DNA of 46,420 nucleotides. Origin: Citreicoccus inhibens (GTDB lineage: Bacteria > Myxococcota > Myxococcia > Myxococcales > Myxococcaceae). A model generated the notes under the pieces. It saw only the letters and a list, made by a program, of their open reading frames with translations, was not told the origin of the DNA and did no database searches. Numbering within the stretch: position 1 is the stretch's first letter; every line of letters starts with the position of its first letter. Of this stretch, positions 1-46,420 are shown piece by piece. The stretch is from positions 1 through 46,420 of the forward strand of contig NZ_JAHNZT010000048.1 in assembly GCF_019039035.1 (NCBI RefSeq), in the 5' to 3' direction. The position numbers and the translations under genes are program-made.

Positions 1-1011
1 GGTGATGTGTTTGGTTTTATTGAGGTTGGTGTTGGTGCTGCCGCCGCGAAGCCCGCCGCCGCCCCGGCTCCGGCCGCCGCGCCCGCTCCGGCCGCCGCGG
101 AGTCCGCCGCGCAGGGCCCGGACGCGCGCATCACCCCCACGGCCAAGAAGATGGCCGAGGAGAACAAGCTGGACGTCGCCCAGCTGAAGGGCACCGGCTC
201 CGGTGGCCGCATCACCAAGGAGGACGTGCTGGGGCAGCTCAACCGCCCGGCCACGCCTGCCGCCCCGGCCCCCGTGGCCCCGGCCGCGCCGTCTGGTCCG
301 CGCCCCAACGCCGCGCGCGAGGAGCGCGTGCGCATGACGCCGCTGCGCAAGCGCGTGGCCGAGCGCCTCATCCAGGCCCAGTCCACCGCCGCCATGCTCA
401 CCACCTTCAACGAGGTGGACATGGGCGAGGTGATGGCCCTGCGCAAGAAGTACAACGAGAAGTTCCAGGCCAAGCACGGCGTGAAGCTCGGCTTCATGAG
501 CTTCTTCATCCGCGCGGCCGTGGACGCCCTCAAGGCCTTCCCGCAAATCAACGCGGAGATCGACGGCGAGGACGTCATCTTCAAGCACTACTACGACATC
601 GGCGTGGCCGTGAGCGGCAGCCGCGGTCTGGTGGTGCCGGTGGTGCGTGACGCGGACAAGGTGGGCCTGGCGGACCTGGAGAAGACGGTCGGCGACTACG
701 GCGCCCGCGCGCGCAACGACAAGCTGACCCTGCCGGACCTGCAGGGCGGCACGTTCACCATCACCAACGGCGGCACCTTCGGCTCCATGCTGTCCACGCC
801 CATCCTGAACCCGCCGCAGACGGGCATCCTGGGCATGCACAACATCGTCGAGCGCCCCGTGGCCCGTGACGGCCAGGTCGTCATCCGGCCCATCATGTTC
901 GTCGCCCTCACCTACGACCACCGGCTGGTGGACGGCCGCGAGGCCGTGCAGTTCCTCGTCCGGGTGAAGGAGTGCATCGAGAACCCGGAGCGGCTGCTCC
1001 TGGACATCTGA
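1..1011 (+). CDS. sucB: 2-oxoglutarate dehydrogenase E2 (dihydrolipoyl succinyltransferase), 5' truncated
   Basis: Core acyltransferase of the 2-oxoglutarate dehydrogenase complex (TCA cycle, cytoplasm); it transfers succinyl from lipoate to CoA. The reading frame is open from base 1, so the N-terminal lipoyl domain lies outside the window. What remains is an Ala/Pro linker, a peripheral-subunit-binding domain ([13 protein letters not shown] to [10 protein letters not shown]), a second Ala/Pro linker, and the catalytic domain ending with the active-site motif DHRLVDG and the typical end [10 protein letters not shown]. The [19 protein letters not shown] segment favours the succinyl rather than the acetyl E2. 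The first in-window ATG (base 7) is not the real start. The first 37 bases contain no C, unlike everything after them; see findings. A strong hairpin terminator follows directly. Confidence 0.93.
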
Positions 1012-1061
1012 CGCGCTGCGGCTTTCAACCGCCGCAATCACGTCAAGTCCCGCAATCCAAG

Positions 1062-1087
1062 GGGCCGGCTGGACTTCCAGTCGGCCC
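1062..1087 (+). terminator. Rho-independent terminator after sucB
   Basis: An 11-bp inverted repeat (1062-1072 with 1077-1087, one G-U pair) closes a 4-base loop and is followed by TTTCAC. It lies 50 bases after the sucB stop and separates that operon from the cold-shock gene. Confidence 0.8.
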
Positions 1088-1180
1088 TTTCACTACAACT
1101 AAGCGGCCTCCCCGGTCGTCGGGGGGGCAGGAAGAACGGGCGGCCTCTCCACACCGCCCCGCAGACCGCAAGGAAGCAAC

Positions 1181-1384
1181 ATGGCAACCGGTACCGTGAA
1201 GTGGTTCAACGACGCGAAGGGCTTCGGCTTCATCACCCAGGACGGCGGCGGCGAGGACGTGTTCTGCCACCACACCGCCATCAACATGGACGGGTTCCGC
1301 ACCCTGGCCGAGGGTCAGAAGGTGGAGTTCGACGTGGCCCGCGGCCCCAAGGGCCTGCAGGCGCAGAACGTCCGCGCTGCCTGA
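1181..1384 (+). CDS. Cold-shock domain protein, CspA family
   Basis: A 67-residue single cold-shock domain, the standard length for CspA-type RNA chaperones that bind single-stranded RNA/DNA and melt secondary structure. It begins [18 protein letters not shown], which contains RNP1 (KGFGFI). RNP2 is present as DVFCHH, with a Cys where many family members carry Val or Ala. The start is set by AAGGAAG a few bases upstream. The gene stands alone between two hairpin terminators, with a 5' leader of roughly 90 bases after the sucB terminator. Such leaders often control csp genes, but I could not identify a specific thermosensor fold. Which csp paralogue this is cannot be told. Confidence 0.92.
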
Positions 1385-1428
1385 AGTTCTCGCGTATCAG
1401 GCCACTCCTCATGGACTGGCCACATGAT

Positions 1429-1463
1429 GAGGCCCGGTACTCCCTTGAAGGAGGCCGGGCCTC
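1429..1463 (+). terminator. Hairpin terminator between csp and the S9 peptidase
   Basis: A perfect 9-bp inverted repeat (GAGGCCCGG at 1429-1437, CCGGGCCTC at 1455-1463) with a 17-base loop, followed by TGGCTTT. It lies between convergent genes, so it may serve both directions. Confidence 0.65.
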
Positions 1464-1515
1464 TGGCTTTGAGCGAGGGGTGCCGCGCGGCACGGCAGCG
1501 CGGCGCTTCATCGCG

Positions 1516-3732
1516 CTATTTCAGATAGCGCTTGAAGTGGGCCATCACGGCCTCCTGCTTGCGCTGCGTAATCAGCGGATCCGGCACCATGTGCGTCAGG
1601 CCACTGAGCGGCAACAGCTCATGCGGCTTGCCGGCGCGGAACAGCGCGTCGCTCAGCTTCAGCGAGTGGAAGAAGTAGACGTTGTCATCGGCGGTGCCGT
1701 GCATGAGCAGGAGCGCGCCCATGGGCTTGTCCTGCTTCACGTACGACAACAGCGAGCTCTTCTCGTACGCCTCGGGGTGCTCCGAGGGCACGCCGAGGAA
1801 GCGCTCGGTGTAGTGCGTGTCGTAGTCCAGCCAGTCCACCACCGGGGCGCCGGCCACCGCGGCCTTGAAGACGTCCGGGCGCTTGAGGACGGCGAGCGCG
1901 GACATGTAGCCGCCGAAGCTCCACCCCTCGATGCCCACGCGGTTCAGGTCCACCTCGGGCATCTCGGCGGCGAGCGCCTGGAGCGCGGCCACCTGGTCCT
2001 CCAGCGTGACGCCGGAGAAGTCGTACTTCACCGAGCGCTCCCACTCCGCGGTGCGCAGCGGCGTGCCCCGTCCGTCGAACTTCACGACGAGGTAGCCCTG
2101 GTCCGCCATCCACTGGTTGAGGAGGTTGGCGGCCATGGACTGGGCGACGGTGGTCGTCGTGGGGCCGGCGTACACCTCCACGATGACGGGCAGCTTCTGG
2201 CCGGGCTTGAAGTCACGCGGCTTGATGATGGCCGCCCAGAACTTGCGCGGCCCCACCTGACGGACCTCCAGGTTGGGGACGAAGGGCGGCTCGTCGGCCA
2301 CCTCGGGCAGCTCGCCCACGCGGGTGCCATCCGCGCGCAGCACGTACGTGCGCGGCATGCTCTTGGGGCCCTGCGTGCCGAGCACCACGAGCCCGCCCTG
2401 CTTGGACACCGCGCCGCCCTCCATCGCGGGGCCGGTGACGCCCGACGACACCTTCTGCGGCGCGCCGCCGTCCTTCACGCGCCACAGGTAGCTCTCCGTG
2501 GGGTTGGGGCCGCCGGTGAAGAACAGCGAGTGGTCCGCCTGCACGAAGCGGCTGAGGGTGCGGAAGCCCGCGTCGGGCTTGACCACCGTGCGCACCAGCG
2601 CGCCGTCCGCCTTGCGCAGCTCCACCTCGGGGCCGCCGTTGCGCTCGGTGTACCAGAGGAAGCCGCTGCCATCCTCGAGCCACAGCGGGAAGTCCTGCTC
2701 CAGGTTGAGCCACGCCGCGTCCTTCTCGGTGAGCAGCGGCTGCGTCTTGCCCGTGCGCGGGTCGACGGACAGGACCTGCTCCTCCATCTGCGCGCGGTCC
2801 TGCACCACGAGCGTCAGCGGCCCGCCCTTGTCCCACTTCACGGTGGCCAGGTACGGGTACTTGGCCGCGTCCCACTGCGCCCACACCGTCTTGCCGCCCG
2901 CGGCCGGGACGATGCCCAGGCGCACCTTGGCGTTGGGCTTGCCCGGGCGTGGATAGGCGAACACCTCTCCGCCTCGCTCGGGGTGCATCACGTCGACGAT
3001 GGTGAGCTTCTCCACGTCGCTCGTGTCGGACTCGGTGTAGGCGAGCGACTTGCCATCCGGGCTCCACCAGTAGCCCGAGAAGCGGCTCATCTCCTCCTGC
3101 GCGACGAACTCGGCCAGGCCGTGCGTCTTCTGCTCGGTGCCGCCCGTGGTGATGCGCTTCTCCTGGTTGGTCGCCAGGTCCACGCGGTACAGGTCATGGT
3201 CGCGGACGTAGGCCACCTGCTTGCCGTCCTGCGACAGGCGCGGGTCCAGCACGCCCGGGCCCGTCTTCAGCTCCTGCGACTTGCCCGTGGCGCGATCCAC
3301 CACGAAGAGGCGACCGGAGAGCGGCACCAGCAGCCGCGAGCCGTCATCGGACAGGCTGTAGGTGGTGAAGCCGCGCGCGCTCACGCGCATGCGCTCCCGG
3401 CGGGCCTTCTCCTCGGGGGTGAGGGTCTCCTCGGTGCCCTGGAGGATGGAGGCGGGGGTGAGCAGCTCGCGGGTCTGCCCCGAGTCCACGTCGAACGCGT
3501 AGAGCATCTGCACGTTGGACGTGGGCTGCGTGCGCAGGAAGAGGACGGTCTTCTCGTCCGGGGTGATGCGCACGCCCACGGGACGGCCGCTCATGAAGCG
3601 GCGCGTGTCCGAGTACTGGCGCAGGAAGGTATCAACCTGGGTCTGCGAGGGAGCCATGGGAGGAGTCTTGTTCTCCTGGGCAACGGAAGGAGCGCTCATG
3701 AGAAGGAGCGCGGCGGTAAGGACCTGGCGCAT
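1516..3732 (-). CDS. Secreted S9 family peptidase (dipeptidyl-peptidase IV-like)
   Basis: A 738-residue serine peptidase of the prolyl oligopeptidase family, predicted to cleave short peptides outside the cytoplasmic membrane. I start at 3732 (MRQVLTAALLLMSAPSVAQ), a good signal peptide; the frame stays open further upstream but that part looks non-coding. An N-terminal beta-propeller (about residues 45-480, with DPP IV-like SRFSGYWWSPDG) precedes an alpha/beta-hydrolase domain. The catalytic triad is Ser605 in GWSFGG, Asp683 (or Asp682) in HGTADDNV and His714 in SGLTHMV. Length and order match bacterial DPP IV. It is convergent with the csp gene and divergent from the UPF0489 gene. DPP IV activity rather than general acyl-aminoacyl peptidase is inference from the WSPDG region. 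Confidence 0.9.
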   Translation of the reverse strand: MRQVLTAALLLMSAPSVAQENKTPPMAPSQTQVDTFLRQYSDTRRFMSGRPVGVRITPDEKTVLFLRTQPTSNVQMLYAFDVDSGQTRELLTPASILQGTEETLTPEEKARRERMRVSARGFTTYSLSDDGSRLLVPLSGRLFVVDRATGKSQELKTGPGVLDPRLSQDGKQVAYVRDHDLYRVDLATNQEKRITTGGTEQKTHGLAEFVAQEEMSRFSGYWWSPDGKSLAYTESDTSDVEKLTIVDVMHPERGGEVFAYPRPGKPNAKVRLGIVPAAGGKTVWAQWDAAKYPYLATVKWDKGGPLTLVVQDRAQMEEQVLSVDPRTGKTQPLLTEKDAAWLNLEQDFPLWLEDGSGFLWYTERNGGPEVELRKADGALVRTVVKPDAGFRTLSRFVQADHSLFFTGGPNPTESYLWRVKDGGAPQKVSSGVTGPAMEGGAVSKQGGLVVLGTQGPKSMPRTYVLRADGTRVGELPEVADEPPFVPNLEVRQVGPRKFWAAIIKPRDFKPGQKLPVIVEVYAGPTTTTVAQSMAANLLNQWMADQGYLVVKFDGRGTPLRTAEWERSVKYDFSGVTLEDQVAALQALAAEMPEVDLNRVGIEGWSFGGYMSALAVLKRPDVFKAAVAGAPVVDWLDYDTHYTERFLGVPSEHPEAYEKSSLLSYVKQDKPMGALLLMHGTADDNVYFFHSLKLSDALFRAGKPHELLPLSGLTHMVPDPLITQRKQEAVMAHFKRYLK

Positions 3733-3850
3733 GCGTGCTTGAACACCCGCCGGGGAGCGGGTCTCCTTTCGCGTGAAGGCGTGGCCGAGCCTACACTCCG
3801 CCGGCCGCGCGGGCCGGGTAACCCAAGGCCCACGAGAGGATTCCCTGGAC
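3733..3850. other. Divergent intergenic region (S9 peptidase / UPF0489)
   Basis: 118 bases between divergent starts, so it must hold both promoters. I cannot pick convincing -35/-10 boxes. A GAGAGGA ribosome site precedes the plus-strand gene. Confidence 0.4.
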
Positions 3851-4627
3851 ATGCGCCCCGACGACGACGCCACGCGGCATCTGCGACTGGCCGGAGTCAT
3901 CCGCCTCGCGCTGGGCGGCGGCCGAGGCCCCTCGGATGCCTACGTCTTCGACCCCCACCGGCTCGCCCTCCCCGCTTGGGTCTGCGCGCTCGGAGCGGCT
4001 GGGCCGCCAGCACTGTTGGTGACGCTCGACCGTCACCTGGACACGGTGGTGCCTGCTCGGCCCGCGGACGTGCCGGACCTCTCGGCGGGCCTGCGCGCCC
4101 TGGATGAGCACGCGCGCTGGTCCCTGGATGTCCGCAACTACGACCACATCCTCGCGGCCATGGAGGCCGGCGTGGTGGGAGACGCGCTGCTCATTGCCCG
4201 CTCACGGCCCCGGGGCGCCTTCACCGAGGACACCTACGTGGACACGCGCGGACGCGCGCACCGGCTGGTCATCGCGCCCACGGTGGACCGCGCGGCGGAG
4301 GCCTACCGAGCCCCCGCGCCCGGCGAGGCCGTGCGCACGGTGCTCGACGAGGCCGAGCGGGTGCTGCTCGACGTGGACCTGGACTGCTTCACCACCTTGA
4401 GCGACGCGGACCCCACCACGGTGATTCCCTGGCCCCGCGCGCTCATCCGGGAGTTCCTCCTGCCCGCGGACTCCGAGCCCTTCTGGGACGCGGTGCTGGG
4501 CAAGTCCGTGGCGCTGACGCTGGCCCGCGAGCCGTACCACTGCGGCGGGCTGCTCGCCTCGGGAGAGCTGTTCCGCGACCTGGCTGATGTGCTGTTCCGC
4601 GAGTTGCTGCGCGTGGAGCCGCCGTAG
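3851..4627 (+). CDS. UPF0489 family protein (arginase-like fold predicted)
   Basis: A 258-residue cytoplasmic protein of unknown function. Acidic/histidine motifs TLDRHLD (about residues 58-64), RNYDHIL (95-101) and LLDVDLDCF (172-180) resemble the metal-binding motifs of the UPF0489 (C5orf22-like) family, which is thought to adopt an arginase/deacetylase-like fold. From this I infer a metal-dependent hydrolase, substrate unknown. The start at 3851 is chosen for GAGAGGA about 10 bases upstream; an in-frame ATG at 3773 would add 26 residues that look non-coding and overlap the promoter gap. Its stop is only 12 bases from the convergent recX stop, so there is no room for a separate terminator. 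Confidence 0.62.
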   Translation: MRPDDDATRHLRLAGVIRLALGGGRGPSDAYVFDPHRLALPAWVCALGAAGPPALLVTLDRHLDTVVPARPADVPDLSAGLRALDEHARWSLDVRNYDHILAAMEAGVVGDALLIARSRPRGAFTEDTYVDTRGRAHRLVIAPTVDRAAEAYRAPAPGEAVRTVLDEAERVLLDVDLDCFTTLSDADPTTVIPWPRALIREFLLPADSEPFWDAVLGKSVALTLAREPYHCGGLLASGELFRDLADVLFRELLRVEPP

Positions 4628-4639
4628 GCCCCGGCAACC

Positions 4640-5206
4640 TCACTCCACCGGCCCATCCACGAGCTTCTTCGCGGTGGCGAAGGAGAACCCCGCGCGAGCC
4701 AGCGCGGCGAGGTCGCGTCGCCGGTTCTCCTCGCGGGTGCTCAGGTCTCTGCGGAAGGGCCCCAGCCGCTTCTTGCGCGCCCAGATGCGCGCGGCGGCTT
4801 CCTCGGACACGTCCTCGGTGGCGAGCGCCAGCTTCTGCGCGACGACCTCGGGCGCGATGCCCTTCATCCGCAGCTTCTGGGTGATGACCCGAGCGCTGCG
4901 TCCCGAGGCGCGCAGCGCGTGCGCCCTCATCTCGGCGTAGGCGGGATCATTCACGAGCCCATTGCGAACGAGCTTCTCGGTGAGCGCGCGCACCCAGCCC
5001 AGCGCCTCGGCGCGGTCCCCTCCATGGCAGCGCAGCGAGCGGTCGACTCGGCGCTCCAACACCCGCTGGAGTTGGCTCACCGTCGCGGCGTAGCGCTTGA
5101 GGTAATGCAGTGCCGCGTTCTCCAGGTAGCGCGGGGACACCTTCCGGGGCTGCTTCGGCTTCTTGGGGCCACCCCGGCCCGCGTCACCCTTCTGCTCGTC
5201 TTCCAT
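4640..5206 (-). CDS. recX: Regulatory protein RecX
   Basis: A 188-residue RecX homologue. RecX binds RecA filaments and caps or disassembles them, restraining recombination and the SOS response. The all-helical body shows the family pattern: ALHYLKRYAATVSQLQRVLERR, then LVRNGLVNDPAYAEMRAH and ARVITQKLRMKGI, ending in a third helical repeat (RRRDLAALARAGFSFATAKK). The N-terminus is a basic Lys/Pro-rich tail of about 24 residues. There is no recA next to it, unlike many genomes in which recX follows recA; it sits downstream of the Omp85-like gene with a 68-base gap. Convergent with the UPF0489 gene. Confidence 0.88.
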   Translation of the reverse strand: MEDEQKGDAGRGGPKKPKQPRKVSPRYLENAALHYLKRYAATVSQLQRVLERRVDRSLRCHGGDRAEALGWVRALTEKLVRNGLVNDPAYAEMRAHALRASGRSARVITQKLRMKGIAPEVVAQKLALATEDVSEEAAARIWARKKRLGPFRRDLSTREENRRRDLAALARAGFSFATAKKLVDGPVE

Positions 5207-5274
5207 GCGGCGGCGTGTCTACCACCCAGGTCCGACACCGCGCACGCACCCACGACGTACGCCGGGCAGGCGAC

Positions 5275-7194
5275 CTAGGGAGAGTCCAGGAACGAGGGCC
5301 GATAGTCGGTCACCTGTCCCGCGCTGAAGGAGAACCGGCCGCTCACGGGAGGACGGTCCCCGTTGAGCACGTAGCCAAAGTCGATGCGGAACGGATTCAC
5401 GTTGAACTGCGGGAAGAGCAGCCGCAGGCCCACGCCCACGGAGGTCACCATCGACGGCCTGCGGTTGAACGCGCTGCCCGAGTCGAGGAAGAGCACGCCC
5501 CCCAGGTGTACGGTCTTGATGACGAGCGGCGGCGAGCGGTACTCGAGGTTGAACAGCAGGAGCCGCTTGCCCGAGTACGCATCCACGAGCGCCCCGCGCA
5601 GCCCATTGCCACCGCCCAGCAGGCTGATGCGGTCCGACAGGTCGTCGATGTTCACGTCCAGCACGCCGCGGCCCACGATGCGCCCGCCGAAGAACTGGGG
5701 CGAGGCCTGCACGAATTCGGTGGCCCAACGCCGATCCGTCCACCCCGCGTTCTCGCCGAGCTGCCGGCGAATGGACGCAGCGGCCGACACCGCGGTGAGC
5801 GCATCGCCGGCCCAGCGCACGCGGTAGCGCGCGGTCACCGCCCCTTGCGCGTAGTGCGCCGAGGACGAGAGCACGGGCGGCGCATACCGGAGCGACGCGC
5901 CAATGGAGTGACCGAGCTGCACATCCTCCGACAGCGCATACGAGTCCAAGTCATGGAACACCTCGTAGCGCGCCTCGTAGGCGCTGAGGGACAGGCTCGC
6001 GTAGGCCGCGTCCTCGGCGCGCGGCAGGTAGTTGCTGCGGAACCATGCCTCCTGCGCGTCGGTGAGCATGGAGGCGACGGGCGCGGCGTAGGCATCGTGA
6101 TAGGCGCCCGCGCCCATGCCCACGTTCCACTTGTAGCGATGACCGAACGAGCGCGTGTACGTGACTCCGCCCGCCACCTCGCGCGCGTTGTAGACGTAGG
6201 GCACGGCGGGCCCGTCCGGGAACGGGAGCTGCCAGATGTCCGCGCCGCGATACTGGCGCGCGGTCTCCACGTTCCACGCCACGGAGGAGCTCACGCTCCA
6301 CGGCGTGGCCAGCGAGTACAGCGGCCGACTCACGGAGAGGCTGCCGCGCGAGCCCTCGGGCTTGCCGCTCTCGCGTCCGAGCAGCACCGCCGCGGACTCA
6401 CTGAGCGCCCAGCGACTGCCGAGCACGCGCCGGTCGGTGTAGCTCTGGCCCAGGCTGATCGTGTCGAGGCGGAGCACGAAATCCACCGCGACCTTCTTGC
6501 CGCGTCCGAGGAAGTTCTGCTCCGTGCCCTGCAACCTCAGGTACTGGAGCAACGAGCCCACCGCGGAGAAGTCGCTGTTGAGTCGCAGCGACCACAGGTC
6601 CTTGGTGATGAGCAGCAGCACGACCGTGCCGGGCTGACGGCCCTTCACGGTCACCGCGCGCACGGCGGAGAAGAGGCCCAGCTTGCGAAGGTTGCGCACG
6701 GACTCGTCCACGAGCGCCGCCGAGTACGGCTGGCCCGGAGTCAGCAACACCTCTCGGCGGACCACGTCATCGCGCGTGCGCGCATGGAAGATGTTGAGGA
6801 GGTTCGGGTACGGGTCGCTCTGGGCCACCACGTCCTCGGCGGCCACGCGCACATCCTCCAGCACTTTGCCTTCGGGCGCGGGCTCCACCACATCGCCGCC
6901 CCGCGCGAGGCCCCACGCGATGAGCGTCTGCTCGTAGTCCGCGCTCACGCCCGCATCGGAAGACACCCCCACCTGTTCACCGTTCGGAGCCGACGGCGTG
7001 AATCCGGTGTTCGCTCTCGCCTCAGCAGCGGACGGAACCGACGGGGAGTTCACGCCCGAATCGAATGCGGGACTCGCGCCTCCGCTCGGGGCCGACTGCA
7101 CGAGAGCGGTGCCCGCATCCGAGGACGCGGCATCAGGCCCCGACGGAACCTGGGCGAGCGGTGCGACGAGCAGGGCAAGCAACAGGAGCGGCAC
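5275..7194 (-). CDS. Omp85/BamA-TamA-like outer-membrane protein
   Basis: A 639-residue predicted outer-membrane beta-barrel. It has a signal peptide (MPLLLLALLVAPLAQ), then about 90 residues of Ser/Ala/Pro-rich spacer. One POTRA-like domain follows (about 110-195: RREVLLTPGQPYSAALVDES, then VRNLRKLGLFSAV), and then a long barrel with alternating aromatic strands. The GGGNGLRGALVDAY segment matches the conserved L6 loop region of Omp85 proteins (usually [VI]RG[FY]), followed by LFNLEYR and the C-terminal strands. Bacterial BamA usually carries five POTRA domains, so this is a reduced paralogue rather than the essential assembly factor; TamA-like or lipid/protein-export roles are possible. It is 44 bases downstream of the BtuF-like gene on the same strand. 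Confidence 0.8.
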   Translation of the reverse strand: MPLLLLALLVAPLAQVPSGPDAASSDAGTALVQSAPSGGASPAFDSGVNSPSVPSAAEARANTGFTPSAPNGEQVGVSSDAGVSADYEQTLIAWGLARGGDVVEPAPEGKVLEDVRVAAEDVVAQSDPYPNLLNIFHARTRDDVVRREVLLTPGQPYSAALVDESVRNLRKLGLFSAVRAVTVKGRQPGTVVLLLITKDLWSLRLNSDFSAVGSLLQYLRLQGTEQNFLGRGKKVAVDFVLRLDTISLGQSYTDRRVLGSRWALSESAAVLLGRESGKPEGSRGSLSVSRPLYSLATPWSVSSSVAWNVETARQYRGADIWQLPFPDGPAVPYVYNAREVAGGVTYTRSFGHRYKWNVGMGAGAYHDAYAAPVASMLTDAQEAWFRSNYLPRAEDAAYASLSLSAYEARYEVFHDLDSYALSEDVQLGHSIGASLRYAPPVLSSSAHYAQGAVTARYRVRWAGDALTAVSAAASIRRQLGENAGWTDRRWATEFVQASPQFFGGRIVGRGVLDVNIDDLSDRISLLGGGNGLRGALVDAYSGKRLLLFNLEYRSPPLVIKTVHLGGVLFLDSGSAFNRRPSMVTSVGVGLRLLFPQFNVNPFRIDFGYVLNGDRPPVSGRFSFSAGQVTDYRPSFLDSP

Positions 7195-7238
7195 GCGTCC
7201 ATCCTGTCACGGGCCACGCCCACCGCCAGGGCCCCACC

Positions 7239-8108
7239 TCACGACAGCGCGGAGCGCAGCTCCCCGCCCCGAACCGCGGGCAGCGTCTCCCCGCGCGCGA
7301 CAGCGGCGACGATGCGCGCGAGCTGCGCCACCCCGTCCGACAACGCCGCCGGGCCCGGCTGGAGGATGTACGCGCTCCGCACCTCGTAGAGCTGATCCGC
7401 GAGCACCGCGGGCACCGCGTCCCAGCCCGGCCGAGAGACAATCTTGTCCCGCTGGGCCTTTCGCCCACACCAGCTCGCGATGACGCCCTCGGGCGCTCGG
7501 CGCGCCACCTCCCGTGGGTCGAAGATGCGCCCCTGCGCCCCCTGGGACGCGCGCGACTCGCTGCAGATGTCCACGCCCCCCACCAGCTCCACCAACTCCG
7601 AGCACCACCGGATGCCGGAGATGAGCGGCTCGTGCCACTCCTCGAAGAAGATGCGAGGCCGCCGCGGCAGTGACTCGGCGGCGTCCGCGTGACGCTCCAG
7701 GTTGGCCTCCAGCTCCCTGGCCAGCGCATCCGCGGCCTCCGCGCGGCCCACGAGCGCTCCGGTCACGCGCACCGCCTGAAGGATCTCCGCGATGGACCGC
7801 TGGTTGAACAGGTAGACCGGCACCCCGCGCTTGCACAGCTCGCGACCGATGTCCGCCTGCAAGTCCGAGAACCCCAGCACCAGGTCCGGCTTCAGCTCGA
7901 GGATGCGCTCGAAGTTCGCGTCGAGGAACGAGCTGACCCGCGGCTTCTTGCGCGCCGCCGGCGGGCGCACCGTGAAGCCCGACACGCCGACGACGAGGTC
8001 CTCCGCGCCGATGCGGTAGAGCACCTCCGTCGTCTCCTCCGTCATGCACACCACCCGCCGCGGATAGGGCGGGGCCAAAGCGAGCAACGCGGACAGGCGG
8101 GCGTTCAT
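7239..8108 (-). CDS. BtuF-like (ABC-transporter type) cobalamin/ferric-chelate binding protein
   Basis: A 289-residue protein with the bilobal BtuF/FhuD-type fold: PRRVVCMTEETTEVLYRIG (strand plus helix start), VVGVSGFTVRP, VSSFLDANFERILELKPDLV, YLFNQRSIAEIL, and a C-terminal lobe (FFEEWHEPLISGIRWCSELV, then AYILQPGPAAL). Family members bind vitamin B12, haem or iron chelates for an ABC importer. No convincing signal peptide or lipobox is seen from the chosen start (8108). The frame is open upstream to 8693 without a better leader, so it may act in the cytoplasm or have another role. No permease or ATPase gene is adjacent. It is divergent from the kinase/TonB-receptor operon, which could supply the outer-membrane step. 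Confidence 0.78.
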   Translation of the reverse strand: MNARLSALLALAPPYPRRVVCMTEETTEVLYRIGAEDLVVGVSGFTVRPPAARKKPRVSSFLDANFERILELKPDLVLGFSDLQADIGRELCKRGVPVYLFNQRSIAEILQAVRVTGALVGRAEAADALARELEANLERHADAAESLPRRPRIFFEEWHEPLISGIRWCSELVELVGGVDICSESRASQGAQGRIFDPREVARRAPEGVIASWCGRKAQRDKIVSRPGWDAVPAVLADQLYEVRSAYILQPGPAALSDGVAQLARIVAAVARGETLPAVRGGELRSALS

Positions 8109-8432
8109 GCGCGGCACCCTAACGGCCCCGCTCCGCCACCGCGAGCACGCACCCGACCCACCCGGTCCCCTCATGTTCGGATCCGCCATAACGCAACGCG
8201 CCACGCCACCCGGAGTGCGCGCGCGCGCGGGTGAATGCGAGTGGAAGCATCCTGTCCGCGCACCCGGACTTGCGGTATGGGGAGGCGGCTGGCGCAGCGG
8301 CGGGAGCCGGATTCTCGGCCCCTGATGCGCTGCGGCAGTGATGCAGGTCTCTTGGGAGACGGACATTTGCGGTGTTACCATCCCCCCGCTCGACCGGACG
8401 TTTCCCGTCCTTCTCGCTCGGTGGGGGAAGAC
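8109..8432. other. Divergent regulatory region (BtuF-like gene / kinase operon)
   Basis: 324 bases without a gene. It contains a 13-base alternating GC run (8217-8229), a B12-box-like 13-mer on the minus strand (8343-8355), a small GTCTC-TTGG-GAGAC hairpin (8347-8360) and the possible plus-strand promoter below. Confidence 0.5.
8352..8381 (+). promoter_or_regulatory. Possible housekeeping promoter of the kinase operon
   Basis: TTGGGA (8352-8357) and TACCAT (8376-8381), each 4/6 to sigma-70 consensus, are separated by 18 bases and end about 50 bases before the kinase start. Weak evidence only. Confidence 0.25.
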
Positions 8433-9989
8433 ATGATCGAAAGCGACGTCCCGACGACGGGCGCGCCACCCGACGTGACGGATCCCCTTCTGGGGAGAGT
8501 ATTGAACGAGCGCTTCCGCATCTTGGAGACGCTCGGTGCCGGAGGCATGGGTCGCGTCTACAAGGCCGTCCAGTTCCCGCTGGAGCGGCTGGTGGCGTTG
8601 AAGGTGCTCAACCCGCAGTACAGCGACGGCAAGGACCCCGGATTCCAGAAGCGCTTCTTCCTGGAAGCCAGCGTCACCGCGCGGCTGCGCCATCCGAACA
8701 CCGTCACCGTCATCGACTACGGCAAGACCGACGACGGCATCTTCTACATCGCCATGGAGTACCTGGAGGGGCTCACGCTCTCGCAGCTCCTCACCCAGGA
8801 AGGGCCGCTGCCGTGGAACCGCGCCCTCAACATCACCCAGCAGGTGGCGCGTTCACTGAGAGAGGCCCACAAGGTCGGCCTCATCCATCGCGACCTGAAG
8901 CCCGCCAACATCATGGTCCTCAATCAAGAGACCGACCATGACGTGGTGAAGGTGCTCGACTTCGGCCTGGTGAAGTCCATCCAGGGCGACGCGGATCCAG
9001 TCCCCAAGGACGCGTCGCTCACGCAGACGGGCATCATCCTGGGCTCGCCGCAGTACATGGCGCCCGAGCAGGCGCGCAACGTCTCCGACCCGCGCAGCGA
9101 CATCTACAGCCTGGGCGTGGTGCTCTACCAGATGCTCATGGGACGGCCGCCGTTCCTGGCCGCGCAGAGCATCGACGTCATCGTCAAGCACATCAACGAG
9201 CCGCCGCCCGCGTTCGGCTCGCTGTGGCCCGAGCACACCGTCACGGCCGAGGTCGAGGCCGTGGTGATGAAGTGCCTGGCCAAGCGCGCCGAGGACCGCT
9301 TCCAGTCCATGGAAGACGTGATGAACGCCATGCGCCGCGCGGCCGCGGCCTCGGGGGTCAGCGGCGTCTTCTCCAGCCCCCGCACGGCGGTGGGCAGCGG
9401 CCCCATCAGCGGTCCGCACACCGGCCCGCACGCGATGCCCGGCTCGGGCCCCAGCACCATGGCGCTGGACATCTCCGTGGAGGAGCCCGAGAAGAAGAGC
9501 CAGAAGGGGCTCATGGTCGCGCTGTTCGGCGGCGCGGTGCTCCTTGGCATCGCGGGCGCGTTGGTCGTGGCACTGCGCCCGGCCACGCCCGAGCCCACCG
9601 CGCCCACTCCCATCGAGGCCGCCGCCGTCGCGCCCAACCCGGCCCCCACGCCCACGCCCACGCCGCCTCCGGCGCGCGATGACCTGGCGCCCATTCCGGA
9701 TCCGGTCCGCTTCCTCATCACCACGGAGCCCTCCGGCGCTCAGGTGGAGTACGAGGGCAAGCTGGTGGGCGAGACGCCGGTGAACATCGAGGTTCCCTCG
9801 GACGCGCTCGGTCACGCGAGCGCCCAGCTCACCTTCAGCCTGGACGGCTATCAGCGGATCATCGTCCAGGCCGAGGGCACCGGCACCGAGATTCGGTTCA
9901 ACCAGAAGCTCACGAAGACGAAGAAGGCGAGCACGCGTCCTGCCAAGGGCGCGGGCTCGTCCGCGTACAAGGACGATCCCTACCAGTGA
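8433..9989 (+). CDS. Membrane Ser/Thr protein kinase with PEGA domain
   Basis: A 518-residue Hanks-type kinase. Start 8433 follows GGGGGAAG at good spacing. The kinase domain (about residues 28-300) has the glycine loop LGAGGMGRVYKA, Lys57 in VALK, catalytic Asp154 in HRDLKPAN and Asp176 in DFG, plus SPQYMAPEQ and DIYSLGVVLYQ, so it should be active. After a Gly/Pro/Ser linker comes one transmembrane span (about 360-382), a Pro/Thr/Ala-rich stretch and a C-terminal PEGA-like domain (about 424-490, ITTEPSGAQVEYEGKLVGET), predicted outside the cytoplasmic membrane as a sensor or wall-binding module. Its stop codon overlaps the GTG start of the TonB receptor gene, so the two are probably co-translated. 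The pairing suggests that the kinase senses or controls the uptake system; this is inference. Confidence 0.93.
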   Translation: MIESDVPTTGAPPDVTDPLLGRVLNERFRILETLGAGGMGRVYKAVQFPLERLVALKVLNPQYSDGKDPGFQKRFFLEASVTARLRHPNTVTVIDYGKTDDGIFYIAMEYLEGLTLSQLLTQEGPLPWNRALNITQQVARSLREAHKVGLIHRDLKPANIMVLNQETDHDVVKVLDFGLVKSIQGDADPVPKDASLTQTGIILGSPQYMAPEQARNVSDPRSDIYSLGVVLYQMLMGRPPFLAAQSIDVIVKHINEPPPAFGSLWPEHTVTAEVEAVVMKCLAKRAEDRFQSMEDVMNAMRRAAAASGVSGVFSSPRTAVGSGPISGPHTGPHAMPGSGPSTMALDISVEEPEKKSQKGLMVALFGGAVLLGIAGALVVALRPATPEPTAPTPIEAAAVAPNPAPTPTPTPPPARDDLAPIPDPVRFLITTEPSGAQVEYEGKLVGETPVNIEVPSDALGHASAQLTFSLDGYQRIIVQAEGTGTEIRFNQKLTKTKKASTRPAKGAGSSAYKDDPYQ

Positions 9990-12517
9990 GAACAGTGAAA
10001 GCCCTCCAGCGAGCGGCCCTCGTCGCGGTGTGTCTGTGCGCGACCGAGGCCCTGGCGGACGCCCGCCTCGAGGCCCGTCGTCACTTCCGCAACGGCATGA
10101 GTCTCATCGCCTCGGGGCAGTTCGACCCGGGCATCGCCGAGCTGGAAGCGGCCTATGCCATCAAGCCGCACCCCAACGTCCTCTTCAACATCGCCCGCGC
10201 GTATCAGGACGCGGGCCGCAACCAGGAAGCGCTCGACACGTTCAAGCGCTACCTGGCCTCGAACCCGGCGGACTCCTCGTCCGTGACGGGACAGGTGGCC
10301 AAGCTGGAAGCAGCGCTCAAGGCCGCCGAGGTGGCGGCGGAGCCGAAACCCGGCGCGAGCGGCTCGTCGCTGCCCATGCCGCCGCCGCCCGCGAGCGTGC
10401 AGACGACGCAGCAGCTCGCCACGCTGATGGAGCGGCTGGAGAAGGCCATCGCTCGCGCGGAGTCCCTGCCGAGCCAGCCGCAGCAAGGCCCGGCCTCCTC
10501 CACCTACGTGCCCGTCGCCCTGCCGGGCTCGGGCGTGGAGGCCGCCGCCGCCCCCGCGGTGGATGAGGGCGCGGTGCCCTACGAAGAGCGCGTCGTGACG
10601 GCGAGCCGTCGCGCGCAGTCCTCGCTCGAGGCGCCCAACGCGACCACCGTCATCACGGCGGAAGACATCCGCCTGTCGGGCGCCACCAGCCTGTCGGAGC
10701 TGATGCGCCGGGTGCCGGGCGCGGACGTGATGACGCTGGGCGTGGGCAGCGCGAACGTGTCGCTGCGCGGCTTCAACCAACGCATCGCCAACAAGGTGCT
10801 CGTCCTCGTGGACGGCCGCACCGAGTACCAGGACTTCCTCGGCCTGACGCTCTGGTCCACGCTGCCCATCGGGCTGGATGAAATCGAGCGCATCGAGGTC
10901 ATCCGTGGACCGGGCAGCGCCCTGTACGGCGCCAACGCCATGCTCGGCGTCATCAACATCATCACCCAGGCGCCCGGCAGCGGCCCTCGCTCGCGCTTCA
11001 CCGCGACGGTGGGCAGCGGCCACACGGTGGACGGCTCGTTCGTCAGCCACGGCGGCTCGGGCCCGCTGCGCTTCCGCGCCTCGGCGGCGTACGCGCAAGA
11101 GGACAAGTGGAGCCGCGACTACGGCGATGATCGCCCGGACGTGGCGCTGTTGGGTGGCTCGCCGGAGATTGGTCTGCGCGGCGCGCGTGGCAACCTGTCC
11201 ACCGTCTACACGTTCGACAACGGGCGGCAGCTCGGCGTCTCCGGCGGCGTGCACCGCTACGCCACGGAGGTCTATCCGCTGGGCCTCCTGCGCAACTACT
11301 ATCTCAACGGCCTCAGCGCGTACGCGAAGAGCGACGTGGAGCTGGGCCCCATCAAGGTCAAGGCGTTCTGGAACCACCTCGCGGTGGACGCGGGACCGCA
11401 GTACGAGCCCATTGGCCAGCGCTCGCTGGCCACGCACGTCACGTCCAACGTGTTCAACGGCGAGGCGCTGTACGCCAAGAACTTCGAGTTGGCCGGTGAG
11501 CACCAGGTGAACATCGGCGTGGAGGGCCGCCTCAAGCGCGTGGCCTTCAGCTACCTGGGGCCGCTGCGTCAGGAGGTCCACGCCGCGGCCTTCATCCAGG
11601 ACGAGTGGCGCGTGGTGGAGCCCTTCCGCTTTGTGGCCAGCTACCGCGTGGACCGCCACCCGCTGCTGGACAACGGCAAGCCCGGGCTTGCGCATTCGCC
11701 GCGCGTCTCGGCGCTGTTCACGCCGTTCGAGGGTCAGGCGTTCCGGGCCTCGGCGGCCTCGGCCTTCCGCGAGCCCACCTTCCTCGAGAGCTACACGCGG
11801 CTTCCCGTCCCGGTGCCGGGCGTCAACGGCGCCAGCGTGCTCACCACGGGCAGCACGCAGCTGCGTCCCGAGCGCCTCACCGCCCTGGAGCTGGGGTGGC
11901 GCGGCGAGGCCCCGGAGCTGGGCTTCGACTGGGACCTGGCGCTCTACCAGAACACGGTGAAGGACCTCATCGGCCTGTCCGCGTTCCAGGCCCTGCCCGC
12001 GGGCGAGGCGTATGACCCGGGCACTGGCAGCTACCTCCTGGGCCGCTCGGTCTTCCAGAACGAGGCCGCCATCTACACGGCGCGCGGCGTGGAGGCCGGC
12101 GTCACGCTGGCCCCCATTGACGGCTTGGGCATCAAGGCCAGCGCCGCGATCCAGCACATGACGGCGCAGAACGAGGAGCAGTGCGGCCCGTGCAGCCAGG
12201 CCCCCGGGGTCAAGCTGTACGGCGGCGTCACGTACCGCACGCGCGCGGACCTGGAGTTCGGCGTGGACGCGGCCTTCACCTCGTCCACCACGTGGATCGA
12301 GCGCGAGCCCTCCCCGTCCGACCCCACCACCGTGCAGTTCAACTCGAACCCCCTGTCGGCCTACACGGTCATCAACGCGCGCGTGGGCTACGAGGCCGTG
12401 AAGGACGCGGTGTCCGTCGCGCTCGTCGGCAGTCACCTGGGCGGCACGCACGCCCAACATCCCTTTGGCAATCGCATCGAGCGGCGAGTCTTCGCCACGC
12501 TGACGGTGACTCCATGA
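9986..12517 (+). CDS. TonB-dependent receptor with N-terminal TPR domain
   Basis: An 843-residue outer-membrane receptor. After a signal peptide (KALQRAALVAVCLCATEALA) it has a periplasmic TPR-like region (about 25-90: ARRHFRNGMSLIASGQFDPG, FNIARAYQDAGRNQEALDTF), a linker with a short helical segment, and then the plug (about 197-325: RVVTASRRAQSSLEAPNATT, LMRRVPGADV, VLVLVDGR, IERIEVIRGPGSALYGANAM) and a 22-strand-type barrel to the C-terminus. Such receptors import iron chelates, B12, nickel or sugars using TonB energy. A TPR in front of the plug is uncommon. GTG at 9986 overlaps the kinase stop; GTG at 9995 gives a cleaner signal peptide and is an equally good start. The next gene overlaps by ATGA. 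The substrate is not evident from sequence. Confidence 0.88.
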   Translation: MRTVKALQRAALVAVCLCATEALADARLEARRHFRNGMSLIASGQFDPGIAELEAAYAIKPHPNVLFNIARAYQDAGRNQEALDTFKRYLASNPADSSSVTGQVAKLEAALKAAEVAAEPKPGASGSSLPMPPPPASVQTTQQLATLMERLEKAIARAESLPSQPQQGPASSTYVPVALPGSGVEAAAAPAVDEGAVPYEERVVTASRRAQSSLEAPNATTVITAEDIRLSGATSLSELMRRVPGADVMTLGVGSANVSLRGFNQRIANKVLVLVDGRTEYQDFLGLTLWSTLPIGLDEIERIEVIRGPGSALYGANAMLGVINIITQAPGSGPRSRFTATVGSGHTVDGSFVSHGGSGPLRFRASAAYAQEDKWSRDYGDDRPDVALLGGSPEIGLRGARGNLSTVYTFDNGRQLGVSGGVHRYATEVYPLGLLRNYYLNGLSAYAKSDVELGPIKVKAFWNHLAVDAGPQYEPIGQRSLATHVTSNVFNGEALYAKNFELAGEHQVNIGVEGRLKRVAFSYLGPLRQEVHAAAFIQDEWRVVEPFRFVASYRVDRHPLLDNGKPGLAHSPRVSALFTPFEGQAFRASAASAFREPTFLESYTRLPVPVPGVNGASVLTTGSTQLRPERLTALELGWRGEAPELGFDWDLALYQNTVKDLIGLSAFQALPAGEAYDPGTGSYLLGRSVFQNEAAIYTARGVEAGVTLAPIDGLGIKASAAIQHMTAQNEEQCGPCSQAPGVKLYGGVTYRTRADLEFGVDAAFTSSTTWIEREPSPSDPTTVQFNSNPLSAYTVINARVGYEAVKDAVSVALVGSHLGGTHAQHPFGNRIERRVFATLTVTP

Positions 12518-13755
12518 GCCGCCCCATTCCTGCTTCCACCCGGGCCCTGTGGGCCCTGGCCGTCTCGTCCGTGCTGTCCGCGGGCTGCGAGTCCCCGCCC
12601 GTGGTTCCCACCGCGGATCACCAGCAGAACACCCGCGCCGGCCGCATCGAGGGCACGCTCGTGGCGCAGACCCGCGCGCGCGGCAACGCCATCGTGTTCA
12701 TCTACGACGCGGACCGTCCGCCCCCGCCCGTCGGGACCGGTCGGCCCAAGGCCTTCACCGTCATCCCCGCCGTGGAGTTGTTCGGACAGGCCCTGGGCGA
12801 CCCCTCGGCCACCGGCCCCTTCACCGCGCCGTTCACGCTGAGCCTGGTGGAGCCCGGCCGCTACCTGCTGCGCGGCTTCATCGACGCGGACACCTGCCGC
12901 ACGGGCGCGCAGCCCTGCCACACCTCGGACTTCATCCCCTGGTATGGCGTCACCGGCGAGCCCAACATGGGCGACGTGGGCGGCGCCGCGGTGGACCTGG
13001 CCACGGGGGCCTCGCGCATCTTGGAGGTGACCTCGGACGCGGACGGCTGGCCTCAGCCGCTCACCGGCGTCGCGGTCTCCTTCTCCGACACGGCCACCGT
13101 GCCGTTGGATCGACCCGCCTTCCAGGTCGCCGTCGGCACGCGCACGCTGGACGCGAAGTCCGGCACCAAGCTCCTCAAGCTGCGGCCCCAGGTCATCTCC
13201 CAGGGAGGCGTGGAGCAGCGCCCGCCGGGCTTCCTGGTGCAGTACGTGGACGACAACCACGACGGCATCCCGGATGACGCCAACCACGACAACGTGGGCG
13301 ACCTGTGGCCCAAGGTGGTGGTGCGCAAGCTGGCCGGTACCGTGGGCGTGCTCGACGAGAACGACCTGGACCACAACGGCATCCCGGACGCCGAGGGCGT
13401 GGACTACGTGCACACCGATGGGATGCGCGACGGTCAGCCGGACGTCGTGGTGCTCGCCGCGGGGCTGGTGCCGGACGCGCTCATCGCCGCGCTCACCGAT
13501 GAGCAGGGCGCGCCGCGCATGAAGCCCATCATCGCCCCCGAGTTGGACATCGCCATCCGGCCCATCGCGCTGGATGCACGCAACCCGGCCGCGCCCGCGC
13601 CGCTGGCCTCGCTGCCCTCGGGCCGCTACTCCATCACCCTCATCACCTCGACGGGCCAGACGTGGCGCGTGCCCAACGAGTTGGATCCGGCCCTGGCCCC
13701 CGCGCTGGGCCTGCCCTCGGTGGAGACCCAGTCATTCACCATCGAGGTCCCCTAG
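12514..13755 (+). CDS. Predicted lipoprotein with calcium-repeat-like motifs
   Basis: A 413-residue protein of unknown function. The signal sequence ends in a lipobox, SVLSAGC, with Cys25 as the lipidation site. Residues about 38-125 look like a beta-sandwich of the carboxypeptidase-regulatory/transthyretin type (GRIEGTLV, SLVEPGRYLLRGFIDAD). Around residues 246-262 (DDNHDGIPDDANHDNVGD) and 285-299 (DLDHNGIPDAEGVD) are Asp-rich repeats like thrombospondin type-3 calcium sites. Another beta-rich part (GRYSITLITSTGQTWRVPNE) closes the protein. The start overlaps the TonB-receptor stop (ATGA), so it is likely a surface partner of that receptor; no family name is recognised. Confidence 0.75.
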   Translation: MSRPIPASTRALWALAVSSVLSAGCESPPVVPTADHQQNTRAGRIEGTLVAQTRARGNAIVFIYDADRPPPPVGTGRPKAFTVIPAVELFGQALGDPSATGPFTAPFTLSLVEPGRYLLRGFIDADTCRTGAQPCHTSDFIPWYGVTGEPNMGDVGGAAVDLATGASRILEVTSDADGWPQPLTGVAVSFSDTATVPLDRPAFQVAVGTRTLDAKSGTKLLKLRPQVISQGGVEQRPPGFLVQYVDDNHDGIPDDANHDNVGDLWPKVVVRKLAGTVGVLDENDLDHNGIPDAEGVDYVHTDGMRDGQPDVVVLAAGLVPDALIAALTDEQGAPRMKPIIAPELDIAIRPIALDARNPAAPAPLASLPSGRYSITLITSTGQTWRVPNELDPALAPALGLPSVETQSFTIEVP

Positions 13756-13774
13756 TCCGCTCCGTGATGGCCAC

Positions 13775-13801
13775 CGCGCGGCGCGCTCTTTCCGCCGCGC
13801 G
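13775..13801 (+). terminator. Hairpin after the kinase/TonB/lipoprotein operon
   Basis: A perfect 9-bp inverted repeat (13775-13783 with 13793-13801) and a 9-base loop that contains the only T run. It begins 19 bases after the lipoprotein stop. There is no T tract after the stem, so the call is structural. Confidence 0.5.
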
Positions 13802-13924
13802 CCAGGCAACCTGACAAGCAGGCGATATCCTGCGCGCCCGGCTTCACGCAGGTGGCAACTGAACCCAGGAAATCGATCTGTACGGGATGTCCTGACTTTG
13901 ACTTCGAGGGGGGGTTCCGACAAC

Positions 13925-14443
13925 ATGGGTGCGTTCCACGGGGGGCTGTTCCTCCGGGTTCGCCCTCTCATGAAGTCAGGCCCCCTCCCCACTCCCGAAG
14001 CGCCATCCCCTCGTCTGTCCGGGAGTACGCCTGCGGTGCGCCCGACCTCCGGAGTCTCGCCCCAGCGTGTGCTGCTGGTGGATGACAGCCGCTCCATCCG
14101 GACGCTGCTGAAAATCTACCTGATGGCCCGCAGCTTCGAGTTCCTCGAGGCGGAGTCCGCCGAGGAGGGACTGAAGGTCGCCGAGGCCAGCCCGGTGGAC
14201 CTCATCCTCACGGATTTCCACATGGATGGGATGAACGGGGCGGACTTCGCGGCGCAGATTCGCGCCAGCGCGAACGTGCGGCTCGCCAAGGTTCCCATCC
14301 TGATGATGACGGGCGACCCCAACGTCGCCGAGGTGCGTGCCCTGGGCCAGAAGGCCGGCATCAGCGCCTTCGTCCGCAAGCCGGTGAGCTGCGCACAGCT
14401 CATGACGCTGGTGGACACCATCCTTCCCCTGCCCCGCAAGTAA
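13925..14443 (+). CDS. Stand-alone response-regulator receiver protein
   Basis: A 172-residue single-domain response regulator. The receiver (about residues 47-168) has the acidic pair Asp53/Asp54 (LLVDDSRSIR), phospho-acceptor Asp97 (ILTDFHMDG), Thr129 (MMTGD) and Lys152 (VRKP), so it should be phosphorylated. There is no output domain. The N-terminal 45 residues are Pro/Ser-rich and may be disordered. ATG 13925 is chosen because AGGGGGGG lies about 12 bases upstream; ATG 13970 lacks a ribosome site and would drop 15 residues. It resembles CheY-like partners of chemosensory or hybrid kinase systems, but no histidine kinase is adjacent. Confidence 0.87.
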   Translation: MGAFHGGLFLRVRPLMKSGPLPTPEAPSPRLSGSTPAVRPTSGVSPQRVLLVDDSRSIRTLLKIYLMARSFEFLEAESAEEGLKVAEASPVDLILTDFHMDGMNGADFAAQIRASANVRLAKVPILMMTGDPNVAEVRALGQKAGISAFVRKPVSCAQLMTLVDTILPLPRK

Positions 14444-14455
14444 CGCGCGTCCACC

Positions 14456-15079
14456 TCAGGCCACGCGTCGTGTCTGAGGCGCGCGAGCCCGTCGCTGACG
14501 CAGCGCTTCGCCCACGCGCACGGCCAACAGCAGCGCGAGCACCGCGCCGTAGACCAACGGCTCGGTGACGTCGCGCTTCACCCGCCACGCGAAGTGCACC
14601 ACGCCCAGCGCGGCGGCGGCGTAGGCCAGCCGGTGCAATCGCTGCCACTGGGGAAAGCCCAGCCGACGCACCGACGCCTTCGTCGACGTCACGGCGAGCG
14701 GCACGAGCAACACCAGCGCGGTGAAGCCCACGGTGATGAAGGGCCGCTTCACCACATCCGTGGCGAGCGCGGACAGCGCGAGGTTCTGATCCAGCACGAC
14801 ATACGTGAGGAGGTGGGCCACGGCATACGTGAAGGCCAGGAGCCCCAACGTGCGGCGCACGCGCGCGGGCCAGGTCCAGCCAGACAGCAGTCGCAGCGGC
14901 GTGCACGCGAGCGAGGCCAACAGCAGCACCAGGGCCGTGAGCCCCGTCTGATTCAAGGCGCGCTCGATGGCGTTCGCGCCAAGCGAGCCCTGTGCGCCCT
15001 GAATGACGAGGACCACCAAGGGCGCAAGACCGCCCACGGTGAGCGCGGGGTTGAGCCACGGATGCGGAGGCGAGGCCAT
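14456..15079 (-). CDS. msrQ: MsrQ (YedZ), haem-binding membrane subunit of methionine sulfoxide reductase
   Basis: A 207-residue integral membrane protein with about six hydrophobic spans in the ferric-reductase-like arrangement. Histidines in FTYAVAHLLTYVVLD and WQRLHRLAYAAAALGVVHF are the expected haem b ligands. MsrQ passes electrons from the quinone pool or flavin to the molybdoenzyme MsrP, which repairs oxidised methionines in periplasmic proteins. The gene follows msrP with only 10 bases between, so the two form an operon. The segment LACTPLRLLSGW matches MsrQ rather than generic ferric reductases. The Arg-rich C-terminal tail is cytoplasmic. The gene order msrP-msrQ is the usual one. 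Confidence 0.9.
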   Translation of the reverse strand: MASPPHPWLNPALTVGGLAPLVVLVIQGAQGSLGANAIERALNQTGLTALVLLLASLACTPLRLLSGWTWPARVRRTLGLLAFTYAVAHLLTYVVLDQNLALSALATDVVKRPFITVGFTALVLLVPLAVTSTKASVRRLGFPQWQRLHRLAYAAAALGVVHFAWRVKRDVTEPLVYGAVLALLLAVRVGEALRQRRARAPQTRRVA

Positions 15080-15089
15080 GGGGTGTCCC

Positions 15090-16079
15090 TCAGAAATCCC
15101 GGCTCAGGTCCATGCCCTGGTACAGCGAGGCCACCTGCTCCGCGTAGCCGTTGAACGGCAGCGTGGGCCGGCGACGGAACTCGCCGAGGCGGCGCTCATG
15201 GGCCTGACTCCAGCGCGGATGATCCACCGCAGGGTTCACGTTCGCATAGAAGCCGTACTCGCGCGGCGCCGCGAGGTTCCAGGTCGTAGGTGGCTGCTCG
15301 CGCGTGAGCGTGATGCGGACAATGGATTTGATTCCCTTGAAGCCATACTTCCACGGGACGACGAGCCGCAGCGGCGCGCCGTTCTGCGGCGGGAGCTGCT
15401 TGCCATAGAGCCCGGAGGCCAGGAGCGTCAGGGGATGCTGCGCCTCATCCAGGCGCAAACCCTCGACGTAAGGCCAGTCCAACACGCCGCGCCGTTGGCC
15501 GGGCATCTGCTCGGGATCGTTCAGCGTGGTGAAGGCCACGTACCGAGCGGCGCCCGTGGGCCGAGCGCGTTCCAGCAGCCGCGCCAGGGGAAAGCCCAGC
15601 CACGGAATCACCATGGACCACGCCTCCACGCAGCGCATGCGATAGACGCGCTCCTCCAGCGGGAACGCCGCGAGGAGCGCGTCGATGTCCCACGTGCGCG
15701 GCTCGTGCACCTCGCCATCCACGACCACGGTCCACGGCCGCGTTCGCAGCGTGCCCGCGTGGCGAGCGGGGTCGCTCTTGTCGAGGCCGAACTCGTAGAA
15801 GTTGTTGTACGTGGTGACGACGTCGTAGGGCGTGCGCGGCTCGTCCGTGTCCAAGGCCCCCACCCCATGCGCCACGGGCTGGGGCACTTCCCCTGCGTCC
15901 GGCACGAGCACATCCGAGGGAGGCGCCTGGCGCGCGCCCAGCCAGTACAAGCCTCCGCCCACGCCCACGGCCGTGCCCGTGAAGAGAGCGACGTTCCGGA
16001 TGAAGTCGCGGCGGCGCAGGTAGAGCTTCTCGGGGGTGACCTCGGAAGCGGGTGGCTCGGGCGGAAGCGGGTCGGCCAT
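15090..16079 (-). CDS. msrP: MsrP (YedY), Tat-exported molybdopterin methionine sulfoxide reductase
   Basis: A 329-residue periplasmic oxidoreductase that reduces both stereoisomers of protein-bound methionine sulfoxide. The twin-arginine signal LRRRDFI (residues 21-27) followed by a hydrophobic stretch shows export in folded form with its Mo-cofactor. Cys150 in [10 protein letters not shown] is the Mo ligand of the sulfite-oxidase fold. Other family segments are [40 protein letters not shown] and [12 protein letters not shown]. Length is normal for the family. It is the first gene of an msrPQ operon. I see no two-component regulator of the MsrVW type next to it. Confidence 0.94.
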
Positions 16080-16113
16080 GGCGCAGGCTATAACGCCCGA
16101 GCCCGCCGCGCGG

Positions 16114-16863
16114 TTACCGCCCCTGCGCGAGATGCCCCACGCCCCGCGCGTCCTTCAGGCGCCACAGCCGCCACCAAGGCGTACCCGGCGACGCGTGATG
16201 CTCCCAGTGGTAGCCAAAGAAGTAGCAGGACAGCAGGGCCCACGCGTGATTGCGCGTCAGCGAGCGCGCGTGGTGCGGCGCCATGTCCTCGGTGTGCGGA
16301 TGCCGGTGCGGCAGGTAGGTGCCGAAGCAGAAGAGCTGGAGGGTGCCCAGGACGGAGGGCACTACCCAGAAGGCCCACAGGCGCTCGCGCGTCGCCCCGG
16401 CGAGCAGGAGCAGGTTGAACTGGAGCGCCATGACCACCCACTGCCCCCACGTGGTGTAGCGGGCCATGAAGAGCGCCAGCCACGGCACGAAGGACTGCGA
16501 ACGGGTGGAGAAGTCCGGGTCGCTCGCGTCCGTGGGTGCCGCGTGGTGCGCCGAGTGGTGGGCCACGAGCCGTCGATAGGACAGGCCCGCGAAGAGGAAG
16601 CACGCGGCCATGCCCACCGCGTCGTTCACAATTCGGTGACGTGACACCGCGCGGTGCATGGCGTCATGGGCCGTGATGAAGAGGCCGGTGCACAGGGAGA
16701 CCTGAAGCGCTCCGTGCAGCCACGCCGCGGGAGACGTCCAGGACAGCCCCGGCGCGCGCAGCAACCAGACGAGGTGCGCGCACCACGCGCCCATCAGGCC
16801 GAGCGCGATGAGCAGGCCCCACGGCCCGGGAGACTCCGGACGCTGACGCGGCGGCGTGTCCAT
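16114..16863 (-). CDS. CrtW-like di-iron membrane oxygenase (carotenoid ketolase / fatty acid desaturase family)
   Basis: A 249-residue integral membrane protein with the histidine boxes of the desaturase/hydroxylase superfamily: HDAMH (66-70), HHSAHH (102-107) and YHWEHH (218-223). In addition DPDF (115-118), FGTYLPHR (180-187) and PWWRL after the last box match the pattern of CrtW beta-carotene 4-ketolases, as does the length. The inferred reaction is oxygen-dependent 4-ketolation of a carotenoid; myxobacterial carotenoids are known to carry 4-keto rings. No other carotenoid gene is adjacent, so a lipid desaturase or hydroxylase remains possible. It is separated by a strong hairpin from the M49-like gene upstream and by 34 bases from msrP downstream on the same strand. 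Confidence 0.72.
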
Positions 16864-16888
16864 CGGGTCCGCGAGGTCCGTGCCCTGC

Positions 16889-16920
16889 CCTCCGCGCTCC
16901 CGAGCCCTGGAGCGCGGAGG
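16889..16920 (-). terminator. Strong hairpin after the M49-like peptidase gene
   Basis: A perfect 12-bp inverted repeat (16889-16900 with 16909-16920) and an 8-base loop, located 21 bases past the M49-like stop on the minus strand. No T tract follows. Confidence 0.6.
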
Positions 16921-16940
16921 AAGGAAGCACGAGCGGCGCC

Positions 16941-18665
16941 CTACTTCTTGCCGGCCGCGGGGCGCGCGGTGGCGGGGTTCGCCGCGTCACGTACGAGCTG
17001 ATCCGCGGTGACGTAGCGGGGCTCGATGTCCACCGGCACGTTCTTGAGCTTGGCGAGGACTCGCTGGACCTCGGGGCGGACCACGCCCTGCTTGGCGAGG
17101 AGCGCCTCGGCCGCCACGCGGTCTCCGCTGGCCTGCAGCTCCATGAGCTGACGGGTCAGCGCGGTCACGGACTCGGGCATCTTGTCCGCGACGACGGAGA
17201 AGGTGCCGTCCGCGTTCACCTTCACGGCGCCCGTGTCCAGGAAGTGATTGAGCTGGAGGGCAATGCCCTTGCCGTGCGCTTCATCGACGCCGAAGCGGAT
17301 GGAGCGGAACGCGGAGGCCAGGAACGTCGTGTACATGGTGCGCGACATCGACTTCTCGATGACGCCCTTGTCCACCAGCCGCTGGAGCGCCCACAGGCCG
17401 GAGATGTCGGCCTTGGCCTCCTCGATGGCGCTGGAGGCCACCTGGAGCGCCTGCCGCACCGTCGTCTCCTTGCCGCCAACGACGATGTTGTGAGGCCCCA
17501 GGCCGTGCATCAACTCGTGCATGAGGATGTGCGTGAAGAAGGCGTCGAAGGCCACGTCCTTGCGCTCCTTCTCCGTGAGCGCCACCTTCGCGATGGGCAC
17601 GAGCACGCGCTGGAACTTGGCCTCCTGCACGTTCTTCAGCATGACGCGCTTGGTGCCCTTCTCGGCCGCCACGCGCTCATCGTTGGGCAGATTGAAGGCG
17701 GCGGTCTGCACGCCGCGGTTGCCATCACCCGAGGAGTAGAGGCTGTTGATGACGCGGATGGGCGCCAGCGCGCCCAGCTTCGGGTTGCGCAGCCTGGCGT
17801 CGATGGGGAGGTTGTTCTCCAGCTCCTGAAGCTCGGCGCTGAACTTCGTCAGCTTCTGCGTCTCGGCGTCATCGCGCAGGCCGATGAAGGACTCGAAGGC
17901 CGCCTTGTAGTTGAACCAGTTGTCCTCGTAGACCTCGTAGGGCCCGATGGTCGGATCGATGCTCGCGTCCAGCTCCATCCACGCCACTTCGCTGGCGTAG
18001 TAGTCGTTGGACAGGAACGCGTCCGCGCGCTTGGTGAGGAAGGCCTTCAGCGTGGGCTGCTGGGTGAGCGCCGCGGCCTCGCGCAGGCGCTGCGCCGCGA
18101 TGGCCAGCTCGCCCTGGTACTCGACGCTGTAGGGCACGGTGACGAACTTGCCGTCGGGGCCGCGCCGGATGGTGGTGAAGAAGCCGGTGGCCTGGTGCTG
18201 CTGCGCCTCGGGCAGGGACTTCACCCAGGCCTCCACCTCCGCCTTGGTGGCGCCGGCCGGGTAGAAGTTGCCCTCGTCAGGCTTGGCGGGCACGCCGGGC
18301 ATGAAGGGCTGCGCCTCATCCAGGCGCGACCACGGGCCCTTGTTGAGCAGGAACGCGTGCAGGCGCGCGCGCCCCAGGGCCGAGTCGTCGTGCACGAGGT
18401 CGAGCAGGAGCGTCTCGTTGCCCGCCCAGGCCTGCCGCAGGAAGAGCGGATCCATCACGCGGGCGGCCTCGACGATCTTCGCGAGGGCGAGCTTCTCCTC
18501 GGGAGGCAGCGCCTTGACGTCCACCTTGAGGTCCACCGGCGCGAAGCGCGCGGTCATCCGCTGGAGTTCGACGGCATCCGGGAAGCGCTCGGGGCTCTTT
18601 TCCGCGGCGGGGGCGGCGCTCCCCACGAGCAGCGCGCCCAGCAGGGGCAGGAAGGTTCGGGTCAT
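16941..18665 (-). CDS. Secreted M49-like (dipeptidyl-peptidase III family) metallopeptidase
   Basis: A 574-residue zinc peptidase with a signal peptide (MTRTFLPLLGALLVGSAAPA). Residues 242-259 (PYEVYEDNWFNYKAAFES) are a hallmark of the DPP III family. Zinc motifs are HELMH (383-387), followed by GLGPHN, and EEAKAD (415-420), with Glu from the latter as third ligand. Classical DPP III has the longer HExxGH form; here the spacing is plain HExxH. Family members remove dipeptides from oligopeptide N-termini; export would place this one in the periplasm or outside. It is divergent from htpG with a 228-base gap and is followed by a 12-bp hairpin. The C-terminus is Ala/Pro/Lys-rich. Confidence 0.82.
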   Translation of the reverse strand: MTRTFLPLLGALLVGSAAPAAEKSPERFPDAVELQRMTARFAPVDLKVDVKALPPEEKLALAKIVEAARVMDPLFLRQAWAGNETLLLDLVHDDSALGRARLHAFLLNKGPWSRLDEAQPFMPGVPAKPDEGNFYPAGATKAEVEAWVKSLPEAQQHQATGFFTTIRRGPDGKFVTVPYSVEYQGELAIAAQRLREAAALTQQPTLKAFLTKRADAFLSNDYYASEVAWMELDASIDPTIGPYEVYEDNWFNYKAAFESFIGLRDDAETQKLTKFSAELQELENNLPIDARLRNPKLGALAPIRVINSLYSSGDGNRGVQTAAFNLPNDERVAAEKGTKRVMLKNVQEAKFQRVLVPIAKVALTEKERKDVAFDAFFTHILMHELMHGLGPHNIVVGGKETTVRQALQVASSAIEEAKADISGLWALQRLVDKGVIEKSMSRTMYTTFLASAFRSIRFGVDEAHGKGIALQLNHFLDTGAVKVNADGTFSVVADKMPESVTALTRQLMELQASGDRVAAEALLAKQGVVRPEVQRVLAKLKNVPVDIEPRYVTADQLVRDAANPATARPAAGKK

Positions 18666-18893
18666 GCCTCCCTCCCTAGCGCATTGTGTTCCCCCCTCCC
18701 AGCGCCCGATGCGCCACGGCCCCCCAGACCGTCCACCGTCCGCATTCGGCGCGGCGCATCACCTGGGCCGGGGGCCGGCCCCAGGGGGTAGAGAAACACC
18801 TACACCCATGGCCCGGCCGAGGACTCGACAAACCGGAGCCCATGGTTATGGGGGAAGCGTCGGTGGCGTCCACGGTGGCGCCCGGAGGTCCTC
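18666..18893. other. Divergent intergenic region (M49-like gene / htpG)
   Basis: 228 bases between divergent starts. It contains a GC-rich imperfect palindrome around 18758-18788. I looked for a heat-shock sigma-32-type promoter and a CIRCE element upstream of htpG and found neither convincingly. Confidence 0.4.
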
Positions 18894-20828
18894 ATGTCCG
18901 TTGAATCGCAGCCCCAGCGCGAAACCCATGCCTTCCAGGCGGAGATCAACCAGCTCCTGAGCCTGGTCATCAACTCGCTCTACAGCCACAAGGAGATCTT
19001 CCTCCGGGAGCTGGTGTCGAACGCGTCCGATGCGCTCGACAAGCTGCGCTTCCGCACCATCACCGAGACCGAGCTGCTGGGAAACGAGCCCGAGCTGGAG
19101 CTGCGCATCACCCCCAACGCGGCCCTGGGCACCCTCACCATCGAGGACACCGGCATCGGCATGACGCATGACGAGCTGGTGAAGAACCTGGGCACCATCG
19201 CCCACTCCGGCTCGCGCGAGTTCATCCAGACCATGGCCCAGAAGGGCCAGAAGGACATGCAGCTCATCGGCCAGTTCGGCGTGGGCTTCTACAGCGCCTA
19301 TCTGGTGGCGGACCGCGTGGAGGTGGTGAGCCGCGCCGCCGGCGCTGACCAGCGGGCGTGGCGCTGGACCTCCGAGGCCCACGGCACCTTCACCGTGGAG
19401 CCGGCGGAGCGCACGTCGCGCGGCACGGCCATCACCCTGCACCTCAAGGAGGACCAGAAGGAGTTCCTCGAGGAGTGGCGGCTGCGCACGCTCATCACCC
19501 AGTACTCAGACTACGTGGGCCACCCCATCAAGCTCCAGGTCGCCAAGACGACCGGCACGGGGGACGACAAGAAGACCGAGGTCTCGCTGGAGGTGGTGAA
19601 CAAGGCGAGCGCCCTGTGGCAGCGCTCCAAGTCGGACATCACGGATGAGCAGTACACCGAGTTCTACAAGCACCTGACGCACGACTTCGACGCGCCGCTC
19701 GCGTGGACGCACTTCAAGACGGACGGGCAGCAGCAGTTCACCGGGCTCATGTTCGTGCCCAAGCACCCGCCCTACGACCTGAACGCGCAGCAGCAGCGCG
19801 GGGTGCGGCTGTTCGTCAAGCGCGTGTTCATCATGGACCGCTGCGAGGAGCTGGTGCCGCAGTGGCTGCGCTTCGTGCGCGGCGTCATCGACTCGGACGA
19901 CCTGCCGCTGAACGTGTCGCGCGAGATGCTGCAGGACTCGGCCGTGGTGCGCGCCATCCGCAAGCACGTCATCAAGAAGTCGCTGGAGATGCTGGAGAAG
20001 CTCGCCAAGGACAAGCCCGAGGACTACCGCACGTTCTGGCAGTCCTTCGGCACCGTGCTGAAGGAGGGCCTGGCGACGGAGACCGAGCACCGCGAGAAGC
20101 TGGGCGTCCTCTTGCGCTACGAGAGCTCGCGCGAGGAGGGCCTGACGTCGCTCACCGATTACGTGTCGCGGATGAAGGAGGGCCAGGAGGCCATCTATTA
20201 CGTCTACGGCGAGTCTCGGAAGGCCGTGGCGGACAGCCCGCACCTGGAGGCGCTCAAACAGCGCGGCTACGAAGTGCTGTTCATGACGGATCCGGTGGAC
20301 GAGTGGGCCGCGCAGGGCCTGCGTGACTTCCAGGAGAAGCCGCTGGTGTCCGCGCTCAACGCCGACCTCAAGCTCCAGAGCACCGACGAGCAGAAGCGCG
20401 AGAAGGAGCAGCAGTCCGAGGGCTTCAAGGCGCTCACGGACAAGATGAAGGACGTGCTGAGCGACACCGTGCGCGAGGTGCGCGTGTCCGACCGGTTGAC
20501 CGAGTCGCCGGTGTGCCTGGTGCTGCCCGAGGGCGGCTCGCCGGCCTACCTGGAGAAGCTCCTGCGCGAGCGCGGCAAGGGCATGCCGCACATGAAGCGC
20601 ATCCTCGAGGTCAATCCCAAGCACCCCGTCATCGAGCACCTGCGCGCGGTCTACACGAGCGACCCCACCGCCACGCAGGTGGGCGAGTGGATCGAGCTGC
20701 TCCATGACCAGGCGCTGCTCACCGAGGGCAGCCCGCTCAGCGACCCCAACCGCTTCGCGAAGCGGATGACGGCGCTGCTCACGCAGGTGGCCGCGCACAC
20801 CGCGCCGGCCCAGCCTCGCGCGAGCTGA
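18894..20828 (+). CDS. htpG: Hsp90 chaperone HtpG
   Basis: A 644-residue bacterial Hsp90, slightly longer than the E. coli protein. It is an ATP-driven homodimeric chaperone of the cytoplasm. The N-terminal ATP-binding domain shows [35 protein letters not shown] and [17 protein letters not shown]. The middle domain carries [10 protein letters not shown] and the catalytic-loop region. The C-terminal dimerisation domain ends with the family segment [16 protein letters not shown] lies 7 bases before the ATG. The gene is monocistronic, ending at a strong hairpin shared with the convergent flavin oxidase gene. Confidence 0.97.
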
Positions 20829-20846
20829 CCCGGACCTCGCCGCGCA

Positions 20847-20878
20847 GCGCGTCCCTGGCATCTTGGCCGGGGACGCGC
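20847..20878 (+). terminator. Bidirectional hairpin between htpG and the flavin oxidase gene
   Basis: A 13-bp stem (20847-20859 with 20866-20878, one G-U pair) and a 6-base loop, 18 bases after the htpG stop, between convergent genes. No T run follows. Confidence 0.6.
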
Positions 20879-20901
20879 CACGGGGCTCGCCGGGGCGGGC
20901 G

Positions 20902-22152
20902 TTATCGCCCCAGGTCTCGCAAGACGGCCTCGGCCGCGCGACGCCCGGAGGTGAGGGCCCCATCGATGGAGGCGTTGTCCCGATGGTCTCCACAGACATA
21001 CAGGCCCGGGGAGAGGCGCACCGGGCGGTGCGGCTCGTGGAGGATGGACAGCGGCTGCGCTGGTAGCGCGTGGGGAATCACATCCGTGCGCAGCAGGCGC
21101 CACGCGCTCACCGCCGACGAGCCGAACCACTCGGCGAGCTGCGCCCTCGCGCGCGCCTCCAGCGTGCCCTCATCCAAAGTGGCGCCCAGCACCGTGGCGC
21201 AGATGAGCGCCTGGCCTCGGGGCGCGTAGTCCGGTGACACCTCGCTCATCACCGCGACGTGGTTCACCGGACCGTGACCTTCGCCGTCGAGCACCAACCA
21301 AGGGCCCTCCACCGGCGGCTCCGGCGCGGCGAAATACAGACACGTCACGGCGTGCATGGCGGGCTCGGGCATGCCCAGGAGCAGGCCGCTGGCGGTGCGT
21401 GGATCCGTCGCCACCACCACCGCGTCGGCGCGAAGCGCCTCACCATCCTCCAGGCGCACACGGTGACCCCACACCTCTGTCACCGGAACGTGCATGCGCA
21501 ACGTGCCGGCGGGAAGCTGCGTCGCCAGTTGCTCCGCGATGGCGCCCATCCCGCGCGCCGGCACCGCCGCGTGTCCAGTTGCGAACATCCGGAAGACGAA
21601 CTCGAGCATGCGGCTAGAGGTCTCCAGCGGGCGCTCCAGGAAGACGCCCGCGAAGAAGGGCCGCAGGAACGCCTCCAGCATCGCGTCGGAGAAGCCCAGG
21701 TCCCGCAGGTAGCGCAGCGAGGTCCGCTGCGGCCGATGCCACACGTCCTCCAGCTCTCCCGAGCCAGCCTGCTGCCGCAGCTCCAGCACGCGCAGCTTGT
21801 CGCCGAGGTCCCCCACCGGCTCGAAGAGGTGCCCCAGTGCCTGGAGCGGGTGACGCGCGGGATCCACCAGCGTGCGCAGCTTGCCGCCGCGCCAGACGCG
21901 GGCCCCGGGATGGAAGGCGCGCAAGGAGAGCGCCTCCAGGTCCAGGACCCGCCGCCCCTCCGGGTAGGCCGTGAGGTAGACCTGGAAGCCCCGGTCGAGC
22001 AGGAAACCCTCGTGCGCGTCCGTGCGCACGCGACCGCCTGGCGCGTCCCCTGCTTCCAGGAGCTGAACCCGAACCCTCGACTGCCTGAGCGCCCGGGCAC
22101 AGGCCAGGCCCGCGAGCCCCGCGCCCACGACGATCACCTCGGGATTCGTCAC
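20902..22152 (-). CDS. FAD-dependent amine oxidase / protoporphyrinogen-oxidase-like flavoprotein
   Basis: A 416-residue flavoprotein. The Rossmann dinucleotide motif [19 protein letters not shown] is at the very N-terminus, followed by [15 protein letters not shown] and LDRGFQVYL, and the C-terminal FAD motif is [20 protein letters not shown]. This places it in the NAD(P)-binding-Rossmann amine oxidase group that includes protoporphyrinogen oxidase and phytoene-desaturase-like enzymes; the substrate is unknown. I choose GTG 22152 because GGGAGGG lies about 8 bases upstream; ATGs at 22170 and 22200 add residues without a ribosome site. It is convergent with htpG and divergent from aroF. Confidence 0.82.
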
Positions 22153-22350
22153 CTGGTGGCCCTCCCACATCCGCGCAGTGTCGAGACCCTCACTTGTCAT
22201 GAGCCGCAAGTGCAAGGGAGAGTGGTGGGCCGGTTGCCGGGCACCGAGGAGTTGGTGCAGAACCGTACCCGTGCAGCCGTTACTGTAGAGCCCCCGTGCA
22301 GGTCCTTCGACCCGCACTCCACACTCCGGAGAGAGAGAACAGGTACTCCC

Positions 22351-23376
<1,026 letters not shown>

Positions 23377-23379
23377 GCC

Positions 23380-24396
23380 ATGACCCTCAAAGAAGCGCTG
23401 GGCAAGGTGGTGAGCCGGCGCGACCTGACTCGCGAGGAGATGGCCTCTGTCATGGGCCAGATGCTCGCGGGAGAGGCGTCGCCTGCCCAAGTGGGCGCGC
23501 TCGCGGCCGCGCTGCGCATGAAGGGTGAGACCGAGGACGAAATCCTCGGCGCGGCGGAGGCCATGCGGGCCTGCGCGGCGCGCATCTCGCCGACGGCGGA
23601 GGTGGTGCTCGACACCTGCGGTACCGGGGGTGATGGAGCGCACACCTTCAACATCTCCACCGCGGTGGCCTTCGTGGCCGCCGGGGCGGGCGTCACCGTG
23701 GCGAAGCACGGCAATCGAGCGGTCTCCAGCCGATGCGGAAGCGCGGATGTGCTGGCCGCGCTCGGCGTGTCCATGGAGCGTCCGCACGCCCACGTGGCGC
23801 GCGACATCGACGAGCACGGCGTGGGGTTCCTCTTCGCGCCTTCGCACCACAGTGCCCTCCGGCATGTGGCGCAAGCGCGGCGGGACCTCGGGTTTCACAG
23901 TGTCTTCAATCTGTTGGGGCCGCTGACGAATCCGGCGGGAGCGCGCTACCAGTTGCTCGGCACGTTCGACGGCAAACGCGTGGAGCAGACCGCGCGCGTG
24001 CTGGGGCGTCTGGGCAGTCGCCGCGCGTGGGTGGTGCACGGGCACGACGGGCTGGATGAGATCAGCCCTTGCGGCCCCACCGAGGTCGCGGAGCTGCGCG
24101 AGGACGGAACGGTGCGCATCTTCACGGTGTCCCCCACGGACGCGGGGCTGGACACCGTGCCGCGCGAAGCCATCGCGGGCGGCGACGCGGAGGAGAACGC
24201 GCACCGGCTGAAGGCCCTGCTCGCGGGCGAGCGCAACGGACTGAGAACCGCGGTGTTGCTCAATGCCGCCGCAGCGCTCGTGGTGGTCGGCCATGCGAAC
24301 GACCTCACCGAGGGCGTGCGCAAGGCCGAGCACGCGATCGACTCGGGCGCTGCCGCGCGCAAGCTCGCGGCGCTCGTCCAGGGCGGTGTGCTGTGA
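23380..24396 (+). CDS. trpD: Anthranilate phosphoribosyltransferase
   Basis: A 338-residue TrpD, normal length. It joins anthranilate to phosphoribosyl pyrophosphate, the second committed step of tryptophan synthesis. The PRPP-binding signature DTCGTGGDGAHTFNIST is at about residues 79-95, followed by VAKHGNRAVSSRCGSADVL, which lines the anthranilate site, and VFNLLGPLTNPA. It is not fused to TrpG, unlike the E. coli protein. It starts 3 bases after the aroF stop, and its stop overlaps the trpC GTG start, showing translational coupling. Confidence 0.97.
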   Translation: MTLKEALGKVVSRRDLTREEMASVMGQMLAGEASPAQVGALAAALRMKGETEDEILGAAEAMRACAARISPTAEVVLDTCGTGGDGAHTFNISTAVAFVAAGAGVTVAKHGNRAVSSRCGSADVLAALGVSMERPHAHVARDIDEHGVGFLFAPSHHSALRHVAQARRDLGFHSVFNLLGPLTNPAGARYQLLGTFDGKRVEQTARVLGRLGSRRAWVVHGHDGLDEISPCGPTEVAELREDGTVRIFTVSPTDAGLDTVPREAIAGGDAEENAHRLKALLAGERNGLRTAVLLNAAAALVVVGHANDLTEGVRKAEHAIDSGAAARKLAALVQGGVL

Positions 24397-25205
24397 GCGC
24401 GCCCCGGACTGGACGCACCGCCGAGGGCACGTTGGAGCTGATCATGGCGCGCAAGCGTCGTGAGCTGGCTCAGCGCGCGCCCTTGGCTCCCCGTCCGCGT
24501 CTTCCTGCGCGCGACTTCGCCGAGGCACTCCGGACGCGCCGCGCGCCGGAGCACCCGGTGAGCGTCATCGCGGAAGTGAAGCGCAAGAGTCCCTCGGGCG
24601 GCGCGTTTCCCCACCCCGACGTGGTGGCGGTCGCGCGCGCCTATGAGGCCGCTGGGGCCAGCGCCATCAGTGTGCTGACGGATGGGCCCGACTTCGGCGG
24701 CAGCCTGGAAGACCTCGTGGCGGTGCGTGCAGCGGTGGCGCTGCCCGTGCTCCGCAAGGACTTCCTGGTGGCCGCGCGCGAAGTGGAGGAGAGCGCGCGC
24801 TGGGGCGCGGATGCGGTGCTCCTCATCGCGGATGCGCTCTCGGACACGGAGCTTCACGAGATGCTGGCCACGGCTCGCGAAGTCCGCGTGGCCGCGCTCG
24901 TGGAGGCCCACACGGCGGAGCACGCGGAGCGGGCGCTGGCCGCGGGCGCGGGGCTGGTCGGCATCAACAACCGAGACCTCTCCACGCTCAAGACCGACAC
25001 GGGCACGGCGCTTCGCGTGATGCCGAAGCTGCGTGCCCGAGCGGGCGTGCTCGTGGCGGAGAGTGGGCTGCGCTCGGTGGCGGATCTCCGCGCCGCACGC
25101 GACGCGGGCGCCGACGCGGTGCTCGTGGGCGAGTCCCTGCTTCGCGACGCGGAGCCGGGCCGTGCGCTGCGCCGTCTGCTCGGCCTGGAAGGTGGCCCGG
25201 CGTGA
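24393..25205 (+). CDS. trpC: Indole-3-glycerol phosphate synthase
   Basis: A 270-residue TIM-barrel enzyme that closes the indole ring of carboxyphenylamino-deoxyribulose phosphate. Key segments are [13 protein letters not shown] (catalytic Lys region), [43 protein letters not shown] and [10 protein letters not shown]. The start is GTG at 24393, overlapping the trpD stop as GTGA; the next in-frame ATG (24444) would cut off helix alpha-0, which is needed in this family. It is a single enzyme, not fused to TrpF. It is co-translated with trpD upstream and trpF downstream. Confidence 0.96.
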
Positions 25206-25849
25206 GCGTGAAGGTGAAGGTCTGTGGCGTCACCCGGCTCGAGGACGCGCGCGCGACGTGGGCCGCCGGTGCGGACGCGCTCGGGTTGAACTTCTATCCT
25301 CGCTCGCCGCGCTGCGTGGACATCGCCACGGCCGCGGCGCTCGCGGCCACGCGCCCGCCGCTCGGCGCGGTGGTGGGCGTGTTCGTGAACGCCTCGCCGG
25401 AGGACATCCGCGTGCGCGTGCGCGAGTGCGGCCTCACGGCGGTGCAGCTCCACGGCGACGAGCCCCCCGAGGCCTGCGGTGGCTTCGGCGTGCCCGTCAT
25501 CAAGGCCCTCCAAGTTCGTGGCCCCGAGGATGTGGCTCGGGCGCGGACGTACGTGGGCGCGGGCGACGTGGCCGGGCTGCTGCTCGACGGGGCCGCGCCG
25601 GGCTACGGCGGCGGTGGCGTCACCTTCGATTGGTCGCTGGTGGCGCGGCTCACGGGAGAAGGGCTGCCGGTGTTGGTGGCGGGCGGCCTGAAGCCCTCGA
25701 ACGTGGCCGAGGCCGTGCGGGCCACGCGGCCCTACGGCGTGGACGTGGCCAGCGGCGTGGAGTCCGCCCCTGGCATCAAGGATCTGGACGCGGTGCGCGC
25801 CTTCGTGCGGACCGCCAAGTCCCTCAATCTGTTTGGAGCCATCCCATGA
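25202..25849 (+). CDS. trpF: Phosphoribosylanthranilate isomerase
   Basis: A 215-residue TIM-barrel isomerase for the Amadori rearrangement of phosphoribosylanthranilate. The N-terminus [12 protein letters not shown] holds the catalytic Cys; [31 protein letters not shown] (catalytic Asp in LLDG) and [13 protein letters not shown], with [16 protein letters not shown] at the phosphate site, complete the family pattern. The GTG start overlaps the trpC stop and its own stop overlaps the trpB ATG, so the whole chain is coupled. Confidence 0.96.
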
Positions 25850-27051
25850 AGTCGGAGACAGTCGCCGGACGCTTCGGGCGTTACGGCGGACGCTATGTCC
25901 CGGAGACCCTGGTGCCCGCGCTCCTGGAGCTGGAGGAGGCCTACGCGGCGGCGCGCGCGGATCCAACGTTCGGTGAAGAGGTGTCGCGAGTGCTGCGCGA
26001 GTTCGTGGGACGCCCCACCGTGCTCACGCCCGCGCACAGGCTCACCGAGTCGTGGGGCGGCGCCACCGTGTGGCTCAAGCGCGAGGACCTCGCGCACACG
26101 GGCGCGCATAAAATCAACAACACCGTGGGCCAGGTGCTGCTGGCGCGGCGCATGGGCAAGCGGCGCGTCATCGCGGAGACGGGCGCGGGCCAGCACGGCG
26201 TGGCCACGGCCACCGCGTGCGCGCTGTTCGGCCTGAGCTGCGAAGTGTTCATGGGCGCGCTGGACGTGGAGCGACAGGCGCTCAACGTCTTCCGCATGCG
26301 CGCGCTGGGCGCGGTGGTGCGCCCGGTGGAGTCGGGCTCGCGCACGCTGAAGGACGCGATGAACGAGGCCATGCGCGTCTGGGTGTCGCAGGTGCGTGAC
26401 ACCTACTACGTCATCGGCAGCGCGGCGGGCCCTCACCCCTACCCCACCATCGTGCGCGACTTCCAATCCATCATCGGGCGGGAGATTCGCGCGCAGACGC
26501 AGGCGGCCATCGGGCGGCTGCCCGACGCCATCATCGCGTGCGTGGGCGGCGGCTCGAACGCCATCGGCGCGCTGCACCCGTTCATCGAGGACGCGAGCGT
26601 GCGGCTGGTGGGCGTGGAAGCGGCGGGCCACGGCCTTCAGTCCGGCCAGCACGGCGCATCGCTCACCCTGGGCACCGAGGGCGTGCTGCACGGCTCGCGA
26701 TCGCTCGTGCTGCAGGACGAGAACGGCCAGATTCAAGAGGCGCACAGCATCTCCGCCGGTCTGGATTATCCAGGCGTGGGGCCGGAGCTGGCGCACCTCG
26801 CCACCACGGGACGCATGGAGGTGCGCACCGCGACGGATGACGAGGCGCTCGCGGCCTTCTACGAGGTCGCGCGCACCGAGGGCATCCTGCCGGCGCTGGA
26901 GACGTCGCACGCGTTCGCGGCGGCGCGAGCGCTCGCGCAGGACATGGGGCGCGGCACGCATCTGGTCATCAACTGCTCGGGTCGCGGCGACAAGGACGTG
27001 GCGACCATCTCGGCGCGCGGCGTGCCCGCGGCGGTGGGGGTGAAGGCGTGA
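25846..27051 (+). CDS. trpB: Tryptophan synthase beta chain
   Basis: A 401-residue PLP enzyme that joins indole and serine to make tryptophan; it works as an alpha2-beta2 complex with TrpA through an indole channel. It begins with the TrpB1 pattern [19 protein letters not shown]. Lys89 in [10 protein letters not shown] is the Schiff-base lysine; [12 protein letters not shown], the phosphate-binding [10 protein letters not shown] and the closing [10 protein letters not shown] are all intact. This is the standard TrpB1 type, not the TrpB2 paralogue. It overlaps trpF (ATGA) and trpA (GTGA). Confidence 0.98.
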
Positions 27052-27839
27052 GCGGCGAGATCGCGAAGGCATTCGCTCGGGCCAGGTCCCGAGCAGAGGG
27101 CGTGCTCGTCGGGTACGCCATGGCGGGCGACCCGAACATCGAGCGCTCGGTCGAGGTGTTCGCCGCGCTGGTGGAGGGCGGCGCGGACATCGTGGAGGTG
27201 GGCGTGGCGTTCAGCGACCCCATCGCGGACGGGCCCGTCATCCAGGCCGCCTCGGAGCGGGCGCTGCGCGCGGGCGCCACGCTGCGCCGCGTGCTGGACG
27301 AGGTGATTCCCCCGCTGCGTCAGCGCTTCCCGGAGACGCCGCTCGTCATCATGACGTACGTCAACGTGGTGCTGGCGCTGGGTGAGGCCCGCTACGCGAA
27401 GCTGGCGCGCGAGCGCGGCGTGGCCGGCACCATCCTCCCGGACCTGCCGCCCGAGGAGAGCGAGTCCCTGCGCGCGACCTTCGACGCGGAGGGCCTGGAC
27501 CTCATCCCCCTGTGCGCGCCGACGACGTCCGCCGCGCGTGCTCAAGCCATCGCGAAAGATGCACGCGGCTTCGTGTACTGCGTGTCCGTGGCGGGCGTCA
27601 CCGGCATGCGAGCGGAGCTGCCGCCGGACCTCTCGGAGCGCTTGGAGTTGGTGCGGCGAGTGTCCCCCGTGCCCGTGGTGGCGGGCTTCGGCATCTCCAA
27701 CGAGGAGCAGGCTCGAACCCTGGCCTCGCACGCGGACGGCGTCGTGGTGGGCAGCGCGTTGGTGCGCGCGGCGAACGCGGATGGCCCCGCGGCAGCGAAG
27801 CGGCTGTGCGCGGACATCAAACGTGGACTGAAGCGCTAA
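27048..27839 (+). CDS. trpA: Tryptophan synthase alpha chain
   Basis: A 263-residue TIM barrel that splits indole-3-glycerol phosphate into indole and glyceraldehyde-3-phosphate. Catalytic Glu lies in [20 protein letters not shown], catalytic Asp in ILPDLPPEE, and the phosphate-binding ends are [26 protein letters not shown] and [11 protein letters not shown]. The GTG start overlaps the trpB stop. Last gene of the aroF-trpDCFBA operon; the next gene begins 85 bases later. Confidence 0.97.
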
Positions 27840-27924
27840 GCACGCGCCCTATCTGTCCAGCGCCGAGCGGAGCACGCGACGGGGTGCACCGCGTGGGGGC
27901 GCTCCTGGCACAATCCGCCGCCAT

Positions 27925-28524
27925 ATGGCCAGGACACCCCCACCTGTCGTCGTGCTCGTGCGGCACGGCGAGACGGCATGGAGCCGCAGCGGACAGCACA
28001 CCGGCCGCACGGACATGCCGCTCCTGGAAGAAGGGCGGAAGATGGGCGAGTTGCTCGGCGCCCCACTCCACCGCTGGCGCTTCGCCGCCGTATGGACGAG
28101 TCCCCTGAGCCGCGCCGCGGAGACCTGCGCGCGCGCGGGCTACGGTGGCGTCGCGCAAGCGCGCGAGGACTTGATGGAATGGGACTACGGCGCCTACGAG
28201 GGCCGCAAGGGCACGGAGATCCGCGCCGAGCGCCCAGGCTGGACGCTCTGGCGAGACGGCGCCCCCAACGGAGAGAACGCGCAGCGCGTGGGAGAGCGGG
28301 CGGACCGGGTCATCGCCGATGCGCGCGACCTCGACGACAACGTCCTCATCTTCTCCCACGGCCACTTCCTGCGCGTGCTCGCCGCCCGGTGGCTGGCGCT
28401 CCCGCCCGACTCGGGGCGCCTGTTCCTGTTGAGCACGGGCTCCATCAGCGCACTGAGCGCGGACGGGGACGGAACCCAGCCCGCGCTCGCCTGCTGGAAC
28501 GACACCACGCACCTGCGCGAGTGA
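27925..28524 (+). CDS. Histidine phosphatase (phosphoglycerate mutase-like) family protein
   Basis: A 199-residue phosphatase with the RHG motif VLVRHGETAWSRSGQHTGRTD near the N-terminus (phospho-accepting His), acid residue in LMEWDYGAYEG, and the second His in LIFSHGHFLRVLAARWL. The size and the EWDYGAYEG motif fit cofactor-independent broad phosphatases such as CobC/alpha-ribazole phosphatase-like enzymes rather than glycolytic mutase. The substrate cannot be told from sequence. It lies downstream of trpA in the same direction and is convergent with trpG, whose stop is 12 bases away. Confidence 0.88.
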   Translation: MARTPPPVVVLVRHGETAWSRSGQHTGRTDMPLLEEGRKMGELLGAPLHRWRFAAVWTSPLSRAAETCARAGYGGVAQAREDLMEWDYGAYEGRKGTEIRAERPGWTLWRDGAPNGENAQRVGERADRVIADARDLDDNVLIFSHGHFLRVLAARWLALPPDSGRLFLLSTGSISALSADGDGTQPALACWNDTTHLRE

Positions 28525-28536
28525 GCCCAGGCGCCG

Positions 28537-29100
28537 CTAGAGCGCCCCCTCCAGGAAGTTGCGCACCAGCCGAGGCCCCTCCGGCGTGAGCACGCTCTCG
28601 GGATGGAACTGCAGCCCCACCACGGGCCGCTCACGGTGACGGAGCGCCATGATGAGCCCATCCTGGCTCCACGCCGTGGCCTCCAGCTCCGCGGGCAGCG
28701 ACGCCTTCTCGACGATGAGCGAGTGGTAGCGCGCGGCCTGGAAGCCGGGACTCAGTCCGGAGAACACCCCCGTGCCATCGTGTTGGATGTGCGCCGCCTT
28801 GCCGTGCACGGGCAAGGGCGCGCGCACCACCCGTCCACCGAACGCCGCGCCGATGGACTGATGCCCCAGACACACGCCGAGCACCGGGACGCGCGCCTGG
28901 GTGATGGCCGCCACGCTGACACCTGCCTCGTGCGGGGTGCAGGGCCCCGGAGAGATGACCAGGTGCGACGCCCCCGTCGCCAGGACGCCCGCCACATCCA
29001 GGGCATCGTTGCGCACCACCTTCACCTCGGCGCCCAGCGTGAAGAGCAGCTGGACGAGGTTGAAGGTGAACGAGTCGTAGTTGTCGATGACGAGAATCAC
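28537..29100 (-). CDS. trpG: Anthranilate synthase glutamine amidotransferase component
   Basis: A 187-residue class I glutamine amidotransferase that supplies ammonia to TrpE. It has MILVIDNYDSFTFNLVQ, the oxyanion strand VISPGPCTPHEAG, the nucleophile Cys in VLGVCLGHQSIGAAFGG and the His-Glu pair in LQFHPESVLTPEG. The GTG start (29100) overlaps the trpE stop (GTGA), so the two are translated together. A second role for PabA in folate synthesis is possible, since this family is often shared, but coupling to trpE points mainly to tryptophan. Confidence 0.95.
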   Translation of the reverse strand: MILVIDNYDSFTFNLVQLLFTLGAEVKVVRNDALDVAGVLATGASHLVISPGPCTPHEAGVSVAAITQARVPVLGVCLGHQSIGAAFGGRVVRAPLPVHGKAAHIQHDGTGVFSGLSPGFQAARYHSLIVEKASLPAELEATAWSQDGLIMALRHRERPVVGLQFHPESVLTPEGPRLVRNFLEGAL

Positions 29101-30590
29101 GGGGTGCCTCCCGCGCGCGCGAGCCGCAGGGCCGCGGCCATGGCGCCCGCCTTGGCCTCCGTCTCGTCCGACTCCTTGGAGGGCACCGAGTCCGCCACCA
29201 CGCCGGCGCCCGCGGTCCACATCGTGCGGTCCCCGTCCAGGAAGAAGGTCCTGAGCGCGATGGCCACGTCCAGCGTCCCGCAGAAGGACAGGTACCCCAC
29301 CGCGCCCGAGTAGGGCCCGCGACGCAGGGGCTCCAGCGCGTCGATGATCTGCATGGCGCGAATCTTCGGCGCGCCGGACACCGTGCCCGCGGGGAACGTG
29401 CTGGCCAGCGCGTCGAGCGCGTCGTACTGCGGATCCAACCGCCCCCGCACCTGCGAGACGATGTGCATGACGTGGCTGTAGCGCTCGATGACCATCAGGT
29501 CCTCGAGCCGCACGGAGCCCGGCGCGGCCACGCGGCCCACGTCGTTGCGGCCCAGGTCCACGAGCATGATGTGCTCGGCCCGCTCCTTCTCGTCCGCGAG
29601 CAACTCCTTCTCCAGCGCGAGGTCCTCGGCTTCGTTCGCGCCACGGCGGCGCGTGCCAGCGATGGGGCGCACCACCACGTCCCCATCGCGCACCTGGACG
29701 AGCAGCTCCGGCGACGCGCCCACCAGCGCGCGCGCCTCCCCCAGGTCCACGAGGAAGAGATACGGAGAGGGATTGACCCGCCGCAGGGCCCGGTAGAGCG
29801 ACAGCGGAGGCATGTGCCCGCGTGCCTCGAAGCGGCGCGCCAGCACCACCTGGAAGCAGTCCCCCGCCAGGATGTACTCCTGCGCGCGGCGCACCGCCTC
29901 CTCGTACCCCGCGCGATCCCACGTCACCTCGGGAGGAGCGCCTCCCGGCAGCGCGGGCGCCGCGGCATAGGCCTCGGGAGGCAGCGGCTTGCGCAGCGCG
30001 TCCGCCATGGCCTGCGCGCGCGCCTCCGCGTCTTGAAGCGCATGCGCCACGCTGGCGTGGAGCGCGGGGCGGGCAATGGCCGTGGCGCGCAGCAACTGCG
30101 TGCGCGTGTCGTGGGTGACGAAGTCCTCGCACACCAGCCATTCCGCGTCGGGGAAGCCAATGTCCGGCGCATGCCGATCCGGCACGCTCGGCTCCAGCCA
30201 CGAGATGGTGTTGTAGCCCATGTAGCCCACGAGCCCGCCCAGGAAGGGCGCCTCGCCCGGCAAGGGCGTCACGGCCAGCTCGCGCCACACGCCGCGCAGG
30301 ACGTCCAGGGGCCTTCCCTCGCGCCGCTCCTCGTGCGCGCCTCGCCACAACGTCGCGCCGTCGCGGTCGAGCCGCACGCGGCCCACCGGGTTGACGCCCA
30401 CGTGGCTGTAGCGCCCGAAGCGCTCGCCGCCGTGGCACGACTCGAGGATGAAGCCGCGCGAACCGCCGCCCAGCTTCAGGTACGCCGACAGCGGCGTGTC
30501 GAGGTCCGCAGGCAGGTCCACCGATACCGGGACCGCCTCGCCCTTCTCCGCGCGCCGGCGATATGCCGCCCTTCGCTCCTGTGCATCCAT
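29097..30590 (-). CDS. trpE: Anthranilate synthase component I
   Basis: A 497-residue chorismate-using enzyme that makes anthranilate, the branch point to tryptophan. The N-terminal part holds the feedback site motif (GFILESCHGGERFGRYSHVG, with the LES element that binds tryptophan), and the C-terminal chorismate-binding domain has VVLARRFEA, PSPYLFLVDLG, PIAGTRRRG, LVDLGRNDVGRVA and FPAGTVSGAPKIRAMQII. The GTRRRG and LGRNDVGR motifs are intact. The start is the ATG at 30590; the frame is open further upstream but lacks family similarity there. A hairpin that could mask the ribosome site lies just upstream (see next entry). Confidence 0.95.
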   Translation of the reverse strand: MDAQERRAAYRRRAEKGEAVPVSVDLPADLDTPLSAYLKLGGGSRGFILESCHGGERFGRYSHVGVNPVGRVRLDRDGATLWRGAHEERREGRPLDVLRGVWRELAVTPLPGEAPFLGGLVGYMGYNTISWLEPSVPDRHAPDIGFPDAEWLVCEDFVTHDTRTQLLRATAIARPALHASVAHALQDAEARAQAMADALRKPLPPEAYAAAPALPGGAPPEVTWDRAGYEEAVRRAQEYILAGDCFQVVLARRFEARGHMPPLSLYRALRRVNPSPYLFLVDLGEARALVGASPELLVQVRDGDVVVRPIAGTRRRGANEAEDLALEKELLADEKERAEHIMLVDLGRNDVGRVAAPGSVRLEDLMVIERYSHVMHIVSQVRGRLDPQYDALDALASTFPAGTVSGAPKIRAMQIIDALEPLRRGPYSGAVGYLSFCGTLDVAIALRTFFLDGDRTMWTAGAGVVADSVPSKESDETEAKAGAMAAALRLARAGGTP

Positions 30591-30603
30591 GATGATCGCT
30601 CGA

Positions 30604-30627
30604 ACCCCTCGCTCGACCCGGAGGGGT
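30604..30627 (-). promoter_or_regulatory. Hairpin covering the trpE ribosome-binding region
   Basis: A perfect 7-bp inverted repeat (30604-30610 with 30621-30627) and a 10-base loop, ending 13 bases before the trpE ATG. On the minus strand its 3' arm is GAGGGGU, the only Shine-Dalgarno-like run here, so the fold could occlude it. A second 5-bp GCCCG/CGGGC hairpin sits just upstream. Confidence 0.35.
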
Positions 30628-30651
30628 ACCGGGTGCCCGTCACCGCGGGCG

Positions 30652-31575
30652 CTAAGGCTTGTCTTGGGAAACGGCCCCGTCCGCGCCGGGCCGCACCAGC
30701 GAGTAGACCCCTTCGCCGTACTGATACACGTCGCGATTCTTCTCCAACTGCCGCACCGACTCGCCGTCCTCCGAGTCCTCGCTCCGCACCCAGTCCACGA
30801 GCACCCGCCGCGTCGCGGGCTGGAAGGTCGCCTTGTAGTTGGAATGCTCGGGCGCATCGTCAATGCCCACCAGCGACAGGGCCACCTGCCCCTTGCCCAG
30901 GACGCCCTTCTTGCGCCCCGGCACCACGTAGCTCACGTAGTGGGTGAGGTACGCGCCGCAGCTGTCCGGATGGGAGTCCAGCTCGAGCAACTCCACGCCC
31001 GCCTTCTTGCTCGGGATGAGTCGCGCGACCACCGGGCCGCCCACCGAGGCGACCTCCCCCGTGGACGGAACGTCCATGTCCACGTTGGTGACGCGGCGCC
31101 AGGGCTTCAGGCCCGGCTCCAGGATGCGCACGCGAATCTTGAACTCATTGCTCATCACCACCGTGGCCACTTCCTTCTCGCCGTCGCCGTCCAGGTCCGC
31201 CTCGAACCGGTAGGGCGTCAGCGTGTTCCCGAAGAGCCACCCCGACGGTCGCGCCCCGTCCGCCCCCGCCAGGGGGGACACGACCTCCACCTGGTACCAG
31301 GTGTTGACATAGTCGCCGACCTTCACCTGCCCCTCCTGGGCCTTCAGCACCCGGACCGAGGCGCCCAGGATCAACGTGGTCACCGCCGGGGCTTCCGGGC
31401 TCGGCTCGCTCCGGAGGTTGGCCTCGTCCACCCCCACATAAAGGGGCCGCTCGGACGGCGCGAAGCGGGTGAATGCATACGCTTCCGGGGTGCGCTCCGA
31501 GGGCTCGACCGGGGCGGAGTACTCGAGCGACTGGGGCGCCTGGCTCAGGGCCAGAGACAGCAGGAGGGTGAGCAT
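30652..31575 (-). CDS. Secreted SH3-like domain protein of unknown function
   Basis: A 307-residue protein. The N-terminal MLTLLLSLALSQA is a short signal peptide. Residues about 44-110 form a bacterial SH3 (SH3b) module: LYVGVDEANLRSEPSPEAPA then GASVRVLKA and NTWYQVEVVS, SGWLFGNTL, typical of cell-wall-binding or periplasmic proteins. Then FEADLDGDGEKEVATVVMSN looks like an FG-GAP/integrin-type calcium loop, and the rest is beta-rich. No catalytic motif is seen. The gene precedes trpE by 61 bases on the same strand, though a functional link is unlikely. The upstream frame extension beyond 31575 looks non-coding. Confidence 0.72.
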   Translation of the reverse strand: MLTLLLSLALSQAPQSLEYSAPVEPSERTPEAYAFTRFAPSERPLYVGVDEANLRSEPSPEAPAVTTLILGASVRVLKAQEGQVKVGDYVNTWYQVEVVSPLAGADGARPSGWLFGNTLTPYRFEADLDGDGEKEVATVVMSNEFKIRVRILEPGLKPWRRVTNVDMDVPSTGEVASVGGPVVARLIPSKKAGVELLELDSHPDSCGAYLTHYVSYVVPGRKKGVLGKGQVALSLVGIDDAPEHSNYKATFQPATRRVLVDWVRSEDSEDGESVRQLEKNRDVYQYGEGVYSLVRPGADGAVSQDKP

Positions 31576-31725
31576 GGTCAGGATGCGCGCGGTGAAGGGA
31601 ATCCCGGTTATCCCCCGTCCCCCCACGCCATCCAAGGGGGGGCCCGGCGCGTCCGACGCGCGGCGAACAGCCGGGGCGGGCCCCGGTGGGCAGGTCCATG
31701 GCCCCAGCCCTGGGAGGCGACACCC

Positions 31726-32118
31726 GTGAGCCGGCTGCACCGCCGCCGCATCCTCGACGTCATCGCCACCGACGCCACCTTCGAGCGCGTCCCCCACCGC
31801 GGCCAGGAGGCATGGCAGGGCAAGTGCCTCCACTGCAACGCGCACCTCGTGGTCGCGCTGGATGGCGAGCCCATCAGCCGCGCCACCCTCGAACACATCA
31901 TCCCCAGGACCGCTGGCGGCACGAACGCGCCGGAGAACCTGGCGCTGGCGTGCGCGCGCTGCAACCAGGGCAAGGGCGCCCGCCATGACCGCCACTACCC
32001 CCGCGACGCGCGGGCGCGCGAGTTGGTGGAGCGGCTGCTCGCGCGGCGCCGCGAGCGGTGGCGTGACCCCGAAGCCGACGACGACGAACCCGCACGCGAA
32101 GAGGAGGAAGCGCCGTGA
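31726..32118 (+). CDS. HNH endonuclease domain protein
   Basis: A 130-residue protein with a single HNH nuclease fold: a zinc-knuckle pair in GKCLHCNAHL and ACARCNQGKG flanks the catalytic LEHIIPRTAGGTNAPENLAL (His, Asn and the metal site). The start is GTG 31726, set by GGGAGG about 9 bases upstream (MSRLHRRRI). The tail is highly acidic (DPEADDDEPAREEEE). Such small stand-alone HNH proteins are widespread and mostly uncharacterised; they are not necessarily restriction or mobile elements. It is divergent from the SH3-like gene. Confidence 0.82.
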   Translation: MSRLHRRRILDVIATDATFERVPHRGQEAWQGKCLHCNAHLVVALDGEPISRATLEHIIPRTAGGTNAPENLALACARCNQGKGARHDRHYPRDARARELVERLLARRRERWRDPEADDDEPAREEEEAP

Positions 32119-32589
32119 GGCCTGTATGGGGCTGTAGCAAGACATCGCGTGAGACGTGCGCGTCTCGACGCGCGGCCCGTCCTGGAGGGATGGAGTTCCG
32201 TCGGGTTGATCCATCCCGGAGCCCACCTCACCGCAAATGCCCCTTCCGCTCGCCAGAAGCCGGAGTCATCGCGCGCGTGTCGCGACATTCGGTCCGTGCG
32301 TCAGGAAGTGGTATCCCCCGTTCGCAACTGCAGAATTGGTTGACACTGTCGTATCGATGGTTGATGGTCCCGCGCCGCGTTGGGTGGGGAGGTGGAGGAG
32401 TGGCCCGCCCGCGGCTCACCTAGAGGTTTCGTTGGACGTGACTGCCTTGCCTTCCGAGTGCCAGGAGCCGCCGCCCGCCCGCCCCACCCGGGCCGGGATC
32501 GCCGCTCTGCTCTCCGCGTCAGGCGGCTTTCACGCTTTCTCCTCCGCTGTCATGTCACTCCCTGAAGTCCTCTTGCCCCTGGTCCTGGT
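32119..32589. other. Long intergenic region upstream of the ACIII-caa3 operon
   Basis: 471 bases with no convincing gene; short frames in it lack coding character. It is less GC-rich than the rest around 32270-32370 and holds the candidate promoter at 32340. The remaining part is unexplained and probably carries regulation of the respiratory operon. Confidence 0.5.
32340..32368 (+). promoter_or_regulatory. Candidate promoter of the ACIII-caa3 operon
   Basis: TTGACA (32340-32345) is a full -35 consensus. At 17 bases the -10 position reads GATGGT (32363-32368), a weak match. It lies about 220 bases before actA. Confidence 0.3.
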
Positions 32590-33252
32590 ATGAGCGGCCC
32601 TCTCTTCCCACGCTGGACGAATACGGTGTCGCGCCTGTCGGCGGCGACGCTCCTCGCCGTGCCCGCCATCGCCATTGGCGGTCTCATGGCTTACGTGCGC
32701 TCTCCGCACGTCACCTTCCAGCAGCATCCGGTGGAACAGCCCATCGAGTTCGATCACCGGCACCACGCCGGCGATGAGCAGATTGACTGCCGGTACTGCC
32801 ACTGGACGGTGGAGAAGGCCCCGTCCGCGGGTATCCCCTCCACCACCGTGTGCATGTCGTGTCACGCGCAGGTGTGGAACAAGAGCCCGTACCTCACCGA
32901 GGTCCGCAAGGCGTTCTTCACCGACTCGGCCATTCCCTGGGTCCGCGTCCACAACCTGCCGGACTTCGTCTACTTCAACCACTCCATCCACGTGAACAAG
33001 GGCGTGGGTTGCGCCACCTGCCACGGCCGCATCGATCAGATGGCCGCCGTGCAGCAGTTCGCGCCGTTGACGATGAGCTGGTGCCTGGATTGCCACCGCG
33101 ATCCGAAGCCGAACCTCCGGCCCGCGGAGTTCATCACCAGCATGACCTGGACCCCTCCGGCGGATAAGGCCGAGGCCGCTGAGCTCGGCAACAAGCTGGC
33201 GGAAGAGTACGACGTTCACTCGCGCACGAGCTGCTCCACATGCCACCGATGA
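32590..33252 (+). CDS. actA: Alternative complex III subunit ActA, pentahaem cytochrome c
   Basis: A 220-residue membrane-anchored cytochrome with one N-terminal span (about 18-36) and five CxxCH haem c sites at 67-71, 88-92, 141-145, 165-169 and 215-219; other histidines supply sixth ligands. ActA carries electrons from the ACIII quinol site to the terminal oxidase side. The five-site count matches ActA of the Rhodothermus/Flavobacterium complex. It is the first gene of the operon after a 471-base gap. The Shine-Dalgarno before ATG 32590 is weak, which is odd for a highly expressed respiratory gene. The actB ATG overlaps its stop. Confidence 0.94.
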   Translation: MSGPLFPRWTNTVSRLSAATLLAVPAIAIGGLMAYVRSPHVTFQQHPVEQPIEFDHRHHAGDEQIDCRYCHWTVEKAPSAGIPSTTVCMSCHAQVWNKSPYLTEVRKAFFTDSAIPWVRVHNLPDFVYFNHSIHVNKGVGCATCHGRIDQMAAVQQFAPLTMSWCLDCHRDPKPNLRPAEFITSMTWTPPADKAEAAELGNKLAEEYDVHSRTSCSTCHR

Positions 33253-36200
33253 ACACCAAGCCCGACGGTGCTCCTTCGCAGGACACCCCCTCGACGTTCG
33301 CGCTCCCGGTCGTCTCGGACCGCACGGGCGCTTCCCCCTCCGCCCACACCCACGGCGATGCCGTGGAGCAGGCGCTCGAGCACGCCGCCCAGCGCAGCGT
33401 CCCCGCCGAGGGAGCCTACGGCAAGACGTACTGGCTCGGCCTCGAGGAGAAGCTGGCCACGCCGGAGTTCCTGGAGGAGACCCGCCCGGAGTTCCCCGTG
33501 GGCGCGGACCTTCCCCCGACGGGCTTCGTGCGCCGCGAGTTCATGCAGCTGCTCGGCGCATCGCTGGCCCTCGCCGGCGCGAGCGCGTGCAGCACCCGTC
33601 CCTCGGACGAGCGCATGGTGCCGTACACCAAGACGCCGCCCGAGGTCGTCCCGGGCAACGCGCTCCACTATGCGTCCGGCATGACGTTCGCGGGCCACAC
33701 CTCTGGCCTGCTCATCTCCGCCCGCGAGGGTCGCCCCATCAAGGTCGAGGGCAACCCCCAGCACCCCATCAACCAGGGCGCCGCCGGCATCTTCGAGCAG
33801 GCCTTCCTGCTCTCCCTGTATGACCCGCAGCGCGCCCGCGTGCTGCGCCAGGGCAAGGCCCCGCGCGCCCTGCGCGTGCTGGCCGAGGAGCTGGCCACGC
33901 TGGTCAGCAAGGCCACCGATGGCGGCGCCCGCGTGCGCTTCCTCACCGAGCCCATCAACTCGCCGATGCTCGCGGATGTGCGCAACCGCATCCTCAAGAA
34001 GCTGCCCAACGCGCGCTTCCACAGCTTCGCGCCCATCGCCCAGGACGCCAACAACGAGGCCACCCGCGCGCTGTTCGGCCAGGCCGTGGCCACGCGCTAT
34101 GACCTGAGCGGCGCGGACGTCATCCTCGCCCTGGACGCGGACTTCCTGGAGAGCCGCCCCACCCACCTCGCCATGGCCCGCCAGTTCGCGGACCGCCGCG
34201 ACCCGAAGAACGGCGAGCTCAACCGCCTGTACGTGGCCGAGCCCCGCTTCTCCATCACGGGCGGCATGGCGGACCACCGCGTGCGCGTGAAGTCGCGGGA
34301 CATCCTCGGCGTCGCCGCCGCCGTGGCCCAGGCCATTGGCGGTCAGGTCTCCGGGCTGGCCGCTGCCGCGGCCGCCAAGGCCGGTGAGCTGAACGCGGAC
34401 CTCGCCCACTGGGTGGAGGCCGTCGCCGCGGACCTCAAGTCCAAGCCGGGCAAGTCGCTGGTCATCGCGGGTGAGCGCCAGCCGGCCGCCGTGCACGCCC
34501 TGGCCCACGCCATCAACGTGGCCCTGCGCAACACGGACGCCACGGTCCACTACACCCAGGCGACCACGCCCGAGGCCTCCGGCTTCGGCGAGGTGAACGC
34601 CCTGGTGGAGGACATCAAGGCCGGCCGCGTGGACACGCTGGTCGTCACCGCCTCCAACCCGCTCTACACGCTGCCCTCCGACGCGGGCCTGGCCGAGGTG
34701 CTCAACCCCGCCACCAACCCGAACCGCGAGAAGCTCGGCGTGCTCTACGCCGCGCACTACGAGGACGAGACGTCCGACCACGTGCGCAGCGCCAAGGACT
34801 GGTTCATCCCGCTGGCGCACCAGTTGGAGACCTGGAGCGACGGCCGCGCGCTGGACGGAACGGTGGCCATCGCGCAGCCGCTCATCCAGCCGCTCTTCAA
34901 CGGCGTTCCGGAGGCCGAGTTCTTCGCCCTCTTCCTGGATGAGCCCTACCGCCCCGCGTACCAGATGCTGCGCGACTTCTGGGCGGGCCAGAGCGGCCTG
35001 ACCGCCGCCGCGGCCACCTTCCAGAGCGACTTCGAGTCGCGCTGGGAGACGTGGGTGTCCGAGGGTGTCGTCGCGGGCACGGCGGCCAACAAGGTCTCCG
35101 CCACCGCGAACCTGGAGGCGGCCAACGCGCTCATCGCGGCGTACACGCCCCCCGCGTCGGGCAAGGGCGACCTGGAGCTGAACTTCGTCGCGGACTACAA
35201 GGTCTTCGACGGCCGCTTCGGCAACAACGCGTGGCTCCAGGAGCTGCCGGACCCCATCACCAAGATTGTCTGGGACAACGCCGCCATCCTGAGCCCCGCC
35301 ACCGCGAAGCGGCTGGGCTTCGAGTCCGGCGACATGGCGGAGCTGACCTATCAGGGCCGCAAGCTGTCCGTCCCGGTCACCATCCTCCCCGGCAACGCGG
35401 ACGACACCATCGTCGTGGCGCTCGGCTACGGCCGCAACGGCCTGCACGAGGTGGTGGCCAAGGGCATCGGGTTCAACGCCAACGCGCTGCGCTCGGTGAA
35501 GGCCCCGTGGTTCGACGGCGGCGCCCAGTTGACCAAGGTCCGCGGCAGCTACACGTTCGCGCGCACCCAGTACCACTGGCGCATGGAAGGCCGCCCGCTG
35601 GCGCTGGACATGCCGGTGTCGCAGCTCACGCACCCCTCGGAAGAGACGGAGCACATCCTCGAGCGCGTCAAGGGCCCCATCGAGCCCGAGCTGCAGAACA
35701 TCCTGCCCGGCGCCGACTTCGACTACTCGGGCGGCTACAAGTGGGGCATGGCCATTGACCTGTCGCGCTGCACGGGGTGCAACGCGTGCGTCATCGCCTG
35801 CCAGGCCGAGAACAACATCCCGGTCGTGGGCAAGGAGCAGGTGGGCCGCGGCCGCGAGATGCACTGGCTGCGAATCGACCGGTACTTCCAGGGCAACGAG
35901 AACGACCCGGCCATGGTCATGCAGCCGGTCGCGTGCGTGCACTGCGAGAAGGCACCCTGCGAGTACGTGTGCCCGGTGAACGCCACCACGCACTCGGACG
36001 AGGGCCTGAACGACATGGTGTACAACCGCTGCGTCGGCACGCGGTACTGCTCCAACAACTGCCCGTACAAGGTCCGCCGCTTCAACTACCTGCACTACAC
36101 GCAGGGCAAGGCGCCGACCGAGAAGATGCTGATGAACCCGGACGTCACGGTGCGCAACCGCGGCGTCATGGAGAAGTGCACGTACTGCGTGCAGCGCATC

Positions 36201-36482
36201 GAGCGGGCCCGCATCACGGCGCGCGTCGAGAAGCGCCTCATCCAGGAGAAGGAACTGAAGACGGCCTGCCAGCAGACCTGCCCCACGCAGGCCATCGTCT
36301 TCGGCTCCCTCAACGACAAGTCGCAGCGAGTCACCCAGTTGACCGAGGATCCGCGCGCCTACGCGCTGCTCCACGAGCTGGGCACCCGCCCCCGTACCTC
36401 GCACCTCATCCGCGTGCGTAACCCCAACCCCGCTCTCGCGGTCGCCACTGAGCACTCCCAGGCGCCCGAAGGAGGCCACTGA
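33249..36482 (+). CDS. actB: Alternative complex III subunit ActB (fused Mo-oxidoreductase-like and Fe-S domains)
   Basis: A 1077-residue peripheral subunit. A twin-arginine-like region [22 protein letters not shown] (with a Cys suitable for lipidation) indicates export to the periplasmic face. The first two-thirds (about 110-800) resemble complex-iron-sulfur molybdoproteins, which in ACIII are known to lack the Mo cofactor. The C-terminal part (about 830-1030) has four Fe-S motifs: [38 protein letters not shown] and [12 protein letters not shown] with CQQTCPTQA. The start is ATG 33249, overlapping the actA stop; ATG 33240 is in frame. In some bacteria these two domains are separate proteins (B1/B2). 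Confidence 0.93.
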
Positions 36483-36487
36483 CCGCC

Positions 36488-37894
<1,407 letters not shown>

Positions 37895-37898
37895 CGTC

Positions 37899-38444
37899 AT
37901 GGAAGCCAAGGTCCTCGATTCCTGGGTGCTGGCCGAGTTCGCCACGCCAGACATCCTGGTGGATGCCACCAACCAGATGCGCGAGAAGGGCTACCAGGGC
38001 ATGGACACCTACTCTCCGTACCCGCTCCATGGCGGGTCGGAGGCGCTGGGTCTGCCCCCGTCGCGCGTCCCCTTCATCGCGTTGGGCGGTGGTCTCACGG
38101 GCATGTGCACCGCCCTGGCCATGCAGACGTGGATGAACACCATCGACTATCCGCTCAACATCGGCGGTCGTCCGCTGCTCAGCCTTCCCGCGTGGATTCC
38201 CATCACGTTCGAGCTGAGCGTGCTGTTCGCCGCGTTCGGCATCTTCTTCGGTCTGCTCGGCCTCAGCCGCCTGCCGCAGCCCTACCACGTGGCCTTCGAG
38301 TCGGAGGCGTTCCGCAGCGCCTCCACCCACGGCTACTGGCTGGGCGTGCCGTTCGCGGCCGGGACGGACAGCTCCGAGACCATGAACCAGCTCAAGGCCC
38401 TGGGCGCCACCCAGGTGACCATCGTCACGGGAGAGAAGGAATGA
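37899..38444 (+). CDS. actD: Alternative complex III subunit ActD (DUF3341)
   Basis: A 181-residue membrane protein of the DUF3341 family, found only next to ActC/ActE genes. A cytoplasmic N-terminal part (LAEFATPDILVDATNQMREK, MDTYSPYPLHG) precedes two spans (about 62-84 and 100-128) and a soluble C-terminal part (EAFRSASTHGYWLGVPF). It is a structural part of ACIII with no cofactor. It starts 4 bases after actC, and its stop overlaps the actE start. Confidence 0.92.
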   Translation: MEAKVLDSWVLAEFATPDILVDATNQMREKGYQGMDTYSPYPLHGGSEALGLPPSRVPFIALGGGLTGMCTALAMQTWMNTIDYPLNIGGRPLLSLPAWIPITFELSVLFAAFGIFFGLLGLSRLPQPYHVAFESEAFRSASTHGYWLGVPFAAGTDSSETMNQLKALGATQVTIVTGEKE

Positions 38445-39001
38445 GGTGGCTCATCCCCGCCGCCGGACTCGCCGCGCTCACGGGCTGCGAGGTCAGCTCC
38501 GAGTTCCTCCAGCGCATGGAGGTCCAGGCGAAGTACGAGAACTACGAGGCGTCCGAGTTCTGGCCGGACGGCCGCTCCATGCGCGTGCCTCCCGCGGGTT
38601 CCATCCCGCGTGAGCGCCCGGTCGGCAACCCCGGCATCAGCACCGGCCGCGCCAATGGCCAGCCGGTGGCGACCATCCCCATGCCGGTGGACAAGCCGCT
38701 CATCGCCCTGGGTCAGAAGAAGTACAACATCGTCTGCGCGCAGTGTCACGGCGTGCTCGGCGACGGCAACAGCATCGTCGCGGAGAACATGGGCATGCGC
38801 CTGCCTCCGTCCCTGCTGGAGCTGGCGAACAAGCCCGCGGGCCACTTCTACACCGCCATCAACGAGGGCTACGGCGTGATGCCGTCCTTCTCGGGCGAGC
38901 TGGACACGCGGGAGCGCTGGGCCGTGGTCGCCTACGTGCGAGCGCTCCAGGCCGCCCGCAGCCCCCAGGGCCAGCAGCCCGTCCCTCAGGAGAACCGATG
39001 A
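38441..39001 (+). CDS. actE: Alternative complex III subunit ActE, mono-haem cytochrome c lipoprotein
   Basis: A 186-residue cytochrome. The signal sequence ends in a lipobox, LAALTGC (Cys16), anchoring it in the membrane. One haem c site CAQCH lies at 99-103, with the likely axial Met in the VMPSFSGEL segment. ActE sits with ActA on the periplasmic side of ACIII and forwards electrons. Start ATG 38441 overlaps the actD stop; the stop overlaps actF. Confidence 0.93.
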   Translation: MRWLIPAAGLAALTGCEVSSEFLQRMEVQAKYENYEASEFWPDGRSMRVPPAGSIPRERPVGNPGISTGRANGQPVATIPMPVDKPLIALGQKKYNIVCAQCHGVLGDGNSIVAENMGMRLPPSLLELANKPAGHFYTAINEGYGVMPSFSGELDTRERWAVVAYVRALQAARSPQGQQPVPQENR

Positions 39002-40221
39002 GTTCCGCGACTTCCACTGCCACTGAGCCCATGGGGCGGTTCGCCGGCAGCTCCAAGATGGGCCTGGCCTTCGGTGTGGGGGCCGTGTGCCTCATCGCCG
39101 CGCTGGCGGGCTTCTTCGTCGGCGACGCGAGCGCCGCCGCGCACAGCTACCTCATCGCCTTCGCCTACTGGGTGGGCATCAGCGTGGCCAGCACCATCAT
39201 GCTGGCCATCTTCCACACCGCGAAGGCCAAGTGGCCCATCGTGCTGCGCCGCACCATGGAGACCATGGGCGCCACGGTGCCCGTGTTCATCGTCCTCTTC
39301 GTGGGCGTGGTGCTGGGCCTCAAGCAGCTCTACTCGTGGTGGCCGGAGTCCCCGCTGGCCGCCCACATCGAGGGCATCGAGAAGGTCCACCTGGGCCACA
39401 AGCAGCACGGGTACCTGTTCCCGACCTTCTTCTGGGTCCGTCAGGCCATCTACTTCACGGTGTGGACGCTGGTGTCCTGGCGGCTGCGCTCGTGGAGCAT
39501 GAAGCAGGATGAGACGGGCGAGCTGGAGCTCACCGTCAAGCAGCGCAAGTTCGCTCCGGGCGCGCTGCCCTTCCTTGCCCTCACCATTACGTTTGCTGCT
39601 TTCGACTGGCTGATGAGCCTCACGCCGCTCTGGCAGTCGACCATCTACGGGGCCTATTACTTCGCGGGCAGCTTTCTCGCGGCCTTCTGCCTGCTGACGG
39701 TGGTCACCGTCCTGGCGCAGGGCAAGGACCTGTACGGCAGCGTGGTGACGACGGCGCACTACCACAACCTGGGCAAGCTGATGTTCGCCTTCACGGCGTT
39801 CTGGGCCTACATCGGGTTCTCCCAGTTCCTGCTGGTGTGGATCGCCAACCTGCCGGAAGAGGCGCCCTGGTACGGCATCCGCATCTTCGGCGCGTGGCGC
39901 CCGCTGTCCATCGCGCTGGTGCTCCTGCACTTCGTGCTGCCCTTCTTCACCCTGCTGTCGCGCAACCTGAAGCTGCAGCCGCGCAAGCTGATGGTCGTCG
40001 CCCTCTACCTGCTGCTGATGCACTGGCTGGACCTGTACTGGCTCGTGTGGCCGGCCATGACGGGCAAGGCGGGTCCGTCGTTCCACTGGACGCTGCCGGT
40101 CGCGTTCGTGGGGGTGGGCGGAATCGCGGTGGGCTTCGCGCTGATGCTGGCCCGCAACAAGTTCACGCTCCCGGTGAAGGACCCCTACATCACCGAGTCG
40201 ATGAGGTACGTGCAGCCATGA
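38998..40221 (+). CDS. actF: Alternative complex III subunit ActF (second quinone-type membrane subunit)
   Basis: A 407-residue integral membrane protein with about ten spans, related to ActC but diverged (for example SYLIAFAYWVGISVASTIML, AFTAFWAYIGFSQFLLVWIA, WRPLSIALVLLHFVLPFFTL). It completes the ACIII membrane part. ATGA overlap with actE upstream and with the unknown gene downstream. Note that the first frame ATG at 38743 is inside actE in another frame; the family start is 38998. Confidence 0.92.
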   Translation: MSSATSTATEPMGRFAGSSKMGLAFGVGAVCLIAALAGFFVGDASAAAHSYLIAFAYWVGISVASTIMLAIFHTAKAKWPIVLRRTMETMGATVPVFIVLFVGVVLGLKQLYSWWPESPLAAHIEGIEKVHLGHKQHGYLFPTFFWVRQAIYFTVWTLVSWRLRSWSMKQDETGELELTVKQRKFAPGALPFLALTITFAAFDWLMSLTPLWQSTIYGAYYFAGSFLAAFCLLTVVTVLAQGKDLYGSVVTTAHYHNLGKLMFAFTAFWAYIGFSQFLLVWIANLPEEAPWYGIRIFGAWRPLSIALVLLHFVLPFFTLLSRNLKLQPRKLMVVALYLLLMHWLDLYWLVWPAMTGKAGPSFHWTLPVAFVGVGGIAVGFALMLARNKFTLPVKDPYITESMRYVQP

Positions 40222-40679
40222 GCAAGCCAGTCAAGGAGGAGTCGCGCATCATCGTGGGCGCGCATGGCGTGGCGGCTGAGGAAGACCACATCGACATGCC
40301 GAAGGTCGTTGGCATCGGCGTGGGCGCCATCGTCGTCTTCATCGTGGGCGGCGTGTGGGCCTGGCGCATCCAGGTCGCCACCATGAACGAGGCCCAGCCG
40401 GACGGTCCTCCTCCGCGTCCCGCGGCGGTGGGTCAGTACGAGGTGGGCATCGTCAACCAGCGCCTGTTCGACCAGGACTGGCACGCGACGGACAAGCTGA
40501 GCGGCCAGCACCAGGCGCTGCGCAACGGCTGGGGTGACCAGCCGGGCGTGGCGGCCCACCCGGGCATCGAGCAGGTGTACGACCGCGTCATCGCGGACCA
40601 GAAGCGCGCCCCCGAGCCCGCGCCCACCCCGCCCACTCCGGCCACGCCGACGCCCCCCGCGCCGGCCCCCAAGAAGTAG
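40218..40679 (+). CDS. Unknown single-span protein between ACIII and the caa3 oxidase
   Basis: A 153-residue protein I do not recognise. A cytoplasmic head (about 1-27) is followed by one transmembrane segment (about 28-48, VVGIGVGAIVVFIVGGVWAW) and an extracytoplasmic region with YEVGIVNQRLFDQDWHATDK and LRNGWGDQPGVAAHPGIEQV, ending in a Pro/Ala/Thr-rich tail. It has no cysteine or haem site. ATGA overlap with actF shows tight coupling to ACIII, and a Sco gene follows 33 bases later. A role as an extra subunit, or as a tether between ACIII and the oxidase, is inference. Confidence 0.75.
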   Translation: MSKPVKEESRIIVGAHGVAAEEDHIDMPKVVGIGVGAIVVFIVGGVWAWRIQVATMNEAQPDGPPPRPAAVGQYEVGIVNQRLFDQDWHATDKLSGQHQALRNGWGDQPGVAAHPGIEQVYDRVIADQKRAPEPAPTPPTPATPTPPAPAPKK

Positions 40680-40712
40680 TCCTCTTTCCCCCCTTACCCG
40701 AGCCGTCCTCCG

Positions 40713-41597
40713 ATGCGGTCCCTCTACGTGCACACCACCCCGCGCACCCTCCGTGCCCTGGGGTTCCTCGCGGCGGCGGCGCTGGTGCTGGCCCAGGCCA
40801 CGCCCGCGTCCGCGATGCCGGGCGGCGGCAAGACGCCGCGCGCCATCGTGGAGGCGGACTCGGATGCCCCTCTTCCCGTGCGGGGCGTGGACGTGGAGGA
40901 GCACCTGGGGGAGCCCATCCCCCTGGAGACGCGGTTCACCGACGAGCAGGGCCAGGAGGTGCGGCTGGGCGATGTGATGCCGAAGACGCGCCCCACGGTG
41001 CTCACGCTGGTGTACTACTCCTGCCCCATGCTCTGTAACCTGGTCATCAACGGGCAGGTCAGCGTCATGCGCGAGCTGGGCCTGGAGCTGGGCAAGGACT
41101 ACGAGGCGGTGACGCTGAGCATCGACCCGCAGGACACCCCGGAGCTGAGCAGCGAGCGCCGCCGGAAGTACCTGCAGGGCATGGGCAAGCCGGAGACAGC
41201 GCCCTGGCGGTTCCTCACCGGCACCGAGGAGAACATCCGCAAGGTCGCCGATGCAGTGGGCTTCAAGTACGTGTATGACGCGAGCACGAAGCAGTACGCC
41301 CACCCCGCGGTGGTGATGGTGCTCACGCCGGAGGGGAGCATCTCCCGCTACCTCTACGGCACGACGTTTCCGGCCAAGGACGTGAAGTTCGCGTTGCTGG
41401 AGGCGGCCGGCGGAAGGGTAGGAACGAGCTTCGATCGCATCGTCCTGTCCTGCTTCAAGTATGACACCGCCACGCGGCGGTACGGTTTCTACATCTTCGG
41501 GTTCATCCGCCTGGGCGCCCTCGCCGTGTTTGGCGCCCTGGCCACGATGCTGATCTATTTCTGGAGGCGCGAGCTGAAGAAAGGCGCGACTACATGA
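40713..41597 (+). CDS. Sco1/SenC-type copper chaperone
   Basis: A 294-residue thioredoxin-fold protein that delivers copper to, or reduces, the CuA centre of cytochrome oxidase subunit II. A signal peptide (ending near ATPASAMPGG) is followed by the copper motif YYSCPMLCNLV (CxxxC) and the matching His in YAHPAVV; VTLSIDPQDTPE is typical of the fold. A C-terminal transmembrane span (about 264-286) is unusual, as most Sco proteins are anchored at the N-terminus. It directly precedes coxB, with the stop overlapping its start (ATGA). Confidence 0.9.
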   Translation: MRSLYVHTTPRTLRALGFLAAAALVLAQATPASAMPGGGKTPRAIVEADSDAPLPVRGVDVEEHLGEPIPLETRFTDEQGQEVRLGDVMPKTRPTVLTLVYYSCPMLCNLVINGQVSVMRELGLELGKDYEAVTLSIDPQDTPELSSERRRKYLQGMGKPETAPWRFLTGTEENIRKVADAVGFKYVYDASTKQYAHPAVVMVLTPEGSISRYLYGTTFPAKDVKFALLEAAGGRVGTSFDRIVLSCFKYDTATRRYGFYIFGFIRLGALAVFGALATMLIYFWRRELKKGATT

Positions 41598-42640
41598 GCG
41601 ACCTGGCCAACAAACTGTTGTTCCTCCCGGAGCGCGCGTCCACGTTCGCGGACCGGATCGACTTCCTGCACTACTTCGTCGTCGGCACGACGATGGTTGC
41701 GTCCGCGGGCGTCGGCCTGGCGGCGCTGTTCATGTTCTTCCGCTACCGCCGGCGGGTAGAGAACCAGACGACGGAGTACGTCGTCCCGAACCTGAAGACG
41801 GAGTTCCTCTTCGTCTCGGTTCCGCTGGTGTTCTTCCTGGCGTGGTTCGCCATCGGGTTCCGGGACTTCACGTGGTTCACCACGCCGCCCAAGGACTCGA
41901 TGGACGTCTACGTCATGGGCAAGCAGTGGATGTGGAAGTTCTCCTATCCGGAGGGCCCCAACGGCGTGAACGTGCTGCACGTGCCGGCCAACCGCCCGGT
42001 GCGTCTGCTCATCACCTCGCGCGACGTCATCCACTCCTTCTTCGTGCCGTCCTTCCGCATCAAGATGGACGCACTGCCGGGCCGCTACACGCAGGCCTGG
42101 TTCGAGGCGACGAAGCCGGGCACGTACCAGGTGCTGTGCACCGAGTACTGCGGCCTGTCGCACTCGAAGATGCTCGCGGAGGTCGTGGTCATGGCCCCCG
42201 AGGATTACGACACCTGGATCAAGGAGCAGCGCCGCGGGCGGCTCCAGGACCGTCAGGACGCACTCGCGGACAACTCGCTGGTGCCGGGCACCGCGCGCAT
42301 GGCGGAGCAGGGCCAGAAGCTGGCCGGCACGCAGGGCTGCCTCAAGTGCCACTCCGTGGACGGCTCGCAGCACATCGGGCCCACGTTCCTCGGCATGTAT
42401 GACCGCATGGAGCACCTCCAGGACGGTCAGAACATCCGCGTGGACGAGGCCTACATCACCCAGTCCATGATGGACCCGGGCGCGCACATCGTCGCCGGCT
42501 ACCAGAATGTGATGCCGACCTATCAGGGCAAGCTGCAGGGCCCCGAGTCGGCCGCCATCGTCGAGTACATCAAGTCGCTGCGCACCGCGAACGTTCGCGA
42601 GGGCGCCTCCGAGGGACCCGCTTATGACCCCATCCAGTAG
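41594..42640 (+). CDS. coxB: caa3-type cytochrome c oxidase subunit II with fused cytochrome c
   Basis: A 348-residue subunit II. Two N-terminal spans (about 27-50 and 70-90) hold it in the membrane. The CuA ligands are His147 (DVIHSFFVPSFR), Cys182, Cys186, His190 and Met193 (CTEYCGLSHSKM). A C-terminal cytochrome c domain carries CLKCH (249-253), making this a caa3 oxidase that can take electrons without soluble cytochrome c; VMPTYQGKL supplies the Met ligand. The Sco stop overlaps its ATG, and coxA overlaps its 3' end by 17 bases. Confidence 0.96.
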   Translation: MSDLANKLLFLPERASTFADRIDFLHYFVVGTTMVASAGVGLAALFMFFRYRRRVENQTTEYVVPNLKTEFLFVSVPLVFFLAWFAIGFRDFTWFTTPPKDSMDVYVMGKQWMWKFSYPEGPNGVNVLHVPANRPVRLLITSRDVIHSFFVPSFRIKMDALPGRYTQAWFEATKPGTYQVLCTEYCGLSHSKMLAEVVVMAPEDYDTWIKEQRRGRLQDRQDALADNSLVPGTARMAEQGQKLAGTQGCLKCHSVDGSQHIGPTFLGMYDRMEHLQDGQNIRVDEAYITQSMMDPGAHIVAGYQNVMPTYQGKLQGPESAAIVEYIKSLRTANVREGASEGPAYDPIQ

Positions 42641-44300
42641 CATCGCCGCGCCGGGGGCTGCTCCCGGCCACGAGGCGCACCACGACGAGCACGGGGACCA
42701 CCCGAGCTATCTGGTCGACGGCACCACGGTGAAGTCGTGGCTGCTCACCGTGGACCACAAGCGCATCGGCATCATGTACATGTTCTGGGTGCTGCTCTTC
42801 TTCCTCGTGGGCGGCATCTTCGCGCTGATGATTCGTCTGGAGCTGTTGACTCCGGGTCCGACCATCATGGACGCGATGACGTACAACCGGACGTTCACGC
42901 TGCATGGCGTGGTCATGATCTTCCTGTTCATGATCCCCGCCATCCCGGCCATCTTCGGCAACTTCATGCTGCCGCTGATGCTGGGCGCCAAGGACGTGGC
43001 CTTCCCCCGGCTGAACCTGCTGTCCCTGTACGTGTACCTGGCGGGCGCGGGCTTCGCGCTCTGGGGCATGCTCAACGGCGGCCTGGACACCGGCTGGACG
43101 TTCTACACGCCGTACAGCGCGCACACGACGACGACGGTGGCGCCGGTGCTCTTCGGCGCGTTCATCATCGGGTTCAGCTCCATCCTCACCGGCATGAACT
43201 TCATCGTGACGGCGCACACCATGCGCGCGCCGGGCATCACGTGGTTCAAGATGCCGCTGTTCGTGTGGGCGCTCTACGCCACGAGCTGCATCCAGGTGCT
43301 CGCCACGCCGGTGATTGGCCTGTTGCTGCTGCTCGTGTCGGCGGAGAACCTGTTCAACCTGGGCATGTTCGACGTGGCCCGCGGCGGTGACCCGGTCCTC
43401 TTCCAGCACCTGTTCTGGTTCTACAGCCACCCGGCCGTGTACATCATGGTGCTGCCGGCGTTCGGCGTGATGAGCGAGGTGGTCAGCACCTTCAGCCGCA
43501 AGAACATCTTCGGCTACCGCGCGGTGGCGTACTCCAGCGTGGGCATCGCGTTCGTGGGCTTCTTCGCCTGGGGCCACCACATGTTCGTGTCCGGTCAGTC
43601 GACCTTCGACGCGGGCATCTTCGGCGCGCTCAGCATGCTGGTCGGTGTGTTCACCGCCATCAAGGTCTTCAACTGGGTGGGCACCGTCTACAAGGGCGCG
43701 GTGGAGTTCACCACGCCGTTCGCCTACTTCTGCGGCTTCCTGTTCTTCACCGTGTTCGGTGGCATGACGGGCATCGCGGTGGCGACGGTGTCCCTGGACG
43801 TGGCGTGGCACGACACCTACTTCGTGGTGGCGCACTTCCACTTCATCATGGTGGGCGCGACCATCATGGCGTTCCTGGCGGCCCTCCACTACTGGTTCCC
43901 CAAGATGTTCGGGAAGACGTACCACGAGGGCTGGGGCCTGGTGTCCGCGGCGCTCATCATCCTGGGCTTCAACGCGACCTTCATCCCGCAGTTCCTCCTG
44001 GGCAACGCGGGCATGCCGCGCCGGTACTATGAGTACCCGGAGCGGTTCCAGGCCCTGAACGTGGCCTCCACCGCGGGCGCGTCCCTGCTGGCGTTCGGCT
44101 TCGTCATCATCGCCCTGTACCTGACGTGGGCCCTGATTTATGGGAAGCGCGTGGACAACCCGTGGGGCAGCAAGGGCTATGAGTGGCTGACGGCGTCGCC
44201 GCCGCCGACCCACAACTTCGTGGGCCCGCAGCCTACGTACCCGGAAGAGCCCCACTTCTACGTGGATCCGAAGAAGGCCGAGGTCTCCGATGCAGTCTAG
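42624..44300 (+). CDS. coxA: Cytochrome c oxidase subunit I (A2-type haem-copper oxidase)
   Basis: A 558-residue catalytic subunit with about twelve spans that reduces oxygen and pumps protons. Haem a ligands are His94 and His406, the haem a3 ligand is His404 (VVAHFHFIM), and the CuB ligands are His269, His318 and His319 (WGHHMF); Tyr273 is the residue that crosslinks to His269. The motif around it is FWFYSHPAVY, not GHPEVY: the key glutamate is replaced and the preceding YS is present, which defines A2-type oxidases as in Thermus caa3. ATG 42624 overlaps coxB by 17 bases. Confidence 0.96.
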   Translation: MTPSSSIAAPGAAPGHEAHHDEHGDHPSYLVDGTTVKSWLLTVDHKRIGIMYMFWVLLFFLVGGIFALMIRLELLTPGPTIMDAMTYNRTFTLHGVVMIFLFMIPAIPAIFGNFMLPLMLGAKDVAFPRLNLLSLYVYLAGAGFALWGMLNGGLDTGWTFYTPYSAHTTTTVAPVLFGAFIIGFSSILTGMNFIVTAHTMRAPGITWFKMPLFVWALYATSCIQVLATPVIGLLLLLVSAENLFNLGMFDVARGGDPVLFQHLFWFYSHPAVYIMVLPAFGVMSEVVSTFSRKNIFGYRAVAYSSVGIAFVGFFAWGHHMFVSGQSTFDAGIFGALSMLVGVFTAIKVFNWVGTVYKGAVEFTTPFAYFCGFLFFTVFGGMTGIAVATVSLDVAWHDTYFVVAHFHFIMVGATIMAFLAALHYWFPKMFGKTYHEGWGLVSAALIILGFNATFIPQFLLGNAGMPRRYYEYPERFQALNVASTAGASLLAFGFVIIALYLTWALIYGKRVDNPWGSKGYEWLTASPPPTHNFVGPQPTYPEEPHFYVDPKKAEVSDAV

Positions 44301-44949
44301 TCACTCCGCCTCCGCCCCGGGCGGCGCCAAGCTGGCGGCGCACTTCGCGTCGCTGGATGTGCAGAAGCACGCGGCGCGCCTGGGCATGTGGCTGTTCCTG
44401 GCCACGGAAATCCTGCTCTTCGCCGGCCTGTTCGCCTGCTACGCGGCCTACCGCTTCCTGTTCCCGGAAGCGTGGGCGGCCAGCAGCCGGAGCCTGGACC
44501 TGCTGATGGGCAGCATCAACACCATCGTGCTCATCACCTCCTCGTTCACCGCCGCCATGGCGGTGCACTACGCGAAGGAGGGGAAGAACAAGCTGGTGGG
44601 GCACATGTTCTTCCTCACGCTGCTGATGGCGGGCGCGTTCCTCGTCATCAAGTACTTCGAGTACAAGCACAAGTTCCACATCGGGACGCTGCCGGGCCGG
44701 TACTACTTCTACGACGGCATCCAGGTGCCGGGCGCGCCGATGTTCTTCACGGTGTACTTCGCGTCCACCGCCCTGCACGCCTTCCACGTCATCATTGGCA
44801 TGACGGTGCTGGCCATCATCATGGTCCGCGCCTACCGCAAGGGTGACTTCGGTCCGAACAACTACACCGCGGTCGAGCTGGGCTCCATGTACTGGCACCT
44901 CGTCGACCTGGTGTGGATCTTCCTCTTCCCGATGCTGTACCTCGTCTAA
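44290..44949 (+). CDS. coxC: Cytochrome c oxidase subunit III
   Basis: A 219-residue membrane protein of five to six spans (for example KHAARLGMWLFLATEILLFA, GSINTIVLITSSFTAAMAVH, TALHAFHVIIGMTVLAIIMV, SMYWHLVDLVWIFLFPMLYL). It stabilises subunit I and proton uptake and binds no metal. WHLVDLVWIFLFP is the family end motif. The ATG overlaps the coxA stop region by 11 bases. Confidence 0.95.
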   Translation: MQSSHSASAPGGAKLAAHFASLDVQKHAARLGMWLFLATEILLFAGLFACYAAYRFLFPEAWAASSRSLDLLMGSINTIVLITSSFTAAMAVHYAKEGKNKLVGHMFFLTLLMAGAFLVIKYFEYKHKFHIGTLPGRYYFYDGIQVPGAPMFFTVYFASTALHAFHVIIGMTVLAIIMVRAYRKGDFGPNNYTAVELGSMYWHLVDLVWIFLFPMLYLV

Positions 44950-44958
44950 GGGTCGACC

Positions 44959-45399
44959 ATGGCTTCCGTTGCCAACGAATCGCGTCAGGAAGAGCACAAC
45001 ATGCAGGAGCACCATGGCGCCGGCCGTTACGTCGCCATCTGGCTCATCCTGTCCGTGCTGACGGTGGTCACGGTCCTCACGGGCCGCATGCACCTGCCCA
45101 GCTTCGGCCTGTTGTTGGCGCTCGTCATCGCCAGCGTGAAGGGCACGCTGGTGGCGCTGTACTTCATGCACCTGTCCGAGCACCGGGGCGCCAACCGCCT
45201 GGTGTTTGGCGTGTCCATCTTCTTCGTGGTGCTGCTCATCAGCTTCGTGCTGATGGACTTCGGCACCCGGTTCCGGCTGGCGAACCCGCCGGGCTCTCAG
45301 TACAGCGACCTGCAGGCCGTGGACATCGGCGCCAACAAGGCCGAGGGTCGCTTCGGGGGCAACACCCACGAGAAGCAGGACCACGAGAAGCACGAGTAG
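44959..45399 (+). CDS. coxD: Cytochrome c oxidase subunit IV family protein
   Basis: A 146-residue protein with three spans (about 25-47, 50-72 and 79-101), the YVAIWLILSVLTVVTVLTG and LLLALVIASVKGTLVALYF pattern of small oxidase subunit IV/caa3 subunits. The extension after residue 110 is hydrophilic and ends in a Lys/His/Glu-rich tail. An internal ATG at 45001 also exists; 44959 (AAGGGTCGACC upstream) keeps the N-terminal head. Last gene of the respiratory operon. Confidence 0.88.
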   Translation: MASVANESRQEEHNMQEHHGAGRYVAIWLILSVLTVVTVLTGRMHLPSFGLLLALVIASVKGTLVALYFMHLSEHRGANRLVFGVSIFFVVLLISFVLMDFGTRFRLANPPGSQYSDLQAVDIGANKAEGRFGGNTHEKQDHEKHE

Positions 45400-45424
45400 G
45401 ACTCGCCTTCTCTTCGCAGTCCCC

Positions 45425-45455
45425 GCGCGGCGCCTGGGTTTCCCCGGCGCCGCGC
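45425..45455 (+). terminator. Bidirectional terminator after the ACIII-caa3 operon
   Basis: A perfect 10-bp inverted repeat (GCGCGGCGCC 45425-45434, GGCGCCGCGC 45446-45455) whose 11-base loop can pair further (GGG/CCC), then TTCATTT. It lies between convergent coxD and the DUF481 gene. Confidence 0.8.
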
Positions 45456-45481
45456 TTCATTTGGGGCCTACCGCGTCCGGC

Positions 45482-46420
45482 CTACAGCGCGACGGAGAGG
45501 TTGAACGACAGGGCCGTGTCCGTGGACACCTTGCCCGCGGGCGGCTCGCTGTCGCTCTTCACGAGGAAGCCCACGCCCAGCGAGAGGGACTGGGTGAGCT
45601 TGGCGTTGAGCTGCGTCTGGCTGCTGAGCAGGACGCGCGAGTCGCCGATGACGCTCAGCAGGACCTCCACGTCCTCCTGGAAGATGATGTCCTGCGACAA
45701 GCCGTAGCGCAGCAGGGCGCCGAAGCGCGGGCCGCCCAGGTCCACGTCCGGCAGGTCCATCCGCGTGGGGTAGTACTGGAAGCGCGTCTCGCGCGCGTAG
45801 CGGAAGGCGATATCGGTGCGCAGCGTGGAGTCACGCCCGTCCGCCGTCTTCCCGTCCCACCAGAGGATGCTGCCTCCGCCCTCGCCGAAGGGACGCGACT
45901 CCACGCTCTTCACGTGGTCCGTGTCCGCGCCGGCCAGCAGGTAGCCGCTCAAGAGCTGGGTGAAGCGCCGGTCACCGCGCAGCTCCAAGCCGGCGTTGAG
46001 CGCCACCACCTGGGACTCGGCCACCTCTCCGCCCTGCACCTCGGGCGGACGGCTGCGGCCGTAGGCGCCGTAGCTCTTGAGCGAGTAGATCCAGTGCTCC
46101 GTCTTGCGCTGCGCGCTGGCCAGTCCGCTGAACGTCAGCGTGGACGCGTTGCCCGTCAGCGAGATGAGACCCAGGCCGATGGACACATCCCACTGCCCCG
46201 ACTTGGGCGACGTCACCTCATTCGCCTTGGCCGTCTCCACCGGAGGAGGCGGGGTGGCGCTGCCCGGGTTCCTGGCGGCGGCCTCGGCGAGGCGCTCCAT
46301 GGCCTCGGCCAGACGCGCGCTGGCCTCGGCGGAACGCTCGGCGGCGGCGGCGGCGCGCTCGGCGGCGACCGCGGCGCGCTCGGCGGCCGAGGCATCCGCG
46401 CTCGGGGCCGTCGCGGGGGC
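45482..46420 (-). CDS. DUF481 outer-membrane-type protein with coiled-coil-like head, 5' truncated
   Basis: At least 312 residues; the frame stays open to the window end, so the true start and any signal peptide lie outside. The visible N-terminal part is Ala/Glu/Arg-rich with repeated AAERAA units (about 40 residues), a likely coiled coil. From about residue 75 on is a DUF481-type beta-barrel: WDVSIGLGLISLTGNAST, ALNAGLELRGDRRFTQLLSG, FRYARETRFQYYPTRMDL, and the final LSFNLSVAL typical of a barrel's last strand. The DUF481 family has no known enzymatic role and is often linked to salt or stress loci. The ATG at 46300 is internal. Confidence 0.75.
   Translation of the reverse strand, partial: APATAPSADASAAERAAVAAERAAAAAERSAEASARLAEAMERLAEAAARNPGSATPPPPVETAKANEVTSPKSGQWDVSIGLGLISLTGNASTLTFSGLASAQRKTEHWIYSLKSYGAYGRSRPPEVQGGEVAESQVVALNAGLELRGDRRFTQLLSGYLLAGADTDHVKSVESRPFGEGGGSILWWDGKTADGRDSTLRTDIAFRYARETRFQYYPTRMDLPDVDLGGPRFGALLRYGLSQDIIFQEDVEVLLSVIGDSRVLLSSQTQLNAKLTQSLSLGVGFLVKSDSEPPAGKVSTDTALSFNLSVAL

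Follow-up and report, generated by a model that had tools for sequence, protein, structure and literature searches.

Most of what is known to date about signalling across the cell envelope by TonB-dependent receptors concerns sigma and anti-sigma factors. In the FecA-FecR-FecI system the receptor carries an N-terminal periplasmic extension before its TonB box, and a co-encoded inner-membrane protein has a periplasmic C-terminal part. TonB-dependent receptors are also known in pairs with lipoproteins, as in SusC-SusD and BtuB-BtuG. For most of the numerous Ser/Thr kinases of myxobacteria the input signal is not known. Mbk of Mycobacterium tuberculosis is a kinase with C-terminal NHL repeats in the pst phosphate-transport operon (PMC1262709). 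The locus described here likewise encodes a membrane Ser/Thr kinase within a transport operon. It differs from Mbk, which belongs to a phosphate-transport operon, has NHL repeats and, in that account, has no outer-membrane receptor partner.

The locus lies in a window of 46,420 nucleotides, the whole stretch of DNA analysed, which is one entire contig (C66) from a 9.05-Mb genome. Three genes in the same direction encode the kinase, a TPR-containing TonB-dependent receptor and a putative lipoprotein (Table 1). The sequence-only reading proposed three coupled genes with stop-start overlaps, and the coordinates (8433-9989, 9986-12517 and 12514-13755) hold, as do both overlaps, each of four bases. 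At the first junction the kinase stop codon TGA (9987-9989) overlaps a GTG at 9986, and at the second the receptor stop codon TGA (12515-12517) overlaps an ATG at 12514. An alternative in-frame GTG start for the receptor lies nine bases beyond the GTG at 9986. Pfam identifies Pkinase and PEGA domains in the kinase, the PEGA match being weak yet above its cut-off (25.0 versus 20.8 bits), and TPR, Plug and TonB barrel domains in the receptor. PADLOC matches at the window were rejected as generic kinase domain. An Rfam scan of the window gave no match at the gathering score, so no B12 riboswitch is present in it at that score.

Table 1. Features of the kinase-receptor-lipoprotein locus, with positions in the window.
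Feature	Position	Strand	Basis or remark
Promoter-like block CTTGGG ... GGTGTTACCAT upstream of the kinase	8350..8381	+	Aligned upstream regions, read by eye
Membrane Ser/Thr kinase, 518 aa	8433..9989	+	Coordinates confirmed; Pfam
Kinase domain, aa 29-294	8517..9314	+	Pfam; catalytic motifs conserved
Predicted transmembrane helix, sole strongly hydrophobic stretch, ~aa 361-384	9513..9584	+	Hydropathy only
PEGA domain, aa 428-496, predicted periplasmic	9714..9920	+	Pfam
C-terminal tail YKDDPYQ, aa 512-518	9966..9986	+	Near-invariant in relatives
TPR-TonB-dependent receptor, 843 aa	9986..12517	+	Coordinates confirmed; Pfam; model
Periplasmic TPR domain, aa 26-117	10061..10336	+	Pfam TPR; model of five helices, pLDDT blocks mostly 80-89, 66-70 in two
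TonB-box-like EERVVTA, aa 200-206	10583..10603	+	E200, E201, V204 and A206 invariant in 18 sequences
Plug domain, aa 215-322	10628..10951	+	Pfam
TonB-dependent beta barrel, Pfam stretch aa 362-810	11069..12415	+	Pfam; Foldseek
Putative lipoprotein, 413 aa, Cys25	12514..13755	+	Aspartate-rich calcium-type repeats near aa 245-262 and 281-293; beta-sandwich-like

The receptor profile (E <= 1e-60) matches 103 of 195 Myxococcota genomes and, going by family labels, the receptor locus was matched in 86 of the 96 Myxococcaceae genomes examined. Loci were examined from 102 of the 103 receptor-positive genomes, G059 being left out; L021, a duplicate of the G014 locus, and L050, from a genome outside the 103 (G039), were dropped before counting. 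A locus was taken as readable upstream if its sequence extended over 150 bases ahead of the extrapolated receptor start, and as readable downstream if it ran over 600 bases past the receptor stop. The kinase is upstream in 95 of 96 readable loci, the putative lipoprotein is downstream in 95 of 97, and the whole triad is present in 89 of the 91 loci readable on both sides; here as in all our tallies, related sequences are counted that are not independent. The three genes are thus a conserved unit and not a quirk of one strain, and the proposal that they form one system, for which the sequence-only reading had named adjacency in this strain alone as a refutation, is strongly supported. In one exception, G050 (L246), neither kinase nor lipoprotein was found alongside the receptor on a contig that ends 1.4 kb upstream, and in another, G066 (L239), there is no lipoprotein next door. 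In G095 (L240) kinase and receptor both persist although a reading frame on the opposite strand separates them.

At the loci of 20 relatives a kinase match lies upstream on the receptor's strand in 18, L045 and L046 beginning at the receptor, and a lipoprotein match lies downstream in 19, all but L050. In the L048 kinase the N-terminal half sits in another frame. A scan of named genome contigs gave at least 13 relatives with a match reaching the TPR part (L079-L091). Seven were taken as loci already among the 195 genomes; the six new ones (L085 and L087-L091) show 34-38% identity among the matches listed. Of the 13 listed, 12 have a kinase match, the remaining one (L089) starting within the receptor, and 10 have a lipoprotein match, which is absent at L084, L086 and L090; L086 ends within the receptor and L090 ends at a second receptor. 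The gene junctions recur as well, counted as overlaps in sequence and not as mapped start sites. Where the receptor stop could be read and a lipoprotein was matched (97 loci), 85 have an in-frame lipoprotein start overlapping that stop (ATGA in 82, GTGA in three). At the kinase-receptor junction, 65 of 95 loci have a start codon in the receptor frame that overlaps the kinase stop, by four bases in 45 of them and by one in 20.

The Hanks-type motifs (the VAxK lysine, HRDLKPxN, DFG and APE) are all found in the window kinase and are nearly invariant among 17 sequences. The best NCBIfam match is NF033483, that of the PknB/Stk1 PASTA kinases, which likewise combine a kinase domain, one transmembrane helix and an extracytoplasmic sensor part. 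However, the score is 314.4 against a cut-off of 450, no PASTA repeats were found in the kinase by Pfam and NCBIfam scans, and PEGA and a docking-like tail are present here instead. With a single hydrophobic stretch (residues ~361-384), the PEGA domain and the C-terminus should be on the periplasmic side; the catalytic domain is predicted to be cytoplasmic.

All 95 kinases found upstream of the receptor end in [YF][KR][DE][DN]PY followed by at most one residue (YKDDPY in 72, FKDNPY in 10, YKEDPY in six, others in seven). Among 84 full-length kinases, with near relatives carrying full weight, the top residue at a position has a mean frequency of 0.87 within the tail, compared with 0.43 across the linker that precedes it, 0.54 for PEGA and 0.78 for the kinase domain; the linkers of the kinase range from 0.39 to 0.43. 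The final Pro and Tyr of the tail are present in all 84. At the DNA level, the tail pattern closed by a TAA or TGA stop occurs in 94 of the 195 genomes at one site each (G057 is listed twice for a single site), and a reversed control pattern gives one match. The site is on the contig and strand of the receptor in 91 of the 94, and on a different contig from the receptor match in G110 and G114. It lies within 100 bases of the receptor match in 85 genomes and 1266 bases away at the farthest, the distance for G004 having been measured with a receptor piece from a separate search. The pattern occurs in only one of the 92 genomes lacking a receptor match. This genome, G039, has the kinase, the tail and a 226-residue TPR protein that stops at a TonB-box-like stretch, with no barrel or lipoprotein match. 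None of the ten receptor-negative Myxococcaceae genomes yielded the pattern.

Ten receptor-positive genomes are without the DNA pattern. In seven of these, translation reveals the tail, written with a different codon or closed by a TAG stop (G013, G024, G056, G061, G063, G066 and G161), two have contigs that end too early for it to be seen (G002 and G003), and in G050 the DNA pattern search found no tail. The six new distant loci depart from the pattern to varying degrees: RYKESPY (L085), GYKANPFD (L088) and GYKAEPY (L090), more strongly GYREW (L091) and GYMPLPDDFK (L087), with L089 unreadable. A K[DE]DPF ending was matched twice in the 195 genomes. In G011 it belongs to a paralogous kinase, ending KEDPF, that is followed by a stand-alone TPR protein; the match in G123 was rejected, as reading places it away from a gene end.

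The receptor has a plug and a TonB-type barrel (Pfam, Foldseek), preceded by a periplasmic N-terminal extension and an EExVVTA stretch that is a predicted TonB box. In the model (mean pLDDT 71.6) the five-helix TPR domain at residues 26-117 is followed by a low-confidence linker, a helix and a second low-confidence stretch with the TonB-box-like sequence, then by plug and barrel. The best Foldseek matches are Cir (9nn6, E 6.1e-28) and BtuB (3m8b, E 2.7e-26), which share the barrel and plug fold at 16-19% identity, whereas this receptor adds the TPR domain and a long linker; the modelled resemblance is one of fold and does not name the cargo. A TPR protein catalogued among vesicle proteins, MXAN_5766, was considered as this receptor and rejected, being taken as SgmX according to papers with SgmX in their titles.

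TPR sequence was obtainable in 98 of 103 loci examined, and groove positions were assigned by TPR register and not from model coordinates. Within the predicted groove R/K31, F/Y34, M38, F/Y67 and N/D68 are present in all 98 sequences and R/K71 in 95; mean conservation is 0.79 for groove-lining positions versus 0.70 for other non-structural TPR positions. The Hop-type carboxylate clamp consists of K5-N9 in TPR1, N6 in TPR2 and K2-R6 in TPR3. The groove here shares only N68 (TPR2 position 6) with it and has F34 and M38 in TPR1; judged by these residues it is not a classical carboxylate clamp. The predicted groove residues are basic or aromatic, which suggestively suits an acidic tail ending in Tyr. 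A different TPR receptor, known from L071 and from L072 of a second genome, has no kinase next to it and carries D31, E35 and N38; at L087, which has an odd tail, the groove is changed to L35, L38 and A41. Docking of tail and groove is made less secure by G050, which keeps a TPR receptor with the usual groove type and no usual kinase or tail, and by L091, where the groove is unchanged though the tail is GYREW; L085 is the converse, with Leu at groove positions 31 and 71 and a near-normal tail.

The third protein has no Pfam or NCBIfam family match. The sequence-only reading took it to be lipidated. It has a signal-like stretch and a Cys, Cys25, that is invariant in 17 aligned sequences. The residue at -3 is Ser, however, which leaves lipidation likely rather than demonstrated, and a loose lipobox pattern matched 57 of 97 third proteins, the pattern being too rough to settle the matter. 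Adjacent to the receptor as it is, the protein recalls the SusC-SusD and BtuB-BtuG pairs. It differs from them in lacking a family assignment, and comparison of its fold rests on a weak model (pLDDT 69.9). In this model the first domain weakly resembles fimbrillin and Ig-like sandwiches (Z 7.2), a score that may reflect no more than a common arrangement.

A block CTTGGG...GTG[CT]TA[GC]CAT sits about 50 bases upstream of the kinase start and is plausibly the single promoter of the operon. Of 16 aligned upstream regions, picked from 67 available and mostly from near relatives, 15 (all but L039) show its GTG[CT]TA[GC]CAT part when read by eye. Neither this block nor the kinase tail was mentioned in the sequence-only reading. 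Genes scanned around the triad (4640-18665, 16114-16863 excepted) match RecX, Omp85, Peripla_BP_2 (the divergent gene at 7239-8108), a kinase, a response regulator, MsrQ, MsrP and peptidase M49; no FecR-like anti-sigma or ECF sigma gene was found among them. The neighbours were rejected as a clue to the cargo, as the response regulator and MsrPQ genes stand beside the triad only in nearer relatives. Eleven other TonB receptor loci served as a control, nine in G000 and G023 plus L071 and L072. Four of the 11 (L159, L160, L164 and L071) have a kinase gene no more than about 4 kb from the receptor, so proximity alone is not rare. No tail-bearing kinase was found at any of the 11, and G000 and G023 have one tail site each, both at the main locus.

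The receptor shares with the FecA-FecR-FecI system an N-terminal periplasmic extension, a TonB-box-like stretch and a co-encoded inner-membrane protein. Here TPR replaces the STN domain, of which there was no match at the receptor N-terminus (Pfam, E <= 0.01: TPR, Plug and barrel only), and a Ser/Thr kinase with a short invariant tail replaces FecR. The unit is not a member of the Fec type; it has the FecA-FecR layout with every signalling part exchanged, and is provisionally best placed as a variant form of TonB-dependent trans-envelope signalling. No description of a kinase-TPR-receptor-lipoprotein unit was found in open-licence PubMed Central papers, subscription papers lying outside the search.

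The layout matches that of FecA-FecR, with an N-terminal periplasmic module and a co-encoded inner-membrane protein bearing an invariant peptide. We therefore hypothesise, at a probability of about 0.5, that the receptor controls the kinase by TPR-peptide docking in a trans-envelope signalling unit. The strictly kept tail of the kinase is likely to be the plug that joins the outer-membrane receptor to the inner-membrane kinase. The receptor would bind and import its cargo, probably with the help of the co-encoded lipoprotein, while its periplasmic N-terminal TPR domain would grip the YKDDPY-type C-terminal peptide of the kinase, whose linker and PEGA domain would reach across part of the periplasm. 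The contact between TPR and tail would change when cargo binds or when TonB drives a movement at the TonB box, and this would switch the cytoplasmic kinase domain, which would phosphorylate its targets. The state of the receptor would thereby be signalled inward by phosphorylation. The suggestion in the sequence-only reading that the kinase reads the receptor gains indirect support from the invariant tail, which is found almost exclusively together with the TPR receptor; the predicted cytoplasmic position of the catalytic domain makes its other suggestion, that the kinase tunes the importer by direct phosphorylation, less likely.

The tail and TPR conservation would also fit a scaffold or assembly role, in which the receptor is tethered at the inner membrane by PEGA and tail, for placement or for presentation to TonB, and signalling is secondary or outward. 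The periplasm is held to be without ATP, which would keep the kinase from acting on the receptor directly. We regard this role as unlikely, however, since the catalytic motifs are kept and the kinase domain is better conserved than PEGA and the linkers, a difference suggesting that catalysis is probably under selection. It is a little more doubtful still that the genes are merely co-transcribed for one shared condition while the kinase senses cargo or stress alone through PEGA. The operon structure, the single conserved promoter-like block and the kinase genes near other TonB receptors would agree with such co-regulation, but it leaves unexplained the invariant tail behind a poorly conserved PEGA, the kinase with a TPR stub in G039 and the near-absence of the tail elsewhere.

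The tail could also bind another envelope protein. A link through a third partner, such as another periplasmic protein bound by tail and TPR domain alike, would account for the groove retained in G050 with no kinase detected alongside; it seems improbable, as the other window neighbours used as queries matched beside the triad only in nearer relatives. Finally, the tail might be kept as DNA or RNA and not as a docking peptide, for in the window its codons hold AAGGA, a possible ribosome-binding site of the overlapping receptor gene, a dozen bases before the GTG start. This we consider very improbable. The Pro and Tyr codons lie past the AAGGA, and in 96 tails (including that of G039) synonymous change is common, with Pro as CCC/CCG/CCT/CCA in 34/53/7/2, Lys as AAG/AAA in 85/9 and Asp as GAT or GAC. 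Residue exchanges are D/E at position 3 and Y/F at position 1, and the tail is kept where the receptor match begins 207 (L225), 586 (L220) or 1250 (L240) bases away. The constancy of Pro and Tyr despite four Pro codons, and the retention of the tail at long gaps, indicate that the protein is conserved and not a ribosome-binding site.

If the receptor does control the kinase by TPR-peptide docking, a kinase branch would be added to TonB-dependent trans-envelope signalling, and a TPR-peptide contact would operate in the periplasm. With slightly less confidence, at a little under even odds, the unit would represent a phylum-wide class of outer-membrane signalling, with a eukaryotic-like Ser/Thr kinase under the control of a TonB-dependent receptor whose periplasmic TPR domain reads the C-terminal peptide of the kinase. 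This would be a phosphorylation counterpart of FecA-FecR, and possibly the best-kept example of a broader myxobacterial habit of wiring TonB receptors to Ser/Thr phospho-signalling, kinase or phosphatase genes being present at two more receptor loci of the same genome. The locus names a concrete candidate input for one myxobacterial Ser/Thr kinase, and the seven-residue tail offers a handle for testing the link between receptor and kinase.

The triad of kinase, TPR-TonB receptor and putative lipoprotein varies in form among relatives (see table). In two genomes from another family of the order (loci L048 and L049) the lipoproteins, measured from predicted starts, are 1006 to 1400 aa long, and several stretches of each match the single lipoprotein of the window. 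The L048 kinase retains the YKDDPY tail at its C-terminus despite its split frames, which may reflect a frameshift or a sequencing error. In a distant relative (L090) the second apparent TPR receptor is broken off at the contig end.

Features of the triad variants, related loci and window neighbours
Locus	Positions	Strand	Feature
L048 (G035)	6454-8021		kinase match spread over two frames
L048 (G035)	10712-13732		enlarged lipoprotein gene
L049 (G029)	3198-7400		enlarged lipoprotein gene
L090	3997-7001		kinase, then apparent tandem pair of TPR receptors
L037 (G011)	445-3519	minus	paralogous kinase with KEDPF ending, then TPR protein
L078 (G039 C38)	2465-9583		two tandem kinases, TPR match, large lipoprotein-like gene
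L071 (G000 C79)	4713-9981		TPR-TonB receptor of another type, without adjacent kinase
L159 (G000 C38:111000-122000)	2631-7142		Ser/Thr kinase, PEGA-containing protein, TonB receptor, in one shared direction
L160 (G000 C112)	1-11500	minus	TonB receptor flanked by phosphatase/TPR side and kinase side
Window	7239-8108	minus	Peripla_BP_2 protein, divergent
Window	13979-16079		stand-alone response regulator, then convergent MsrQ and MsrP genes

Kinase genes and TPR matches also occur together at L037 and L078. The L037 pair lies about 3 kb from the triad locus of the same genome, and its TPR protein carries a signal peptide.

The different TPR-TonB receptor of the Citreicoccus genome (L071) is adjoined by a divergent CarboxypepD_reg, lipoprotein-like gene, and a kinase gene starts about 3 kb off on the opposite strand. 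Its counterpart in the comparison genome G023 (L072) likewise has no adjacent kinase.

L159 is a further receptor locus of the Citreicoccus genome that carries phospho-signalling genes; its TonB receptor gave no TPR match. At L160 a HAMP-SpoIIE phosphatase and a long TPR protein are found on one side of the receptor, and on the opposite side a kinase protein, whose STAS match is sub-threshold. The arrangement of L164 in G023, judged by eye, resembles that of L160, with a phosphonate-binding-like protein ahead of the receptor.

Within the window, the response regulator, MsrQ and MsrP genes adjoin the triad in nearer relatives only. No permease gene was recognised beside the Peripla_BP_2 gene. 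Its product, of the cobalamin or siderophore-binding type, may hint at the cargo of the receptor.
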